From: Tissierellia bacterium
GTDB lineage: Bacteria; Bacillota; Clostridia; Tissierellales; Tepidimicrobiaceae
Length of the DNA stretch: 64,000 nt
Assembly: GCA_012839745.1 (NCBI GenBank)
Contig: DUMS01000007.1
Coordinates: 62,001-126,000, forward strand
Direction: 5' to 3'
Below, piece by piece: positions 1 to 64,000 of the stretch. Position 1 is the first letter of the stretch. Every line of letters begins with the position of its first letter. The notes under the pieces were generated by a model. It was not told the origin of the DNA, ran no database searches, and saw nothing but the letters and a program-made list of their open reading frames with translations. Position numbers and translations under genes: made by a program.

Positions 1-312
1 ATGGAAATGGACGCAAAGAAAGGTGATTGGGTAAGAATACACAATATAGTTTTAAAACCCGAAGAAAGGTCTCCACATCTTCCAGAGGATACTCAAAAAG
101 TGCCTTTAGAAATGTGGGTTAAAGGATTTCTTTTAAATGAAGAAGCCAACATTGGCGATGAAGTTGAAGTTGAAACTTATATAGGAAGAAAGGCTAAAGG
201 TACCTTAGTAGAAGTTAATCCATACTGGAAGCACAATTTCGGGAAAGCAGTTCCAGAGCTGCTATACATAGGCAGACAGTTAAGAGATATGTTAGCAGAG
301 GATGGTGAATAG
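1..312 (+). CDS. ortA: 2-amino-4-oxopentanoate thiolase, alpha subunit (OrtA)
   Basis: Small subunit of the thiolase that cleaves 2-amino-4-ketopentanoate with CoA to acetyl-CoA and alanine, the last step of oxidative ornithine fermentation. The 103-residue product is the usual size for OrtA, and the order ortA-ortB-oraS-oraE matches the ornithine operon known from Clostridium sticklandii. The interior has a beta-rich stretch with VEVETYIGRKAKGTL near residues 55-69. The first base of the window is the A of an ATG, so upstream sequence, the ribosome-binding site and the expected dehydrogenase gene (ord) cannot be seen, and a start further upstream cannot be excluded. The stop overlaps the ribosome-binding region of ortB. 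Identification rests on recalled family resemblance plus context. Confidence 0.85.
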   Translation: MEMDAKKGDWVRIHNIVLKPEERSPHLPEDTQKVPLEMWVKGFLLNEEANIGDEVEVETYIGRKAKGTLVEVNPYWKHNFGKAVPELLYIGRQLRDMLAEDGE

Positions 313-313
313 T

Positions 314-1729
314 ATGACAAGAGATATGAGCTATGAAGCTGTAATGGCGAGAAAAGGCGAAATAATGAGGAAAGCTATAGGAATTGATTATGATAAATTT
401 GAATCAGGTGGCATAGCTTTTGATTATGAAAGGATGATGAGGGAAACAGGGTATAGCCTGCAGGAAATACAGAAGATTCAAAGTGAAACTGGCGTAGGCA
501 ATACTCCGCTGTTGGAACTTAAGAATCTGACTAAACTTGCAAGGAAACTTGCACCAAAGGGAAAAGGGGCAAGAATATTTATAAAGGATGAAGCAGCCAA
601 TCCTTCAGGAAGCTTCAAGGCAAGAAGAGCAGCAACAGCATGCTATCATGCACAGAAATTGGGATATAAAGGTGTTATAGCTGCTACAAGCGGTAACTAT
701 GGCGCTGCAGTTGCAAGCCAGGCTGCCATGAGAGGATTGAAATGTATAGTTGTTCAGGAATGCTATGATTCAAGGGGTATAGGCCAACCTGAGATAATAG
801 AAAAAGCCAGAAAATGTGAAGCTTTTGGGGCAGAGGTTTTGCAATTAACCGTTGGGCCAGAGCTATTCTATACTTTCCTAATACTGCTGGAGGAAACAGG
901 ATACTTTAACGCTTCACTTTATACTCCATTTGGAATTGCAGGTGTTGAAACGTTAGGCTATGAGCTGGCTATGCAGTTTAGAGAAAGAGAAGGAAGAGAT
1001 CCGGATGCAGTAGTGGTAACAAATGCCGGTGGCGGAAACCTGACAGGTACTGCCAGAGGGCTTATGAAAGCAGGGGCACAAAGCCAAATTATAGGAGCAA
1101 GTGTTGATTTAAGCGGACTGCACATGGCTAGCGACATTCACTTTAATAGGAAATCATTTACAACAGGTCACACAGGATTTGGAATTCCATTTGCTACATG
1201 GCCAGACAGGTCTGATGTTCCAAGGTCAGCAGCCAGACCATTAAGGTATATGGATAGATATGTAACTGTTAACCAGGGTACAGTATTCTACATGACTGAA
1301 GCTTTAGCACAGCTGGAAGGAATAGAAAGAGGACCTGCTGGAAGCACATCCTTAGCAGCAGCTTTTGCAATTGCACAGGAAATGGATGAAGACCAGATAA
1401 TAGTAGTACAGGAAACAGAATATACTGGAGCAGGAAAGCATATCCAGCCACAGCTGACCTTTGCCAGAGAAAACGGAATTGAAATATTACTGGGAGACCC
1501 AACTGAAGAAATTCCAGGTAAAAATATCATATTACCAAAGGACCCAAGTTATATTAAGAAGAATGAGCTGGATGTTAACAAATTGAGAAAGTCCTATATC
1601 AAGAATTGCATCCACAATAACAATGTTGAAAGAATAACAGATGAGGATATTAAATTCCTGGCAGAAGATACAAAATCAAGCATTGAGTTTGTAAAGGAAA
1701 CCCTTAATGAGATTGGAGTTCAATACTAA
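314..1729 (+). CDS. ortB: 2-amino-4-oxopentanoate thiolase, beta subunit (OrtB), PLP-dependent
   Basis: Catalytic subunit of the OrtAB thiolase, a fold-type II PLP enzyme of the threonine-synthase type rather than a classical thiolase. The PLP lysine is K102 in PSGSFKARR, and the phosphate-binding glycine loop is NAGGGN in the middle of the protein. An ATG at 302 overlaps the end of ortA, but the ATG at 314 is better placed, six bases after a GAGG...GGTG ribosome-binding region, and gives 471 residues, the expected family length. Cytoplasmic, working with OrtA on the product of 2,4-diaminopentanoate oxidation. It is followed closely by oraS, so it is translated from the same operon mRNA. Confidence 0.9.
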   Translation: MTRDMSYEAVMARKGEIMRKAIGIDYDKFESGGIAFDYERMMRETGYSLQEIQKIQSETGVGNTPLLELKNLTKLARKLAPKGKGARIFIKDEAANPSGSFKARRAATACYHAQKLGYKGVIAATSGNYGAAVASQAAMRGLKCIVVQECYDSRGIGQPEIIEKARKCEAFGAEVLQLTVGPELFYTFLILLEETGYFNASLYTPFGIAGVETLGYELAMQFREREGRDPDAVVVTNAGGGNLTGTARGLMKAGAQSQIIGASVDLSGLHMASDIHFNRKSFTTGHTGFGIPFATWPDRSDVPRSAARPLRYMDRYVTVNQGTVFYMTEALAQLEGIERGPAGSTSLAAAFAIAQEMDEDQIIVVQETEYTGAGKHIQPQLTFARENGIEILLGDPTEEIPGKNIILPKDPSYIKKNELDVNKLRKSYIKNCIHNNNVERITDEDIKFLAEDTKSSIEFVKETLNEIGVQY

Positions 1730-1747
1730 TGGAGAGGAGTGATATTA

Positions 1748-2113
1748 ATGAAGAGAGCAGATGATTTTCAAGAGAGAAGAAAGCATCTTGCAAGCCTTAC
1801 GGATGAAGAACTAGAGCAGAGATTCTGGCAATTGGCTGAGAAAATAGTTGACCCATTGATAGATTTGGCATATAAGAATACAACTCCATCAATAGAGAGA
1901 TCAGTTCTGCTTAGAATGGGATTTTCAAGCATAGAGGCAAAGGCTATTGTAGATGGGGCAATGGATAGAGGATTATTGGGAAAAGGCGCAGGCCATTTAG
2001 TATACAGATTATCAAGGGATAAGGACTTGAGCATAAGAGAAGCAGGATTAAAGCTTGTAAACGGAGAAATGTGGGACTATCTTGTTGAAGTATTCAAAGG
2101 AGGTGAGAGATAA
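1748..2113 (+). CDS. oraS: D-ornithine 4,5-aminomutase, small subunit (OraS)
   Basis: Small subunit of the adenosylcobalamin- and PLP-dependent aminomutase that moves the delta-amino group of D-ornithine to carbon 4, giving 2,4-diaminopentanoate. The ATG at 1748 follows GAGGAG by a normal distance and gives 121 residues, the length known for OraS; the GTG at 1739 overlaps that ribosome-binding site. The stop codon TAA shares its last base with the ATG of oraE, so the two subunits are translationally coupled, as expected for a fixed-stoichiometry complex. The protein is charged and helical with no catalytic motif of its own. Called mainly from size and position before oraE. Confidence 0.9.
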   Translation: MKRADDFQERRKHLASLTDEELEQRFWQLAEKIVDPLIDLAYKNTTPSIERSVLLRMGFSSIEAKAIVDGAMDRGLLGKGAGHLVYRLSRDKDLSIREAGLKLVNGEMWDYLVEVFKGGER

Positions 2114-4329
2114 TGGAATTAAAACCAAATGAAAAGCTGGATATTGAGTATATATTAAAGGATTTAGATAAATACAGACCAAGAAGACGTGGATGGACAT
2201 GGAGAAAGGGAGCTGGAGAAAAGAGAAAAATCGGAAAGTTTGAATACTATGAGATGACTGAAAATTTAAAGAACAGCCAGCCACTTCCAGCAGCTAAGTA
2301 TTTTGATAATATAGATCCACAGCCACAGCCAGTTATTACAACAGAAATTGCTTCAGGAAGATTTGAGGATGATATAAGAAGAATGAGAATGGCTGCATGG
2401 CATGGCGCAGACCATATTATGGTTATAAGAACAGCTGGCCAAAGCCATTTTGATGGGTTAATAGAAGGTACTCCTCAGGGAGTAGGTGGAATTCCTGTAA
2501 CAAGAAAACAGGTACGTGCTCAAAGAAAAGCTTTAGATATGATTGAAGACGAAGTAGGAAGACCAATTAATTATCACTCCTATGTAAGTGGGGTAGCTGG
2601 CCCTGAAATAGCAGTAATGTTTGCTGAAGAAGGAGTTAATGGGGCTCACCAGGACCCACAGTACAATGTGCTGTACAGAAATATAAACATGGTAAGGTCA
2701 TTTGTTGATGCTGCAAATGCAAAGAAGGTAATGGCATGGGCAGATATGGCACAAATAGATGGCGCCCACAATGCCAATGCAACTGCCAGGGAAGCATGGA
2801 AAGTAATGCCAGAATTAATGGTTCAGCATGCCATTAACTGCATGTTTTCAGTTAAAGTTGGGATGAAAAAGGAAAATATATGCCTTTCAACTGTACCACC
2901 TACAGCACCACCAGCTCCATGTATGAGACTGGACTTACCATATGCTGTAGCATTGAGGGAATTATTCAAGGGATTCAAAATGCGTGCACAGATGAATACA
3001 AAATACATGGAGTCTTCAACAAGGGAAGCTACTGTAACCCATGTATTGAACCTGTTGATATCAGAGCTGACCAGTGCAGATATTCAATCAACCATAACAC
3101 CAGATGAAGGAAGAAACGTTCCATGGCATATCTATAACATTGAAGCAATAGATACTGCAAAACAAGCTTTAGCAGGTATGGACGGATTAAAGGAAATGGT
3201 ACAGATAAAGAGAGATAAGGGTGAACTGGCAGATAGAGTAAGAGAGCTAAAAGAAAGAGCAGTTCTATTTATGGAAGAAATACTTGAAGTAGGTGGATAC
3301 TTCAAAGCTGTTGAAGAAGGGTTTTTTGTTGATTCAGGATATTACCCAGAAAGAAATGGAGACGGTATAGTAAGAAAGATTGATGGAGGAGTAGGTGCTG
3401 GAACAGTTGTGGAAAGGGACAAAGATTATATGGCACCTGTAACTGCTGTATTTGGGTACAATAACGTTGCTCAATACGATGAAAGTGCAGTCGATAATCC
3501 ATCCAAGCTAATAGGCGGATGTACTTTTGAAGATCCGGATAAGATTGTATTTATTGATGAATTAGATGAAAATGACAATGTAAATGTAAGATTGGCAGAA
3601 ACAAAGGAATTAAGAGGCACTACCCTTCTAAAGCCTGAAATGGAATGGACGGGAGATGGAGTTGTATTCTTTACAATGTTCTTGCCTGCAGAAGAAAGGG
3701 TTGCTGAATTTGCAGCAATTGAAATAGGCAAGAAACTTGGCCTTACTGATGTGGAAGTAATCCATAAGGAAATAATGCAGCAAGCTGAAGGAACAAGGGT
3801 AGAGGTTAAAGGCAGAGTACCATTTACTATAGATACTTCTAAGCTTGTTATTCCACCAAAGCCAGTAACATTATCAGATGATGAAATTAGAGCTGAAATA
3901 GAAGCTCACCCAATGAAGATAGTAGCAGCTACAGTTGGAGAAGATGAGCACTCTGTAGGATTAAGGGAGATTATAGATATTAAGCACGGTGGAATAGAAA
4001 AATATGGTATTGAATGCCATTATCTTGGCACATCCGTTCCAGTTGAAAAACTAGTTGATGCAGCTATTGAGTTAAATGCAGATGCAATACTGGCTTCAAC
4101 AATAATAAGCCATGACGATATTCACTATAAGAACATGAAGAAACTGCATGAGCTCTGTGTAGAAAAAGGTATAAGGGATAAAATAATTCTAGTTGCTGGC
4201 GGAACTCAGGTATCCAATGAGCTGGCTGTAGCCAGCGGAGTAGATGCTGGTTTTGGAAGAGGAACCAAAGGAGCCCATGTAGCAACATTCTTAGTAATGA
4301 AAAGAAGAGAGATGCGAAATGAAAATTGA
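2113..4329 (+). CDS. oraE: D-ornithine 4,5-aminomutase, large subunit (OraE)
   Basis: Catalytic subunit that binds both adenosylcobalamin and PLP. The C-terminal Rossmann-like B12 domain (about residues 600-735) carries the base-on motif DEHSVG, with cobalt-ligand H613. K624, eleven residues later, corresponds in spacing to the PLP-binding lysine known in C. sticklandii OraE (H618/K629). The N-terminal 560 residues form the TIM-barrel mutase region, with a glycine-rich GTPQGVGGIP segment near residue 118. The 738-residue length fits the family. It overlaps oraS by one base and the reactivase gene by eleven bases, so the three proteins are almost certainly co-translated. All key residues are present, so the enzyme should be active. 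Confidence 0.95.
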   Translation: MELKPNEKLDIEYILKDLDKYRPRRRGWTWRKGAGEKRKIGKFEYYEMTENLKNSQPLPAAKYFDNIDPQPQPVITTEIASGRFEDDIRRMRMAAWHGADHIMVIRTAGQSHFDGLIEGTPQGVGGIPVTRKQVRAQRKALDMIEDEVGRPINYHSYVSGVAGPEIAVMFAEEGVNGAHQDPQYNVLYRNINMVRSFVDAANAKKVMAWADMAQIDGAHNANATAREAWKVMPELMVQHAINCMFSVKVGMKKENICLSTVPPTAPPAPCMRLDLPYAVALRELFKGFKMRAQMNTKYMESSTREATVTHVLNLLISELTSADIQSTITPDEGRNVPWHIYNIEAIDTAKQALAGMDGLKEMVQIKRDKGELADRVRELKERAVLFMEEILEVGGYFKAVEEGFFVDSGYYPERNGDGIVRKIDGGVGAGTVVERDKDYMAPVTAVFGYNNVAQYDESAVDNPSKLIGGCTFEDPDKIVFIDELDENDNVNVRLAETKELRGTTLLKPEMEWTGDGVVFFTMFLPAEERVAEFAAIEIGKKLGLTDVEVIHKEIMQQAEGTRVEVKGRVPFTIDTSKLVIPPKPVTLSDDEIRAEIEAHPMKIVAATVGEDEHSVGLREIIDIKHGGIEKYGIECHYLGTSVPVEKLVDAAIELNADAILASTIISHDDIHYKNMKKLHELCVEKGIRDKIILVAGGTQVSNELAVASGVDAGFGRGTKGAHVATFLVMKRREMRNEN

Positions 4330-5689
4330 TATATTAGTTGCTGAAATAGGTAGCACTACAACTGTAGTAAATGCTTTTGATGGGGTAAATGACCCTAGAC
4401 CTAGATTTCTAGGTCAGGGTCAGGCCCCTACCACTGTACTTGAAGGAGATGTAAATGTTGGGCTTAGAAATGCAATAAAGGATTTGACCAGAAATCTGAA
4501 TGTAAACAATATCGAATACAACGACTTAATTGCCACCAGCAGTGCAGCAGGTGGGTTGAAGATGACAGTACATGGGCTGGTTTATGATATGACGGTTAAA
4601 GCAGCAAAGGAAGCTGCATTAGGTGCTGGAGCAAATATAAAGTATATAACTGCAGGAAAGCTGAGAAAATCTGACCTTAGAAAAATCCAGGAGATAAAGC
4701 CCAATATAATACTCATAGCAGGCGGTGTAGACTACGGGGAAAGGGATACAGCGCTGTACAACTCTGAACTGATTGCAGAACTTGATTTAGAAATTCCGGT
4801 GATATATGCCGGAAATGTGGAAAATCATGAAGAAGTAAAAGAGCTGTTTGAAGGAAAGAAAACTGAATTGTATATAGTAGAAAATGTCTATCCGAAAATC
4901 GACGAGCTTAACATAGAACCAACTAGAAAAGTAATACAGGATGTGTTTGAAAAGCACATAATACATGCACCAGGCATGCAAAAGGTTAGAGAAATGGTAA
5001 ATGGTCCAATAATACCAACTCCCGGAGCTGTAATGGAGGCAGCTAAGCTTCTCTATGAAGAAATAGGGGATTTAGTTGTAATAGATGTTGGAGGAGCAAC
5101 TACAGATGTTCATTCAGTAACCGAAGGTAGCGAGGAAATAACAAGAATACTGATAAATCCTGAACCTACAGCTAAAAGGACTGTTGAGGGAGATTTGGGC
5201 GTCTATGTAAACATGAAGAATATAGTTGAGTTAATAGGAAAGGAAAAATTAGCGGAAGAATTGGACGTATCAATGGAGGAACTGGAATCAATAATTATGA
5301 GCCATGCACCAATTCCAACAACTGATATGGATAAAAAGTTTACAGAAAGATTAACACTACATGCCCTATTAACAGCTGTTAAGAGGCATTCAGGACGCTT
5401 AAGACACCTCTATGGACCTGGAGGTAAAAAAACCCTGGCAGAAGGAAAGGATTTGACCAATATAAAATATATAATAGGAACTGGCGGAGCATTAACCAGA
5501 TTACCCAACAGAGTAAATATGCTGAAGGAAATTGCATTGTCCAACAAAGGAAATGAGCTTTTGCCTAATAAAGAAGCGGAAATACTAATAGATAACTACT
5601 ATATAATGGCTTCATTAGGAGTAATGTCAAAGAATTATCCAGAAGCTGCATTAAAACTATTGAAAGAAAGTTTAAGAATTAATGACTAA
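4319..5689 (+). CDS. GlmL/MutL-family ASKHA ATPase, probable aminomutase reactivating factor
   Basis: A 456-residue ASKHA-fold ATPase of the GlmL/MutL family. Visible motifs are the phosphate-1 loop AEIGSTTTVV near residue 8 and the second phosphate-binding segment VVIDVGGATTDVHSV around residue 260. GlmL-type proteins sit beside B12-dependent carbon-skeleton mutases and are thought to exchange damaged cobalamin. Here the gene overlaps oraE by eleven bases, so the inferred client is OraE. This protein should not be confused with the DNA mismatch-repair MutL, which shares only a name. Function as a reactivase is inferred from context and family. Confidence 0.8.
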   Translation: MKIDILVAEIGSTTTVVNAFDGVNDPRPRFLGQGQAPTTVLEGDVNVGLRNAIKDLTRNLNVNNIEYNDLIATSSAAGGLKMTVHGLVYDMTVKAAKEAALGAGANIKYITAGKLRKSDLRKIQEIKPNIILIAGGVDYGERDTALYNSELIAELDLEIPVIYAGNVENHEEVKELFEGKKTELYIVENVYPKIDELNIEPTRKVIQDVFEKHIIHAPGMQKVREMVNGPIIPTPGAVMEAAKLLYEEIGDLVVIDVGGATTDVHSVTEGSEEITRILINPEPTAKRTVEGDLGVYVNMKNIVELIGKEKLAEELDVSMEELESIIMSHAPIPTTDMDKKFTERLTLHALLTAVKRHSGRLRHLYGPGGKKTLAEGKDLTNIKYIIGTGGALTRLPNRVNMLKEIALSNKGNELLPNKEAEILIDNYYIMASLGVMSKNYPEAALKLLKESLRIND

Positions 5690-5695
5690 TAAATA

Positions 5696-5714
5696 AGGCG
5701 TCCAAGGGACGCCT
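5696..5714 (+). other. GC-rich hairpin between the reactivase gene and orr
   Basis: AGGCGTCC and GGACGCCT form a perfect 8-bp stem with a 3-base loop directly after the reactivase stop codon. No run of T follows, so it is not a standard intrinsic terminator; it may stabilise the 3' end of the upstream message or lower expression of orr. Confidence 0.55.
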
Positions 5715-5746
5715 GAAATATTATTAACCTTAGAGGAGGCTAAAAT

Positions 5747-6811
5747 ATGTATTATCCCAGGATAGAAGTGGATTTGAGTAAGATTAAACATAATACCGAA
5801 GTTTTAGTAAGCCTATGCAAAAAATACGGCATTGATGTTGCCGGAGTAACGAAGTCATTTTGTGGGCATCCAGATATAGCCAGAGCAATTGTTGAAGGCG
5901 GAGTAAAATATCTGGCAGATTCAAGGATAGAGAACCTTATAAAATTAAAGGATATAGAAATACCAAAGATACTGCTGAGACTTCCAATGATTAGTGAAGC
6001 AGAAGAAGTTGTTGAATATGCTGATATATCCTTAAACTCTGAATTGGAGACTATTAAGGCGCTATCAAAGGCATCCGTTGCAAAAGGAATTATACATAAT
6101 ATAATTCTCATGTTTGATTTAGGCGACTTAAGAGAAGGATATTTTAAGGAAGAGGACTTATTCAATGACATTGAAAAAATCATTGAATTGGAAGGAATAA
6201 AAATAATCGGCATAGGAACCAATCTAACCTGTTATGGAGGAGTAATACCTAGAGAAGAAAATCTTGGAAGGCTTGTGGATTTGGCAAACAAAATCAGGGA
6301 AAAATACAATTTGGAATTGGAGATTGTATCCGGCGGAAATTCAAGCAGCTTACACCTTTTAATAGACAATAAAAAAGTAGATGGCATAAATCTTCTAAGG
6401 CTTGGCGAATCAATTATACTGGGTGGGGAAACTGCATTTGGAAACAGGATTGAAAACACCTACAACGATGCATTCCAGCTGGTTGTGGAGATAATTGAAA
6501 TTAAAGAAAAGCCTTCAGTTCCAATTGGCGAGATAGGCAGGGACGCATTTGGAAAGGTTCCTACCTTTGTAGATAAAGGAATACGAAAACGAATTATCTG
6601 TGCCATAGGAAAGCAGGACATTGAATTTGACAGCATAATTCCTGTTGATGAAGGAATTAGCGTATTAGGAGGCAGTAGCGATCATCTGATATTGGATGGA
6701 ACTGACAGTATAAATAATTATAGAGTTGGAGATAAGGTTAGATTTAAACTGACATATGGAGGAATACTGAGGGCTATGACAAGTGAATATGTAAAAAAGC
6801 AAATTATTTAA
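5747..6811 (+). CDS. orr: Ornithine racemase (Orr), alanine-racemase-like PLP barrel
   Basis: Interconverts L- and D-ornithine, supplying the D-isomer used by OraSE. The protein is 354 residues with an N-terminal alanine-racemase-type TIM barrel; the likely PLP lysine is K36 in AGVTKSFCGHP, and a C-terminal beta domain follows from about residue 240. An AGGAGG ribosome-binding site sits eight bases before the ATG. It is separated from the operon core by a short GC-rich hairpin but is on the same strand with no visible promoter, so it is probably read through from oraE. The YhfX/Orr branch of the family also contains other amino-acid racemases; the ornithine assignment depends on the operon. 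Confidence 0.88.
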   Translation: MYYPRIEVDLSKIKHNTEVLVSLCKKYGIDVAGVTKSFCGHPDIARAIVEGGVKYLADSRIENLIKLKDIEIPKILLRLPMISEAEEVVEYADISLNSELETIKALSKASVAKGIIHNIILMFDLGDLREGYFKEEDLFNDIEKIIELEGIKIIGIGTNLTCYGGVIPREENLGRLVDLANKIREKYNLELEIVSGGNSSSLHLLIDNKKVDGINLLRLGESIILGGETAFGNRIENTYNDAFQLVVEIIEIKEKPSVPIGEIGRDAFGKVPTFVDKGIRKRIICAIGKQDIEFDSIIPVDEGISVLGGSSDHLILDGTDSINNYRVGDKVRFKLTYGGILRAMTSEYVKKQII

Positions 6812-7066
6812 CTGAAGATTGTTATTTGCATACAGTGTTTTCTATTATTGACTGCAAAAATATATTGTTATATTATATTATATAAACAACTTCAGAATAT
6901 AGCAAAACTCTAATTATGGTTCTCTCAAAATAAACAATATATTCAAAAAACAGGTTTTATGAAATATAAATCTGATAAAATCAATAAGGGAAGTTCTCTT
7001 TAATATTTTTTAACATGAGAAATTTCCTGTTATTGGATTAAGTTCTTTATTATAACAGGTGAGAGT
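6812..7066 (+). promoter_or_regulatory. Intergenic region with candidate rarA promoter inside an inverted repeat
   Basis: TTGACT (6848-6853), a 17-base spacer and TATTAT (6871-6876) make a plausible vegetative promoter. It lies inside an imperfect inverted repeat, CTGAAG-A-TTGTT (6812-6823) and AACAACTTCAG (6885-6895), 11 pairs with one bulged A. No terminator with a T run is visible after orr. If the promoter is right, rarA has a leader of about 185 bases, in which I see no recognised riboswitch. Confidence 0.35.
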
Positions 7067-8386
7067 ATGAATTTATTTACTTTAAATATGGAAAATCAAT
7101 TGAATAGAGAAGCTCCATTAGCGGATAGGATGAGGCCTAATACTATAGATGAATTTGTTGGGCAATCCCATGTAATTGGAAAGGGAAAATTTTTGTGGAG
7201 GGCCATAAAAGCAGACAGGATTAACTCCATGATACTCTATGGTCCACCAGGCGTTGGAAAAACAACATTAGCAATGATAATAGCAAATTCCACCCATAAG
7301 AATTTTGAGAAGCTTTCAGCAGTAACATCTGGCGTAAAGGAGCTTAGAGAAGTTATAAACAGGGCTGAAGAGGATTTGAAACTATATGGCAAAAGGACCA
7401 TACTATTCATAGACGAAATTCATAGATTTAATAAAGCTCAGCAGGATGCACTGCTGCCTTATGTGGAAAGAGGTATTATAATTCTTATAGGAGCTACTAC
7501 AGAAAATCCATATTTTGAAGTAAATAAATCGCTGCTGTCAAGAATGATGGTTATACCCTTATATGCACTTACAAGGGGTGAAATAAGGAATTTAATAGAG
7601 AGGGCCCTTTGGGATGAAAGGAAGGGGCTGGGAAAGTATAGAGTGAATTTCGACGAAGATGCGATGGATTATCTTATCACCATTTCCGATGGCGATGGGA
7701 GAATTGCCCTTAACTCATTGGAAATTGCAGTGCTTTCAACTCCTGCAGATGAAAATGGAATAATTAATATAAATTTGGATACAATAAAGGAATCACTACT
7801 AGTAAAAATTGCCAAATACGATAAATCTTCAGACGAGCATTATGACACCATATCAGCATTTATAAAGAGTATGAGAGGTTCAGATCCTGATGCTGCTTTA
7901 TATTGGCTGGCTAAGATGATTGAAGCTGGAGAGGATCCGAAATTTATAGCCAGAAGGATAATCATATGTGCATCTGAGGATGTGGGAAATGCTGATCCGC
8001 AGGCTTTGAACATTGCAGTATCAGCCTTTAATGCAGTTAATGCAATAGGAATGCCTGAAGGGAGAATAATACTTGCTCAAGCAGCATGTTATGTAGCATG
8101 TGCACCTAAAAGCAATGCATGTTATGTAGGAATAGAAAAGGCTTTAAATGACGTAAGAAACAAGCCAATAGGGAAAGTTCCCCTTCACCTAAGGGATGCA
8201 TCTTACAAGGGAGCAGAGAATCTGGGATATGGAATTGGATATAAATATCCTCATGATTATGAAGGTTCTTACGTCAAACAGCAGTATCTGCCTGATGAGT
8301 TCAAGGATGTTAAGTACTATATACCAAGCGATAATGGATATGAAAGGAAAATAAAGGAGCATATGGCTAAATTATTTGACAAATAG
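7067..8386 (+). CDS. rarA: Replication-associated recombination protein A (RarA/MgsA), AAA+ ATPase
   Basis: AAA+ clamp-loader-like ATPase acting at stalled replication forks. The Walker A motif is GPPGVGKT (residues 59-66), Walker B is FIDEIHR near residue 112, and sensor 1 is the GATTEN segment near residue 144. The C-terminal 170 residues form the MgsA/RarA tetramerisation region, with DPDAALYWLAKMIEAGEDP near residue 268. The 439-residue length is normal. A GGTGAGAG ribosome-binding site precedes the ATG. The gene ends over the -35 box of the asnS T-box promoter, with no terminator in between. Confidence 0.95.
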   Translation: MNLFTLNMENQLNREAPLADRMRPNTIDEFVGQSHVIGKGKFLWRAIKADRINSMILYGPPGVGKTTLAMIIANSTHKNFEKLSAVTSGVKELREVINRAEEDLKLYGKRTILFIDEIHRFNKAQQDALLPYVERGIIILIGATTENPYFEVNKSLLSRMMVIPLYALTRGEIRNLIERALWDERKGLGKYRVNFDEDAMDYLITISDGDGRIALNSLEIAVLSTPADENGIININLDTIKESLLVKIAKYDKSSDEHYDTISAFIKSMRGSDPDAALYWLAKMIEAGEDPKFIARRIIICASEDVGNADPQALNIAVSAFNAVNAIGMPEGRIILAQAACYVACAPKSNACYVGIEKALNDVRNKPIGKVPLHLRDASYKGAENLGYGIGYKYPHDYEGSYVKQQYLPDEFKDVKYYIPSDNGYERKIKEHMAKLFDK

Positions 8387-8404
8387 AATGGATATAATTA
8401 TAAT
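8376..8404 (+). promoter_or_regulatory. Vegetative promoter of the asnS T-box transcript
   Basis: TTGACA (8376-8381), a 17-base spacer and TATAAT (8399-8404) match the sigma-A consensus exactly. The -35 box lies inside the last codons of rarA. Transcription would start just before the T-box stem I. Confidence 0.85.
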
Positions 8405-8416
8405 AAAATAAAGCTT

Positions 8417-8650
8417 ATTAAACTGTGACAGGAAGAGTAGATATAAGAAGTAGTTACAGTGAGCCAGGGATAGTGGGAACCTGGTACGATGCTTATATTG
8501 AAGAACATCCTTGAGTTTCTGGCTGAAATCTTAGTAGGCTTAGACGGTTAATACCGTTATATATTATTACACGTTGTGTAATAGAGTGGCTATTTAGCAA
8601 TTAGGGTGGCACCGCGAACCTTCGTCCCTTCAGGATAGGAGGTTTTTTTT
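8417..8650 (+). promoter_or_regulatory. T-box riboswitch, asparagine-specific, upstream of asnS
   Basis: The conserved T-box AGGGTGGCACCGCG lies at 8603-8616 and is followed by an intrinsic terminator whose AACCT...AGGTT stem runs into eight T residues (8641-8648). Upstream is a stem I region with GAGCCAGGG and GAACCTGG arms. The specifier codon reads AAC (8504-8506), one base before TCCTTGAG, which is exactly the placement seen in the leuS leader in this window. AAC is an asparagine codon, matching the downstream asparaginyl-tRNA synthetase. Uncharged tRNA-Asn should favour the antiterminator and switch on asnS. Confidence 0.95.
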
Positions 8651-8677
8651 GTGGAATAATAGAAAGGAGTGTTTGGT

Positions 8678-10066
8678 TTGAAGACTATAGTAAGAGACAT
8701 CTATAAAAATCCGGATGAATTCTTTGGCAAAGAGGTAGTTATAGAAGGATGGATTAGAACATTGAGAGCTTCTAACAAGATAGGATTTATAGAAGTAAAT
8801 GACGGAACTTTCTTTTCAAATATACAGGTAGTATTCGATGAAAATCTGGAAAACTTCAAAGAGGTAAGCAAATATTCGATAAGCAGTGCCATTTATGTAA
8901 GGGGAACATTGGTTAAAACAGAAGGGGCTAAGCAGCCCTTTGAAATCCATGCAAAGGAAATAGCATTAGAGGCAGATTCTGAGAAGGATTATCCATTGCA
9001 GAAGAAAAGGCATACATTTGAATATTTAAGGACTATAGCACATCTAAGGCCAAGAAGCAATACCTTCAGTGCAGTGTTTAGAGTAAGGTCCTTAACAGCC
9101 TATGCCATACATAAGTTCTTTCAGGAGAGAAATTTCGTATATGTTCATACTCCAATAATTACAGGCAGCGATGCTGAAGGCGCTGGAGAGATGTTTAGGG
9201 TTACAACTTTGGATTTATTAAATGTACCTTTGACAGAAGATAATAAAGTTGACTATTCAAAGGACTTCTTTGGCAAGGAAACAAATCTGACAGTCAGTGG
9301 GCAACTGGAAGCCGAGGCTTATGCTCTGGCTTTTAGAAATGTATATACTTTTGGTCCAACATTTAGAGCAGAAAATTCCAACACAACCCGCCATGCTGCT
9401 GAGTTTTGGATGATTGAACCTGAAATGGCATTTGCTGACTTAAAGGACAACATGAATTTAGCTGAGGATATGATGAAATACATTATAAATTATGTAATGG
9501 AAAAGGCACCTGAAGAGATGAAGTTTTTCAATTCCTTCATAGATAAAGGCCTGATTGACAGGCTGGATAATATTGTAAATTCAAAGTTTGCATGCATTAC
9601 TTATACAGAAGCCATAGACCTTTTGAAGAAGTCAAAGGAGCAATTCCAATATCCTGTAGAATGGGGTACAGATTTGCAGACAGAACATGAAAGGTATATA
9701 TGCGAGAAGGTATTTAAGGGGCCTGTATTTGTTATAGACTATCCAAAGGATATTAAAGCCTTCTACATGAGGTTAAATGATGATGGGAAAACTGTAGCTG
9801 CCATGGATTTACTGGTTCCAGGTGTTGGTGAAATCATCGGCGGAAGCCAAAGAGAGGAAAGGCTTGATATTCTGGAAAACAGAATCTCAGAGCTGGGAAT
9901 GAATAAAGAGGATTACTGGTGGTATTTAGAGCTGAGAAAATACGGCGGAGTAAAGCATGCAGGATATGGATTAGGCTTTGAAAGGGCTATTATGTATTTA
10001 ACTGGAATGGGAAACATTAGAGATGTCATACCTTTCCCAAGAACAGTAAAATCAGCAGAATTTTAG
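8678..10066 (+). CDS. asnS: Asparaginyl-tRNA synthetase
   Basis: Class II aminoacyl-tRNA synthetase charging tRNA-Asn. The N-terminal OB-fold anticodon-binding domain covers about residues 1-105 ([14 protein letters not shown]). The catalytic domain carries motif 2 as FRAEN and motif 3 as [15 protein letters not shown] near the C-terminus. A GTG at 8669 overlaps the AAAGGAG ribosome-binding site, so the TTG at 8678, eight bases after it, is the better start and gives 462 residues. The asparagine specifier in the upstream T-box supports the asparagine rather than aspartate assignment. Confidence 0.95.
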
Positions 10067-10076
10067 CAACAAAATA

Positions 10077-10105
10077 TTGAATTGTTCATATATATTTGCT
10101 ATAAT
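10077..10105 (+). promoter_or_regulatory. Vegetative promoter of the leuS T-box transcript
   Basis: TTGAAT (10077-10082), a 17-base spacer and TATAAT (10100-10105), eleven bases after the asnS stop. Transcription would begin at the base of the leuS T-box. Confidence 0.75.
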
Positions 10106-10117
10106 ACATCATAAATT

Positions 10118-10350
10118 AGCATAAAACTGTGAAAGGAAGTAGTAAGCCTAATATTAGTTGTAGAGAGCTGTTGGATGGTGAAAAACAGTACTAATTAGGG
10201 CTGAACTCGTCCTTGAGTTGTTAAAGCGAATGAAGTAGCTTTAACCGGTTGAAGCCGTTATTTCTTGAGAGGATAGCATATGCTATCAATTAGAGTGGTA
10301 CCGCGGAAAATGCCTTTCGTCTCTATTCAGACGGAAGGTTTTATTTTTCA
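10118..10350 (+). promoter_or_regulatory. T-box riboswitch, leucine-specific, upstream of leuS
   Basis: The T-box AGAGTGGTACCGCGG lies at 10292-10306, followed by a terminator with CCTTTCGTCT and AGACGGAAGG arms (10313-10339) and a T-rich tail. The specifier is CTC (10206-10208), one base before TCCTTGAG, a leucine codon that agrees with the downstream synthetase. Its specifier-loop spacing is the same as in the asnS leader. Uncharged tRNA-Leu should stabilise the antiterminator. Confidence 0.95.
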
Positions 10351-10379
10351 TAGCATTAAAAAAGCAAGGAGGAGAAGAC

Positions 10380-12791
10380 ATGAAAGAGTATAATCCAAAT
10401 GAAATAGAAAGAAAATGGCAAAGAATCTGGGAAGAGAAAAGGATATTTGAAACCAGCGATGACAAATCAAAGAAGAAATTCTATGCATTAATTGAGTTTC
10501 CATATCCATCAGGTCAAGGATTGCATGTAGGGCACCCAAGACCATATACAGCATTGGATATAGTTGCTAGAAAGAGAAGGCTTGAAGGGTATAATGTACT
10601 CTTTCCAATAGGGTGGGATGCATTTGGATTGCCAACAGAGAACTATGCCATAAAGCACAAGGTTCATCCCAAAAAGGTAACGGAGCAAAATGTTGAAAGG
10701 TTTAAAAATCAGCTGAAGTCTATAGGGTTTTCATTTAACTGGTCAAGGGAAATAAATACAACAGACCCTGACTACTATAAATGGACCCAGTGGATATTTC
10801 TGAAATTATATGAAAAAGGGCTGGCATACAAGCACGAGATGCCAATAAACTGGTGTACATCCTGTAAGGTAGGATTGGCCAATGAAGAGGTAGTAGGAGG
10901 AAGATGTGAACGCTGTGGAGGAGAAGTTGTTAGAAAGGTAAAGAATCAATGGATGCTTAGAATTACTGCATATGCAGATAGATTAATTGATGATCTGGAA
11001 ACTGTTGACTATGCTGAAAAGATTAAAGCTCAACAGATAAACTGGATAGGGCGTTCTGAAGGAGCAGAAGTTAAGTTTAAAATAGCAGGTAAGGAGGATA
11101 GCCTTACAGTATTTACAACAAGACCTGATACTCTTTATGGTGCTACATATATGGTAATAGCACCTGAACATCCACTTATTGATAAATATAAGGATGAAAT
11201 ATTGAATTTAGATGAATTAAACAAATACAGGGAATATGTAAGCAAAAAATCTGATTTTGAAAGAACAGAGCTTTCAAAGGAAAAGACTGGAGTTGAGATA
11301 AAGGGAATTAAGGCTGTAAATCCGGTAAACCAAAAAGAAATCCCAATCTGGATTTCAGACTATGTATTGATGAGCTATGGAACCGGAGCCATAATGGCTG
11401 TACCTGCACATGACACAAGGGACTGGGAATTTGCAAAGAAGTTCAATCTTCCAATTGTAGAGGTTGTTAAAGGAGGAAATGTTGAAGAGGCAGCATACAC
11501 TGATACGGAAAATGGCATATTGGTAAACTCCGAGCTAATAAATGGATTAAAGGTAGAAGAAGCTAAGAAGAAAATAATCAATTGGCTGGAGGAAAGGGGC
11601 TTAGGAAGGAAAACTGTCAACTACAAGCTTCGCGACTGGGTATTCTCACGTCAGAGATATTGGGGAGAACCTATACCAATGATATATTGCGAAGAATGTG
11701 GATGGGTACCAGTTCCTGAAGATGAACTGCCTGTAAAGCTTCCGGAAGTTGAAAACTATGAACCTACAGATACAGGAGAATCTCCATTGGCCAATATAAC
11801 TGATTGGGTGGAGGTACCCTGTCCAAAATGCGGAAAAAAAGCAAGGAGAGAAACTGATACAATGCCTCAATGGGCAGGTTCTTCCTGGTATTATTTAAGA
11901 TATATTGACCCACATAATGACAAAGAAATTGCAAGCAAAGAAGAGCTTCAGTACTGGTCTCCTGTTGACTGGTACAATGGTGGAATGGAGCATACGACTC
12001 TGCACCTTCTGTATTCAAGATTCTGGCACAAGTTTTTATATGACCTTGGAATTGTACCAACCAGCGAGCCATACATGAAGAGAACATCCCATGGAATGAT
12101 ATTGGGAGAAAACAACGAGAAGATGTCTAAATCCAGAGGTAATGTGGTAAATCCTGATGATATAGTAAAGGAATACGGAGCAGATACTTTAAGAACCTAT
12201 GAAATGTTCATAGGGGATTTTGAAAAGAGCGTACCATGGTCTGAAAACGGTGTAAAAGGCTGCAGAAGATTCCTGGAAAGAGTATGGAAGCTACAGGATA
12301 TTGTAGTTGATGGCGATAATTACACCAAAGAACTAGAGACTAAAATTCATAAGACAATAAAGAAGGTTTCGGAAGACTACGAAACCCTTAAGTATAATAC
12401 AGCTATTGCAGCGCTTATGACCTTATTAAATGATTTCAACGACCATGGAAAGATAACAAAGGCTGATTTTAAAACATTCCTGATATTGCTAAATCCTGTA
12501 GCACCCCATATAACAGAGGAGCTGTGGGAGATTGCAGGATTTAAAGGAATGTTAAACCAAAGTACATGGCCAGAGTATAATGAGGAAAAAATTAAAGAAG
12601 AGCTCATACAACTGCCAGTACAGGTAAATGGAAAGGTAAGAGGTACTATTTCCATAAGCCCTGAAGATGATCAGGATAAGGTTAGGGAAATGGTAAGGCA
12701 AAACGAAAATATAAAGAAATATATAGATGGAAAGACCATAATAAAAGAAATATTTGTAAAAGGAAAGATATATAATATAGTTGTAAAGTAG
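10380..12791 (+). CDS. leuS: Leucyl-tRNA synthetase
   Basis: Class I synthetase charging tRNA-Leu, 803 residues, the bacterial length. The HIGH motif is HVGH (residues 49-52) and the KMSKS motif is residues 581-585. A zinc-ribbon-like CxxC pair (CTSC and CERC) lies near residues 160-180, the CP1 editing insertion covers about residues 220-420 with the conserved TTRPDTL, and the C-terminal anticodon-binding and ubiquitin-like extension ends the protein. An AAGGAGGAG ribosome-binding site precedes the ATG. Regulated by the leucine T-box upstream and closed by a strong terminator. Confidence 0.97.
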
Positions 12792-12803
12792 TTTAAAATA
12801 TGA

Positions 12804-12852
12804 AATAATAGTTTTGCTATAGCTTGCTATGGCAAAACTATTATTATATTTT
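12804..12852 (+). terminator. Intrinsic terminator after leuS
   Basis: A 19-bp stem with one mismatch, AATAATAGTTTTGC...GCAAAACTATTATT (12804-12822 and 12827-12845), a 4-base loop and a T-rich tail, directly after leuS and just before the degV ribosome-binding site. Confidence 0.85.
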
Positions 12853-12864
12853 AAGGAGGTATAT

Positions 12865-13692
12865 ATGTCAAATATAAAGATAATTACAGATACAACCAGC
12901 TATATAACAAAAGAATTTGCTGAAAAACATAATCTATCGATTGTCAAATTAAACTATACTTTTGAGAGAGAAACCTATAAAGAAGGATTTCCAGGAGAAT
13001 TTGATGAATTCTTTCATAAGCTGGCCAGTACTAAGCTGTTTCCAACTACTTCACAGCCTTCAACGGGGGAATTCATGGAAGAATTTACTAAAGCCCTGGA
13101 AGAAGGGTATGAGAGCATAATAGTAATTCTTTTATCTTCTAAATTGAGCGGGACTTATTCTAATGCGATGCTTGCTAAGAAGATGTTAGGAGATGAAAGG
13201 ATTTCTATTATAGACTCTGAGCAGGTTGCCTCAAATCTAAGATTTTTGGTGGAAGATGCATTAAATATGGCTAAAATCGGGAAGACTAAGGAAGAAATTG
13301 TAGATCATATAGAAAGCAAAAAGAAGAAAATGTCCATATATCTTACTGTAGATACCCTGGAGTACCTTAAAAGGGGAGGAAGGCTTTCAGGCGTTCAGTC
13401 TGCAATTGGTGATGTATTAAACATTAAACCTATAATAATGTTGAAGGATGGGGAACTTAAGCTGCTGGAAAAAGTGAGAGGAAAGTCAAAGGCAATAAAC
13501 AGCATTGTAGAAAGAATTCCTGAAAGCGTAGAGAAAATTAGCATTTGTCATGTATTAAATGAGGAAGAAGCTCAAAAACTAAAAGAGGCTATAGAATGCA
13601 GATTTAGTAATGCTGATATTTCCATTGACGAATTAGGTCCTGTTATTGGCTGCCATGTAGGACCTAAAGCAATTGGCATATGTTTCTATTAA
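12865..13692 (+). CDS. DegV family fatty-acid-binding protein
   Basis: DegV-family protein of 275 residues; these cytoplasmic proteins bind a fatty acid and, as FakB, present it to the kinase FakA. N-terminal IITDTTSYIT and the TSQPSTGEF loop near residue 63 are typical, as is LKRGGRLSG near residue 165. The ATG at 12865 is chosen because AAGGAGGT lies just before it; an in-frame start at 12829 would sit inside the leuS terminator. No fakA is visible nearby, so the kinase partner is elsewhere and the lipid role is inferred from the family. Confidence 0.9.
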   Translation: MSNIKIITDTTSYITKEFAEKHNLSIVKLNYTFERETYKEGFPGEFDEFFHKLASTKLFPTTSQPSTGEFMEEFTKALEEGYESIIVILLSSKLSGTYSNAMLAKKMLGDERISIIDSEQVASNLRFLVEDALNMAKIGKTKEEIVDHIESKKKKMSIYLTVDTLEYLKRGGRLSGVQSAIGDVLNIKPIIMLKDGELKLLEKVRGKSKAINSIVERIPESVEKISICHVLNEEEAQKLKEAIECRFSNADISIDELGPVIGCHVGPKAIGICFY

Positions 13693-13696
13693 TTTA

Positions 13697-13726
13697 TTGT
13701 TAAATTTATTACAAGTGTGTTATAAT
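13697..13726 (+). promoter_or_regulatory. Promoter upstream of the threonine dehydrogenase gene
   Basis: TTGTTA (13697-13702), an 18-base spacer and TATAAT (13721-13726). It would give a leader of about 120 bases containing the long hairpin at 13760-13800. Confidence 0.65.
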
Positions 13727-13759
13727 AGTAGTTGAATGAAAAGCTGTTTTAACTAAAAA

Positions 13760-13800
13760 CTAGCTTATACTCCCACCTTATGAAAGGGAGTATAAGCTAG
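13760..13800 (+). other. Perfect 15-bp hairpin in the tdh leader
   Basis: CTAGCTTATACTCCC (13760-13774) and its exact complement (13786-13800) enclose an 11-base loop. On the + strand it is not followed by T residues, while on the - strand it runs into TTTTT, the shape of an intrinsic terminator facing the other way, although no - strand gene ends here. It could also be a 5' stabilising or protein-binding leader element. Confidence 0.7.
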
Positions 13801-13852
13801 GATAAACTATCCCAAACACACTTTAATTTCAATAATTATGGAGGTGTGACCA

Positions 13853-14809
13853 ATGAGGAAAATATTAGTTACAGGAGCTTTAGGACAAATAGGTTCTGAG
13901 CTTACAATGCTTTTAAGAAAGGAATATGGCAATGATAATGTTATTGCCAGCAGTAGAAGATATAAAGAGGGACATGACAAATTAATGGAATCAGGAGTTT
14001 TTGAAATTTTGGACGTAACAGATGGAAAACAGATATCTGAAATAGTTCGCAAACATAAAATCAATACCATAATTCACTTAGCTGCTGTTTTATCTGCTGT
14101 AGGAGAGGCAAATCCTCAACAGGCCTGGAATATTAATATGAATGGACTATATAATGTTCTTGAGGTAGCAAGGGAAGAAGGATGTTCAGTATTTACACCA
14201 AGCTCAATTGCAGCTTTTGGTGATTCCACACCAAAGGATAAAACTCCACAGGACACAATACAAAGGCCAAATACAATATATGGAGTAACCAAAGTAGCCG
14301 GTGAATTGCTATGCGATTATTATTTCCATAAATATGGAGTAGATACAAGAGGAGTACGTTTTCCTGGACTGATTTCATATGAAACTCTGCCAGGTGGAGG
14401 AACTACTGACTATGCAGTACATATCTATTATGAAGCCCTTAAGAGCAAAAGATATACCTGCTTTATAGCCAAGGGCACTAAGATGGATATGATGTATATG
14501 CCAGATGCACTTAAAGCAATAGTACAGCTTATGGAAGCTGACCCAGCTAAATTAAAACACAGGAATGCATTCAATGTAACTGCAATGAGCTTTGATCCGG
14601 AAGAAATAGCAGCATCCATAAGAAAATACATCCCTGAGTTTGAACTGGATTATGATGTAGACCCAGTAAGGCAGGCTATTGCAGAATCATGGCCAAATTC
14701 ACTTGATGACTCTGCAGCCAGGGAAGAGTGGGGCTGGAGCCCAGATTATGACTTGGATTCCATGACAAAGGATATGCTTGAAAAGCTAAAGGTAAAGCTG
14801 GGACTATAA
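13853..14809 (+). CDS. L-threonine 3-dehydrogenase, short-chain (SDR/GalE-like) type
   Basis: NAD-dependent extended SDR of 318 residues. The nucleotide-binding glycine motif is VTGALGQIG (residues 6-14) and the catalytic Tyr-Lys pair is Y143/K147 in YGVTK, with the serine in PSSIAAFG. The overall sequence matches the GalE-like threonine dehydrogenases, which oxidise L-threonine to 2-amino-3-oxobutyrate, then cleaved by a ligase to glycine and acetyl-CoA. That suits an amino-acid fermenter. A GGAGGTG site precedes the ATG. No glycine C-acetyltransferase gene is adjacent, so the pathway partner is not visible. A generic sugar epimerase is the main alternative, but the C-terminal EEWGWSPDYDLDSMTKDM segment fits threonine dehydrogenase. 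Confidence 0.85.
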   Translation: MRKILVTGALGQIGSELTMLLRKEYGNDNVIASSRRYKEGHDKLMESGVFEILDVTDGKQISEIVRKHKINTIIHLAAVLSAVGEANPQQAWNINMNGLYNVLEVAREEGCSVFTPSSIAAFGDSTPKDKTPQDTIQRPNTIYGVTKVAGELLCDYYFHKYGVDTRGVRFPGLISYETLPGGGTTDYAVHIYYEALKSKRYTCFIAKGTKMDMMYMPDALKAIVQLMEADPAKLKHRNAFNVTAMSFDPEEIAASIRKYIPEFELDYDVDPVRQAIAESWPNSLDDSAAREEWGWSPDYDLDSMTKDMLEKLKVKLGL

Positions 14810-14864
14810 AAAAGCAAGAAAATGAACAGCACCATTAAATATCTGAAATGATGATAATTTTATT

Positions 14865-14917
14865 AAGCAGCCAAAGTTTAAATGAAGTATTGAGCTTTGA
14901 CTGCTTATTTTTTGTTT
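14865..14917 (+). terminator. Intrinsic terminator after the threonine dehydrogenase gene
   Basis: AAGCAGCCAAAGTTTAA (14865-14881) pairs with TTGAGCTTTGACTGCTT (14890-14906) with three G-U or A-C positions, followed by TATTTTTTGTTT. Confidence 0.8.
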
Positions 14918-14999
14918 CTCACATAATTATTAATTGATTATTACTTTCAGGTTTTATACATATTGTTTAATATAACGATAATTAAAAGGGGGTAGGGAG

Positions 15000-16061
15000 T
15001 TGAAAGGAGTGATATACTGCGGGGAAATGGACACTAGGCTTAATCCCATTTCCTATTTCATTCCAAAAGAGCTAATTCCAATAGGTAATAAACTAATTCT
15101 GGTTTATACCATAGAACTGTTATTGAAATCTGGAATGAATGATTTGGCCATTTTGGTTAATGAATACAACAAGCAAATATTTAAAAAGGTATTAAGGCGT
15201 CATTTTAAAGAGGATTTTTATTACATAGTTTTACCTGAGCCAAAAGGAATGGCCAATGATTTATTATTTGCTGAAGAATTTGTTAAAGAAGAAAGGTTTA
15301 TTGTTATATTAGGAGATAGTTTTTTTGATTTTAATCTGGAAAGCTATATGAAAGGGTTTAAAGATGAAAAAACAAGCTGTAAAATTTTATTAAAGGAGGT
15401 TAAAGACCCTGAAAGATTTCAGGTAGCTTATGTTGGAGATAATAGGATAATAGATCTGGAGGACAGGCCAAAGATGGCTTTTAGCAACTGGGCGGTAACA
15501 GGTTTATATGCACTTAACAGGGACATATTTAAAGCCATAAAGAAAATTAACCCTTCAAGTCATGGTCAGCATAAAATTATCCATGCTGTAAAATGGCTTT
15601 TACAAAACGGGTATGATGTAGGGTATGAAATATTAAAAGGAAAATGGAGAGAATTAGGAAGCCCTTTAGATGTTATAGAACAAAATATTGATTTGCTTTG
15701 CTCCGTAGAGGAAAACATCATGGGAGAAGTAGTTGATTCACGCATTTCAGGTAAAGTAATTCTTGGAGAAGGCTCAGTAATATACAATAGTACAGTAAGG
15801 GGCCCAGCAGTTGTTGGTGAAAACACCACAATTAAAAATTCTTATATAGGTCCTTATTCTTCAATAGGAAATAGGGTTATTATTGATAGGTCAAATTTGG
15901 AGAATTCTATTATATTAGATGGGTGTAATATATTGGGAGTTGAATACCCAATTGATTCTTCAATTATTGGAGAAGGGTCTGTAATTATTGGTAAAAAGGA
16001 AATGAAAAAAACCCATAAGCTTGTAATTGGAAATAACAGTAAGGTGTATTTATCAATATGA
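15000..16061 (+). CDS. Sugar nucleotidyltransferase-like protein with left-handed beta-helix (altered signature motif)
   Basis: A 353-residue protein with an RmlA-type nucleotidyltransferase domain (about 1-230) followed by hexapeptide-like left-handed beta-helix repeats (about 240-340), the layout of long glucose-1-phosphate thymidylyltransferases. The family's triphosphate loop, normally GGxGTRL, reads CGEMDTRL (residues 7-14), so two of the three glycines are gone; the later PKELIPIG lysine segment is kept. It may be a weak or non-catalytic homologue, or have a changed donor. The TTG start follows GGGGGTAGGGAG. It opens a small island of surface-type genes and has no sugar-pathway neighbours (no rmlB, C or D). 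Confidence 0.75.
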   Translation: MKGVIYCGEMDTRLNPISYFIPKELIPIGNKLILVYTIELLLKSGMNDLAILVNEYNKQIFKKVLRRHFKEDFYYIVLPEPKGMANDLLFAEEFVKEERFIVILGDSFFDFNLESYMKGFKDEKTSCKILLKEVKDPERFQVAYVGDNRIIDLEDRPKMAFSNWAVTGLYALNRDIFKAIKKINPSSHGQHKIIHAVKWLLQNGYDVGYEILKGKWRELGSPLDVIEQNIDLLCSVEENIMGEVVDSRISGKVILGEGSVIYNSTVRGPAVVGENTTIKNSYIGPYSSIGNRVIIDRSNLENSIILDGCNILGVEYPIDSSIIGEGSVIIGKKEMKKTHKLVIGNNSKVYLSI

Positions 16062-16235
16062 TAATTGTGAAAAGTCTATTGAGCTTTCATTATTAATTTT
16101 CTAATGCCATAACAAATACTCTTCTAACTTGAATAATTTAATAAATTTGGACTTAGAAAAGTAACCAAACTTATATCACTTCAATATAATGATAATGCAA
16201 AGATAATTATATTCAAAAAGGAAGGAGATGTTGTT

Positions 16236-16772
16236 ATGGCAGTTTACTATCAACCATGCTATAAGCCAAGTAACTGTGAAAAACGTGAATGTGACCGTGG
16301 TTCATCAATAGATTGTAAACCCAAAAATATAGCATTTCACTGCAATAATTTAACTGGAGCAAGTGGTGTAGCGATTATTGCTGTAGGTGATACTGTAACA
16401 CCAAGAAACTTAGGAAATCTATCGATATCTGGGTTAGATTGCTTTAAGAGACCAACTGTAAAGCTTGATCTTACTGCTATAATTACAGTAAATGCAGCTC
16501 TTGCTGTAGATACTACCATAACATTTAGAATATTTAAGAGATGTGGTAATGATCCTGAAACAGAAGTTCAATCCTTTGATGTAGCTCCAGGATTGGCACT
16601 TATAGCTGGAACATCACTACCTGTAGCATTCAGCATATGTGACCATAATGATTGCTTATCAAGATGCTGCGTGTACAGAGTTACAGTAGAAGCAACTGCT
16701 GCAGTTGCAGTGGCATCAGCAATAAATATTAACCAGGGAACAATATCAGCTATAGTATCAGACCTTTGCTAA
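16236..16772 (+). CDS. DUF4489-like protein, possible spore or cell-surface component
   Basis: A 178-residue protein with a cysteine-rich N-terminus (CYKPSNCEKRECDRG near residue 8) followed by a hydrophobic beta-rich domain dominated by Val, Ala, Thr and Ile, and a C-terminal CVYRVTVEATAAV segment. This layout resembles DUF4489 proteins of Clostridia, whose role is unknown. There is no signal peptide or membrane segment. A GGAAGGAGATG site precedes the ATG. Paired cysteines and a low-charge beta domain are common in spore-coat proteins, and neighbours suggest a surface island, but that role is inference. Confidence 0.6.
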   Translation: MAVYYQPCYKPSNCEKRECDRGSSIDCKPKNIAFHCNNLTGASGVAIIAVGDTVTPRNLGNLSISGLDCFKRPTVKLDLTAIITVNAALAVDTTITFRIFKRCGNDPETEVQSFDVAPGLALIAGTSLPVAFSICDHNDCLSRCCVYRVTVEATAAVAVASAININQGTISAIVSDLC

Positions 16773-16848
16773 GGACTGAATATTAAAAATAATACTTTAA
16801 CTCATATATAGTTAAAAGCTTATGTACTAACATTTAACTTGTAATATG

Positions 16849-16898
16849 ATTCTCCTTTCTAGGGAAATTCGGGAGAAATTTGAACTAGAAAGGAGAAT
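16849..16898. terminator. Symmetric hairpin between convergent genes
   Basis: ATTCTCCTTTCTAG (16849-16862) and its exact complement (16885-16898) give a perfect 14-bp stem with a 22-base loop, placed between the + strand DUF4489-like gene and the - strand propeller gene. It probably ends both transcripts, though the T tracts are weak on both sides. Confidence 0.6.
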
Positions 16899-16906
16899 TC
16901 ATTATT

Positions 16907-18190
16907 CTACCATCTAAAGCTAAAGAAACCTCTTTTATTGTATTTTTCTTCAATATCCATTAGTTTGCTTTTTATTAATTCCATGTCTTCTTTAAGACCT
17001 TTTAGCTGGTTTTGCATTTCTAATACAGCAAAATTTAGCTTTTCTAATTCTTTAATATCAGTATCGGGGATGGATTCAGATTCATCCTGTAAAGAATTAT
17101 TATCAATATATATTTTTTCAGATTCAGCATCTTCAGAGTTACTGGAAATTTCTTTTAGGTTTTCGTGGATATTGTGAAAGTAAAAGGAAATATTGCTGTT
17201 ACTCATATTTCCATAGCAGTGGTTTATTTTGGTTTGGGGCTTGTTTGATGAAAAGCTGTAGTGTCTTATTAAATAAATTGGATAGCTTTCTACAGGAGTT
17301 TTATTATCCATGTGCCAGGTATTGCCGTAATCATTTGAAACAAGATTGGAGATTTCCTCCTGAGAAATATATATTATATTTAACATATTACTTTTTTCAA
17401 ACATGATAGCTGGATAATTATCTCCTAAAATTTGCGGCAGGCTTATTTCCTTCCATTGAAATTTGGTATCTCCCACAGAAGAATAGCGTTTATAATTTAA
17501 AAGATAGTCTCCGTTGTTGGAACTATACCATAGTATATGTATATTTTTCTTTGAATCTATGAATAGGTAAGGAAGAATATTATTGACTGCAGATGATGAA
17601 ATTTTAGTAGGATTGGAAGTCCACTTTTTTGTAAATGCATTAAAGAAAAGATAATAAATGTTATAGTTATTATATTCTTTTCCGCTATAAACTAAATACA
17701 TGTTTCCAAACTCATCACTATCAATATAAAACGGGTCAACTGTTTTTTCCGAAAAAATATTAGCTACAATCATCTTTTGCCAATTATCATGGACTTTAAT
17801 AATATGCTCAATGGTCCATAGATTTAAATTTATTAGATTAGCTGAGGCATAGATAATATTTATTGTATTTTTGTGTACGAAAAGGGTTAAATATTTGTAT
17901 GTATTGGAATTGATATCAAATTTTCCTATCAGCTTTTTTTGCCAGGATTCTTCTGAATATATGCAGTAGATTAATTCACCTCTTTTTCGTAAATATATTA
18001 AGTGTAATCTGTTGTTTTCGTCTATAGTAGCAGAAAAGCTCAATACCTTTTTATCAATTATTGTTGAACTGCCCTCCGTATTAGCTTGACTGAATATTAG
18101 GTTATTATTGTCATCTTTGAAAAATATAAAAGACTGGTTTAAGGAGTTGTTAATAAAAATACCATCTGATATACAATAATTTTTTTTCAT
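16907..18190 (-). CDS. Beta-propeller-like (BNR/Kelch-type) protein with C-terminal coiled coil
   Basis: A 427-residue protein on the strand opposite to its neighbours. Residues about 1-330 contain recurring blade-like units of the pattern D-x-x-x-N-h-H/Y-L-h-Y (for example DENNRLHLIYLRKRGELIY, DEFGNMYLVYSGKEY and DSKKNIHILWYSSNNGDYL), as in BNR or sialidase-like propellers. Residues about 380-415 are a heptad-rich coiled coil, ending in the aromatic tail RGFFSFRW. It has no signal peptide, so it is either cytoplasmic (for example mother-cell made and assembled on the spore) or released otherwise. The ATG follows AAGGAGG. The catalytic residues of true sialidases are not recognisable. Function unknown. 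Confidence 0.6.
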   Translation of the reverse strand: MKKNYCISDGIFINNSLNQSFIFFKDDNNNLIFSQANTEGSSTIIDKKVLSFSATIDENNRLHLIYLRKRGELIYCIYSEESWQKKLIGKFDINSNTYKYLTLFVHKNTINIIYASANLINLNLWTIEHIIKVHDNWQKMIVANIFSEKTVDPFYIDSDEFGNMYLVYSGKEYNNYNIYYLFFNAFTKKWTSNPTKISSSAVNNILPYLFIDSKKNIHILWYSSNNGDYLLNYKRYSSVGDTKFQWKEISLPQILGDNYPAIMFEKSNMLNIIYISQEEISNLVSNDYGNTWHMDNKTPVESYPIYLIRHYSFSSNKPQTKINHCYGNMSNSNISFYFHNIHENLKEISSNSEDAESEKIYIDNNSLQDESESIPDTDIKELEKLNFAVLEMQNQLKGLKEDMELIKSKLMDIEEKYNKRGFFSFRW

Positions 18191-18220
18191 TAATATCCTC
18201 CTTATTTCTAAACAAAAATC

Positions 18221-18247
18221 ACAATTCTTCGTATATTACATAATATG
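18221..18247 (+). promoter_or_regulatory. Candidate sporulation (sigma-K-like) promoter
   Basis: AC (18221-18222), a 16-base spacer and CATAATATG (18239-18247) come within one base of the Bacillus sigma-K pattern AC-N16-CATANNNTA. It sits in the 97-base gap between divergent genes and would drive the following gene. Short consensus, so chance is possible. Confidence 0.35.
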
Positions 18248-18287
18248 AAAGTAGAAATGATTTTATTAAATAAAAGGAGTGAAAAAA

Positions 18288-18920
18288 ATGACACATAATT
18301 CAAATCTTTATGATTCAGACGAAAAACTGGTATTTGATTTAAATAAAATAAAAGAAGTGGATTGCGTTATAGTTGATAAGGTATATGCTCAGTACCAATG
18401 TAGAGAATGTTTCACATCCATAGAAGCAGAAATAGGCACAGGAACCTTCAGCTCTATCAGATTTGGGCCGGGATTTATTGTGCCAGACTCACTGAGAATA
18501 GATAATATACCTAATAAACCAAATTTTAAAAGAGCAAGATTTATAGTAAGAATACCATATCAGGTAATATTAGCAGATGGAACTATTATTGAAGATAACT
18601 TACCAGATATATTTAAGGACATCATATTGTTTATGCCCGAAGCAAGAGATGAGTTCCAGTTCAATATTGTTATAGAAACAAGTTCAAAGGTGTTAGGTCA
18701 GCCAGTAGTTATGGATGACAGAGTAGTTTTTGCAGTAGGAGTATTTATAATAGTAAAAGTAGTTGGCAGGGTGCAGCTTTTAATACCCACATTTGGTTTC
18801 TGTCCTGAACCACCACCATGCCAGGACTTTATACAGGACGATATTTGCAAGGACTTTGATAAACATCCTTTCCCAGTATTCTTCCCACTACAATATGGAG
18901 ATTTGTTGGAGGACGATTAA
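18288..18920 (+). CDS. Uncharacterised beta-rich protein with CxxC and PPPC motifs (SPOCS-like, possible spore-coat)
   Basis: A 210-residue protein beginning at the ATG eight bases after AAAGGAG; the GTG at 18279 overlaps that site. The N-terminal part has VDKVYAQYQCRECF near residue 35, the middle is strongly beta-predicted with alternating hydrophobics (RARFIVRIPYQVIL and VVFAVGVFIIVKVVGRVQLL), and the end carries CPEPPPCQDF and several acidic residues. The alternation resembles SPOCS/DUF3794 domains of spore-morphogenesis proteins such as SipL, but I cannot confirm membership. A sporulation-type promoter candidate precedes it and a terminator follows, so it is probably monocistronic. Confidence 0.55.
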   Translation: MTHNSNLYDSDEKLVFDLNKIKEVDCVIVDKVYAQYQCRECFTSIEAEIGTGTFSSIRFGPGFIVPDSLRIDNIPNKPNFKRARFIVRIPYQVILADGTIIEDNLPDIFKDIILFMPEARDEFQFNIVIETSSKVLGQPVVMDDRVVFAVGVFIIVKVVGRVQLLIPTFGFCPEPPPCQDFIQDDICKDFDKHPFPVFFPLQYGDLLEDD

Positions 18921-18924
18921 TATG

Positions 18925-18950
18925 AGGGGCTTAGGCTCCTTTTTATTTTG
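18925..18950 (+). terminator. Intrinsic terminator
   Basis: AGGGGC (18925-18930) pairs with GCTCCT (18935-18940) through one G-T pair, followed by TTTTATTTTG. It separates the accessory island from the isc operon. Confidence 0.75.
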
Positions 18951-18980
18951 TTTAATTAATACCTTTAAAAACTTTGAATG

Positions 18981-19032
18981 TTGACAAAATTACTAGGGTA
19001 TAATATACTTAAATGAGAATGCCTAGTAATTT
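18981..19032 (+). promoter_or_regulatory. isc operon promoter with an 11-bp inverted-repeat operator
   Basis: TTGACA (18981-18986), a 17-base spacer and TATACT (19004-19009) form the promoter. AAATTACTAGG (18987-18997) starts at the -35 edge and is repeated in exact inverse as CCTAGTAATTT (19022-19032), just past the expected start of transcription. The dyad therefore brackets the RNA-polymerase site, as expected for autoregulation by the IscR-type protein encoded next. Confidence 0.75.
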
Positions 19033-19059
19033 AGTTGGGATTACGAAGAGGTGTTAGAT

Positions 19060-19482
19060 ATGAAGCTTTCAACAAGAGGAAGATATGGCCTGAAGGCTAT
19101 GTTTCAGCTTGCTTTGCACTATGGAAAAGGTCCCATACCATTGAATGTGATTGCAAGTCAGCAGGACCTGTCTGAAAACTACTTAGAGCAGCTTTTTTCA
19201 GCGTTGAGAAAGGAAGGACTCATAAAAAGCGTTAGGGGAGCACAAGGCGGTTACATGTTGGCCAAACCCCCGGAAAAAATAACCGTCGGAAGTGTATTGC
19301 GGGTCCTTGAAGGTAATATGGCTCCCGTTGAATGTGTCATAGATGATACTGTAAGCTGTGATAAGGAAGAAAGCTGTGTTACTAAGCTGGTTTGGATGAA
19401 GATAAAGGATAGCATAAATAGCGTTATAGATTCCATAACGTTACAGGATATGTTAAATGAACAAAAGAATCTGGGAAAATAA
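19060..19482 (+). CDS. iscR: Rrf2-family iron-sulfur regulator (IscR)
   Basis: Winged-helix Rrf2-family repressor that senses iron-sulfur status and controls the isc operon. The N-terminal KLSTRGRYGLKAM and the recognition-helix region SENYLEQLFSALRKEGLI are standard. Cysteines C92, C100 and C106 are the three expected [2Fe-2S] ligands, with spacing close to E. coli IscR. The ATG at 19060 follows GAAGAGGTG at six bases; the GTG at 19051 lies inside that site. Length is 140 residues. It is the first gene of iscR-iscS-iscU and has a palindromic operator in its promoter. CymR-type cysteine regulators are related but usually lack the three cysteines. Confidence 0.9.
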   Translation: MKLSTRGRYGLKAMFQLALHYGKGPIPLNVIASQQDLSENYLEQLFSALRKEGLIKSVRGAQGGYMLAKPPEKITVGSVLRVLEGNMAPVECVIDDTVSCDKEESCVTKLVWMKIKDSINSVIDSITLQDMLNEQKNLGK

Positions 19483-19507
19483 ATTAGTATATTGGGAGGT
19501 TTTTTGG

Positions 19508-20686
19508 ATGAACAGATACATTTATATGGATAATTCTGCTACAACTCAGGTAAAGCAGGAAGTACTGGATGAAATGTTGCCCTATTTCAACATCAATTAT
19601 GGAAATCCATCCAGTATATACACTTTAGGAAGTAAGTCAAAAAATGCTATTGAAATAGCAAGGGAAAGAGTAGCAAAAGCGATAGGTGCAAATACAAATG
19701 AGATTTTTTTTACTGCTGGAGGTTCTGAATCAGATAACTGGGCGTTGAAGGGAATTGCCTATGCAAACAGGAAAAAAGGCAACCATATAATTACAAGCAA
19801 GATAGAACACCATGCCATATTACATACTTGCCAGTACCTGGAAAAGGAAGGATTTAAAGTTACCTATCTTGACGTGGATAAATACGGTACTGTAGATTTG
19901 GAACAATTGAAGAATTCCATAACAGATGATACCATATTGATATCCATTATGTTTGCAAATAACGAAATAGGTACCATTCAGCCAATTAAGGAAATTGGAA
20001 GAATTGCTAAGGAAAAGGGTATATATTTCCATACGGATGCAGTTCAGGCTATAGGCCATGTTAAGATAGATGTAGATGATTTGAATATAGATTTATTATC
20101 CATGTCTGCTCATAAGTTCTATGGTCCAAAGGGAGTTGGAGCATTATATATCAGAAAAGGTGTCAAAATAGATTCTTTGATAGCCGGAGGAGCACAGGAA
20201 AGAAACAGAAGGGCAGGAACAGAAAATGTTCCGGGAATTGTAGGCATGGGGAAAGCCATAGAACTGGCATATGAGAATTTAGAGGAAAGCAATGCAAAAC
20301 TTATTAAGTTAAGGGATAGAATGATAAGCAAAATATTTGACAGAATTGATTATGTAAGGCTTAATGGACATCCAACCAATAGGCTTCCAGGAAATGTAAA
20401 TGTATGCTTTGAATTTATTGAAGGCGAGTCATTGTTATTAAGCCTTGATATGGAAGGAATTGCTGCTTCAAGCGGTTCAGCATGTACATCAGGTTCACTG
20501 GAGCCTTCTCATGTACTGTTGGCCATTGGACTTCCACATGAAATAGCCCATGGTTCATTAAGGTTATCCTTAGGGGATTTTAATACAGAAGAAGAAGTTG
20601 ATTATGTAGTAGATAAGCTTGTAGAAATAGTATCCAGATTGAGAGCAATGTCACCTTTGTATGAAAAGATTAAGGAGGTAAAATAG
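19508..20686 (+). CDS. iscS: Cysteine desulfurase (IscS/NifS)
   Basis: PLP enzyme that removes sulfur from cysteine and passes it as persulfide to IscU. N-terminal YMDNSATT, the PLP-binding HKFYGPKG segment near residue 205 and the active-site cysteine loop SSGSACTSGSLEPSHVL near residue 325 are all present. The ATG at 19508 follows GGGAGG; upstream in-frame starts would overlap iscR. Length is 393 residues. The stop is directly followed by the iscU ATG, so the two are co-translated. The SACTSG loop places it in the NifS/IscS group rather than SufS. Confidence 0.95.
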   Translation: MNRYIYMDNSATTQVKQEVLDEMLPYFNINYGNPSSIYTLGSKSKNAIEIARERVAKAIGANTNEIFFTAGGSESDNWALKGIAYANRKKGNHIITSKIEHHAILHTCQYLEKEGFKVTYLDVDKYGTVDLEQLKNSITDDTILISIMFANNEIGTIQPIKEIGRIAKEKGIYFHTDAVQAIGHVKIDVDDLNIDLLSMSAHKFYGPKGVGALYIRKGVKIDSLIAGGAQERNRRAGTENVPGIVGMGKAIELAYENLEESNAKLIKLRDRMISKIFDRIDYVRLNGHPTNRLPGNVNVCFEFIEGESLLLSLDMEGIAASSGSACTSGSLEPSHVLLAIGLPHEIAHGSLRLSLGDFNTEEEVDYVVDKLVEIVSRLRAMSPLYEKIKEVK

Positions 20687-21109
20687 ATGTATTCAGAAAA
20701 GGTTATGGACCATTTTAGAAATCCAAGAAATGTTGGAGAAATAGAAAATGCTGATGGAATTGGAGAAGTTGGCAATCCACGTTGTGGAGATATAATGAAG
20801 ATGTATTTAAAAATAGAGAATGGAGTAATAGTGGATGCCAAGTTTAAAACATTTGGATGCGGGTCAGCAATTGCATCCTCCAGCATGGCTACTGAGATGA
20901 TTAAAGGGAAGACAATAGAAGAAGCAATGCAGGTTACAAATAAAGCTGTTGCTGAAGCATTGGATGGACTGCCACCTATAAAAATGCACTGTTCAGTACT
21001 GGCAGAACAGGCTATAAAAGCAGCATTGCTGGATTATTCAAAAAAGAACAACATTCAAATAAAGGGATTAGAGAATTTTAATCCGGATGAGGATGTACAC
21101 GAACATTAG
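20687..21109 (+). CDS. iscU: Iron-sulfur cluster assembly scaffold (IscU/NifU-like)
   Basis: Scaffold on which [2Fe-2S] clusters are built from sulfur delivered by IscS. Cysteines C33 (in PRCGD), C58 (in FGCGSAIASSS) and C102 (in MHCSVLAEQA) are the three conserved cluster ligands, with the usual Asp two residues after the first. Length is 140 residues. The ATG immediately follows the iscS stop, with AAGGAGG inside the iscS end acting as ribosome-binding site. No hscA/hscB or ferredoxin genes follow, the minimal iscRSU arrangement common in Clostridia. Confidence 0.95.
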   Translation: MYSEKVMDHFRNPRNVGEIENADGIGEVGNPRCGDIMKMYLKIENGVIVDAKFKTFGCGSAIASSSMATEMIKGKTIEEAMQVTNKAVAEALDGLPPIKMHCSVLAEQAIKAALLDYSKKNNIQIKGLENFNPDEDVHEH

Positions 21110-21216
21110 AATGCAAATACTTCTTTTATGTAATGCCAATTGGATAAATTTGAATTAATAAATGAATATTCAACATGAAAAAATAAACTTAAAGATTAAA
21201 GAAGAGGGGTATAAAT

Positions 21217-21705
21217 GTGATAAGATATAATCGGTTGATCACTTTTAAGGTAATAGATAAATATTCAAATCAACCAATTGGCAGCATAAAAGATGTGCTG
21301 TATTCAGAAGATTATAGTAGAGTAGACTACCTTATAATAAAAAACAACAAGTTAATCAGAAATAAATTCATTGTTGAATACGATGGATTATGTTTTAATA
21401 AAGATAATAAAGTTTTCCTTGCAAATAGATTAGATACAGTGGATAATAAATTGGATAGATATATTGAAAAAACCATAGAAGGATATAAACTTATAAATAA
21501 AGAAATCAAAAATGAAGATGGAGAATGTATAGGATTTGTAAGGGATGTTGTCATAAATGGTAAAGATGGAAAGGTTGAAGGCTTTATAATCACAGAAGGC
21601 CTGTTTGAAGATTTATTTTATGGAAGAAATTACATTCCTCTCATAGATACTATTTATATAAATGAGCAATGTATATTTGTACCTAGTAATATTTTGTCTA
21701 GTTAA
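21217..21705 (+). CDS. Tandem PRC-barrel domain protein
   Basis: A 162-residue cytoplasmic protein with two PRC-barrel-like halves (about residues 1-75 and 80-160), each starting with a strand then G-x-I/V-x-D-V (GSIKDVLYSEDYSRVDYLII, then CIGFVRDVVINGKDGKVEGF). PRC barrels are small beta modules that bind RNA or other proteins; in Clostridia such genes often follow iscSU and precede alaS, as here. The GTG start is the only one fitting the GAAGAGGGG site. Specific function unknown. Confidence 0.8.
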   Translation: MIRYNRLITFKVIDKYSNQPIGSIKDVLYSEDYSRVDYLIIKNNKLIRNKFIVEYDGLCFNKDNKVFLANRLDTVDNKLDRYIEKTIEGYKLINKEIKNEDGECIGFVRDVVINGKDGKVEGFIITEGLFEDLFYGRNYIPLIDTIYINEQCIFVPSNILSS

Positions 21706-21797
21706 CAATTATATCTAATGGTGTAAATAAATATCAGGAATTAATTATGTTCTAGGTGAAACAATATTTATATATAATAGTAAAGGAGAGGATATAA

Positions 21798-21971
21798 TTG
21801 AATAACAATGGATTTAGAAATGGAGCATTTATAGGCAGCGTCCTTGGATTATCCCTTGGAATGGTAGTTGGGTCAAAGGTAGTGCACAATATTCCAAGGA
21901 AAAAGATTATGAGGACTGCAAGAAGAGCAAAATCAACTCTTATGAATGGCATGAATTCATTATGGAGATAA
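21798..21971 (+). CDS. Small glycine-zipper (YtxH-like) membrane-associated protein
   Basis: A 57-residue gene starting with TTG eight bases after AAAGGAGAGG. The product has an N-terminal glycine-spaced hydrophobic segment (GAFIGSVLGLSLGMVVGSKV, residues 9-28) that would form one membrane helix, followed by a strongly basic tail (IPRKKIMRTARRAKS). This is the pattern of YtxH-type small stress proteins, although it is shorter than most. The stop codon lies in a hairpin and the AI-2E family gene follows 44 bases later. Coding is supported by the ribosome-binding site and amphipathic pattern. Confidence 0.6.
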   Translation: MNNNGFRNGAFIGSVLGLSLGMVVGSKVVHNIPRKKIMRTARRAKSTLMNGMNSLWR

Positions 21972-21988
21972 GCAGCTTGGCTGCTTAT
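21968..21988 (+). other. Hairpin at the end of the small glycine-zipper gene
   Basis: ATAAGCAGC (21968-21976) and GCTGCTTAT (21980-21988) form a perfect 9-bp stem with loop TTG overlapping the stop codon. There is no T run, so it is more likely an mRNA 3'-end or partial terminator than a full terminator. Confidence 0.45.
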
Positions 21989-22015
21989 CAAATATAAAAA
22001 TTGGAGACAAGTATT

Positions 22016-23206
22016 ATGGGAATTCAATCATCATTTCTGATTAAAAATTTAATGGTTCTGGTATTTATACTGTTAATACTGATCATATATTATCTAATTC
22101 ATATTGGCAACAGATTCGTTGATAGCAACAGACGAATAAGAATAACAAGAAAAAAGGGATTGCCTGTTATAGCTGCAATATTATTTATTTACATATTCTA
22201 CCAACTGTTTAATCAGTTTTCCATATTACAGGATACGCTGTTTACAATAATAGCATCAGTTATATTGGCATATCTATTTAACCCAATAATTAACTACCTG
22301 GAAAGGTATAATATACAAAGAACCTTAAGCATACTTATTTTGTATGTTGTTATTTTGGGAGTAGTATTTGCCATTTCTCTTTCCATTATTCCAAGGCTGG
22401 GAAAAGAATTAGGAGGCCTTCTTGCAGTAATACCTACATACATTAAGGAATTAACAGAATTCCTGAATGACCTTTATGATAAATACTACTCAAGAGTAGA
22501 CTATATACCTCCTATAATGAAAAGCATTGAAGATGTAGTATTTCAGAATATAGATAAGCTCCAGAACATAATAGTGAGCAATATAAGCAGATTTATAAAT
22601 GGAGTAGTACATGCATTTGGCAAAATCATTAGCTTTATACTAATACCTATTCTGACATTTTACTTTTTAAGAGACAAGGATTATTTTAAGAATATATTGT
22701 TTTTGACAATACCAAAGACAAAAAGGCAAAGTGCCAGGGAGTTACTGACACAAATAGACAGAGTATTGAGCCAATTTATTAGAGGAAGGCTGATTTTGGC
22801 TGCTTATGTAGGAATAGTTACTACTATCATACTGCTCATATTAAATGTAAATTTTGCAATTGTAATAGGACTTATAACAGGTATAGCTGATATAATACCA
22901 TACTTTGGACCTTTCCTGGGATTTGCTCCTGCTGTAATATTTGCTTTTTTGGATAACCCCGTGAAAGGCATCTGGGTTGGTGTGATATTTATAATAATCC
23001 AATGGGTTGAAAACAATGTATTGGCTCCCAAAATAATAGGCGATAGCATAGGTATTCATCCAATTACAGTACTACTGTCCTTAATAATTGCAGGAGGAAT
23101 GTTTGGGGTTATGGGAATGATCTTTTCAGTTCCTGCAGTAGCAGTAATTAAAATCCTTATAGGATTTTTTATTGATAGAGCCAAAAAGAGGAATGTTGTA
23201 AAATAG
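22016..23206 (+). CDS. AI-2E family (PerM/YtvI-like) membrane protein
   Basis: Polytopic membrane protein of 396 residues in the AI-2E transporter family, whose members include sodium/proton antiporters and autoinducer-2 exporters. About eight hydrophobic segments are visible, with the characteristic hydrophilic loop (about residues 150-200) between the third and fourth and the conserved GADIIPYFGPF-like segment (here GIADIIPYFGPFLG) near residue 297. The ATG at 22016 follows GGAG by nine bases; the TTG at 22001 would overlap that site. It lies upstream of alaS as in many Clostridia. The transported substrate cannot be told from sequence. Confidence 0.85.
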   Translation: MGIQSSFLIKNLMVLVFILLILIIYYLIHIGNRFVDSNRRIRITRKKGLPVIAAILFIYIFYQLFNQFSILQDTLFTIIASVILAYLFNPIINYLERYNIQRTLSILILYVVILGVVFAISLSIIPRLGKELGGLLAVIPTYIKELTEFLNDLYDKYYSRVDYIPPIMKSIEDVVFQNIDKLQNIIVSNISRFINGVVHAFGKIISFILIPILTFYFLRDKDYFKNILFLTIPKTKRQSARELLTQIDRVLSQFIRGRLILAAYVGIVTTIILLILNVNFAIVIGLITGIADIIPYFGPFLGFAPAVIFAFLDNPVKGIWVGVIFIIIQWVENNVLAPKIIGDSIGIHPITVLLSLIIAGGMFGVMGMIFSVPAVAVIKILIGFFIDRAKKRNVVK

Positions 23207-23224
23207 TAGAAAAATATTACTATG

Positions 23225-23253
23225 TTGACAAATACATATCTTTAAATTATAAT
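23225..23253 (+). promoter_or_regulatory. Strong vegetative promoter of alaS
   Basis: TTGACA (23225-23230), a 17-base spacer and TATAAT (23248-23253) match the sigma-A consensus exactly. The alaS ATG lies about 75 bases after the expected transcription start. Confidence 0.85.
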
Positions 23254-23278
23254 CCAGATATAGCAATATCGTGGATTA

Positions 23279-23308
23279 TCGTCCCTTGAAGAAGGGACGA
23301 ATTTTTTT
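23279..23308 (+). terminator. Leader terminator between the alaS promoter and alaS
   Basis: TCGTCCCTT (23279-23287) and AAGGGACGA (23292-23300) form a 9-bp stem with a 4-base loop, followed by seven T. It lies after the alaS promoter, so it would attenuate alaS itself. The CGTCCCTT arm is what T-box terminators look like, but no AGGGTGGxACCGCG element or stem I precedes it. Confidence 0.8.
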
Positions 23309-23335
23309 AAAAATTAGCATAAGAGGTGTGTGATT

Positions 23336-25975
23336 ATGAAAAAGATTGGGCTACACGAGATAAGAAAAGAATTTTTGGAATTTTTTAAAGGAAAAGACCA
23401 TTTGGTTTTACCAAGCTTTTCACTGGTTCCTAAGAACGACAGGAGCCTCTTACTAATAAATGCAGGTATGGCACCATTAAAGCCTTATTTTACGGGAGAA
23501 AAAACTCCTCCAAAAGAAAGGGTAACAACCTGCCAAAAATGCTTAAGAACAGCAGATATAGACAATGTAGGCAAAACTGACAGGCATGCAACCTTTTTTG
23601 AAATGCTGGGCAATTTCTCCTTTGGTAATTACTTTAAAAAAGAAGCAATACAATGGGCATGGGAGTTTATGACTAAAAATCTGGAAATACCGGAAGAGGA
23701 TTTGTGGGTTTCAGTTTATAAGGATGATGATGAGGCTTTCAATATCTGGAAAAACCAAATAGGAGTACCTGAAGAAAAAATAGTTAAATTAGGCAAAGAG
23801 GATAACTTCTGGGAGCTGGAAGTAGGCCCCTGCGGACCATGTTCTGAAATATACGTTGACAGGGGAGAAAAATATGGCTGCGGAAAACCAGACTGTATGC
23901 CAGGGTGCGATTGTGACAGGTTTATTGAGGTATGGAATCTTGTATTTACACAGTTTGATAAGGATGAAAATGGCAATTATCATCCATTGCAGCATCCAAA
24001 TATAGATACGGGCATGGGTCTTGAGAGAATTGCAACAATAATGGAAGGTGCAAATAATATATTTGAAGTCAAAGAGATTAGGAAGATATTAAATGCTGTA
24101 GAAAAGGTGTCAGGAAAGGTTTACGGAGAAAATAACAAGTGGGATATTTCCATAAGGGTTATTACAGACCACAGCAGAGCCATGACTTTTCTGGTTTCCG
24201 ATGGGGTTCTGCCAAGCAATGAAGGAAGAGGATATGTGCTGAGAAGGCTTATTAGAAGAGCTGCAAGGCATGGTAAGCTGTTAGGTATAGAAAAACCTTT
24301 CCTTGATATTATTGTGTCAACCGTAATAGATTCATGGAAAGTTGAATATCCGGAATTGAAGGAAAATGAAGAAAGAATTAAAAGGATTATAAGGGCTGAA
24401 GAGGAAAAATTCCAGGAGACAATTCATCAGGGAATGCAGATATTGGATGACTATATTGAAGAGATATTATCCAATAATGAAAAGTGCCTTGATGGAGAAA
24501 AAGCTTTTAAACTATATGATACCTATGGATTTCCACTGGATTTGACGAGGGAAATACTGGAAGAAAAGGGTCTAGGAGTAGATGAGGATGGATTTAATGC
24601 CTACATGGAAGAACAGAGGATTAGAGCCAGAAAGGCAAGGGAAAAGAATGCTGATGCTGGATGGAAAAACAGCGTAATAATTGAACTAAGGGATAATCTT
24701 AATACAGAATTTAAAGGCTATGATATGTTAGAAACCACCTCAAAGGTTCTTGAAATAATAGTAGACGGAGATTCCGTCAGCGCAATAGAAGAAGGAGAGG
24801 AAGGCATAATTATACTTGATAAAACACCTTTCTATGCTGAAAGGGGAGGTCAGGTAGGAGATAAGGGTATTATTGAAAACGAAAGCTTTGTGGGAGCAGT
24901 ATCGGATACCCAGTATTCAAAGGGCGATATCATAATCCACCACATAAAAGCTCTAAATGGATCATTAAGTATAGGAGATGAGGTAACTGCAAAGGTAGAT
25001 GTTAAAAACAGAACTGATATTATGAGAAACCACACTGCAACCCACTTGCTTCATAGAGCTTTAAAGGATGTATTAGGCGAACATGTAAATCAGGCAGGCT
25101 CACTGGTTATGCCAGACAGGCTGAGGTTTGACTTTACTCATTTTGAGGCTGTGAAAGAGGATGAATTGAAACAGGTGGAAAAACTGGTAAATGAAAGAAT
25201 ACTGGAGGCATTGGATGTATACACAATAGAAACCAGCCTGGAGTCTGCACAGGAGCTGGGAGCAGTTGGATTATTTGAAGATAAGTATAAAGACGTGGTA
25301 AGAGTGGTTAAAATTGGAGATTATTCCAAGGAGCTATGTGGAGGAACCCACGTTAAAAATACAAGCACCATTGGAATGTTCAAGATAGTATCAGAGTCAA
25401 GTATTGCAGCTGGTGTAAGAAGAATTGAGGCCATTACAGGCAGAGCAGTATATGACTATCTACTGAATATGGAAGATGATCTTAACAGAATTTCATATAT
25501 TATGAAAACCAACAGGAAGGATTTGTATAGCAAAGTTCAAGGTGTAATGGAGGAGCTGAAAGCAAAGGACAGGGAAATAGAATCCTTGAAATTAAAGATG
25601 GCATCTTCTATTACAGATGAAATATTAAACTCCAGGAAGAACATAGCTGGTATAGATGTAATAGCTTACAAGGTAGAAAACATGGATATGAACAGCTTGA
25701 GGAACCTGGGAGATAAGCTTAAGAATGCTCTTGGTTCAGGAGTTATAGTTTTAGCAAGTGTGGATAATGAAAAAATATATTTCCTGTCCATGGTTACTAA
25801 GGACCTGGTTGAAAAGGGCATCCATGCTGGTAATATAGTAAAGGAAGTAGCCAGGGTAACTGGCGGCGGAGGTGGAGGCCGCCCTGATATGGCTCAAGCA
25901 GGCGGAAAAGATGTAACTAAGGTGGATGAGGCACTAAATCAGATATCGTCTATATTAGAAAATCAAGTAAAATAA
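23336..25975 (+). CDS. alaS: Alanyl-tRNA synthetase
   Basis: Class II synthetase charging tRNA-Ala, 879 residues. The catalytic domain starts the protein (LINAGMAPLKPYF near residue 42), and the editing domain has HTATHLLH near residue 565 plus CGGTH near residue 665, the four zinc ligands. The C-terminal coiled coil and C-Ala domain end with a glycine run and RPDMAQAGG. The ATG at 23336 follows AGAGGTG at seven bases. Expression is probably attenuated by the hairpin terminator in its short leader. A strong terminator follows. Confidence 0.97.
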   Translation: MKKIGLHEIRKEFLEFFKGKDHLVLPSFSLVPKNDRSLLLINAGMAPLKPYFTGEKTPPKERVTTCQKCLRTADIDNVGKTDRHATFFEMLGNFSFGNYFKKEAIQWAWEFMTKNLEIPEEDLWVSVYKDDDEAFNIWKNQIGVPEEKIVKLGKEDNFWELEVGPCGPCSEIYVDRGEKYGCGKPDCMPGCDCDRFIEVWNLVFTQFDKDENGNYHPLQHPNIDTGMGLERIATIMEGANNIFEVKEIRKILNAVEKVSGKVYGENNKWDISIRVITDHSRAMTFLVSDGVLPSNEGRGYVLRRLIRRAARHGKLLGIEKPFLDIIVSTVIDSWKVEYPELKENEERIKRIIRAEEEKFQETIHQGMQILDDYIEEILSNNEKCLDGEKAFKLYDTYGFPLDLTREILEEKGLGVDEDGFNAYMEEQRIRARKAREKNADAGWKNSVIIELRDNLNTEFKGYDMLETTSKVLEIIVDGDSVSAIEEGEEGIIILDKTPFYAERGGQVGDKGIIENESFVGAVSDTQYSKGDIIIHHIKALNGSLSIGDEVTAKVDVKNRTDIMRNHTATHLLHRALKDVLGEHVNQAGSLVMPDRLRFDFTHFEAVKEDELKQVEKLVNERILEALDVYTIETSLESAQELGAVGLFEDKYKDVVRVVKIGDYSKELCGGTHVKNTSTIGMFKIVSESSIAAGVRRIEAITGRAVYDYLLNMEDDLNRISYIMKTNRKDLYSKVQGVMEELKAKDREIESLKLKMASSITDEILNSRKNIAGIDVIAYKVENMDMNSLRNLGDKLKNALGSGVIVLASVDNEKIYFLSMVTKDLVEKGIHAGNIVKEVARVTGGGGGGRPDMAQAGGKDVTKVDEALNQISSILENQVK

Positions 25976-26007
25976 ATATTAGCTATTCTATAGCTAATAT
26001 TTATTTT
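25969..26007 (+). terminator. Intrinsic terminator after alaS
   Basis: A perfect 18-bp stem (25969-25986 and 25990-26007) with a 3-base loop; AAAATAAATATT on the left gives AATATTTATTTT on the right, so the stem itself supplies the T tract. The stem includes the alaS stop codon. Confidence 0.85.
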
Positions 26008-26060
26008 ACTACTGCATATTCTATAAAAGATATGATATAAATATTATAGGGGGTGTTATT

Positions 26061-26327
26061 GTGAATAATTACTTAAACGAAACGATGAAATTTGAGGCTT
26101 CAAAGGATGGAGATAGCGAAGTCAAAAAAATAATTACTACAGTTTACAATGCATTAAAGGAAAAAGGATACGACCCAATTAATCAGATAATAGGTTATAT
26201 TTTATCAGGGGACCCAACTTACATAACCAGTTATAATGATGCCAGAAGTATAATAAGAAAGATTGAGCGGGATGAGCTTTTGGAGGAAATACTAAGCAGC
26301 TACCTGGAAAAGGAAAATAACGCTTAG
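26061..26327 (+). CDS. IreB family regulatory phosphoprotein (UPF0297)
   Basis: An 88-residue protein of the IreB/YrzL family. In Enterococcus IreB is a substrate of the Ser/Thr kinase IreK and lowers cephalosporin tolerance. The N-terminal [11 protein letters not shown] and the [20 protein letters not shown] segment near residue 34 are diagnostic. GTG start after GGGGGTG. In Firmicutes this gene nearly always lies before ruvX and a DUF1292 gene; here two genes are inserted between ireB and ruvX. Confidence 0.93.
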
Positions 26328-26340
26328 GGGAGATAGTTAA

Positions 26341-28500
26341 TTGAAAGCAGCCAGAATATTTGCAACCATTTTACTTAGCATATTCATTCTAATATATACA
26401 TATGAGACTGCTCTTGGAATAGAACTTGAGTCTCAAAGCAAAAATGTTTATATAGTTGTAGCAAATAAGCTTACCCTACAGGATATACAGAAAATGCCCA
26501 ATTTAATCAATTTATTGGATGAATCCGGCATTGGGCTAATGAATGTTCGTGGGACAAGTGGCTATACTGGAGCAGAAGGCTTTGCTACAATTAATGCTTC
26601 CGCCAAAACCTATGCAAATAATATGAGCTCTCAATTTCATAATTTAAATTGGGAATATAGGGATATATATGAAAACAGGGTAGGTAAGCTTAATGGGCAA
26701 TATTCAGTTGGTAATATAGAATTAGGGAGATTATACAATCAGAATGAAGACAACAGCTATGATCCTCGCATTGGCCTCTTGGGGGATATCCTTCATGAAA
26801 ATGGCCTTAAAACAGCTGTATTTGGAAATAGCGATACTGCAGATCATGAATACAGGTACGCAGCTTTAATACCTATGGATTCAAAGGGTTTAATTGATTA
26901 TGGAAATGTTGACAATATTCTTGTACAAGATGAGGATTATCCCTATGGACTTAAAACAGATTATAACAGGATATTAGAGGAAGTAAATGATATAAAGCAT
27001 AAAGCCTCCCTGATAGTAATTGACACGGGAGATTTGTTTAGATTACACAATGAAAGCAATACAGTATCTGATGATGTTTTTCTGGAAAAGAGAAATAAAA
27101 TACTGGCTGATATTGATAGCTTTATAGGTAAGCTGATTGAAAATATTAACAAGGAGTCCCTTTTATTCATATTAAGCCCTAATAGCGGAGAGGAAAGAAT
27201 CAATGGCAGCAGGCTAACACCGGTTATACTGTGGGGAAGCAATGTAAGTAAAGGACTTCTTATTTCATCTACAACAAACCGGCTTGGAATAATAGCAAAC
27301 CTTGATATTGCACCTACTGTTGCAGAATTTTTCGGTTTAAAAATAAGCAATGCTTCAGGAAATATAATTAAATGGAAAGATAAAGGTGATGCATTTCAAT
27401 ACATTAAGTCAATAAACAGCCGTATTGATTTGACTTCTAAGGCAAGGTCAAAATCTTTGACTGCTTATGGAATCATATCTATAATTGTATTATCAATTGC
27501 TGCCTTTTTCATACTGGTTAAAGTCAGAATGGATTATAATATAAATAGGCTTTTGAGAATACTCCTTTTAATTCTTTATGGGATTCCTTTAATCCTTATT
27601 ATAAGCTCTATGTTTAATATTGTGAGTATTGGTAAGTTCATAAACACCATATTGCTGCTTATAATAATTTATGCTATTCTTTTGACAAAATATAATGGAA
27701 TAAAGGCATTGTACGGGCTTACCTATGCTTATTGTATAATTATTTCAGCTGATATAGCATTTGATGGGTTATTTAGCGAATTTTCCGTTTTAAGCTATGA
27801 TCCTGTTATAGGAGCCAGGTATTTTGGAATTGGAAACGAAATGGCAGGCTTGTTCCTGGCAGTTTCTATGACGGGCATAGGGCTGTTATACTCTAAGGTA
27901 AAGAAAAAAAGCCTTCTAGGATTAATGCTGGCCTTATCAGTTTTATTAGTAGGCCATCCCAAACTAGGAGCCAATGTTGGTGGCATGATTACTTTTCTTT
28001 CAGCAAGCTTATTTTTTATTTTAGAGGTTATGGAAAAGAAAATCAGTTTAAAGAATTTGATAGCTATAGCATTTATAACAGTAATTGCAGTAGGACTATT
28101 GGGACTTATAGATATGAGATTAAATCCAAATCCGACCCATTTAGGCAAAACATTGTTGAAAATTGGAGAAGAGGGAATTGATATAGCAAGCAACATCATT
28201 GTCAGAAAAATAATGATGAATATAAAACTTGTAGGCAGTTCCTTCTGGACAAAAGTACTATTTTCTAATATAATAATACAATTAATTATATCTTGTTTTC
28301 ATGGTGATAAATATGAAAAGCTGGAAAACATGGGGTTTAACAAAGGATTCATATCCTGCATAACAGGTTCAATAGTTGGATTTCTGGTAAATGACTCAGG
28401 ACTTATACTGTCTGCCATAGCCATAAACATGATTACAGCATTGTTGATGTTTATATTCATAGAAGACAGTGTAACATATAGCAATAGGAAGTGGATTTAA
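26341..28500 (+). CDS. Membrane protein with degenerate alkaline-phosphatase-like domain
   Basis: A 719-residue protein with an N-terminal signal-anchor (about residues 5-25), a large extracytoplasmic domain (about 33-350) and roughly ten membrane helices (about 370-715). The outer domain follows the alkaline-phosphatase superfamily order: strand VYIVVANKLT, MPNLINLLDESGIGLMN, a GYTGAEGFATINAS segment where the nucleophile would lie, VIDTGDLFR and LSPNSGEE. The metal ligands expected in an active enzyme (D-G near the first strand, D-H in the last) are replaced by A-N and P-N, so I doubt hydrolytic activity. TTG start after GGGGAG. The next gene's ATG follows the stop directly. Function unknown; envelope-polymer recognition is possible. 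Confidence 0.7.
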   Translation: MKAARIFATILLSIFILIYTYETALGIELESQSKNVYIVVANKLTLQDIQKMPNLINLLDESGIGLMNVRGTSGYTGAEGFATINASAKTYANNMSSQFHNLNWEYRDIYENRVGKLNGQYSVGNIELGRLYNQNEDNSYDPRIGLLGDILHENGLKTAVFGNSDTADHEYRYAALIPMDSKGLIDYGNVDNILVQDEDYPYGLKTDYNRILEEVNDIKHKASLIVIDTGDLFRLHNESNTVSDDVFLEKRNKILADIDSFIGKLIENINKESLLFILSPNSGEERINGSRLTPVILWGSNVSKGLLISSTTNRLGIIANLDIAPTVAEFFGLKISNASGNIIKWKDKGDAFQYIKSINSRIDLTSKARSKSLTAYGIISIIVLSIAAFFILVKVRMDYNINRLLRILLLILYGIPLILIISSMFNIVSIGKFINTILLLIIIYAILLTKYNGIKALYGLTYAYCIIISADIAFDGLFSEFSVLSYDPVIGARYFGIGNEMAGLFLAVSMTGIGLLYSKVKKKSLLGLMLALSVLLVGHPKLGANVGGMITFLSASLFFILEVMEKKISLKNLIAIAFITVIAVGLLGLIDMRLNPNPTHLGKTLLKIGEEGIDIASNIIVRKIMMNIKLVGSSFWTKVLFSNIIIQLIISCFHGDKYEKLENMGFNKGFISCITGSIVGFLVNDSGLILSAIAINMITALLMFIFIEDSVTYSNRKWI

Positions 28501-29448
28501 ATGGATAAGATTAAACTAGGAAATACAGGAATAGAGGTATCAAGGCTTTGCTTTGGATCATTGACAATGACTCCCTTTCAGGCAAACCTCTCTATTGAAG
28601 AAGGAGCTGAACTTATAAGATATGCCTTTGAAAGAGGTATTAACTTCTTGGATACAGCTGAAATATATGAAAACTATAAATATATTAGGGAAGCATTGAA
28701 ATATATAAATAGGGAAAAATATGTAATAACCACAAAATGCTATGCCTATACCTATGATATGGCCAAGAAAAGCCTTGAGTTGGCACTTAGGGAACTTAAT
28801 ACCGAATATATAGATATTTTTATGCTCCATGAACAGGAAAGCATATATACTTTAAAAGGCCATATGGAAGCAATTGAGTTTTTCAAGGAAGCCAAAAAAC
28901 AGGGGAAAATAAGGGCAATTGGTATTTCAACCCACAGAATAGAAGGTGTACTAGGTGCAATAGAGGTGGATGATATAGAAGTTATACATCCAATTGTAAA
29001 CATAAAAGGCATAGGGATTCAGGATGGCAGTATTGAAGAAATGCTTGAGGCCATAAGAAAGGCTTATGATATGGGAAAGGGTATTTATGCCATGAAGCCT
29101 TTAGGAGGAGGCCATTTGATAAAAAACTCAGAGGAAGCCTTAAACTTTATAAGGAATATACCGTATATTCATTCTGTAGCAATTGGAATGCAATCCAAAG
29201 ATGAGATAGATTTTAATATATACATGATGGAAACTGGAAAAGCACCCTATGAGCTTAAGAAGAATATTAATAGTAAAAACAGAAAGCTTATTGTAGCTGA
29301 TTACTGTATTGGATGCGGTATTTGTGTAAATACATGCAAGCACAATGGAATAGAACTTATAGATGGAAAAGCGGTTCCCAATGAAAATTGCGTATTATGC
29401 AGCTATTGTGCACCAGGCTGCCCTGAATTCTGCATAAAGATAGTATAA
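28501..29448 (+). CDS. Aldo/keto reductase with C-terminal 2x[4Fe-4S] domain
   Basis: A 315-residue protein with an AKR TIM barrel (residues 1-250) and a ferredoxin-like tail. AKR features are FLDTAEIYENY near residue 48 and the catalytic-histidine strand IDIFMLHEQE near residue 103. The tail has CIGCGICVNTCKHNG and CVLCSYCAPGCPEFC, two CxxCxxCxxxC-type iron-sulfur motifs. The combination suggests electron exchange with ferredoxin rather than only NADPH. Its ATG follows the previous stop without a gap, so the pair is translationally coupled. Substrate unknown. Confidence 0.9.
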   Translation: MDKIKLGNTGIEVSRLCFGSLTMTPFQANLSIEEGAELIRYAFERGINFLDTAEIYENYKYIREALKYINREKYVITTKCYAYTYDMAKKSLELALRELNTEYIDIFMLHEQESIYTLKGHMEAIEFFKEAKKQGKIRAIGISTHRIEGVLGAIEVDDIEVIHPIVNIKGIGIQDGSIEEMLEAIRKAYDMGKGIYAMKPLGGGHLIKNSEEALNFIRNIPYIHSVAIGMQSKDEIDFNIYMMETGKAPYELKKNINSKNRKLIVADYCIGCGICVNTCKHNGIELIDGKAVPNENCVLCSYCAPGCPEFCIKIV

Positions 29449-29457
29449 GGTGATGGA

Positions 29458-29874
29458 ATGGAAAGGATTATGGGATTAGATATAGGAGATAAGACAATTG
29501 GAGTTGCCATAAGTGATCCCCTTTTGATTACAGCACAGAGTTTAAAGACCATTAGAAGGACTGGTATTAACAAGGATATTGATGCTATAAGGGATATTAT
29601 AAATGAGTATAATATAAGTAAGATAGTTGTAGGAATACCCAAAAATATGAATAACACCCTCGGTCCACAAGGAGAGAAGGTACTGAACTTTGTAGAGAAA
29701 CTTAAGAATAGGGTTAATCTGGATATAGTGGTAGAAGATGAAAGGCTGACAACTGTTCAGGCAGAGAAGATGCTTATAGAAAGCGATGTAAAGAGGAAAA
29801 ACAGAAAGAAAGTAATAGACAAGGTGGCTGCTACTTATATATTACAATGTTATTTAGACAGGATAAGAAGGTGA
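29458..29874 (+). CDS. ruvX: RuvX/YqgF, Holliday-junction resolvase-like / pre-16S rRNA nuclease
   Basis: RNase H-fold nuclease of 138 residues. The N-terminal [16 protein letters not shown] holds the first catalytic Asp; VVGIPKN near residue 60 and DERLTT near residue 98 give the other acidic residues. Family members process the 5' end of 16S rRNA and may resolve Holliday junctions. Nine bases after the aldo/keto reductase gene and four before the DUF1292 gene, so one transcript. Confidence 0.93.
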
Positions 29875-29878
29875 TTTT

Positions 29879-30130
29879 ATGCGTGATAAAATTGTATTGT
29901 TGGATGAAATGGGAAATGAAGTAGAATTTGAAGTTGTGATGAAATTTGGATTGGATGATTCAGATTATGCAGTACTACTACCAGTAGATGACCTGGAAAA
30001 TGAGATGTTTTTAAGATTTGAAATAGATGAAAATGGTAAACCCATATTGGTTCCATTGGATGAATATGATAAAGAATATGAAGTTGTAAAGGAAACCTAT
30101 GAAGAGTTTAAACGAGAGAGATTACAATAA
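29879..30130 (+). CDS. DUF1292 protein (YrzB-like)
   Basis: An 83-residue, very acidic protein with the DUF1292 pattern: I-V-L-L-D-E-M-G-N-E-V-E-F at the N-terminus, DDSDYAVLLPVDD near residue 27 and FRFEIDENG-type strand near residue 45. The family is conserved in Firmicutes next to ruvX and ireB but has no known function. GTGATTTT-type ribosome-binding context four bases after ruvX. Confidence 0.9.
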   Translation: MRDKIVLLDEMGNEVEFEVVMKFGLDDSDYAVLLPVDDLENEMFLRFEIDENGKPILVPLDEYDKEYEVVKETYEEFKRERLQ

Positions 30131-30139
30131 ATTCTAGAC

Positions 30140-30168
30140 TTGACAATTATATCTATTATTAGTATTCT
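30140..30168 (+). promoter_or_regulatory. Promoter of the Fur-family gene
   Basis: TTGACA (30140-30145), a 17-base spacer and TATTCT (30163-30168). AGTATT recurs at 30161 and 30175 with AT-rich flanks, which may be operator half-sites for the encoded regulator, although no perfect Fur or PerR box is present. Confidence 0.6.
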
Positions 30169-30197
30169 ATTATGTAGTATTATAAGCAGGTGAAAAG

Positions 30198-30635
30198 ATG
30201 GATATTAATATTGAAGAAGTAAAGGAATTATTGAAGGAAGAAGGATACAAGTTAACAACACAGAGACAGGCAATACTTGATGCTATTTGTGAAAACCACG
30301 AAAAGCATTTGAATCCGGAAGAAATATATGATATTGTTAAAAAGAAGTATCCTGATATAGGCATAGCAACAGTTTATAGGACGCTGCAGCTATTGGAAAA
30401 ACTAAATATAATCTATAGGGTAAACTTTGATGATGGCTATAACAGATATGAACTGAATTATGCTTCTGAAAATCATCATCACCATCATTTAATATGCCTG
30501 AATTGCGGGAAAGTCATGGAAGTGAAAATAGATTTGTTAGAGGCATTAGAGAATGAAATCGAAAAGGAATATAATTTTAGAATATTAGACCATAATTTAA
30601 AATTTTTTGGATATTGTTCAGATTGCCAAAAATGA
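30198..30635 (+). CDS. Fur/PerR family transcriptional regulator
   Basis: A 145-residue metal-dependent regulator. N-terminal winged helix with KLTTQRQAILDAI and ATVYRTLQLLEKL (recognition helix), then a dimerisation domain with HHHHHLICLNCGKVMEV and a C-terminal CSDC, the two CxxC pairs that hold structural zinc. Whether it senses iron (Fur) or peroxide (PerR) cannot be settled by sequence reading alone; the five-histidine run supplies the regulatory-site histidines in either case. It has its own promoter and terminator. Confidence 0.9.
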   Translation: MDINIEEVKELLKEEGYKLTTQRQAILDAICENHEKHLNPEEIYDIVKKKYPDIGIATVYRTLQLLEKLNIIYRVNFDDGYNRYELNYASENHHHHHLICLNCGKVMEVKIDLLEALENEIEKEYNFRILDHNLKFFGYCSDCQK

Positions 30636-30660
30636 ACCCTATGGAGGGTTTATTTTTTTA
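30635..30660 (+). terminator. Intrinsic terminator after the Fur-family gene
   Basis: AACCCT, loop ATGG, AGGGTT, then TATTTTTTT. Confidence 0.85.
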
Positions 30661-30734
30661 GGTATATTTTACAGCAGATCGTTGTTCATATTAATAATAT
30701 AAATGGAAAAATTAATATCAAAGGAGATGATATA

Positions 30735-32399
30735 GTGACGAGGAAAGCAAGTAAGCTGAAAATCATTCCATTGGGTGGACTAGGAGAAATTGGAAAGAAT
30801 ATAACAGTTATCGAATACAAAGACGATATTGTTGTTATAGACTGTGGCATGACTTTTCCCGAGGATGAGATGCTTGGCATAGATATTGTGATACCGGATA
30901 TAACTTATCTCGTAAAAAATGAAAGCAAGATCAGAGGTATACTCTTAACCCACGGTCATGAAGACCACATTGGAGGGTTGCCATATTTTCTTGCAAAGCT
31001 TAATGTTCCTGTATATGGAACTAAGCTTACCCTAGGGTTACTTGAAAATAAGCTTAAGGAGCATAATCTAAGCAATGTTGTCTTGAAAGAAATAAATGCA
31101 GGAGATAAACTTAAACTAGGCTCCTTTTCAATAGAATTTATTAAAACTACCCATAGCATTCCGGACAGCGTTGCAATTGCTGTAAATACCCCTGTTGGCA
31201 TGGTGGTCCATACAGGCGATTTTAAGGTTGATTATACTCCAATAAATGAAAACATTATGGATATACACAAGTTTGCTGAAATCGGAAGCAAAGGCGTACT
31301 GGTTATGCTAGCTGACAGTACAAATGTTGATAGGCCTGGATATACCATGTCAGAAAAAACTGTAGGGGATACGTTTAATGATATATTCTTAAAAGCTCCT
31401 GAAAGAATTATTGTTGCAACATTTGCTTCAAATGTTCACAGAATTCAGCAGGTAATAAATGCTGCTGAAATGTACGGAAGAAAGGTTACAGTTTCGGGAA
31501 GAAGCATGTTAAATACCATAAATGTGGCTTATCAGCTGGGATATCTGAAGGTCAAGGAAGGAACGTTAATAGATATAAACGATATGAACAAGTATAAGAA
31601 CAATGAACTAGTCATTATAACAACAGGCAGTCAGGGAGAGCCCATGTCTGCCCTGTCCAGAATGGCTTTTTCAGAGCACAAAAAAATTCAGCTGGTACCT
31701 GAAGACACAATAATTGTTTCTGCTTCTCCAATACCCGGGAATGAGAAGACCATTTTTAAGGTAATAAACAAGCTTATAGAAGTTGGGGCAAAAGTAATAT
31801 ATGAATCCTTGGCAGATGTCCATGTATCTGGCCATGCATGCCAGGAAGAGCTGAAGCTTATGCATACCCTTTTAAAGCCTAAATTTTTCATACCGGTACA
31901 TGGCGAATATAGGCATTTGAAAAGGCATGCCGAGCTTGCCATGGAATTGGGAATGCCAAAGGAAAATATATTCATAGCAGAAAATGGAAATGTAATAGAG
32001 TTCACAAAGGATTCCGGTGTTATTAATCAGTCGGTACCATCGGGAAATGTATTGGTTGATGGACTAGGAGTTGGAGATGTAGGAAATATTGTACTAAGGG
32101 ATAGGAAACATCTGTCTGAAGACGGATTGATAGTTGTAGTTGTGACTATGAGCAAGCAGGAAGGAAAAGTAATTGCAGGACCGGATATCATATCAAGGGG
32201 ATTTGTATATGTAAGGGAATCTGAAGATTTAATGGAAGAGGCAAGAAATGTTGTTAGGACTGCCTTATCAGAATGCGAAAAGCGAAATATAACAGACTGG
32301 TCAACATTAAAGTCAAGCATTAAGGATTCTCTTAGAGCTTTTCTATATGAAAAGATAAAAAGAAATCCTATGATTTTGCCAATAATAATGGAAGTATAG
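30735..32399 (+). CDS. rnj: Ribonuclease J
   Basis: Metallo-beta-lactamase/beta-CASP ribonuclease of 554 residues with 5'-3' exonuclease and endonuclease activity in mRNA turnover. The zinc motif is HGHEDHIGG near residue 74; beta-CASP residues include the TFASNVHRIQQ and ISTGSQGEP-type (here TTGSQGEP) segments and the SGHA histidine near residue 368. GTG start after AAGGAGATG. A very stable terminator follows. Firmicutes often have J1 and J2; which paralogue this is cannot be told here. Confidence 0.95.
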   Translation: MTRKASKLKIIPLGGLGEIGKNITVIEYKDDIVVIDCGMTFPEDEMLGIDIVIPDITYLVKNESKIRGILLTHGHEDHIGGLPYFLAKLNVPVYGTKLTLGLLENKLKEHNLSNVVLKEINAGDKLKLGSFSIEFIKTTHSIPDSVAIAVNTPVGMVVHTGDFKVDYTPINENIMDIHKFAEIGSKGVLVMLADSTNVDRPGYTMSEKTVGDTFNDIFLKAPERIIVATFASNVHRIQQVINAAEMYGRKVTVSGRSMLNTINVAYQLGYLKVKEGTLIDINDMNKYKNNELVIITTGSQGEPMSALSRMAFSEHKKIQLVPEDTIIVSASPIPGNEKTIFKVINKLIEVGAKVIYESLADVHVSGHACQEELKLMHTLLKPKFFIPVHGEYRHLKRHAELAMELGMPKENIFIAENGNVIEFTKDSGVINQSVPSGNVLVDGLGVGDVGNIVLRDRKHLSEDGLIVVVVTMSKQEGKVIAGPDIISRGFVYVRESEDLMEEARNVVRTALSECEKRNITDWSTLKSSIKDSLRAFLYEKIKRNPMILPIIMEV

Positions 32400-32409
32400 T
32401 GAACCTATA

Positions 32410-32460
32410 CCTTAAAAAATCCTAACATATATAGGTATGTTAGGATTTTTAAGGTGTTTT
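32410..32460 (+). terminator. Intrinsic terminator after the RNase J gene
   Basis: A 19-bp stem (32410-32429 and 32436-32454) built from CCTTAAAAA-ATCCTAACATA and its complement, loop TATAGG, then TGTTTTG. Confidence 0.85.
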
Positions 32461-32490
32461 GCATAATGTAATTAATATAGGAGGTACATC

Positions 32491-32796
32491 ATGGGCATTA
32501 GACTTATCATTTACTTTTTAATTCTATTTTTAGGCTTTATTATTGGACATAAAGACAAAATAAATGACGGACTATACAGAAAGATCAACATTCTGCAGAA
32601 TGTGTGCCTTTATGTTCTCTTGTTTATAATGGGTATCAGAATAGGATTGGATGATTCTGTTATAAGCTCCTTTTTATCCATTGGATATATGGCGGTAGTT
32701 ATTACTCTTATAACGTTGATAGTTACTATTGGAATAGTAAGATTACTAAGCAAGCTAATACTTAACAGAAAGGGAGAAGATAAAATTGAGCTTTAA
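32491..32796 (+). CDS. LysO-family exporter, N-terminal half (DUF340-like)
   Basis: A 101-residue membrane protein with three hydrophobic segments, matching the N-terminal part of LysO, an inner-membrane lysine exporter. FIIGHKDKIND near residue 16 and FIMGIRIGLD near residue 47 are the recognisable family segments. The reading frame overlaps the next gene by eleven bases, and the second protein supplies the rest of the family, so the transporter is encoded in two pieces. GGAGGT ribosome-binding site before the ATG. Substrate (lysine) is inferred from the family. Confidence 0.8.
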   Translation: MGIRLIIYFLILFLGFIIGHKDKINDGLYRKINILQNVCLYVLLFIMGIRIGLDDSVISSFLSIGYMAVVITLITLIVTIGIVRLLSKLILNRKGEDKIEL

Positions 32797-33388
32797 TATA
32801 TTACTATCAGTACTATTAGGCATAGGCTTTGGCTATTTTATATTGCCTTCAGGGTTTTTGGAGTATACAGGAACAATTATAGATATTGGACTGTGTGTGC
32901 TGCTGTTCTTTGTAGGAATGGATTTAGGCAGGCAAAAGGATTTTTTTCAGAATATTAAAGAATTAGGTTATAAAATGATATTTGTCCCATTTGGTGTTAT
33001 AATAGGAGGTGTATTGGGAGGTATTATTGGAGGAATGGTTCTTCATATTCCCTTAGGTGAAGCTGCAGCTGTAAGCTCCGGACTGGGCTGGTATACGCTA
33101 TCATCAATTATGTTGGCTGATTATTCCAATGAATTAAGCGTATTGGCTTTTTTGGTCAATGTATTGAGGGAGGTAATTGCACTAATAGCCATTCCTTTTG
33201 TTGCTAAACACATAGGATTTATAGAGAGCGTATCCATGTGTGGAGCAACAGCTATGGATACCTCACTTCCTGTTATCTCTAAATTCACTGATTCAAACAC
33301 TACTGTAATCTCTTTTGTTACTGGAGTGATTTCAACTATTTCAGTGCCTGTTATATTGCCTATAATTCTAAATATATTGGGGGGTTGA
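32786..33388 (+). CDS. LysO-family exporter, C-terminal half
   Basis: A 200-residue polytopic protein with about six membrane segments. CVLLFFVGMDLGRQKDFF near residue 38 and SSGLGWYTLSSIM near residue 95 are typical of LysO/YbjE. The TTG start overlaps the N-terminal-half gene by eleven bases and follows GGGAG by nine bases, so the two halves are translationally coupled and should assemble into one exporter. Split LysO proteins are known in other Clostridia, so this is a lineage trait rather than a recent frameshift. Confidence 0.85.
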   Translation: MSFNILLSVLLGIGFGYFILPSGFLEYTGTIIDIGLCVLLFFVGMDLGRQKDFFQNIKELGYKMIFVPFGVIIGGVLGGIIGGMVLHIPLGEAAAVSSGLGWYTLSSIMLADYSNELSVLAFLVNVLREVIALIAIPFVAKHIGFIESVSMCGATAMDTSLPVISKFTDSNTTVISFVTGVISTISVPVILPIILNILGG

Positions 33389-33390
33389 AT

Positions 33391-33738
33391 ATGAATAATA
33401 TTTATGACTTGGCTCATCAGTTAAAAAGAGCAATAATGAATTCTCCTGAATACAAGAATTATATGGAAAAGAAGAATGTAGTCTACAGCAACGAAAAGAA
33501 TAAAAACATGGTTGAGGATTTCAGAAAACAGGCCTTAGAGCTGCAAATGAAACAGATATCAGGTCAAAAGGTGGACGAAAAGGAAATAGAAAAGCTCAGG
33601 AACCTGGAGAATATACTAAGGTTAAACCCAACCATCAACGAATTTCTTCTGGCAGAGTATAGATTTTCTCAAATGGTTCAAGATATTACTAAAATAATCG
33701 GAGAAGCCTTGGACATGTATAAGGATATAAATATTTAG
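33391..33738 (+). CDS. YlbF family protein
   Basis: A 115-residue all-helical protein of the YlbF/YmcA family, which in Bacillus forms a complex with RNase Y and affects sporulation, competence and biofilm development. The N-terminal IYDLAHQLKRAIMNSPEYKNY and the ELQMKQISGQKVDE segment near residue 50 are typical. The ATG at 33391 follows GGGGGG; a TTG two codons upstream overlaps the exporter stop. No YmcA or YaaT partner is seen here. Confidence 0.8.
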   Translation: MNNIYDLAHQLKRAIMNSPEYKNYMEKKNVVYSNEKNKNMVEDFRKQALELQMKQISGQKVDEKEIEKLRNLENILRLNPTINEFLLAEYRFSQMVQDITKIIGEALDMYKDINI

Positions 33739-33755
33739 TATGAGGGTGAAATGGA

Positions 33756-34241
33756 ATGAATACAAAATATTTGACGAAATCCAGCTTAATTGCAGCTATA
33801 TATATCATATTAGTGCTGATACAGATACCAATGGGCAATTTGGCATTTGGGCCTATTCAGTTAAGATTTGCAGAAGGCCTGACATTGCTTCCCTTTGTTG
33901 AGCAGGCAGCAATTCCCGGGTTATTTGCAGGATGTCTGGTGTCAAATCTAATACTGGCGTCCTATTCTTCCTTTGGTTTAATAGATATACTGGGAGGAAG
34001 CTTAGTTACCCTTATTGCTGCATACCTTACCAGTAAGATGCCAAATAAGTTTGCTGCAGCTTTACCTCCCATTATTTTAAATGGATTAATAGTATCAATT
34101 TGGGTATCATACTTTACAAAGGTACCATACTGGATTACAGTATTGGGAATCAGCGGTGGCGAAATTGCATCTGTAGCATTATTTGGAACCATTGTGCTAT
34201 CAGCCTACGATAAGATGAAAAATCATTTGGAAAAGCAATAG
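33756..34241 (+). CDS. queT: QueT family queuosine-precursor transporter
   Basis: A 161-residue ECF-type substrate-binding membrane protein of the QueT family. It has about five or six hydrophobic segments; GPIQLRFAEGLTLLPF near residue 32 is the diagnostic conserved loop. QueT is thought to bring in preQ0/preQ1 for queuosine modification. No preQ1 riboswitch fits into the 17-base gap upstream, so control must come from the preceding operon or elsewhere. Shared ECF energising subunits are not in this window. Confidence 0.88.
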   Translation: MNTKYLTKSSLIAAIYIILVLIQIPMGNLAFGPIQLRFAEGLTLLPFVEQAAIPGLFAGCLVSNLILASYSSFGLIDILGGSLVTLIAAYLTSKMPNKFAAALPPIILNGLIVSIWVSYFTKVPYWITVLGISGGEIASVALFGTIVLSAYDKMKNHLEKQ

Positions 34242-34257
34242 TATATAATATATTTTC

Positions 34258-34286
34258 TTGTAATCTCATATATAAGATTGTATAAT
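34258..34286 (+). promoter_or_regulatory. Promoter upstream of mltG
   Basis: TTGTAA (34258-34263), a 17-base spacer and TATAAT (34281-34286), 38 bases before the mltG start. Confidence 0.7.
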
Positions 34287-34323
34287 AAAATAGATAAATG
34301 TCTATTAAAAAGGTGGAGATTAT

Positions 34324-35382
34324 GTGATTAGCGCGAAAGACGTTAAAAAGGATAGGAAATATAGAGGGATTAAGATAGGATTAGCATTGGTATTGGTTAT
34401 AATTCTAGCTGCCTTAGGTGCTGTTATAAGCTATTACAATAAGGCAATACTTCCTACAGAACCTGACAATCCTAGAAATATCTCCATTGAAATACCTTCA
34501 GGAAGCACCTCAGGTGAAATTGCAAGAATATTGAAAGAAAATGGCTTAATAAGAGATGAACTGATATTTAAAATAGAGCTGAAAAGGACTAAATCTGAAA
34601 GCAATCTCAAAGCCGGATACTATACATTGAATACGGCAATGTCAATTGAGGATATATTAACAGAACTTTCAAAGGGTGGTCAAAACAGAAATGTAGTAAG
34701 ATTTACCATTCCTGAAGGATATGAATTAAAACACATGGCTGAAAAGCTATCCAATGAAAGATTGATAGATAAAGAAAGGTTTATGGAACTTGTATCAGAC
34801 AAGAAGAACTTTGAAGATAGATTTCCATTTTTGCAGGAACTTAATGAAGGACAAAGCCTTGAAGGGTACCTGTTCCCATCAACCTACGAAATATATATTG
34901 GTTCAACAGAAGAGCAGATAATAGAAAAAATGCTTTCTAAATTCCAGCAGGTATATGAAGATTCCATAAAGGAAGACATGGATAATGTTGATATGACCTT
35001 AAATGAAGTTGTAACATTGGCATCAATTATTGAAAGGGAAGCCAAGAGAGATGACGAAAGGGAGTTAATATCCGGAGTATTTCATAACAGGCTCAAGATA
35101 AACATGCCTTTGCAGTCCTGTGCTACAGTTCAGTATGTACTAGGCGAAAGAAAGGAAAAGCTTACAGAAAAGGATACACAAATTGATTCAGTATACAATA
35201 CTTATATTCACAATGGACTACCTCCTGCACCAATAGCCTCTCCCGGGGAAAAATCCCTTAAGGCGGCAGTTAATCCTGCAGATGTTGACTATTTATATTT
35301 CAGGGCAAAAGAAGATGGATCAGGAGGCCATATATTTTCCAAAACCTATGAAGAGCATTTAAATGCAGACCCAAGCAAGTAG
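34324..35382 (+). CDS. mltG: Endolytic transglycosylase MltG (YceG-like)
   Basis: A 352-residue membrane-anchored lytic transglycosylase that cuts nascent glycan strands. One N-terminal membrane helix (about residues 15-37), a LysM-like region with IPSGSTSGEIARILKENGLI near residue 58, and the YceG catalytic domain with the active glutamate in LASIIEREAKRDDE near residue 237 and the terminal PPAPIASPGEKSLKAA segment. GTG start, since the overlapping ATG reads straight into a stop. A 15-bp terminator hairpin follows. Confidence 0.93.
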   Translation: MISAKDVKKDRKYRGIKIGLALVLVIILAALGAVISYYNKAILPTEPDNPRNISIEIPSGSTSGEIARILKENGLIRDELIFKIELKRTKSESNLKAGYYTLNTAMSIEDILTELSKGGQNRNVVRFTIPEGYELKHMAEKLSNERLIDKERFMELVSDKKNFEDRFPFLQELNEGQSLEGYLFPSTYEIYIGSTEEQIIEKMLSKFQQVYEDSIKEDMDNVDMTLNEVVTLASIIEREAKRDDERELISGVFHNRLKINMPLQSCATVQYVLGERKEKLTEKDTQIDSVYNTYIHNGLPPAPIASPGEKSLKAAVNPADVDYLYFRAKEDGSGGHIFSKTYEEHLNADPSK

Positions 35383-35384
35383 CT

Positions 35385-35419
35385 AAAATTAATACGTGGT
35401 ATTACCACGTATTAATTTT
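35385..35419 (+). terminator. Hairpin terminator after mltG
   Basis: AAAATTAATACGTGG (35385-35399) and its exact complement (35405-35419) form a 15-bp stem with a 5-base loop; the right arm ends in TTTT. The trmR ribosome-binding site starts three bases later. Confidence 0.7.
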
Positions 35420-35437
35420 GTAAAGGAGGCAGATGGA

Positions 35438-36085
35438 TTGGCCAATATTAATGAAGAATATATAGAAGAGTATATACGAAGCTTATTCCCTTCTCATCAG
35501 GGCATATTAAAGGATTTGGAACTATATGCCTCTGTAAACCATGTACCGATTGTTGAAAGGGAAGTAGCACAGCTTCTGAAAGTGCTGTTGAAAATAAAAA
35601 AACCTGACAGAATACTGGAAGTTGGGACAGCAATAGGCTATTCAGCCATAATCATGGCTGAATCCACAAGGGATAATTGCAGTATTACCACCATCGAAAG
35701 AAGAGAGGATATGGTTGATATTGCAAGAAAGAATATAGAAATAGCCAAATATAGCCATAGAATTCAGGTAATTCATGGAGATGCACAGGATATACTTATG
35801 AACCTGGATGAAAAATATGATTTCATATTTTTGGATGCAGCAAAGGGTCAGTATCTTGACTTTTTCAATAAATGCATAAACCTGTTGAATCCTGGAGGAG
35901 TAATAGTTTGCGATAATGTGCTTTATAAAGGAATGACAGCATCAGATAAGCTAGTAATAAGGCGCAAAAAGACCATAGTAAAAAGGCTGAGGGAATTCCT
36001 GAAGTATATAAGCAGTTTAGAAGGATTTGAATCAAGCATTATTCCTATAGGAGATGGCGTGTCTATCACATATAGAGAGGAGTGA
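35438..36085 (+). CDS. trmR: tRNA 5-hydroxyuridine methyltransferase (TrmR/YrrM-like)
   Basis: SAM-dependent O-methyltransferase of the COMT-like family, 215 residues from the TTG that lies eight bases after AAAGGAGG. Motif I is RILEVGTAIGYSAI near residue 60, the acidic motif is FIFLDAAKGQY near residue 130, and metal-binding CDNVLY follows near residue 158. In Bacillus the neighbour order yrrM-yrrN-yrrO-udk is the same, and TrmR methylates the hydroxyuridine at tRNA wobble position 34 made by the U32 proteins. The context makes this role likely here. Confidence 0.85.
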   Translation: MANINEEYIEEYIRSLFPSHQGILKDLELYASVNHVPIVEREVAQLLKVLLKIKKPDRILEVGTAIGYSAIIMAESTRDNCSITTIERREDMVDIARKNIEIAKYSHRIQVIHGDAQDILMNLDEKYDFIFLDAAKGQYLDFFNKCINLLNPGGVIVCDNVLYKGMTASDKLVIRRKKTIVKRLREFLKYISSLEGFESSIIPIGDGVSITYREE

Positions 36086-36089
36086 TTGG

Positions 36090-37319
36090 ATGAACAAACT
36101 GGAACTATTGGCACCAGCAGGGGATTTGGAAAAATTGAAAATGGCCATTAATTATGGCGCTGATGCTGTTTATTTAGGCGGCGAACGATTTGGCTTAAGG
36201 AAAGCATCCAAAAATTTCAGCATAGATGAATTAAAAGAGGGCATTCAGTATGCCCATGAAAGAAATAGGAAGGTATATGTTACCATGAACATAATACCTC
36301 ATAATGAGGATCTTAAGGGGCTGGAAGAATACGTCAAGGAACTATATGACATAGGCATAGATGCGGCAATAGTATCAGACCCGGGAGTTATGACAATCAT
36401 AAGAAAAACCGTACCGGATCTTCCTATTCATTTGAGTACCCAAGCAAGCGTGACAAACTATGAAACAGTTATGTTCTGGTACAACCAGGGAATAAAGAGG
36501 ATTGTGCTGGCAAGGGAGCTATCATTGGAAGAAATAAAGGAGATTACAGACAAAGCACCCAAAGACCTGGAAATTGAAACCTTTGTACATGGAGCAATGT
36601 GTATATCCTATTCAGGAAGATGCCTGTTAAGCAATTATATGGCTGGAAGGGATGCTAACAGAGGGGACTGTGCACAGGCATGCAGGTGGAAGTATTATTT
36701 AATGGAGGAGAAGAGGCCTGGAGAATACTTTCCGATATTTGAAGATGAAAAAGGCACCTATATATTCAATTCAAAGGATTTGTGTATGATAGAATACATC
36801 CCCGAAATGGTTAAGGCAGGTATAAGGAGTTTTAAAATTGAAGGAAGGGTAAAAAGCTCATACTATGTTGCAACAGTCCTTCGTTCCTATAGAATGGCTA
36901 TAGACGAATATCTAAAGGATCCTGAAAATTACAGGTTTAAACCAGAATGGCTTGATGAAATAAAGAAAGCCAGCCATAGGGATTTTACCACCGGATTTTA
37001 TTTCAGGAAACCTACAAAGGATGACCAGGTTTATACTTCAAGCACCTATATTAGAGGATATGACTTTGTAGGATTAGTTCTGGATTATAACCCTAATACA
37101 AAATTTGCCACTGTTGAACAGAGAAACAGGATGTATCTGGGAGATGAAGTTGAGGTATTCGGCCCCGGAAAGGATTTCTTCACTCAGAAAATCAACATTA
37201 TGCTGGATGAAGAGGGAAATGAAATAGATGTTGCCCCACATCCACAGCAGATAGTAAGGATTAAAATGGAAAGGGATGTGGAACCCTGGGATATAATTAG
37301 AAAGAGCAGAAAGGACTGA
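36090..37319 (+). CDS. U32 family tRNA hydroxylation protein (TrhP/YrrO-like)
   Basis: A 409-residue U32 'peptidase' family protein. Members once called collagenases are now known to make 5-hydroxyuridine in tRNA, using prephenate and an iron-sulfur centre. The N-terminal [17 protein letters not shown] and GADAVYLGG are diagnostic; the cysteines in [34 protein letters not shown]-type region (near residues 170-200) are the likely cluster ligands. The ATG at 36090 follows GAGAGGAG. It sits between trmR and udk as in Bacillus, but there the family has two genes (yrrN and yrrO), while only one is here. Confidence 0.88.
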
Positions 37320-37323
37320 TTAT

Positions 37324-37944
37324 ATGCAAAAGCCCATACTGATAGGAATTACAGGAGGGACTGGCTCTGGAAAAAGTACAGTATCCAAGGAAATATTAAA
37401 GCACAATGACCAGCAAGATGTCTGTATAATTGAACAGGATTCATACTATAAGGACCAAAGCCATTTAACCTTTGAAGAAAGGCAAAAGACCAATTATGAC
37501 CACCCTTTAGCCTTTGACAATGAGCTGTTAATAAGGCATTTGAAGGATTTATTGAACAATAAGCCTATAGAAAAGCCAATATATGATTTTGAAATACACA
37601 ACCGCAAAAAAGAAACCGTGACAGTATACCCTAAGAAGATAATCATACTGGAAGGAATACTGATATTATATGATGAGGAAATCCGAAATCTTTGCGATAT
37701 TAAGATATTTGTTGATACAGATTCGGATGTGAGGGTCATAAGAAGGATTTTGAGGGATATAAAGGAAAGAGGAAGGACATTGGATTCTGTTATTGAACAG
37801 TATATGACCACTGTTAGGCCAGCTCATCTTCAATTTGTAGAGCCATGTAAAAAATATGCTGATATAATAATACCTGAAGGTGGATATAATAAGGTAGCAA
37901 TAGATATTATAGTTGCCAAAATCAATTCCATACTGAACAAATGA
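37324..37944 (+). CDS. udk: Uridine kinase
   Basis: P-loop kinase of 206 residues phosphorylating uridine and cytidine in pyrimidine salvage. Walker A is GGTGSGKST near residue 11; the substrate segment [13 protein letters not shown] near residue 38 and [12 protein letters not shown] near residue 58 are diagnostic. Four bases after the U32 gene, the standard neighbour in Firmicutes. A 13-bp hairpin follows. Confidence 0.95.
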
Positions 37945-37950
37945 TTATTT

Positions 37951-37987
37951 ACCCCATTGGCTGGCAATACTATTCAGTTAATGGGGT
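37951..37987 (+). other. Hairpin covering the ribosome-binding site of the penicillin-binding protein gene
   Basis: ACCCCATTGGCTG (37951-37963) pairs with CAGTTAATGGGGT (37975-37987), 13 pairs including two G-T. The right arm contains the GGGGTG that serves as ribosome-binding site for the ATG at 37994, and TGATTTT follows. It could end udk transcripts, block translation of the next gene, or both. Confidence 0.65.
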
Positions 37988-37993
37988 GATTTT

Positions 37994-39652
37994 ATGAAAA
38001 AAAAAGAAATAAATCCTATACATAGGAGACTGGTGCATTTTGCATTTTTGTCTTTATTAGCTTTTTCACTCTTAGAAATAAGGCTTTTCTGGATACAGAT
38101 AAAAAATCATGATAGGTTTAAATATGAAGCATTAAGGCAAAGAGCCAAGGAAATAAGCTTATATCCCAATAGGGGTATTATATATGACAGAAATTTAATT
38201 CCTTTAACCAATGTAAACAGAAAAAACACTCTTCTAGTATTCAGAGAGAATATTTTCAAGGATAGGGAGTTAATGGATTTTATACTTGAAAACACAGATT
38301 TAGACTATTGGGATGTTATTAGCTACTCACAAAACAGTGATGAGATACTTGCAATACCTTTGAAAGGAGAAGTTGAAAATATAGACATTTCCAAAAATAT
38401 GTTTATAACTGAAAGGACTGAAAGGTATTCAGATAATAACCTGTTATCCCATGTCATAGGCTATATAAATAAAAGCGAAAACAGAGGGGAATCAGGTATA
38501 GAAAAGGTATATGATGATATACTTGTAAATCAAAAAAGAAGGAATTCGCTGTATTTGGATTTTGATGATAAGCAAAATATCTTTTTGGGAGGAGAATACC
38601 AGGTAGATCACAGCATAAGCTCACTGGAGCCAAGTGCTGTGAAGCTTACAGTGGACTATCATATACAGAAGATAGTAGAGGAAACAATGGATCTGTATAA
38701 TGTTAACGGAGCAGTTGTAGTTGCTGATGTTGAAACTGGTGATATAATGGCACTTGCCAGTAGGCCCAACTTCAATCAAAGAAGCATTGAGGAATACCTT
38801 GAAAGGGAGGATATGACTCTCTATAATAAGGCCATACAGGTCGGTTATCCTCCTGGATCCCTTTTTAAAACAGTAGTTCTTCTGGCTGCCCTGGAGGATA
38901 ACCTGGAATATCTGGATAAAAGTTTTTATTGCAATGGATATGAGAAAATTGGAGAAGTAGTTATAAAATGTAACAAAACAGAAGGTCATGGTCATATAGA
39001 TATAAATGAAGCATTTTCATTATCATGTAATTCTGCATTTATACAGTTGGGGAAGGAAGTAGGAAGCAAAAAGATAATGGACATGGCAAAAAGGCTTGGA
39101 TTTGGAAACAGGATAAACATAGGGTTATTGGAAGAAATCAGTGGAATACTGCCTGAAGGGGAAGAGATTAAGGGACCTGCCATAGGCAATATTTCCATAG
39201 GCCAAGGCAGCATTGAAGTAACTCCCATTCAGATTACCAACTTAATGATGATTATAGCCAATGACGGAGTAATGAAGCCTATGTCAATTGTAGAAGGCAT
39301 TACAGCAGAGGACGGCACCATGATAAAACCCTACAACAGGCCAGAGAAAAGGCAAGTCTTATCCATTACTACAAGCAGGATAATCAAGGATTTCCTTATA
39401 GATGTAGTAGAATATGGAACTGCCAGAAATCTGGACCTTGATGATATAGGAGGCGCTGCTGGAAAAACTGGGTCGGCACAAGCTATATTGAATAGACAGG
39501 AAACTATCCATGGCTGGTTTACCGGTTTTTATCCGGTAGATGAGCCTGAATATGTCATTACGGTAATTGTAGAGGAAGGAGTTTCCGGAGCCCAGTCTGC
39601 TGTGCCCATTTTCGAAAAAATTGCAAAGGAAATTCATAGGATAAACAGATAG
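37994..39652 (+). CDS. Class B penicillin-binding protein (PbpA/SpoVD-like)
   Basis: Transpeptidase of 552 residues that cross-links peptidoglycan. One N-terminal membrane helix (about residues 13-34), a dimerisation/pedestal region with YPNRGIIYDRNL near residue 56, then the transpeptidase domain with SxxK as SLFK (in PPGSLFKTV), SxN as SCN and KTGSAQ near residue 490. No PASTA domains follow, unlike SpoVD or PBP2x. Immediately upstream of sigK, so a sporulation or elongation role is possible; I cannot choose. Its ribosome-binding site is inside a hairpin. Confidence 0.88.
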   Translation: MKKKEINPIHRRLVHFAFLSLLAFSLLEIRLFWIQIKNHDRFKYEALRQRAKEISLYPNRGIIYDRNLIPLTNVNRKNTLLVFRENIFKDRELMDFILENTDLDYWDVISYSQNSDEILAIPLKGEVENIDISKNMFITERTERYSDNNLLSHVIGYINKSENRGESGIEKVYDDILVNQKRRNSLYLDFDDKQNIFLGGEYQVDHSISSLEPSAVKLTVDYHIQKIVEETMDLYNVNGAVVVADVETGDIMALASRPNFNQRSIEEYLEREDMTLYNKAIQVGYPPGSLFKTVVLLAALEDNLEYLDKSFYCNGYEKIGEVVIKCNKTEGHGHIDINEAFSLSCNSAFIQLGKEVGSKKIMDMAKRLGFGNRINIGLLEEISGILPEGEEIKGPAIGNISIGQGSIEVTPIQITNLMMIIANDGVMKPMSIVEGITAEDGTMIKPYNRPEKRQVLSITTSRIIKDFLIDVVEYGTARNLDLDDIGGAAGKTGSAQAILNRQETIHGWFTGFYPVDEPEYVITVIVEEGVSGAQSAVPIFEKIAKEIHRINR

Positions 39653-39656
39653 TACT

Positions 39657-39710
39657 GGCACCAAAAAAGCCCTCCATTCATATACTTAAATATGAAGGAA
39701 TGGAGGTGCC
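39657..39710 (+). other. Long imperfect hairpin covering the sigK ribosome-binding site
   Basis: GGCACC (39657-39662) with GGTGCC (39705-39710), or CCTCCATTCATAT (39671-39683) with ATATGAAGGAATGGAGG (39690-39706, four bases bulged), are competing or overlapping pairings; both bury the GGAGGTG ribosome-binding site of sigK. It may end transcription of the upstream gene or limit sigK translation. Confidence 0.6.
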
Positions 39711-39713
39711 TTT

Positions 39714-40412
39714 ATGCTTAGTCGGCTGATTTTTTTTGTTGGATGCCTTATAGAGCCTTTTTTAATATTATCAAGCTATATTTCAAATACAAATTCCTTT
39801 CCAAAACCTCTAAGCAAAGAAGAAGAAACCCTTCTATTGAAGGAATATGCTGAAGGAAGTGAAAAAGCCCGAAACATTCTTATAGAGAGAAATTTAAGAT
39901 TAGTTGCCCATATAGTCAAGAAGTACAACAATACAGGAAAAGACACAGATGATTTGATTTCAATAGGCACCATAGGCCTTATAAAGGCTATATCCACCTT
40001 TGATGCTAGTAAAGGCACTAGGCTGGCAACATATGCTGCCAGATGTATAGAGAATGAAATCCTTATGACCATAAGAGCAAGTAAGAAGTCAAAAGGTGAA
40101 GTATATTTGCAGGAACCTATTGGAATGGACAAGGAAGGAAATGAGATTTCATTATTAGATATATTAGGGGCTGATAAGGAGGACATTTCAGATGAGATTC
40201 ATCTGAAATTTCAGGAAAAGAAATTGTATGAGGCTATAAATAAAGTATTGAAAAAAAGAGAGAAGAAAATACTGGAGCTTAGATACGGTCTTGTAGACGG
40301 TGTTTGCATGACTCAGAGGGAAATAGCCTCAATGCTGGGAATATCAAGGTCCTATGTTTCGAGAATAGAAAAAAGAGCCATTGACAAGCTCAATAAGGCT
40401 CTTAATAGCTGA
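39714..40412 (+). CDS. sigK: Sporulation sigma factor SigK, uninterrupted, with pro-sequence
   Basis: RNA polymerase sigma factor of 232 residues active late in the mother cell. It starts with a hydrophobic pro-sequence (about residues 1-20, LIFFVGCLIEPFLILSSYI), which in Bacillus is removed by SpoIVFB. Region 2 has ARNILIERNLRLVAHIVKKY and DDLISIGTIGLIKAI; region 4 ends with MTQREIASMLGISRSYVSRIEKRA. The gene is whole, with no skin element insertion, so no excision is needed. Preceded by an SD-covering hairpin; converges with a YhcN-type gene over a shared terminator. Confidence 0.93.
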   Translation: MLSRLIFFVGCLIEPFLILSSYISNTNSFPKPLSKEEETLLLKEYAEGSEKARNILIERNLRLVAHIVKKYNNTGKDTDDLISIGTIGLIKAISTFDASKGTRLATYAARCIENEILMTIRASKKSKGEVYLQEPIGMDKEGNEISLLDILGADKEDISDEIHLKFQEKKLYEAINKVLKKREKKILELRYGLVDGVCMTQREIASMLGISRSYVSRIEKRAIDKLNKALNS

Positions 40413-40432
40413 TATATAAACTTATTATAAAG

Positions 40433-40463
40433 AAGATAAATCCGGATGCTCCGGATTTATCTT
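40433..40463. terminator. Bidirectional terminator between sigK and the YhcN-type gene
   Basis: AAGATAAATCCGGA (40433-40446), loop TGC and its exact complement (40450-40463). The right arm contains the stop codon of the - strand gene. Flanks are A/T-rich but without long T runs. Confidence 0.75.
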
Positions 40464-41104
40464 GCAGGTGTAATCCTTCTAAATATTTCCTGGAATTCAT
40501 CAACAAATCCTTCTATAGGATTTCCATCATCCATATCCTTAAACATATTTCTAATTCTTGTCAACAAGTCAGGGTCTGCAGTAACTCCTACATTGACAAT
40601 ATTATTATCTACCTTTTTAACTGCTCTTTCAATTCTTTGTTTTAAGGCATTTGTTACCTGCCCTTCTAAATTGCTATCCATATCTACGCCAACAATTGCC
40701 ATATCTCCGCTTATCAATACATAAGCTCTGTTTACACCTTCAATATCTTCAACTCTGTCTGCAATTTTCCTAGCTAATGCCACATTATTGTTTCTATTGT
40801 TATTCAAGTCAGTGTCCATGTTATTGTTGAAATTATTGTTGTTTAATCTATTGTTTGCTATATTGTTTCTAAGCTTGTTGCGCTCTATTGCATCCTCTCT
40901 TCCCAGCGTGTCATCCCTTATATTACCCATGTTGTCATTTAAATCCACATCGGTTCTATTATTTCTTGTCAAGACTCTATTGTTATCATTAACTCCTATT
41001 CTCGTCTGAGTTCTATCTAAATTATCTGGTTGCGCAGTACAGCCAATTGCAACAAATAAAACTGCAATGATTAAGCTTATAAGCATTAATCTATTTTTTT
41101 TCAA
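40457..41104 (-). CDS. YhcN/YlaJ-type sporulation lipoprotein
   Basis: A 215-residue lipoprotein on the - strand. The TTG start lies six bases after GGAGGTG; a GTG three codons earlier overlaps that site. The signal peptide ends in the lipobox VAIGC near residue 22. A low-complexity Asn/Asp/Arg-rich linker (about residues 30-110) is followed by a YhcN/YlaJ domain with KIADRVEDIEGVNRAYVLISGD-like start and VGVTADPDLLTRI. Such proteins are found in the spore inner membrane or coat of Firmicutes and often depend on late sigma factors, fitting its position beside sigK. Confidence 0.88.
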   Translation of the reverse strand: MKKNRLMLISLIIAVLFVAIGCTAQPDNLDRTQTRIGVNDNNRVLTRNNRTDVDLNDNMGNIRDDTLGREDAIERNKLRNNIANNRLNNNNFNNNMDTDLNNNRNNNVALARKIADRVEDIEGVNRAYVLISGDMAIVGVDMDSNLEGQVTNALKQRIERAVKKVDNNIVNVGVTADPDLLTRIRNMFKDMDDGNPIEGFVDEFQEIFRRITPAR

Positions 41105-41421
41105 ATTGCTCACCTCCTATAATTATTTTTACATTTAACTTAGTTTTTATTTAGTCTAATTTCTTTAATTTATGTATAAAGAAGGAATATTAATATCATA
41201 AATAATCTTATCATAAGTGATAAGTTTCTCTTAAAATTTTGTTACAAATAAGAAGGGTTAGCGGTCTAAAGTTTCAAAAAAAAGTATATTTACAAGCAGC
41301 TGTAATAATCCTAATTCCATGAGAGGAGTATTCTTGCTATAACATAGTACAAATAGTATAATTATAATAGAATTAATCCTGATAAAGAAGAAGTGCAAAT
41401 AATCTAAAACGGGTGAAATAT
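41105..41421. promoter_or_regulatory. Divergent intergenic region with the pil operon promoter
   Basis: TTGCTA (41334-41339), a 17-base spacer and TATAAT (41357-41362) form a vegetative promoter 60 bases before pilB. I looked for a c-di-GMP-I or -II riboswitch, which often controls clostridial pili, and saw no matching conserved core. The rest is very AT-rich; the - strand gene's ribosome-binding site is at 41111-41117. No other structure stands out. Confidence 0.6.
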
Positions 41422-43101
41422 ATGATGACTACAAATTTGAAGCTTGGCGAGATATTGCTAAAATATGGAAAGATTACAGAGGAGCAGCTTTATGATGCTC
41501 TGGAAAAGCAAAAGAAATCAAACAGGAAATTAGGCGAAATATTAGTTGATGAAGGTTATGTAACTGAATCTGATATAGTAGAAGTTCTGGAATTTCAGCT
41601 TGGTTTTCCTCATGTGGATTTAGATAAATACGCAATAAATCCAAATGTAATATCCTTAGTGCCTGAAAACATTGCAAGACGATATGATTTAATCCCCATA
41701 GATAAAAAGGATAATTACCTGTTGGTGGCCATGGCAGATCCATTGAACATATTTGCTATTGACGATTTGAAGTTATACGCAAACTGCGACATACAGCCTG
41801 TTATATCCTCCAGGGACAGCATTAGAAAAAGCATTGATAAATTCTATAGAAAAGAAACCGCTGAGAAAGTATTAAAGGAATTTGAAGATAACTATGGTGC
41901 AGCAAGCTTGGAGGAAGAAAATGAGGAACAGCTGGAAATAAGCAATGCTCCTATTGTAAGGCTCATTAACTCCACAATTCAACAGGCTATAGACATGAAA
42001 GCAAGCGATATTCATATTGAGCCATATACTGAGGATATACGAATTAGATTTAGGATTGACGGAGATTTGCAGGAGATAATGAGATTGTCTAAGAATATAC
42101 TTTCTCCACTGGTTACCAGAATTAAAATAATAGGTAAGATGGATATTGCTGAAAAGAGAATTCCGCAGGATGGAAGGGTAGAATTCAACATAAACAACAA
42201 GATAATAGATATTAGAATATCGACTATTCCTACAGTTCATGGAGAAAAAATAGTATTGAGGCTGCTTGATAGGGAAAACTTCTTAATGGCAAAGGAAGAG
42301 CTTGGCTTTACTCAAAGGAATATGGACCTTTTTGAAAAATTGCTGAAACAGCCCTATGGAATGCTGTTAATAGCCGGACCTACAGGAAGCGGGAAGACGA
42401 CTACCCTATATGCAATACTTAAAGAGCTGAACACAATAGAAAAAAATATAATTACCATAGAAGACCCCGTAGAATACAAGATGGAAGGCATAAATCAGGT
42501 ACAGATAAATCCTAAGGCAGGATTGACCTTTGCCAGCGGGTTAAGGTCCATACTGAGGCAGGACCCTGATATAATAATGGTAGGAGAAATAAGGGACACG
42601 GAAACGGCACAGATAGCTGTCAGGGCAGCAATTACAGGCCACCTGGTACTATCTACCCTCCATACCAACGATAGCCCTTCCTCTATTATCAGGATGATTG
42701 ATATGGGAGTAGAACCTTACCTGGTGTCGTCAGCGGTAATAGGAGTTATTTCACAGAGGCTGGTAAAAAGCCTGTGTGATAACTGCAAAACTCCCTATGA
42801 AGCAAGCTATTCAGAAAAACTTTTACTTGGGAAAAATCCTGATGAAAGTCTGACTTTATATAAACCAAAGGGATGCAACAGGTGTAATAACGGATATACA
42901 GGAAGAAGGGCAATTCATGAGATAATGATTGTAGATGAAAACATGAGAAGGATTATTAATGAAGGAAGGAATGTAGATGAGATAAGAATAAGTGCAATTG
43001 AATCGGGTATGATTACCCTTATGGAAAATTCTGTTGATTTGGTATTACAAGGCATAACTTCCATTGATGAGATTTTAAAAGCTAACTTTACACTGGGATA
43101 G
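41422..43101 (+). CDS. pilB: Type IV pilus extension ATPase PilB with MshEN domain
   Basis: Hexameric ATPase that drives pilus assembly, 559 residues. The N-terminus (residues about 8-59) is an MshEN domain: two copies of the LGExL-x3-G-x6-L-x3-L-x2-Q pattern (LGEILLKYG...LEKQ and LGEILVDEG...LEFQ), the known c-di-GMP binding module. Walker A is GPTGSGKTT (319-327), followed by the Asp and His boxes including HLVLSTLHTND. The zinc-binding CDNCKTP...GCNRCNNGYTGR is present, which distinguishes extension from retraction ATPases. ATG at 41422 preferred over the GTG at 41413, which overlaps GGGTG. First gene of the pilus operon. Confidence 0.93.
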   Translation: MMTTNLKLGEILLKYGKITEEQLYDALEKQKKSNRKLGEILVDEGYVTESDIVEVLEFQLGFPHVDLDKYAINPNVISLVPENIARRYDLIPIDKKDNYLLVAMADPLNIFAIDDLKLYANCDIQPVISSRDSIRKSIDKFYRKETAEKVLKEFEDNYGAASLEEENEEQLEISNAPIVRLINSTIQQAIDMKASDIHIEPYTEDIRIRFRIDGDLQEIMRLSKNILSPLVTRIKIIGKMDIAEKRIPQDGRVEFNINNKIIDIRISTIPTVHGEKIVLRLLDRENFLMAKEELGFTQRNMDLFEKLLKQPYGMLLIAGPTGSGKTTTLYAILKELNTIEKNIITIEDPVEYKMEGINQVQINPKAGLTFASGLRSILRQDPDIIMVGEIRDTETAQIAVRAAITGHLVLSTLHTNDSPSSIIRMIDMGVEPYLVSSAVIGVISQRLVKSLCDNCKTPYEASYSEKLLLGKNPDESLTLYKPKGCNRCNNGYTGRRAIHEIMIVDENMRRIINEGRNVDEIRISAIESGMITLMENSVDLVLQGITSIDEILKANFTLG

Positions 43102-43111
43102 GGGGATATAA

Positions 43112-44164
43112 ATGAATATTATAGAATTGGTCCAGTATGCTGCTGAAAAAAACGCATCTGATCTTCACATTACTGTAGGCGTACCTCCTATGTTGAGGAT
43201 TAATGGAGAGCTTATAAGATACAATGACAAGGTTTTGTATTCAGCTGATACCGAAGAACTGGTAAAGCAGGTGCTAAATGAAAAGCAGATTAAGGAACTT
43301 AATGAAAGAGGCCAGATTGATACTTCTTATTCAAAGCCTGGGATAGGCCGCTTCAGGGTAAATGTATATAAGCAGAGAGGAAGCTATGGTATGTCCATAA
43401 GGGTTATACCTTTGGAGGTACCAACTATAGACCAGCTGGGCTTGCCCCCAATTATAAAGGAAATATCCAGACTAAAAAGAGGTCTTATACTGGTTACAGG
43501 ACCCACAGGCAGTGGAAAGTCTACTACATTAGCTTCCATGGTAAATCTTATAAATGAGGAAAAGAAATGCCATATTATTACCCTTGAAGATCCCATAGAG
43601 TACCTTCACAGGCACAATAAGAGTATTGTAAATCAGAGGGAAATAGGCACGGATACTGATAGCTTTTCAGATGCACTTAGGGCCGCACTAAGGCAGGACC
43701 CGGATGTTATACTTGTGGGAGAGATGAGGGATCTGGATACCATTAGCATAGCCTTGACTGCAGCAGAAACAGGCCATCTGGTATTATCAACCCTTCACAC
43801 CGTAGGAACAGCTAAAACAATTGACAGAATAATAGATGTGTTTCCACCTTATCAGCAGCAGCAGATTAGAATTCAATTTTCATCTGTAATACAAGCTATA
43901 ATATCTCAACAGCTTATACCTAAAGCTAATGGAGAAGGAAGGGTAGCAGCAGTGGAAATAATGATTGCCACCCCTGCCATAAGAAATCTCATTAGAGAAG
44001 AAAAAACACATCAGATAGAGAACTCAATACAGACTGGCGGAAAGTTTGGAATGAAAACCATGGACAATTCTCTTCTGGAGCTATACAATAAGGGGATTAT
44101 TACCAAGGATACTCTGTTAAATCAGTGTATTAATCTTGAATATATAAGAAGGTTTGTCATATAG
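43112..44164 (+). CDS. pilT: Type IV pilus retraction ATPase PilT
   Basis: ATPase of 350 residues that depolymerises the pilus and powers twitching. Walker A is GPTGSGKST (130-138); HLVLSTLHTVGTAKT near residue 227 is the His box, and there is no zinc tetracysteine. The N-terminal PAS-like domain starts with ASDLHITVGVPPMLRINGEL. The C-terminus lacks an obvious AIRNLIRE variant: AIRNLIREEKTHQIENSIQ is present, the PilT hallmark. Ten bases after pilB. Confidence 0.95.
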   Translation: MNIIELVQYAAEKNASDLHITVGVPPMLRINGELIRYNDKVLYSADTEELVKQVLNEKQIKELNERGQIDTSYSKPGIGRFRVNVYKQRGSYGMSIRVIPLEVPTIDQLGLPPIIKEISRLKRGLILVTGPTGSGKSTTLASMVNLINEEKKCHIITLEDPIEYLHRHNKSIVNQREIGTDTDSFSDALRAALRQDPDVILVGEMRDLDTISIALTAAETGHLVLSTLHTVGTAKTIDRIIDVFPPYQQQQIRIQFSSVIQAIISQQLIPKANGEGRVAAVEIMIATPAIRNLIREEKTHQIENSIQTGGKFGMKTMDNSLLELYNKGIITKDTLLNQCINLEYIRRFVI

Positions 44165-44174
44165 GAGTGATTAG

Positions 44175-45383
44175 ATGACACTATACAAATATAAGGCTAT
44201 TACTGATAAGGGTGAGATTCTGGAAGGGTATAAGGAAGCCCAGTCAGAATATGAAATAGTAAGGATGCTCAAGAACAACAACTGTCACCCTATTGCCATA
44301 AAAGAGGATGTAAATGTAGAATCGAGGAAATTTATTATTTCCAAGAAGGTTACAAAAAAGGACATATCAGTTTTTTGCAGGCAGTTCTATACTATGCTTA
44401 ATGCAGGAGTTGGAATCGTAAACTGCTTGGATATATTGGAGAAACAGGTGGAGAACAAAAAGCTTAAAAGTGCAATAGCAGTGCTATATGAAGACGTCCA
44501 GAAGGGAATGACCCTGTCAGAAGGAATGAAAAAGCAAAAAAATGTATTCCCTGCATTACTAATCAACATGGTTGAGGCAGGAGAAGTAAGTGGCAGCCTG
44601 GATGTTCTAATGGAGAGAATGGCAATCCACTATGAAAAGGAATATAGAATTGAAAACAAGGTTAAAAATGCATTAGTCTACCCGGTTCTGCTGAGTTTCG
44701 TATCTATAGCAGTGGTTATGTTCTTGATTGTTGTAGTTATGCCTACATTTGTCAGCATGTTTGAAACTAGCGGATCTGTGCTTCCTGCACCTACCAGAAT
44801 AATGTTGGCAATAAGCAACTTTATCAGTACTTTTTGGTATTTGCTTATATTGGGATTGATATTTACAATAGCAGGTATTATGTATTTTGCAAAAACACCA
44901 AAGGGAATGCATTTTTTCGATACGCTAAAATTAAGCCTTCCAGGTATCAGAAAAGTAAATATAAAGATTATAACCTCAAGATTTACAAGGACCCTTTCCA
45001 CTTTATTATCAAGCGGAATACCTCTACTGCAGTCAATGGATGTTGTAAACAGGGTTGTGGGAAATGTTATTGTATCTGAAAAGCTTGATATTGCAAAAGA
45101 AAAAATAAGAAGGGGAGTCCCCGTATCCAAGGCTATAAAGGATACCAACATATTTTCTCCTATGGTGGATTCCATGATAAAAATAGGGGAGGAATCAGGT
45201 GCACTGGATGATATACTCTATAAAACTGCCGATTACTACGACGAGGAAGTAGAAAACTCAATGCAAAGGATGACCACCCTTCTGGAGCCTATAATGATAG
45301 TATTCATGGCTTTGATAGTAGGATTTATAGTAATATCCATGACACTGCCTATGTTTGATATGATTAATACCATTGAAATATAG
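44175..45383 (+). CDS. pilC: Type IV pilus inner-membrane platform protein PilC
   Basis: GspF/PilC family protein of 402 residues with two repeated cytoplasmic helical domains and three membrane segments (about residues 170-195, 220-245 and 375-395). It couples PilB and PilT to the growing pilus. FCRQFYTMLNAGVGIVNCLDIL near residue 68 and FTRTLSTLLSSGIPLLQSMDVV near residue 272 are the two repeat starts. Ten bases after pilT. Confidence 0.93.
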   Translation: MTLYKYKAITDKGEILEGYKEAQSEYEIVRMLKNNNCHPIAIKEDVNVESRKFIISKKVTKKDISVFCRQFYTMLNAGVGIVNCLDILEKQVENKKLKSAIAVLYEDVQKGMTLSEGMKKQKNVFPALLINMVEAGEVSGSLDVLMERMAIHYEKEYRIENKVKNALVYPVLLSFVSIAVVMFLIVVVMPTFVSMFETSGSVLPAPTRIMLAISNFISTFWYLLILGLIFTIAGIMYFAKTPKGMHFFDTLKLSLPGIRKVNIKIITSRFTRTLSTLLSSGIPLLQSMDVVNRVVGNVIVSEKLDIAKEKIRRGVPVSKAIKDTNIFSPMVDSMIKIGEESGALDDILYKTADYYDEEVENSMQRMTTLLEPIMIVFMALIVGFIVISMTLPMFDMINTIEI

Positions 45384-45433
45384 TAAAAAATTTGAGGGAA
45401 AATAAAAATGCAGTATACAACAGGACAAGCATT

Positions 45434-45442
45434 TGGTATAAT
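45434..45442 (+). promoter_or_regulatory. Extended -10 promoter upstream of the major pilin gene
   Basis: TGGTATAAT is a full extended -10 element. The -35 region (TATACA, 17 bases upstream) is weak. An extra promoter would let the pilin be made in excess of the machinery proteins. Confidence 0.55.
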
Positions 45443-45484
45443 ATATTATATAGAATTTATATTTAAAGTGAGGGGGAAGAAAGA

Positions 45485-45970
45485 ATGTTTAAATTTATTT
45501 CAAAAAAACTAAAGAAAAACAACAAAGGCTTTACACTGGCAGAGCTGATAGCTGTACTTGCAATACTAGGCATAATAGGAGCAATAGCTGTACCAAGGTT
45601 TACAGCAACTAGGAAAAATGCAGCTTTAAAGGCTCATGAAGCAAATAAAAGGACTTTAGAGAATGCCGCAAAGTTGTATTATACTGAAACAGGAAATGCA
45701 AATATTGAAACAGAAGATACAATTATTTGGAAAGGAGAAAAAGGTGATCCAAATGATCCAAATGATTCAAATAATCCAAAATATGCATGGACTGTTTATT
45801 TTGATGAATGGCCACAGATACCAGATGGATTAACAGAAAAAGACCTTGGTATAGGAGAAGATGAAAATAAAATAGTTACAAATAAAAACTACACCTATAT
45901 AGTAACAATAGAACTAGATGGTGAAGTTAAAGTTACAATAGAAGAAAAAAACCAACAACAAAATAAATAA
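45485..45970 (+). CDS. pilA: Type IV prepilin (major pilin candidate, PilA-like)
   Basis: A 161-residue prepilin. The class III-type leader of 15 residues is rich in lysine and ends in NKG, with cleavage before FTLAE; E5 of the mature protein is present and the following 20 residues are the hydrophobic helix. The rest is a small acidic globular domain with an insert KGDPNDPNDSNNPK encoded by tandem 9-base units. Its own extended -10 promoter and its place between pilC and the prepilin peptidase make it the likely major subunit. No cysteines, so no disulfide loop. Confidence 0.9.
   Translation: MFKFISKKLKKNNKGFTLAELIAVLAILGIIGAIAVPRFTATRKNAALKAHEANKRTLENAAKLYYTETGNANIETEDTIIWKGEKGDPNDPNDSNNPKYAWTVYFDEWPQIPDGLTEKDLGIGEDENKIVTNKNYTYIVTIELDGEVKVTIEEKNQQQNK
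45746..45781 (+). repeat. Tandem 9-bp repeat inside the pilin gene
   Basis: Four units: GATCCAAAT twice, then GATTCAAAT and AATCCAAAA, encoding DPN-DPN-DSN-NPK. In-frame repeat, so copy-number changes would alter the pilin surface loop without breaking the gene. Confidence 0.75.
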
Positions 45971-46066
45971 GGTAAACAGTGTTAATTATAAACCTATAGA
46001 GCTAATATTCAATATAAATAATATTTTCTCATTTTAATTCTTAATCATTACATAAGGAGGCTACAT

Positions 46067-46828
46067 ATGGCACTATTCATATTCCTATTTGGCTGTATCA
46101 TCGGTTCCTTTCTAAATGTGTGCATATATAGAATACCACAAAACAAAAGCATTGCATTTCCAGGGTCCCACTGCCCAAAGTGTAGCACTCCTTTAAAATG
46201 GTTTGATTTGTTACCTGTATTAAGTTTTGTATTCTTAAAGGGAAGGTGCAGGTATTGCGGGGAGAGAATCTCCCCAAGATACCCTGCTGTTGAATTATTA
46301 AATGGAATTATTTATTTGTTTTTGTATTACAATTTTGGGTTAGGTATTGATTTCTTCTATTATTCTCAAATAGTAAGCGTTCTTATAGTCATATTTTTTA
46401 TAGATATTGACCATCAGATAATACCGAATAGCTTAGTTTTGGTTGTATTTTTATGGGATATTGTATTTAAGATTGTAAGCTATTTTATATTAAATGAACC
46501 ATTGAGCATCCTAAATTACTTAGGTGGACTGGCTGTAGGAGCTGTGTTCTTTATATTGATATTCATCCTTTCCAAGGGAGGTATGGGAGGAGGAGACATT
46601 AAGCTTATAGGAGCATTTGGATTTATACTAGGCATGCCACGAATACTTTTGAACATGTTCCTGTCCTTTATGCTGGGCGGCATTATTTCAATATTTTTAT
46701 TGATATTTAAAATAAAGAAAAGAAAGGATCCAATTGCATTTGGTCCATTTTTAATTATTGGGTTTTTGATTTCATTGTTTTGGGGATATGAAATTATTTA
46801 TTGGTACCTATATAAAGTTTTGGGGTGA
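46067..46828 (+). CDS. pilD: Prepilin peptidase PilD
   Basis: Membrane aspartyl protease of 253 residues that cuts the leader from prepilins and N-methylates the new end. The N-terminal cytoplasmic loop has two CxxC pairs (CPKC near residue 35 and CRYC near residue 62), and the catalytic aspartates are in DIDHQIIPN near residue 122 and the GGGDIKLIGA motif near residue 182. About seven membrane segments. AAGGAGGC ribosome-binding site before the ATG. Confidence 0.95.
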   Translation: MALFIFLFGCIIGSFLNVCIYRIPQNKSIAFPGSHCPKCSTPLKWFDLLPVLSFVFLKGRCRYCGERISPRYPAVELLNGIIYLFLYYNFGLGIDFFYYSQIVSVLIVIFFIDIDHQIIPNSLVLVVFLWDIVFKIVSYFILNEPLSILNYLGGLAVGAVFFILIFILSKGGMGGGDIKLIGAFGFILGMPRILLNMFLSFMLGGIISIFLLIFKIKKRKDPIAFGPFLIIGFLISLFWGYEIIYWYLYKVLG

Positions 46829-46832
46829 GATT

Positions 46833-47026
46833 ATGAATAACTCTAAGGGAAATATCCTGATATCTCTTCTTTATTACTCATCATAACACGAGTCCTTTCA
46901 CCTGTTATATATAAATACCTGTTATCCAACCTACTTTGCACCAGATTTAGCATTATGGAGTCGAATCATAATAAAAATCCGGGAAAGAGTATACATTTAA
47001 GGCAACAAATTTATATTTTGAAGTAA
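46833..47026 (+). pseudogene. Possible decayed prepilin-like gene
   Basis: After GGGGTGA an ATG starts MNNSKGNILISLLYYSS, which looks like the start of a minor prepilin (basic leader, glycine, hydrophobic run), then stops at TAA 46884. Another frame stays open for about 47 codons from that point to TAA 47024-47026, so a frameshift plus deletion would explain both. The region lies between pilD and pilM and is otherwise empty. Evidence is thin; it may simply be non-coding. Confidence 0.3.
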
Positions 47027-47077
47027 ATTAAAGTACCTGTTAACAGCATACTAGAATAGCACCTACGAAGGAGTTGA

Positions 47078-48148
47078 TTGACATTGGGCTTAAGCTTTAA
47101 AGGCAGGCAGAAGGTTATAGCCTTGGATATTGGTGCTTATAGCATAAAGGTAGTAGAAGGCAAGGAGAATAAAAAAGGAATCGTTATAAATAAATTCTTC
47201 ACCATCAAAACACCATTAGGTGTACTTAAGGATGGCAGCATTTTGGACAAGGATTTATTGCATTATGTCATAAGCGAAGAGTTTAAGAAAAGGAAAATTA
47301 GAACAAAAGATGTATATATCACAATAAACAGCTCAAAAATTCTCACTCGTGAGATAACAATTCCAAAGGTTGATGAAGATGATATAGAAAGCTTTTTAAG
47401 GTTTCAGATTGAGGATTATATACCAGTAAGCATGGATAATTATGTAATCCAGTATAAAATACTGGAAACGTTTTATGAGGACAATTTGGAAAAGATAAAC
47501 TTACTGATTATTGCCATACCAAAGGACATGGTGGAGGATTACTTAGACCTTTTAAAAAATCTAAACCTTAATCCAGTGGTTATGGACTACCAGCCAAACT
47601 CCATAGCAAAGTTAATAAAGTATAATAGTTTAATAAACAATGCTTATCCCACAGAGGATATAACCTTTGCCAATATAGATATAGGATATGACAGCACTAA
47701 AATATCCATCATTAAAAATGGAAACATACTGGTTTCAAGGATAATTGAAATTGGAGGAAGCTATATAGACCAAAGCATATTGAATTTTAATGAGTTTACC
47801 GTTGATGAAATAGAGGATAGGAAACGAAAAATAGAGAATATCAACAGAATAGATGAGGATGATGAAAGTCATGGCATTTCAAACATTATCAAGACTTCCA
47901 TAATACTCCTTACCGAAAAAATAGAATTGGTATTCAGATACTATTTGTCCAGAAGGCCTGACAATTCCATAAATCTGATTCTAATTACCGGAGGAGTTTC
48001 AAATATAAAGGGATTGGACAACATGCTTTCAAATATGTTCAACATGCCTGCCATATCCATAGAAACCCTCGACAATGTTGATTTTAAAGGTAAATTTTCC
48101 GATTATGCAAACTCAATAGGTACAATCATTAGAACATCAGGAGTGTAG
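47078..48148 (+). CDS. pilM: Type IV pilus assembly protein PilM
   Basis: Actin-like cytoplasmic protein of 356 residues that binds the N-terminus of PilN and links it to the ATPases. ALDIGAYSIKVVEG near residue 16 is the phosphate-1 motif; ANIDIGYDSTKISII near residue 206 and LILITGGVSNIKGLD near residue 305 are the later ATP-binding motifs. Two TTG codons, 47078 and 47084, both lie near AAGGAG at slightly non-ideal spacing, so the start is uncertain by two residues. First gene of pilMNO. Confidence 0.9.
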   Translation: MTLGLSFKGRQKVIALDIGAYSIKVVEGKENKKGIVINKFFTIKTPLGVLKDGSILDKDLLHYVISEEFKKRKIRTKDVYITINSSKILTREITIPKVDEDDIESFLRFQIEDYIPVSMDNYVIQYKILETFYEDNLEKINLLIIAIPKDMVEDYLDLLKNLNLNPVVMDYQPNSIAKLIKYNSLINNAYPTEDITFANIDIGYDSTKISIIKNGNILVSRIIEIGGSYIDQSILNFNEFTVDEIEDRKRKIENINRIDEDDESHGISNIIKTSIILLTEKIELVFRYYLSRRPDNSINLILITGGVSNIKGLDNMLSNMFNMPAISIETLDNVDFKGKFSDYANSIGTIIRTSGV

Positions 48149-48150
48149 CT

Positions 48151-48738
48151 ATGAAAGACTTAAATTTTTTTGATTCATATGTTGTAAAGAAAAAAATTAA
48201 TATAGATAAGCAGGTTATTTTTTATATCATTGGATTTTCTTTGCTTATTATTGTAATGATATATTGTGCTTTTAATCAGTTTAGAATTACCAAACTGTCA
48301 AAGGAGATTTCTACTTTGAACAAAGTAATAGAGGATGAAAGGGTAATTAGCAAGATTGATGAAATAAATAAAAAGAACAGCGAATTGGATTCCCTAAAGG
48401 AAAGCATAAAGCAAACAGAAGTCCAGGACAGATTTATCAGGGAAAATGCTACAATTGACGCCAGCATACTTGAAATGATTACTTCAAGCATGCAAAAGGA
48501 TGTATTTCTTACTTCTTTAAACCTTTACACTGATAAGGTCAGTGTAGTGGGGAAGGCAAAGGACCAGATTTTAATAGCTCAGTTTGTTGAGAATCTTGAA
48601 TCCTTTGAACCAATTAAGGGAGTATTTGTTTCATCAATATCTAAAGAGGAACAATATTACAGCTTTATATTGGATTTGAGCTTAAAGGAAGTGATGACAG
48701 ATGGAGAAGGTACAGCTATTGAAGAGCCCGAAAATTAA
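48151..48738 (+). CDS. pilN: Type IV pilus assembly protein PilN
   Basis: A 195-residue bitopic membrane protein: short cytoplasmic N-terminus with DLNFFDSY (PilM-binding position), one membrane helix (about residues 23-45), a coiled coil (about 48-90) and a ferredoxin-like beta-alpha domain with MTSSMQKDVFLTSLNLY. It begins two bases after pilM and overlaps pilO by 38 bases, so the three are co-translated. Confidence 0.85.
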   Translation: MKDLNFFDSYVVKKKINIDKQVIFYIIGFSLLIIVMIYCAFNQFRITKLSKEISTLNKVIEDERVISKIDEINKKNSELDSLKESIKQTEVQDRFIRENATIDASILEMITSSMQKDVFLTSLNLYTDKVSVVGKAKDQILIAQFVENLESFEPIKGVFVSSISKEEQYYSFILDLSLKEVMTDGEGTAIEEPEN

Positions 48739-50110
48739 GGGTAGATTGACAAAAAGGGAAAAGAATTTGCTTATAATTCTGCTGCTTGTAATAGTTATTT
48801 ATGCAGTCTATACATTCATTATCAATCCCCAACTCAATAAACTACAGAGCTTAAATGAACAGAAATCAGCATTGGAGACCAGAATATCCCAAATAGATTC
48901 AATTATTGGCAGTGAAAAGGATATCGAAGAAAGATTAAGCAAACTGCGAGACAAAAAGGAAAACCTTGAAAGCAGATTTTTTGCTTCATTAAGCCAATCT
49001 CAACTTATAAGCCTTCTAGAGGAAATGACAAGGGATGATGGATTTGTAGCTGAGGATATGGTTTTCTATGACAAGCAGGAAGAGCAAATAGGGGATATGT
49101 CCTTTGTGAGAATGGATGTTGACATACCTTATAGGGGTACTTATGAGGGGGTATTAAGGGTATTAAAGGGCATCTCATCCTACCCAAAAAAGATCATTGT
49201 AACCAGCTTGATTATGGATAGCACAGGTGATGAACTGGCAGGCACTTTATCCTTAAGCTTTTACAGCATGGACGGCAGAGATGATTCTAAAGGTACTATA
49301 AGTATTCCAGAGGCTGTTGATGAATTTAAGGAAGACCCATTCCTGCCTTTTGATGAGTATGAAGCAGATATGGATGATATAATTGAAAAGGAGATAAAAG
49401 AAGATATTACAGAGCCAATTGGGGAGTTTGAAGAAGGAATAACAGATAATTATTATAGGGAGATTCTGGAGGATTTTGAAGAAGGAAATTTTGATTTCAT
49501 ACCTTCCAATAGATATGTACAGGGGAATGTATTTAGATCAGCAACAAGCAAGTCAAACAGAAATTCTGTCAGGCTAGAATACAGCATTTTGGCTATTGAG
49601 GATGAAAACAGGGCATATATAGACTTGTCAGACAGGAAGACTTCTATTAAATATCCTCCATCTTCCATTGGATTGTGGATATATTCCTATGGATATTCGC
49701 CATCCACAATAGGATTAAAGTTAATAGGTCAGAATAATGAGGAGTATTATCTCCCCATTTCTGAAGGAATATCATGGATAGGCTGGAATTATGTTGAAAC
49801 AGTTCCACCTTTGGATGTTTCTCTGTATCCTTTGAAAATAGACAAGCTGTATCTGGAGCTTACAAATTACAGGGATGATTTTGGAGTGCTGCTATTTGAT
49901 AAGCTTGAAGCCAATTATCCTGTAGATAGCAACAATTCAGGCCAGTCTTTCCTGTTCCATATGGTTAAACAAGGGGAAACACTGGACGATATAAGCATGA
50001 AGTACTATGGTACTAAAGAAAAGAAAGGCTTAATTAAGCAGTACAATGAGATTACGTCAGATAACATTCAACCGGGAAGAATTCTGGTTATTCCAAGGCA
50101 GGAGGAGTAG
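48701..50110 (+). CDS. pilO: PilO-type protein extended by jelly-roll-like and LysM domains
   Basis: A 469-residue protein, more than twice the usual PilO length. Residues 22-41 are a membrane helix, about 43-92 a coiled coil, and about 95-190 the PilO ferredoxin-like domain. An acidic linker follows, then about 250-410 a beta domain with FVPSNRYVQGNVF-like start (here FIPSNRYVQGNVFRS), IGLWIYSYGYSPSTIGLKLI and WIGWNYVETVPP, a pattern seen in galactose-binding jelly rolls of clostridial wall proteins. Residues about 419-469 are a LysM domain (VKQGETLDDISMKYYG). The outer part would sit in the wall and bind glycan. ATG at 48701 follows AAGGAAGTG inside pilN; a TTG at 48719 is possible. Confidence 0.82.
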   Translation: MEKVQLLKSPKIKGRLTKREKNLLIILLLVIVIYAVYTFIINPQLNKLQSLNEQKSALETRISQIDSIIGSEKDIEERLSKLRDKKENLESRFFASLSQSQLISLLEEMTRDDGFVAEDMVFYDKQEEQIGDMSFVRMDVDIPYRGTYEGVLRVLKGISSYPKKIIVTSLIMDSTGDELAGTLSLSFYSMDGRDDSKGTISIPEAVDEFKEDPFLPFDEYEADMDDIIEKEIKEDITEPIGEFEEGITDNYYREILEDFEEGNFDFIPSNRYVQGNVFRSATSKSNRNSVRLEYSILAIEDENRAYIDLSDRKTSIKYPPSSIGLWIYSYGYSPSTIGLKLIGQNNEEYYLPISEGISWIGWNYVETVPPLDVSLYPLKIDKLYLELTNYRDDFGVLLFDKLEANYPVDSNNSGQSFLFHMVKQGETLDDISMKYYGTKEKKGLIKQYNEITSDNIQPGRILVIPRQEE

Positions 50111-50113
50111 AGC

Positions 50114-52012
50114 ATGAAATATTTAAGGTATCTGGTAATTGTATTGGCATTTCTTTTGATTTTGCCCCAAGTGGTTTTGGGAAGCGCTATTGAAAGAGAA
50201 TATGAACAAGCCAGGGAAATTGGAGCGATAATTGGCTACAACCATGGATTGGTATATGACCATATACCAACTCTAAATGAAGTTATTGCCATCTATGAAA
50301 TGTATTTCAGCAATAAGGATTCGGTACACAGGAATTATTTTATTGAAGGTTACTACGAAGGGTTTGAAAAGACCTATAAAAAGAGTGACAGCGCACCTAT
50401 TGCAGTTGAACCTGTTGAATACGCAGATGTGCTGGGATTTACCTTAGGAGAAATATACGGAATCAGGGATTGTGAAGATGGTAAAAAATACAACCCAAGG
50501 TCTGCACTCCCTTCAGATAATACTATAATAGTAAATTATAAATTGGGAAATTTATCCTATGAAGACAGAATATCTTTTCTTAAAACCTTTAAGGAAAGCT
50601 TTGAAAAGGGATATAGAGAAGGGTATATAAGGGTAAATTTCAACTCTTTTAAGATATCCTATGATGGTGGACTAGCCGATGGAGAATACTTTGGAAGTCT
50701 TCTTGGAGAGATGAATGGCATAAAGGATTTTCTTAATGGATTAAACAATAATTATAAAAGAAATATGCCATCAGACAAAAAAATAGAGGCCGACTACTCC
50801 CTGGATGATGTTGATAAAAACTATAGGGAAGGATTCATTTCAGGTTTTAAGGAAGCCTATGAAGAAAGCTACAACGAATCATACTACAACGCAAAAACTG
50901 AAGACAATAAAAAACCATATGAAAATGGATATGCGAACGGTAAGGAATCAGGATTAGAACAGGGGCAGTTCTTAGCAACAGAAGATTTCAGCAAAAATAT
51001 GGAGAATGACTGGAGAAGGCATTATCCTTCAACTTCTGAGATCATTAGGGATTACAATTTGATTTTGCAGAATACAGCTTACAGAAACAGCTTTATAAGC
51101 GGATTTATTGAGGGGTTATACCAGGGCTATAATGATGAATTTGAAAGGCTATATAGTCAATTTGTTGCCAATAAGTCTGTAATTGAAACAATTCCTTTAT
51201 CAGGAGGGGAGATAAAATCAGCTGACGGTGGCTTTACACTAAAGGTGGATAAAGGAACCTATTACAATCCTGTAACAGTAAAGCTTGAGGCTCAGATAGA
51301 TACCCCTTTCAATGGATTAATAAAAGCTTCTGAAATCTATAAAGTAAGCATTATAAATAAATCTGGGGAATTAGACAATGAGAAGCATATTGAGTTAGTA
51401 TTTGAGTACTATGGAGGTAACAATGGAGGTATATACAAGAAAATAGAGGATAAGTGGATTTACATACCTTCTATAATTGAAGATGGATACATCAAGGCTT
51501 TTGTAAAACCTGATTCCATTAAGGAAAATGGAAGCACCTATGGAGTATTTGTAGATAAGAATTATGAAGTATTACTTGATGTAAGAAGCCATTGGGCTAA
51601 AGATGAAATTATAGCTTATCAAAGGAGGGGCATTGTATCAGGATATTCTGACAGAACATTCAGACCAGATAAAGAGATTACTTGGGGAGAATTTTTATTA
51701 ATATTAAATAGAGTATACAAATGGATTGATTCCAGTAATCCATCTATTAAGGATGTGATGCAATACGCACTGGATAAGGGATATATAGAAAACACCTATT
51801 CTAATATTATAAATGCTCCTATAACCTACAGGGAAGTTGAGAGCGTAATGAGGAAAATATTCAATTCAGACAGTTTTCAATGGTATAATGTTTCAGCTAA
51901 AATGCTTTATGAAAAGCAGTACAAATGCAAGAGCTACTACAGCAAGGATAACAATATGACAAGGGCTGAAGCTATATATATGCTCTATATCATAAATGAA
52001 TGGAGGTATTAA
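50114..52012 (+). CDS. Secreted SLH-domain protein with four novel Tyr/Gly-rich repeats
   Basis: A 632-residue secreted protein. Residues 1-25 are a signal peptide. Residues about 34-348 hold four copies of a roughly 66-residue unit: G-x3-G-x4-G, then MPSxxxI and Y-x-L, then YRxxFIxGFxEAYxxGY. Residues about 360-480 form a beta domain (GGEIKSADGGFTLKVDKGTYYNP). One clear S-layer homology domain starts at DVRSHWAKDEI (about 490-540), followed by a weaker second one ending in MTRAEAIYMLYIINEWRY. SLH domains bind pyruvylated wall polymer. The gene starts three bases after pilO and ends into the first minor pilin, so it belongs to the pilus operon; it may anchor or guide the pilus at the S-layer. 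I do not recognise the repeat family. Confidence 0.85.
   Translation: MKYLRYLVIVLAFLLILPQVVLGSAIEREYEQAREIGAIIGYNHGLVYDHIPTLNEVIAIYEMYFSNKDSVHRNYFIEGYYEGFEKTYKKSDSAPIAVEPVEYADVLGFTLGEIYGIRDCEDGKKYNPRSALPSDNTIIVNYKLGNLSYEDRISFLKTFKESFEKGYREGYIRVNFNSFKISYDGGLADGEYFGSLLGEMNGIKDFLNGLNNNYKRNMPSDKKIEADYSLDDVDKNYREGFISGFKEAYEESYNESYYNAKTEDNKKPYENGYANGKESGLEQGQFLATEDFSKNMENDWRRHYPSTSEIIRDYNLILQNTAYRNSFISGFIEGLYQGYNDEFERLYSQFVANKSVIETIPLSGGEIKSADGGFTLKVDKGTYYNPVTVKLEAQIDTPFNGLIKASEIYKVSIINKSGELDNEKHIELVFEYYGGNNGGIYKKIEDKWIYIPSIIEDGYIKAFVKPDSIKENGSTYGVFVDKNYEVLLDVRSHWAKDEIIAYQRRGIVSGYSDRTFRPDKEITWGEFLLILNRVYKWIDSSNPSIKDVMQYALDKGYIENTYSNIINAPITYREVESVMRKIFNSDSFQWYNVSAKMLYEKQYKCKSYYSKDNNMTRAEAIYMLYIINEWRY
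50213..51157 (+). repeat. Four tandem copies of a ~66-residue protein repeat
   Basis: Within the SLH protein, residues about 34-88, 104-172, 187-256 and 271-348 align as: hydrophobic G-x3-G segment, a polar insert ending in PS/PT, a short I-x3-Y-x-L, then R-x2-F-h-x-G/T-F-x-E-x-h-x-x-G/S-Y. Copy 1 lacks about nine residues of the insert. DNA identity between copies is low, so the duplication is old. Confidence 0.75.
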
Positions 52013-52023
52013 TTCTAGAATGT

Positions 52024-52467
52024 GTGGATATTAAAGGCCTTACATTTATAGAAGTGATACTTGTAATATGTATAATTTCTTTTATATTGATGATTGCCAT
52101 TCTGAACAGCAGTATAGCATTGGATTTTAAGGAAAAAAGCGAACTGAGGGAATTCAAGAAGGATATTGAATATGCAAGGAACAGGGCAATAGTAGAATCA
52201 AGGCTATATACTGTAGTTATTAACCCAAGCAAGAATTCTTACACTGTCATTAATTATAACAACCTGGGCAAAAACACTGTAAAGGAGAAAAAATTTGCAT
52301 ATGGCATTAAATTAGTAAGCACGAATTTTCCGCAAAATGAGGTTACTTTTAATTATTCTGGCGTACCATTAACAGCTGGAACCATAAAATTGAAAAACAG
52401 GAAAGGGAAGTACATTGAGATAACCATTACTCCTGTAACAGGAAGGGTAAATGTTAAGATTGATTAG
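52024..52467 (+). CDS. Minor pseudopilin, GspH/PilE-like
   Basis: A prepilin-like protein with leader MDIKG and mature start LTFIEVILVICIISF carrying E5. The C-terminal 110 residues are beta-rich with conserved ARNRAIVESRLYTVVIN, like GspH/FimT. The start is uncertain: GGAGGT at 52002-52007 excludes the ATG at 52000, leaving GTG 52024 at an unusually long spacing; a rare ATT (52012) would fit better. It overlaps or abuts the end of the SLH gene. One of four minor pilins expected to form the pilus tip. Confidence 0.75.
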   Translation: MDIKGLTFIEVILVICIISFILMIAILNSSIALDFKEKSELREFKKDIEYARNRAIVESRLYTVVINPSKNSYTVINYNNLGKNTVKEKKFAYGIKLVSTNFPQNEVTFNYSGVPLTAGTIKLKNRKGKYIEITITPVTGRVNVKID

Positions 52468-52485
52468 AAAACCATGGGTGGTATT

Positions 52486-52926
52486 ATGCTTGGTAGAAAT
52501 GGATTCCTGTTTGTTGAAATTATAATGGGACTATTTCTTATAGGCATAATAGCTGTTACATGCCTGCCTTTAATAAGCACTTCAATAGACAATATGAGAT
52601 TGGCCAGAATAAAGGCTGAGATGATTTTCCTTGCTGAATCAGCAATGGAAAGGATTTTGAATTATGATCCAAAACATGAAAATAACGATTATATATTTGA
52701 TATATCTTTATGTGAGCTGATAAGGGTATTAGCAACAAATGAAAATACTGTTGTAGATTTGCCTTTAAATGATGAATCTTGCGATTACAGGCTTAGAATC
52801 TGCAAATGCAGCCTCAATGATAAGCTATGGGAAATACATTTAGAATTATCATCTGTTAAGGAAGGAGGGAAAATTGAAGATATCATTTTGCGCTCCATTA
52901 TTCCATCTAAGGATTATGAGGAATAG
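52486..52926 (+). CDS. Minor pseudopilin, GspI/PilV-like
   Basis: A 146-residue prepilin-like protein from the ATG at 52486 (preceded by GGGTGGT). Leader MLGRNG, then FLFVEIIMGLFLIGI with E5 and a further hydrophobic run. The rest is a small domain with four cysteines (SLCEL, ESCDYR, RICKCS), unusual among the pilins here and possibly disulfide-bonded outside the cell. Position after the GspH-like gene fits a GspI/PilV role. Confidence 0.75.
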   Translation: MLGRNGFLFVEIIMGLFLIGIIAVTCLPLISTSIDNMRLARIKAEMIFLAESAMERILNYDPKHENNDYIFDISLCELIRVLATNENTVVDLPLNDESCDYRLRICKCSLNDKLWEIHLELSSVKEGGKIEDIILRSIIPSKDYEE

Positions 52927-53467
52927 AGGATTTATACTTATGGAATTAATACTGTATATTGCAATAGGGTCTATTATAGTACTGGCAATGTTTTCAATGA
53001 TGAACTTTACAATTAGGGTGTATAAAAGAGGGCAAAATGAGGATGAGATATTATTACATGGCAGACATGCCATAGAATATATAAAAAAGGAGATAAAAAG
53101 TGCAGACAAGATATTTTCATCAAAAAAAATACCGGATTTGGATGAAAAATATGAAGATAATATAGGTTTTGTTATATTCAGGTTTGACCCTGATGACCCA
53201 AGGGGATACAAATATAATTATGTTACTTTTTATAGAGAGGATAATAAGTTAGTCAGGATAGCAGCCAACAGGACAAATGAAACATTACCCAGGGCCAGCT
53301 CTTTTGGTGGTTTTAACACAGTGGCAGAATATGTGGCATCAATTCGAGATACATATATTGATTTTGAAACTAAGACTGTATATTTAAATTTTATTTTATG
53401 CGATGATTTAGCCAGAGAGTATGAGTTTCAATCTATAATAGGTGCAAGATGCCCAGTGGAATATTAA
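52916..53467 (+). CDS. Minor pseudopilin, GspJ/PilW-like
   Basis: A 183-residue prepilin-like protein from the ATG at 52916, which overlaps the previous gene by eleven bases. Leader MRNRG, mature start FILMELILYIAIGSIIV with E5. GRHAIEYIKKEIKSADKI near residue 48 is the alpha-helical segment typical of PilW/GspJ. Translational coupling with the preceding minor pilin suggests a fixed ratio in a tip complex. Confidence 0.78.
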   Translation: MRNRGFILMELILYIAIGSIIVLAMFSMMNFTIRVYKRGQNEDEILLHGRHAIEYIKKEIKSADKIFSSKKIPDLDEKYEDNIGFVIFRFDPDDPRGYKYNYVTFYREDNKLVRIAANRTNETLPRASSFGGFNTVAEYVASIRDTYIDFETKTVYLNFILCDDLAREYEFQSIIGARCPVEY

Positions 53468-53485
53468 TGCCTTGGAGGTCTAATT

Positions 53486-54502
53486 GTGAAAAAAAGTGAT
53501 GGCTTTATTACTATTATGGTATTGGCTATAATGTCTATCATAATGGTTTCTTCTCTATATTTGATGCATATGTATACCTTGGAATTTATGATAGTAACCT
53601 CTACTGTAAATAGCATACAATCCTACTATTTTTCCGAAGGAAAAGTTTATACCATATTGAATAAAAATGAGTATTTAAACAGTATTATGCCTAGTATTAA
53701 ACAGTTTGTAAAGGACATATATATCAAAATAATAAAAGGTATCAATATATTTCTTGATGTAGAGGACCTTTTTGAAGGCGATACGAATAATGTAGTTTCA
53801 GCAAGTATATATCATGACTATGATGGAAGAATAATACTGGAGGTAAAAATAAAAAGCACTTTCAAAAATATTACCAGAGAGGTAATATCCAAGATTACTG
53901 TAGTAAATGATCTTTTTGAATTAGGAAATCCACTTGTATCTGACGAGTTATTAAGCGATGAGAATCGAAATATGTTTAACGATTATATGAGTTTTCTTAA
54001 GAGCAATGTGGAAATACAAGAACTTGATAGTGGCATATATGGAACTGATTTGAAAGATTATGAGAAAATAAGGCTAATAAAGGATTCCAATGCTTATAGT
54101 ATTGAATGCTATAGGAATGAAATAGAACACCCGGTTAGAATAGAGAATTTTACAACTGATAAGGTATTTCTGATTATTAGGAAAAACATTTTAACACCTG
54201 AAGTATTAATTGTAGATTTAAATCCTTCAGGAAATTATAAATTGGAAGGCATAATATATATTGAAGGTGATTTGGTCATATGTAACGATTTTGAATTAAA
54301 TGGGATATTAATTGTAAATGGCAGCATAAATATAATTCCATCAGCTAATATGAATGTTAATGGAGTAGTGTTGTATAAAGGGGAAGAAAACATTGAAAAT
54401 GAAAGGTTGCATTTGCAGTATGATTTTTCTAAAATAAGAAAATATGGAATATATCTGCCTAAATTTATAGATTTAAAGATTAGAAACATAAAGAGTAATT
54501 AA
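53486..54502 (+). CDS. Large minor pseudopilin, PilX/GspK-like, without Glu5
   Basis: A 338-residue protein with leader MKKSDG and mature start FITIMVLAIMSIIMV, where position 5 is Met rather than Glu. Lack of Glu5 and larger size are the marks of GspK/PilX proteins that cap the pilus tip. The C-terminal part has beta-helix-like repeats (GNYKLEGIIYIEGDLVICNDFELNGILIVNG-like pattern, near residues 250-300), as in polymer-forming or cell-wall-facing domains. GTG start after GGAGG. Last gene of the pilus cluster. Confidence 0.75.
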   Translation: MKKSDGFITIMVLAIMSIIMVSSLYLMHMYTLEFMIVTSTVNSIQSYYFSEGKVYTILNKNEYLNSIMPSIKQFVKDIYIKIIKGINIFLDVEDLFEGDTNNVVSASIYHDYDGRIILEVKIKSTFKNITREVISKITVVNDLFELGNPLVSDELLSDENRNMFNDYMSFLKSNVEIQELDSGIYGTDLKDYEKIRLIKDSNAYSIECYRNEIEHPVRIENFTTDKVFLIIRKNILTPEVLIVDLNPSGNYKLEGIIYIEGDLVICNDFELNGILIVNGSINIIPSANMNVNGVVLYKGEENIENERLHLQYDFSKIRKYGIYLPKFIDLKIRNIKSN

Positions 54503-54524
54503 ATATGAGGAGAAAAACTGCATC

Positions 54525-55079
54525 ATGAATGAAGAATTTTTAAAAAAGAATATAGTCTTAATTGGAATGAGCGGAGCTGGAAAATCTACAGTGGGAAAGT
54601 ATATTGGGCAAAAGTTGAATATGGAGTTTATAGATACTGATGATATGATAATTGAATCTACAGGCAAAACTATTGACAGAATATTTGAGGAACATGGAGA
54701 AGAGTTTTTCAGATTCCTTGAATCAGATTTGATAAAAAGAATATATTTACTTGAAAGAAAGGTTATAGCAACAGGCGGGGGAATTATACTAAACAGTAAT
54801 AATATCCAACTTCTTAAGGAAAAGGGAGTCTTGTTTTTCCTTTCTGCTAAGGTGGATACATTACTAAAGAATTTATTATCAGGCTTATGTACTGATGACC
54901 GCAGGCCTCTTTTGAAGAATGCCCAGAATTTACATGAAACAATCAGGAATTTGTACATAAGCAGAAAGAATAAGTACTTATCCAGTGCAGATTATATTAT
55001 AGATGTTGATGAAAAACCCTTTAACCTGGTAGGGGATGAAATTATTTCTATATTTAAGTCTCTTTCCTCTTGTAGTTGA
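54525..55079 (+). CDS. aroK: Shikimate kinase
   Basis: P-loop kinase of 184 residues for the fifth step of the shikimate pathway. Walker A is GMSGAGKST near residue 16, DTDDMI near residue 38 binds shikimate, and the glycine-rich ATGGGIIL is near residue 85. Ribosome-binding site AGGAG lies twelve bases before the ATG. It follows the pilus genes and precedes efp; the tip of the gene contains the -35 box of the efp promoter. Alternative: gluconate kinase, less likely given DTDD and GGG. Confidence 0.88.
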   Translation: MNEEFLKKNIVLIGMSGAGKSTVGKYIGQKLNMEFIDTDDMIIESTGKTIDRIFEEHGEEFFRFLESDLIKRIYLLERKVIATGGGIILNSNNIQLLKEKGVLFFLSAKVDTLLKNLLSGLCTDDRRPLLKNAQNLHETIRNLYISRKNKYLSSADYIIDVDEKPFNLVGDEIISIFKSLSSCS

Positions 55080-55098
55080 CTTTAAGGCTTGATATAAT
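55070..55098 (+). promoter_or_regulatory. Promoter of efp
   Basis: TTGTAG (55070-55075), a 17-base spacer and TATAAT (55093-55098) with the extended -10 TG two bases before it. It gives a leader of about 160 bases. Confidence 0.7.
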
Positions 55099-55104
55099 TA
55101 AATA

Positions 55105-55255
55105 GCAAATATGAGTCCATTTATCTAATATTTCACAACCTGAGTTTATAAAACCGTAAATGCTCTTGTGTATGTAAATGGTGAATATCTAGGTTATAAG
55201 TAAGTGTTTATCTGCCTGTCCAGGAAATATTGACTATTATAAATAATAATATTGA
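55105..55255 (+). promoter_or_regulatory. Structured efp leader with crossing pairings
   Basis: ATATTTCAC (55128-55136) can pair with GTGAATAT (55181-55188, one bulge), and the adjacent AACCT-G-AG (55137-55144) with CTAGGTT (55189-55195). The order A-B-A'-B' is that of a pseudoknot or of two mutually exclusive states. GTAAATG is also repeated directly (55156-55162, 55174-55180). No known riboswitch motif is recognised. Confidence 0.4.
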
Positions 55256-55267
55256 GGAGGTTGAAAA

Positions 55268-55825
55268 ATGATATCAGCAGGTGATTTTAGAAAAGGTAAT
55301 ACTTTTGAAATGGATGGAGAGGTATATCAGATAATAGATTTTCAGCATGTTAAGCCAGGTAAAGGAGCTGCCTTTGTAAGAGCAAAGATTAAGAATGTTA
55401 TGACAGGAGCCATAAGGGAGACTACATTTAACCCAACTGACAGATTTCCAGAAGCAAGGATAGAAACAAAGGAAATGCAATATCTATATAACGATGGACA
55501 TCTATATTACTTTATGGACAATGAAACATACGAGCAATTACCATTGGAAAAAGATCAGGTTGAAGATGCTATATTGTATATAAAGGAGAATGATACTGCT
55601 ATAATACGATTCTATCAAGGCAAACCATTCCAGGTTGTTCCTCCTAACTTTGTGGAACTAGTTGTAACTCATACTGAACCAGGTGTAAAGGGAGATACAG
55701 CTACAGGTGCAACAAAGCCTGCTACAATGGAAACTGGCCTCGTTATTAACGTTCCATTGTTTGTAAATGAAGGAGATAAAATAAAGATTGATACAAGAAC
55801 TGGTGAGTATTTATCCAGAGTTTAG
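55268..55825 (+). CDS. efp: Elongation factor P
   Basis: Translation factor of 185 residues that rescues ribosomes stalled on polyproline. Three OB-like domains: [20 protein letters not shown] at the start, the loop with [12 protein letters not shown] near residue 29 whose Lys/Arg position (K32) carries the modification in other species, and the C-terminal GEYLSRV. GAGGAGG ribosome-binding site. No lysyl-modification genes (epmA/B) or ymfI-type genes are nearby. Confidence 0.97.
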
Positions 55826-55861
55826 GATATAATAAAAATATATTAAAAAGGAGGGATAATA

Positions 55862-56197
55862 ATGGAATACCTATATAAAAAAGTATCCTACATAAAAGGA
55901 CTGGCTGAGGGTCTAAAGATCGATGAAAATTCAAATGAAGGGAAACTGTTACTACATATAGTTGATGTCTTGGAAGACTTTGCAGATGCAATAAACGAGC
56001 TGGCAGAGGATTATGAAGATCTTGAACGCTATGTGGACTACATCGATGAAGATTTAACTGATGTTGAAGATGAGTTATATGATTACGATGATGAAGATGA
56101 ATACGATGAAGATTATGATGACTATGATGATTACGACGACTATGATGAGTACGAAGATATGGACTATGAGGAAGATTTAGAAAAGGATGAAAAATAA
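55862..56197 (+). CDS. CD1247-like protein with Asp/Tyr-rich acidic tail
   Basis: A 111-residue protein. The N-terminal 60 residues (YLYKKVSYIKGLAEGLKID, then a helix with EGKLLLHIVDVLEDFADAI) match the domain called CD1247 N-terminal in Clostridia. The C-terminal 45 residues are almost only Asp, Glu and Tyr (runs such as DYDDYDDYDDYDEY). Related proteins end in a zinc ribbon, which is absent here. GGAGGG ribosome-binding site; placed between efp and spoIIIA as in other Clostridia. Function unknown. Confidence 0.75.
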   Translation: MEYLYKKVSYIKGLAEGLKIDENSNEGKLLLHIVDVLEDFADAINELAEDYEDLERYVDYIDEDLTDVEDELYDYDDEDEYDEDYDDYDDYDDYDEYEDMDYEEDLEKDEK

Positions 56198-56211
56198 ATA
56201 ATAAGTATATT

Positions 56212-56246
56212 AAACTTAAAACCATTTTGGTTTTAAGTTTTTTTTT
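56212..56246 (+). terminator. Intrinsic terminator before the spoIIIA operon
   Basis: AAACTTAAAACCA pairs perfectly with TGGTTTTAAGTTT across a 3-base loop, followed by six T. Confidence 0.85.
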
Positions 56247-56274
56247 GCATATTATTTTGGCTTGTTCATATTTA
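56247..56274 (+). promoter_or_regulatory. Candidate sigma-E promoter of spoIIIA
   Basis: GCATATT (56247-56253) matches the sigma-E -35 pattern KMATATT exactly; after 13 bases CATATTTA (56267-56274) matches the CATA of the -10 box. It lies just past the upstream terminator and 22 bases before the spoIIIAA start. In Bacillus spoIIIA is sigma-E dependent. Confidence 0.55.
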
Positions 56275-56295
56275 TATATAAAGGAGGGACAGGTT

Positions 56296-57267
56296 ATGGG
56301 AAAAAAGGATATAGGAATATATGAGAATGTTCTGGAATATATTAGTTTAGAATTAAGCAATATCCTAAAAAAAATACCAGCAACATATAAGGCCAATATT
56401 GAAGAGATAAGGTTAAGAAGTGGAGCACCACTTAATATATATTGCATGAATAGAGACTATTTTGTTACCAGGGAAGGAATGATTACAAATGAAAAGGAAA
56501 AAGGGGTGATGGTTGAAAGAAATGATATAATGAAGACTTTTCAATTAATAAGCAATTACTCAGTATATGCATTTGAAGAAGAAATAAGGAATGGATTCAT
56601 AACCCTAAAAGGGGGGCATAGAGTGGGCATAGGAGGAAAGGTTCTATATGGTGCCAATGGAATAGACAAAATAAAGAATATATCTTCATTGAACATCAGG
56701 ATAGCCCGGGAAAAGTTAGGAATATCAAATAAATTGGTTAAGTACATAGTGGATTTCCCTGATTCAATATACAACACGCTGATTATTTCACCCCCTCAAT
56801 GTGGCAAAACAACAATATTGAGGGATTTAATAAGGAATTTAAGCAGCGGTATAGACCTGTTGCAGGGGAAGGGCTTTAAAATAGGAGTAATAGATGAGAG
56901 GTCAGAAATAGCAGGAATGTATAATGGTATTCCCCAGCATAATATAGGCCCAAGAACAGATGTATTGGATGGATGCAATAAAAAGGATGGAACTATGATG
57001 CTATTAAGGTCAATGTCTCCAGAAATCATAGCTATGGATGAAATTGGAAACATACAGGATGTTGAAGCAATACATGAAATACTTAAAGCAGGAGTTAAGA
57101 TAATTGCAACTGTTCATGGAAACTCTATTGATGACCTTCTATCCAGGAGAAGCTTAAATATTCTGGTTAATGACAGAATATTCAAAAGATATGTATTCTT
57201 GGATAATTCACAAGGGGTTGGTACTATAAAAAGCATCATAGATGGAGATACATTTACACCTATATGA
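56296..57267 (+). CDS. spoIIIAA: Stage III sporulation protein AA (ATPase)
   Basis: Secretion-type ATPase of the mother-cell-to-forespore feeding channel, 323 residues. Walker A is SPPQCGKTT near residue 169; GVIDERSEIAG and MDEIGN give Walker B-like acidic residues. The ATG at 56296 lies after AAGGAGGG; an in-frame start at 56227 would lie in the upstream terminator. First gene of a complete spoIIIAA-AH operon. Confidence 0.95.
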   Translation: MGKKDIGIYENVLEYISLELSNILKKIPATYKANIEEIRLRSGAPLNIYCMNRDYFVTREGMITNEKEKGVMVERNDIMKTFQLISNYSVYAFEEEIRNGFITLKGGHRVGIGGKVLYGANGIDKIKNISSLNIRIAREKLGISNKLVKYIVDFPDSIYNTLIISPPQCGKTTILRDLIRNLSSGIDLLQGKGFKIGVIDERSEIAGMYNGIPQHNIGPRTDVLDGCNKKDGTMMLLRSMSPEIIAMDEIGNIQDVEAIHEILKAGVKIIATVHGNSIDDLLSRRSLNILVNDRIFKRYVFLDNSQGVGTIKSIIDGDTFTPI

Positions 57268-57282
57268 AGAAGGGGTGATTAA

Positions 57283-57807
57283 GTGATTTTTCTTAAATTA
57301 ATAGGAGGATTTTTGATAATATTTTCGTCTGCAATACTCGGATTCAATTATGGAAACAGATTTTCCAAGCGGTTTGAAAACCTATGCTTTCTGGAACAAT
57401 GCATAAAAATACTTGAAACTGAAATAGTATACGGAGCATATCCGCTGCCAGACGCTTTATCAAATGTTTATACTAAGGGAAACAAAAAAGTGTCGTTTAT
57501 ATTTGAAAGGATAAAATCTCACCTGTTGGGAAGTAGGGAAGGGGATGTGTTTAACAGCTTTTTAAGCGTTGCAGATACAGTTAAGGATGAGTTAAGCTTT
57601 AAGGATGAGGATATTGAGCTGTTTTTATCCCTTGGCAGAATATTAGGTTCCTCAGACAGGGAGGATCAGGAAAAAAATTTCAGGATAGTATTAAACCAGA
57701 TTAAGCTATTGCAGGAAGATGCAAAGATGGAAATGGATAAAAATGAGAAGATGTACAAAAATCTGGGCATTTTAATGGGAATTGCCATTGTTTTAATACT
57801 TTTATAG
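57283..57807 (+). CDS. spoIIIAB: Stage III sporulation protein AB
   Basis: A 174-residue GspF-related membrane protein of the feeding channel, with membrane segments at the N-terminus (about residues 3-22) and C-terminus (about 155-173) flanking a helical cytoplasmic domain. FENLCFLEQCIKILETEIVYGAYPLPDAL near residue 31 is conserved. GTG start after GGGGTG, 15 bases after spoIIIAA. Confidence 0.92.
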   Translation: MIFLKLIGGFLIIFSSAILGFNYGNRFSKRFENLCFLEQCIKILETEIVYGAYPLPDALSNVYTKGNKKVSFIFERIKSHLLGSREGDVFNSFLSVADTVKDELSFKDEDIELFLSLGRILGSSDREDQEKNFRIVLNQIKLLQEDAKMEMDKNEKMYKNLGILMGIAIVLILL

Positions 57808-57819
57808 AGGAGTGAACAT

Positions 57820-58017
57820 ATGGATATTAGCTTGATATTCAAAATAGCTAGTATAGGTATATTATTAGGAATACTTAATATAATCCTGGATAAAGCAGAT
57901 AAAAAGGAGTTTTCATACATTATTACTTTAGTTGGAGTAGTAATTGTGTTTGGAATGGTTATAAGCCTGATTTCCAGGCTCTTCGATAGCATACGATCTA
58001 TTTTTCAACTGTATTGA
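57820..58017 (+). CDS. spoIIIAC: Stage III sporulation protein AC
   Basis: A 65-residue protein with two membrane segments, the usual size. DISLIFKIASIGILLGILNIIL and LDKADKKEFSYIITLVG are typical. GAGGAGTG ribosome-binding site. Part of the spoIIIA membrane complex with AD and AE. Confidence 0.92.
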   Translation: MDISLIFKIASIGILLGILNIILDKADKKEFSYIITLVGVVIVFGMVISLISRLFDSIRSIFQLY

Positions 58018-58031
58018 CGGGATGGGATGTT

Positions 58032-58421
58032 ATGGATATAGTGCAAATTGTAGGTATTGGAATAATATCGACAATATTAATAATATTATTGCGCCAATCA
58101 AACAAGGCTGAATTTGCGCTCCTTGTTAGTGCAATTACAGGCATGATTATATTTTCAATGGTTATTGATAAGATGAGATATGTAATTGAAACATTAAGTA
58201 GCCTAGCGAGAAATGTTAATATGGAATTTACTTATTTTTCTACTATATTAAAGATTATTGGAATTGCATATATAGTTGAGTTTGGAGCTCAAATATCAAG
58301 AGATGCTGGTGAAAATGCAATAGCATCAAAAATTGAGCTAGGCGGAAAGGTTATAATGATGGTTTTGGCAATGCCAATTATATTAGCCTTGCTGGATTTA
58401 ATTATGAAAGTACTTCCTTAA
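58032..58421 (+). CDS. spoIIIAD: Stage III sporulation protein AD
   Basis: A 129-residue polytopic membrane protein with three or four hydrophobic segments; N-terminal MDIVQIVGIGIISTILIILL is standard. A TTG at 58014 overlaps the spoIIIAC stop; the ATG at 58032 gives the family length and follows GGGATGGGATG. Related by sequence to SpoIIIAC. Confidence 0.92.
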   Translation: MDIVQIVGIGIISTILIILLRQSNKAEFALLVSAITGMIIFSMVIDKMRYVIETLSSLARNVNMEFTYFSTILKIIGIAYIVEFGAQISRDAGENAIASKIELGGKVIMMVLAMPIILALLDLIMKVLP

Positions 58422-58434
58422 AAGGTGGATGAGG

Positions 58435-59634
58435 ATGGCAATAAACAGAAAGATAATTATATTTTTATTAATTTTTATTTTTATACATTATAAATGTGCT
58501 TATGCTCAAGTAGATAATTTCAAAATAGTTGAGGATGCAGATATGTTGGATAGCTTCATGAGAGAACAGCTGGATAGTTTAAATATAAGGGAACTAGAGC
58601 TTGTGCTGGAGGATTTGAAAAGGGGGAATGAAAAATACATTTCCAGTATATCCATTAAGGAATATATTCTGTCTATTTTAAGGGGGGAAGCTTCATTAGA
58701 TATTAAAAGCGTGACAAAAGAAGTACTAAAAACAATGCTGGATGAAGTAATAGACAATCTATCCCTTATATCGCAAATACTTGTTGTGACAATTGGCTGT
58801 TCAATACTCACAAATCTTCAAACAAGCTTTGAAGAGGACAGCATTGCTAAACTGGGACATTATGCCTGCTATATTATATTGTCCATGATGATAATAAACA
58901 GCTTTATGATGGCCATAGGGTTAGCAAGGGATACAGTAATAAGAATGGTGGGTTTTATGGAGGTATTATTACCAATACTATTGGTATTGCTTACTGCAGT
59001 AAGCGGAGCAGGTACAAGGCTTCTTTTCCATCCTGTAGTTATAGGGACTGTGAATATAATTGGCAATTTGATTAAAAGCGTGGTGTTCCCACTTATACTG
59101 TTCACTTTCATAGTAGGCGTAATAAGCAATATTTCTCAGAAAGCTCAGTTTTCAAAACTTTCTGAATTGTTGCGGCAGGTAGTGGCATTCATTCTTGGAG
59201 GAGCTTTTACAATTTTTGTTGCTATTATTACAATCTATGGTATAGGTTCCAATGTAGATGGAATTACTATAAGAACTGCTAAATTTGCAGTAGATAACTT
59301 TATACCTATTATCGGTAAATTTTTATCCGATGCAGTAGAAACAGTAGTAGGTGGTTCTGCAATATTGAAAAATGGCATAGGAATGATTGGATTAATAGCT
59401 TTATTCCTGATAATACTTTTCCCTGCAGTAAAAATACTGGTTCTTATATTTGTTTACAAGCTGATTTCAGCTTTAGTTCAGCCTATAGTAGCAGATAATA
59501 TTACAGATTGTTTTGAGGAAGTATCTAAGGACCTGATTATGATCCTGGTAGGTATCATTACGGTTGCTACAATGTTTTTTATCACAATAACAGTAATAGT
59601 TGAAGCAGGTAATTCAGCGTTGATGTTCAGGTAG
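58435..59634 (+). CDS. spoIIIAE: Stage III sporulation protein AE
   Basis: A 399-residue membrane protein with a cleavable signal peptide (about residues 1-24, ending CAYAQV), an extracytoplasmic helical region (about 25-105) and about seven membrane segments, with the conserved LVLLTAVSGAGTRLLFHP near residue 184. ATG at 58435 is six bases after AAAGGTGG; the ATG at 58429 touches it. It forms the channel with AC, AD and the forespore protein SpoIIQ. Confidence 0.93.
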   Translation: MAINRKIIIFLLIFIFIHYKCAYAQVDNFKIVEDADMLDSFMREQLDSLNIRELELVLEDLKRGNEKYISSISIKEYILSILRGEASLDIKSVTKEVLKTMLDEVIDNLSLISQILVVTIGCSILTNLQTSFEEDSIAKLGHYACYIILSMMIINSFMMAIGLARDTVIRMVGFMEVLLPILLVLLTAVSGAGTRLLFHPVVIGTVNIIGNLIKSVVFPLILFTFIVGVISNISQKAQFSKLSELLRQVVAFILGGAFTIFVAIITIYGIGSNVDGITIRTAKFAVDNFIPIIGKFLSDAVETVVGGSAILKNGIGMIGLIALFLIILFPAVKILVLIFVYKLISALVQPIVADNITDCFEEVSKDLIMILVGIITVATMFFITITVIVEAGNSALMFR

Positions 59635-59643
59635 GTGATGGTA

Positions 59644-60294
59644 ATGGATATTATAGTGTTTTTAAAGGATTGGGTAAAATCCATTGCAATAATTTTTGTT
59701 CTTATATCAATAATAGAAATTGCCATTCCCAACGGAAATCTAAAAAAATATATAAATATGTTCATGGGGTTTCTCATAATCATAGTGATTATTACACCAT
59801 TTGTTAATATAATTGATAGCAATTACAATATTGAAAAGGATATTTTTAAGAACATTGTGAAGGGAATTGAAACCAGGGAGGTTTATAATAATGAAATACT
59901 GCAAACTCAGGAAAAGCAGATAAAGAATCTATATGTGAGTAAAATTAAGAAGGATATTTTAGAGGCAATTGGAGAACTGATGCATCATGATGTTTCCAGA
60001 TTGGATGTTTCAATCTATGAGGATGAAGCTAATTTTGGAAGTATTCAGCATGTTGAGATTGTGCTAAAGGAGAAAAAAAATGAGAGTATTAACGAGGATA
60101 AATCAATAAATGTTGTTAATATAGAGGAAATCACAATTGAGAAATCAGCTGAAAAAGCAAAAGATAACCTATTACAGGACATAGAGCAAATAATGGGCAT
60201 ATTAAACGACAAATATAATGTATCTAAAGACAAAATAACAGTTTATTTAAATACTATGGGGGAAGGTGAACATAGTGGAAAAAATAATAAATAG
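59644..60294 (+). CDS. spoIIIAF: Stage III sporulation protein AF
   Basis: A 216-residue protein with two N-terminal membrane segments (about residues 11-30 and 38-58) and a soluble ring-building-motif-like domain (about 95-215). IEIAIPNGNLKKYINMFMGFLIII near residue 22 is the family signature. GTG 59635 and ATG 59638 abut spoIIIAE; the ATG at 59644 fits the TAGGTGATGG site best. Overlaps spoIIIAG by 20 bases. Confidence 0.88.
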   Translation: MDIIVFLKDWVKSIAIIFVLISIIEIAIPNGNLKKYINMFMGFLIIIVIITPFVNIIDSNYNIEKDIFKNIVKGIETREVYNNEILQTQEKQIKNLYVSKIKKDILEAIGELMHHDVSRLDVSIYEDEANFGSIQHVEIVLKEKKNESINEDKSINVVNIEEITIEKSAEKAKDNLLQDIEQIMGILNDKYNVSKDKITVYLNTMGEGEHSGKNNK

Positions 60295-60853
60295 AATAAA
60301 AGAGTATCTGAAAAATAACAACAATGGTGAATTTGTCAGAAACATATTAGTACTGCTCATAATAGGCGTTATGGTGTTCATACTTGCAGATATTATGGGA
60401 AGTGGAAGAAATAAGGAAGCCAATATTATTAAAAGCGTAAATGATGAGTCATATAATAATATGCCAAATGATTACACTACGGTTTTAGAGAGAAAACTTG
60501 AGGATATACTTAGCCGCCTTAAAGGGGTGGGTGAGGTTAAAGTAATGATAACACTTGAAGAAACAGAAGAGGTGGTTCCTGCATTTAATACTACAAAGAA
60601 CAATGAAAATACCAAGGAAACGGACTCACAGGGAGGAACCAGGGAAATCATAAGGGAAGATATGACTATTCAAGTGGTTACAGGAGATGAAGGTTCACCA
60701 ATTGTGTTAAAGGAAATAAAGCCTACTATAAGGGGTGTAATAGTGATTGCAGAAGGAGCAGATGATTTATCTGTAAAGGAAATGCTATATGAAGCAGTTA
60801 AAACGGCATTGGGAATACCTGGAAATAGGGTTGAAGTATATTCTGGTAAATAG
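60275..60853 (+). CDS. spoIIIAG: Stage III sporulation protein AG
   Basis: A 192-residue bitopic protein: membrane helix about residues 22-40, then a ring-building-motif domain with ILSRLKGVGEVKVMITLEE near residue 78 and VIVIAEGADDLSVKEML near residue 155. In Bacillus it forms a large ring in the intermembrane space. GTG 60275 is six bases after GGAAGGTG; GTG 60266 lies within that site. Confidence 0.92.
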   Translation: MEKIINRIKEYLKNNNNGEFVRNILVLLIIGVMVFILADIMGSGRNKEANIIKSVNDESYNNMPNDYTTVLERKLEDILSRLKGVGEVKVMITLEETEEVVPAFNTTKNNENTKETDSQGGTREIIREDMTIQVVTGDEGSPIVLKEIKPTIRGVIVIAEGADDLSVKEMLYEAVKTALGIPGNRVEVYSGK

Positions 60854-60865
60854 GAGGGGGATAAT

Positions 60866-61528
60866 ATGTTTACAATTAAAAAACCTGCCATAATAGCTGT
60901 TTTAGTGATTCTGCTGGTAATAACAGGATATATTAATCATAACCTGACTAAGCAGGCATCTGCAAGGGTTTCAAGCGATTATCAGAATTATGAGGAAGAG
61001 GAATTGGCTAAACAGGCTCAATCAGAGTTTGGAAGACTTGTTCCAACTATATCAGAAGGTGAGGATACAGACGATATTGAAATATTGGATTCGGAATCTG
61101 GCAAGACACTAGATGATATGATCATTGAAACTGAAGCGGATATTTCTGAAACCATAAGCAATAAAGAAAGCTTAGTTTCAAAGAATTATTTCATTGAGCA
61201 GAGACTGGCAAGGGATAAATTAAGGGCTGGATTAATAGATCGATTAAATGATATAGTTAACAATGAAAACTCAAGTCAGGAAATGGTGACTGAAGCCCAG
61301 AGAAAGATAATGGAGATAGGCGAATTATCTGAGAAGGAATTAACAATAGAGGGTTTGATAAAAGCGAAGGGATTTGAAGAAGCTTTAGTGTTTCTAACAG
61401 TTGATGAGGCAAAGGTTGTAGTAGGAAAAGAAGAGCTTACAGAGCAGGATGTAGTAAAAATACTTGAAATAGTGTTAAGTGAAACTGATTTAGATGCTTC
61501 AGATGTAAATATTATGAAAAAAAATTAG
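60866..61528 (+). CDS. spoIIIAH: Stage III sporulation protein AH
   Basis: A 220-residue bitopic protein with a membrane helix (about residues 8-25), a long acidic linker and a C-terminal ring-building-motif/YscJ-like domain (about 105-218). AH binds SpoIIQ from the forespore to complete the channel. GGAGGGGG ribosome-binding site. Last gene of the operon. Confidence 0.92.
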   Translation: MFTIKKPAIIAVLVILLVITGYINHNLTKQASARVSSDYQNYEEEELAKQAQSEFGRLVPTISEGEDTDDIEILDSESGKTLDDMIIETEADISETISNKESLVSKNYFIEQRLARDKLRAGLIDRLNDIVNNENSSQEMVTEAQRKIMEIGELSEKELTIEGLIKAKGFEEALVFLTVDEAKVVVGKEELTEQDVVKILEIVLSETDLDASDVNIMKKN

Positions 61529-61534
61529 AAGTGT

Positions 61535-61563
61535 TTGTAAAAAATTTATAGCTTTGATATAAT
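61535..61563 (+). promoter_or_regulatory. Promoter of the Asp23-type gene
   Basis: TTGTAA (61535-61540), a 17-base spacer and TATAAT (61558-61563) with the extended -10 TG. It separates this trio from the sporulation operon. Confidence 0.7.
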
Positions 61564-61599
61564 AGCTTTAAAGGTATACAGAAATAGGAGGTGTCAAAT

Positions 61600-61998
61600 G
61601 TGACAGAAAATACAGGAGAAGAAAAAAACAAGTATGGCACTGTAAAAATTGCAAATGATGTAGTTTCTGTTATAGCAGGTTTAGCTGCAACTGAAGTAGA
61701 CGGGGTTGCAGGCATGAGTGGAGGAATTACTCGTGATATTACTGAAATGTTTGGTATGAAGAATTTATCAAAAGGCGTTAAGGTTGAGGTAGGCGAAAAG
61801 GAAGCTGCTATAGATTTGTTTATAATCGTTGAATATGGAATGAAAATATCTGATGTAGCTAGAAACGTTCAGGAAAATGTGAAAAACAAAGTAGAAACTA
61901 TGACAGGTTTAAGGGTTGTTGAGGTGAATGTAAATGTGCAGGGAGTCAATATTCCCAAAAAAGAACCTGTTGTAGAAGATGAACCGCGAGTAAAATAA
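61600..61998 (+). CDS. Asp23/Gls24 family envelope stress protein
   Basis: A 132-residue Asp23/Gls24 protein. VKIANDVVSVIAGLAATEVDGVAGMSGG near residue 13 is the family signature. In Staphylococcus, Asp23 is tethered to the membrane by AmaP, which is encoded next here. GTG at 61600 is six bases after AGGAGGTG; a GTG at 61591 lies in that site. A terminator follows. Confidence 0.93.
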   Translation: MTENTGEEKNKYGTVKIANDVVSVIAGLAATEVDGVAGMSGGITRDITEMFGMKNLSKGVKVEVGEKEAAIDLFIIVEYGMKISDVARNVQENVKNKVETMTGLRVVEVNVNVQGVNIPKKEPVVEDEPRVK

Positions 61999-62005
61999 TA
62001 TACAT

Positions 62006-62030
62006 ACCCTCTGGAAACAGAGGGTTATTT
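62006..62030 (+). terminator. Intrinsic terminator after the Asp23-type gene
   Basis: ACCCTCTG, loop GAAA, CAGAGGGT, then TATTTTGAGTTTTT. Partial read-through would still feed amaP. Confidence 0.8.
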
Positions 62031-62052
62031 TGAGTTTTTAGGAGGAATAAAT

Positions 62053-62598
62053 ATGAATATAAGTACCAGATTCTCGCTATTTATTTTATCTCTGATATTT
62101 CTAGGAATTTCTGTAGTTCTCATTCTTCTGCCCTTTAAGCAATTCTATTTTTTATCAGCTGAAAATATATCTTACCTAATAGAATCCATGAAAGGAAACT
62201 TTTCTTATTCCCTATTAGGATTAATAGCATTTTTCATAGGTTTATTTATATTCTATAACAGCATAAGGAGAAACAAAGGCAGCAATATTAATTATATAAA
62301 CAAAATGACGGATTTTGGTGAAATAAAAATATCCAATGAGGCCATAACTGGACTTGTGCAGCATGTGTGCAGCAAGTTTTCAGGTTTAAATAATATTAGA
62401 GTAAAAATGGATGTACTGGAGGGACAACTTTACATCAGTGTAATGGGAGAAGTAAACCCTGATATAAATATTACTGAAATTAGCAACACTTTGCAGAAGA
62501 AAATAAAGGAACATATAGAAAGCTGTGCAGGAATAAATGTTATGGAAACAAAAGTTATAATAACAAATGTATCCACACCTATGAGAAATATTAAATAG
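62053..62598 (+). CDS. amaP: Alkaline shock response membrane anchor protein AmaP
   Basis: A 181-residue protein with two N-terminal membrane segments (about residues 7-28 and 52-72) and a soluble Asp23-like domain with GEIKISNEAITGLVQHVC near residue 94. It anchors Asp23 at the membrane. GGAGG ribosome-binding site. Gene order asp23-amaP-DUF2273 is standard. Confidence 0.9.
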   Translation: MNISTRFSLFILSLIFLGISVVLILLPFKQFYFLSAENISYLIESMKGNFSYSLLGLIAFFIGLFIFYNSIRRNKGSNINYINKMTDFGEIKISNEAITGLVQHVCSKFSGLNNIRVKMDVLEGQLYISVMGEVNPDINITEISNTLQKKIKEHIESCAGINVMETKVIITNVSTPMRNIK

Positions 62599-62612
62599 AT
62601 GAGGTGTTATAA

Positions 62613-62852
62613 TTGTTAAAGGATATATTATATGATGTTCTTAGATATATAAAAACAAATACTGGGAAAACTATTGGAACACTAGTAGGATTGTTATCTG
62701 CCATACTCATTCTTACTATTGGGTTCTTTAAAACTCTGCTTATATTGATATTAAGTACCAGTGGATATATTATTGGCAAAAAGATAGACAGAGGTGAAGA
62801 TGTAATTGATTCATTAATGAACAGGATAATTGATATTAAAAAAAGATTTTGA
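62613..62852 (+). CDS. DUF2273 small membrane protein
   Basis: A 79-residue protein with one long or two short hydrophobic segments (about residues 19-55, GTLVGLLSAILILTIGFFKT), the usual third member of the Asp23/AmaP cluster. TTG start after GAGGTG. Function unknown. Confidence 0.88.
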   Translation: MLKDILYDVLRYIKTNTGKTIGTLVGLLSAILILTIGFFKTLLILILSTSGYIIGKKIDRGEDVIDSLMNRIIDIKKRF

Positions 62853-62895
62853 TATATTAAATATGCGATAACTATTATTACAGGGGAGGAAATAA

Positions 62896-63309
62896 ATGGG
62901 AAGAAAAAGAGCAAGAGAAGCTACGATGAAATTATTGTACCAAATGGAAATGAACTCAGATTACTCTGATAGGATTAAGGAACTATTCTTTGAAAATAAT
63001 AGCTTTAGCCAAAGTGAAAAGGAGTATATTGAGGATGCTATAAATACTATTGTGGATAAATTGCATGAGCTGGATAAAAATATAAAGGAGCATACTGAGA
63101 AATGGAATATACATAGGCTTGCCAAGGTAGACCTTTGTACTCTAAGAATTGCCATATATGAGATACTTTACAGAGATGACATTCCCTTAGAGGTATCTAT
63201 AAATGAAGCTATAGAAATAGCCAAAAAGTACAGCACAGAGGAATCTTCAAGGTTTATCAATGGAGTGTTGGGAGGTTTTATAAGGAGTATACATGAAAAT
63301 GAACAATAG
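62896..63309 (+). CDS. nusB: Transcription antitermination factor NusB
   Basis: A 137-residue all-helical protein that, with NusE, binds boxA RNA to prevent early termination in rRNA operons. RKRAREATMKLLYQME at the N-terminus, LAKVDLCTLRIAIYEILYRDDIP near residue 75 and the SSRFINGVLGGF C-terminus are diagnostic. GGGGAGG ribosome-binding site. Overlaps the next gene by 17 bases. Confidence 0.95.
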   Translation: MGRKRAREATMKLLYQMEMNSDYSDRIKELFFENNSFSQSEKEYIEDAINTIVDKLHELDKNIKEHTEKWNIHRLAKVDLCTLRIAIYEILYRDDIPLEVSINEAIEIAKKYSTEESSRFINGVLGGFIRSIHENEQ

Positions 63310-64000
63310 GTATTATATGGGGATAGATACATCCAACTATACCACTTCAATAGCTGTTATAGATGAAGCAAATAATGTAGTACTGGACTTAAGGAAGATA
63401 TTAGAGGTAGGAAAGGGGAAAAAAGGCTTAAGGCAGCAGGAAGCAGTTTTTCAGCATGTTAACAATTTGCCAGAATTAATTGATAAAGCAGCAACATCTA
63501 TTGATGTAAGCAAAATATGCAGTGTTTCCTGTAGCCACAAACCAAGGAATATTGAGGAATCCTATATGCCTGTTTTTAACGTTGGTAAAGGACAGGCTGT
63601 TATTATATCCAGATTATTAAAAGCTGATTATTGCGAGTTCAGCCATCAGGAAGGGCATATTGGTGCTGGAATAATATATAATGAGTTAAAATACTCAAAA
63701 AGGTTTATGAGTTTGCATATTTCAGGAGGTACCACTGAATTGCTTGTGGTAAAAAACCTTAGTTATGGTTTTAGTATTGAAATAATTGGAGGTACTCTGG
63801 ATATCAGCGTAGGCCAGCTTATAGACAGAATCGGGGTAGAAATGGGATTAATGTTTCCATGTGGCAGGGAAATGGATAGCCTATCACAGGATGGGAAACC
63901 ATTAAATATGAAAATACCGTTAAGTATAAAGGACAATACATGGTTCAATTTATCAGGGATGGAAAACTACTTTAAAAACCTTATACATAGCAATTCATAC
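63293..64000 (+). CDS. TsaD/Kae1-like (M22 family) protein, cut by window end
   Basis: At least 236 residues of an ASKHA-fold protein of the TsaD/Kae1 family. MGIDTSNYTTSIAV is the N-terminal phosphate-binding motif, HQEGH (near residue 118) the metal-binding HxxxH, and LHISGGTTELLVV the next motif. The true TsaD adds threonylcarbamoyl to tRNA A37; this sequence looks divergent from canonical TsaD, and many Clostridia carry such a paralogue next to nusB. The ATG overlaps nusB and follows TAAGGAG. The 3' end lies outside the window. Confidence 0.8.
   Translation, partial: MKMNNRYYMGIDTSNYTTSIAVIDEANNVVLDLRKILEVGKGKKGLRQQEAVFQHVNNLPELIDKAATSIDVSKICSVSCSHKPRNIEESYMPVFNVGKGQAVIISRLLKADYCEFSHQEGHIGAGIIYNELKYSKRFMSLHISGGTTELLVVKNLSYGFSIEIIGGTLDISVGQLIDRIGVEMGLMFPCGREMDSLSQDGKPLNMKIPLSIKDNTWFNLSGMENYFKNLIHSNSY

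Follow-up and report, generated by a model that had tools for sequence, protein, structure and literature searches.

An SLH-domain protein with a helical repeat encoded in the type IV pilus operon of Tissierella-type monoderm bacteria

Background

TsaP, a LysM protein of diderm type IV pili that is partnered with the secretin PilQ, is a wall-binding accessory that fixes the site of pilus exit to the envelope, according to Siewering 2014 as relayed in PMC7545093 and PMC13319060. As presented there, TsaP binds peptidoglycan through LysM, and its secretin partner resides in the outer membrane. The archaellum motor, a machine related to type IV pilins, has an operon-encoded S-layer anchor, ArlF/ArlG, which is needed there for torque (PMC13319060). 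For monoderms, the review of Pelicic 2019 (PMC6916266) offers, as speculation, the idea of PilO as the machine's anchor in the wall. A fusion of PilO to LysM is found beside the archaellum in 3 of 244 genomes, in Litorilinea (Chloroflexota; PMC13319060). Sap of Bacillus anthracis (3pyw) ends in a trimer of SLH domains whose probable ligand is the pyruvylated wall polymer.

The protein described here, P0001, resembles each of these systems in part. Like TsaP and ArlF/ArlG, it may be an accessory that ties a pilus-type machine to the envelope. In contrast to TsaP as portrayed in those sources, it would read its ligand by SLH domains, has no secretin partner and has an unrelated fold. FlaF/ArlF is an archaeal beta-sandwich protein, whereas P0001 combines a helical repeat with ZU5-like and SLH domains, and no rotation is involved. 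The PilO that adjoins P0001 has the same architecture as the Litorilinea fusion, although no SLH/repeat partner is mentioned in PMC13319060. The C-terminal SLH trimer is shared with Sap, but P0001 is not a lattice-type S-layer protein; it is dedicated to the pil operon and carries a new helical repeat.

An SLH/repeat gene within the pil operon

The gene is found in a window of 64,000 nucleotides, which is the whole stretch of DNA analyzed, from a Tissierellia genome of 2.17 Mb in 89 contigs. Its order of genes is pilB-pilT-pilC-pilA-pilD-pilM-pilN-pilO, the SLH/repeat gene, three minor pilin genes and a gene for a PilX-like protein, followed by aroK and efp. The relevant features are as follows.

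41413-46828, + strand: pilB, pilT, pilC, pilA and pilD (Pfam for pilB, pilT and pilA; order and sequence for pilC and pilD)
47078-48148, + strand: pilM (PF11104, E=2.1e-40)
48151-48738, + strand: pilN (PF05137, E=9.4e-9)
48701-50110, + strand: pilO with a C-terminal extension and LysM (residues 420-465, at 49958-50095; Pfam LysM, E=7.5e-9)
50100-50107, + strand: Shine-Dalgarno sequence AGGAGGAG of the SLH/repeat gene (direct reading of the DNA)
50114-52012, + strand: SLH/helical-repeat gene encoding P0001 (632 amino acids), predicted envelope component of the pil operon (open reading frame list, translation and orthologs)
52000-53467, + strand: three minor pilins, namely a GspH-like protein at 52000-52467 and others at 52474-52926 and 52874-53467 (open reading frame list, Pfam)
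53486-54502, + strand: PilX-like pilus protein (position and N-terminal hydrophobic segment; no Pfam match)

The open reading frame, with an ATG start, has exactly the extent originally predicted for an SLH protein within a pilus operon, and it lies between pilO and the minor pilin genes, as had been noted. Only three bases separate the pilO stop codon from its ATG, and the Shine-Dalgarno sequence is located six bases ahead of the ATG. A simple scan of the stretch from pilO to the first minor pilin detected no terminator, so a terminator that splits the gene from the operon was rejected, and promoter-like sites in this stretch do not exceed expectation.

The secretin domain PF00263 is not found above cut-off in any of 61 genomes. 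We therefore regard the machine as monoderm, and descent of P0001 from a secretin that it replaced was rejected on the same result. LysM is absent from P0001 according to Pfam and is present in the adjoining PilO.

At 10 loci of relatives (L041, L042, L043, L046, L050, L051, L053, L058, L060 and L061), an extra cassette that the window does not share occurs between pilD and pilM. It comprises one or two large proteins (416-570 amino acids) and pilin-like proteins, and may be a second set of tip or adhesin proteins.

Domain architecture of P0001

Behind a putative export signal, P0001 has four helical units related to one another, then a beta domain of ZU5-like fold, and it ends in an SLH trimer.

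50114-50185, + strand: putative Sec signal peptide (residues 1-24, MKYLRYLVIVLAFLLILPQVVLGS; sequence inspection alone)
50198-50398, + strand: helical unit 1 (residues 29-95), the most diverged of the four (unit-profile searches, iterated unit model)
50405-50641, + strand: helical unit 2 (residues 98-176; same methods)
50654-50899, + strand: helical unit 3 (residues 181-262; same methods)
50912-51157, + strand: helical unit 4 (residues 267-348; same methods)
51173-51559, + strand: beta domain with ZU5-like fold (residues 354-482; AlphaFold2 model, Foldseek)
51569-52009, + strand: SLH trimer (residues 486-632), with SLH1 strong and SLH2 and SLH3 degenerate (Pfam, alignment, Foldseek)

An AlphaFold2 model of the monomer (mean pLDDT 85, pTM 0.53) predicts long helices through the units, followed by the beta domain, which spans residues 356-481 in the model, and the SLH region. 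With its SLH modules and putative Sec signal (by inspection), P0001 has the features of an SLH-anchored surface protein. Because of this export signal and the SLH domains, we infer that it sits outside the wall.

The helical repeat unit

To evaluate the repeats, 27 sequences were aligned, each unit position was excised, and one profile was built per position and run on P0001. The profiles of units 2, 3 and 4 detect one another at 31-72 bits, and the unit-1 profile detects units 2-4 at 31-46 bits. Unit 1 itself is weakly detected by the profiles of units 2-4 (8.5-14.4 bits). The highest score from 1000 shuffles of the repeat region was 12.8 bits, and these unit-against-unit scores rule out a chance origin, so the four-copy repeat that was originally predicted is real. 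Its dimensions were misjudged, however: units of ~66 residues had been proposed, whereas the period is 82-86 residues (~70 for unit 1), with consensus KSYEEGYEDGEELGKLLGEIEGAKDYYKGKSNNWKRALPSDSEIIKEYNLNKESEEYREGFLSGFKEGFEEGYNEAYRKANL. With an iterated unit model of 82 positions, orthologs have two to five units each, and P0001 shows a partial first unit followed by three full ones.

Each unit begins with a helix that has glycine at every fourth residue, continues through a D-Y-Y-x-G-K-x-N-N-W-x-R-x-L-P-S linker and a short I-x3-Y-x-L segment, and ends in a helix with an aromatic residue at every fourth position. The four-residue periodicity is pronounced both for glycine (lag-4 z=45) and for aromatic residues (lag-4 z=22). 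The glycine pattern is thus G-x3-G-x3-G with strict spacing, and not G-x3-G-x4-G as first read. The MPS motif assigned to all units occurs in one of them; the four read IPT, LPS, MPS and YPS. The repeat region modeled alone gives a pTM of 0.69. The continuity of helices between adjacent units is an unreliable feature, on which the whole-protein and repeat-only models disagree.

No family in sequence searches of Pfam, NCBIfam and the PDB is matched by the repeat unit, and comparison of the repeat-only model with PDB and viral folds yielded no match below E 0.8, which bears out the suggestion that the repeat is undescribed. Membership in two families was rejected on curated cut-offs: P0001 scores 21 of the 192 bits needed for FliH (with weak NCBIfam matches at E 1.6e-4 to 9e-4) and 10.1 of the 27.5 bits needed for Yae1_N (PF09811). 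The best Yae1_N E value is 5e-5 among orthologs and 2.7e-8 at L092. These weak matches arise because FliH, with its GX3 repeats (PMC2674601), and Yae1_N likewise place glycine at every fourth residue of a helix. Both differ in being cytosolic and in lacking the W-x-R-x-x-P-S linker and the second, aromatic helix.

Within its own genome, the repeat is restricted to P0001. The bare unit also occurs in families f69 and f49, in proteins of ~250-314 amino acids that have a Cu_amine_oxidN1 domain and no pil neighbors. Occurrence away from pil genes, which had been named as a finding that would count against a pilus role, thus applies in part, to the bare unit, and not to the whole protein. The repeat is therefore a movable module of wall proteins, whereas the full architecture of P0001 is specific to pili. 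In other families of the phylum, units located away from pil genes and C-terminal to Cu_amine_oxidN1 are found at L092 843-1784, L093 1-624, L094 255-1013 and L095 4407-5153.

Open-access papers, searched in full text for type IV pili together with either SLH or Tissierella, yielded no description of a pilus-dedicated SLH protein with this repeat, and an open-access survey and reviews on type IV pili do not mention SLH or the S-layer.

The beta domain and the SLH trimer

Foldseek relates the beta domain to UNC5b (3g5b, probability 1.00) and to the ZU5 domain of ZO1 (2kxs, probability 0.97), with modest E values of 0.026-0.44. The domain has no Pfam ZU5 match in P0001 or its orthologs, no PDB sequence match and no sequence family.

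The only Pfam domain in P0001 is SLH, with a single module above cut-off (PF00395, residues 489-527, E=3e-12), and PF00395 is matched in 27 of 27 orthologs. The SLH domains of the original prediction are accordingly evident as a trimer by fold, because the modeled C terminus matches the three-SLH Sap structure 3pyw (Foldseek probability 1.00, E 0.006), and as one module by sequence family. R617 and E619 in the TRAE motif of SLH3 are invariant across the 27 orthologs. SLH1 reads ITWGE, with Trp in place of the usual Arg or Lys. The CsaB family (PF04230), an enzyme that makes the ligand of SLH domains, is present in this genome (E=4e-53).

Distribution and gene context

Of 249 genomes of the order, 52 encode a protein of this family, with two to five units; Tissierella praeacuta is among them. 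One further genome, G004, also has the gene, split over contigs. Across 398 genomes sampled from the whole phylum, no member of another order has the full protein.

Neighborhoods were inspected at 29 ortholog loci, 27 loci of named records (in partly overlapping genomes) and five more. Pil context is found at an estimated ~46 of ~47 distinct loci, and the gene is nearly always directly 3' of pilO, an order that is kept across ~16 families. To the question of whether the gene is always beside pil genes, the answer is that nearly every ortholog examined is in a pil operon. Because of this synteny, the gene can be assigned to the pilus system on genomic grounds. At L057 and L059, three genes intervene between pilO and the SLH/repeat gene, and at L056 (the same locus as L126) the flank on one side is too short to judge context. 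The sole locus outside a pilus operon is L134, where only a PilX-like neighbor is present.

L134 encodes a one-unit version of 408 amino acids (2192-3418) beside the PilX-like protein and a 2005-amino-acid protein with RCC1-like repeats. At L137 (about 10001-12042) and L136 (507-2384), from Tissierella sp. P1 and the UBA7994 MAG, the open reading frame is broken into two or three frames, by sequencing error or decay.

Some relatives retain the pil operon without the SLH/repeat gene: G001 and G018 (genus g2), G008 (g9), G627, G637, G615 and G031. Because the operon persists in these relatives, the pilus itself apparently does not depend on the protein. All but G008 have no SLH domain genome-wide; G008 has SLH, though only four matches. 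In SLH-free genomes (L083 and L138-L142), pilO is followed by the first minor pilin gene, with the SLH/repeat gene cleanly missing. Of the SLH-free genomes just listed, G001, G018 and G031 (genera g2 and g25) were checked for the CsaB family, and it is absent from all three.

Among 46 pilus-bearing genomes of families f1, f5 and f13, 38 have both the gene and SLH, seven have neither, one (G008) has SLH without the gene, and none has the gene without SLH. The link to an S-layer background that had been proposed is therefore visible as a tie between gene and SLH (Fisher p=1.5e-7, with kinship ignored). On a tree of PilM, the SLH state changes four times, with two to four concordant contrasts and no discordant one (sign test p 0.125-0.5), so that the ~3-4 independent losses fall short of significance once relatedness is corrected. 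Co-loss of the gene with the SLH system is thus a clean link of few events, and it is suggestive and not proof because the tree offers only four independent contrasts. Moreover, any SLH protein would be expected to go once its ligand is gone, and therefore co-loss by itself does not prove a role in pilus passage.

In other lineages, which form a 16-row clade of the PilM tree, most members combine pili with SLH proteins yet have no SLH/repeat gene. Some lineages without the gene encode a VWA-domain protein of 950-1280 amino acids in that part of the operon, a PilY1-like position (L078 12043-15276, L080 11162-14065, L081 1929-5774 and L087 11195-14062). PilO in these VWA-type operons has a different C-terminal domain, with R-P-R-V/F near its end.

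PilO and its LysM tail

PilO in the window comprises PilO proper, an acidic linker, an extra C-terminal domain and LysM, and this architecture tracks the SLH/repeat gene across the order. The LysM tail is present in all scanned carriers of the gene except G034 (E 0.36), and is absent at 13 non-carrier loci, including L140 and L141 of g25. Four non-carriers (G001, G008, G627 and G637) retain it. In G018, LysM is mostly deleted (L142 460-560) and only its last residues are left, a remnant that fits a weaker requirement for wall binding once the SLH system was lost.

Possible functions

The P0001 family is very probably a dedicated component of the type IV pilus, because its operon position is kept, its translational spacing is tight, the repeat has a sole copy in the genome, and the gene is co-distributed both with SLH and with the LysM tail of PilO. 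An ordinary S-layer protein that is in the operon by chance would explain the SLH domains, in a genome that is rich in SLH proteins (25 SLH matches). This we consider very improbable, and synteny strongly disfavors it: the order of genes would not be expected to hold across so many families, and SLH-rich genomes that have no pilus genes (many of family f4) also have no SLH/repeat gene. A surface adhesin or signaling protein that shares the operon, and works with the pilus in adhesion or aggregation from outside the machine, is a less remote but still unlikely alternative. SLH proteins most often serve for surface display (PMC6030368), ZU5-like and helical domains are known in surface proteins, and pil operons that lack the gene exist. 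However, columns of G, F, Y and W are invariant among 27 orthologs, a high conservation for a display protein and unlike that of variable adhesins; L134 is the only non-operon location; and the co-distribution with PilO-LysM points to the machine.

The original prediction envisaged a collar or pore that lets the pilus through the S-layer; several copies of the protein would then join as a ring by way of their helical repeats. The operon position and the tie to SLH background would suit such a ring, as would the stripes of glycine and aromatic residues on long predicted helices, which are compatible with tight packing, possibly between subunits. Yet fold searches match no ring or channel, and the modeled monomer is made up of long helices. 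A number of units that varies from two to five would alter the geometry of a ring, and wall proteins that have no pilus genes near them contain the repeats too. We therefore hold a collar or pore to be improbable. We are similarly doubtful of a stronger form, in which helical arms of several copies make an S-layer gate around the pilus, SLH-anchored and coupled to PilO-LysM, as a monoderm counterpart of the secretin.

We consider it an even call whether P0001 is an anchor to the wall or S-layer or a guide at the exit site. The SLH trimer would dock on pyruvylated secondary cell-wall polymer, a presumed ligand whose enzyme family is present. The helical arm and the ZU5-like domain might then act at the pilus exit as mechanical anchor and guide. 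The wall would be gripped at two depths, with PilO-LysM on peptidoglycan and P0001 on the wall polymer or S-layer, although direct contact between P0001 and PilO is itself rather doubtful. P0001 would thus substitute in kind, and not by descent, for the secretin and LysM partner of diderms. Anchoring and guiding at the exit site would be its simplest job, one that matters where there is an S-layer and that a cell can do without elsewhere. Two observations count against this reading: G008 keeps some SLH proteins without the gene, and SLH1 carries Trp (ITWGE).

Conclusions

Taken as a whole, our preferred reading, a dedicated type IV pilus accessory of Tissierella-type monoderms that works on the outside of the envelope and anchors or guides the exit site, has in our estimate about equal chances of being right or wrong. 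The locus supplies concrete and testable parts: PilO is extended by a LysM tail, and the dedicated SLH protein beside it carries a helical repeat that is so far undescribed. Relatives that are missing the SLH protein, and in some cases also the LysM tail, together with the SLH system provide natural contrasts. These parts bear on how the type IV pili of monoderms pass through a thick wall and S-layer and keep hold of them.
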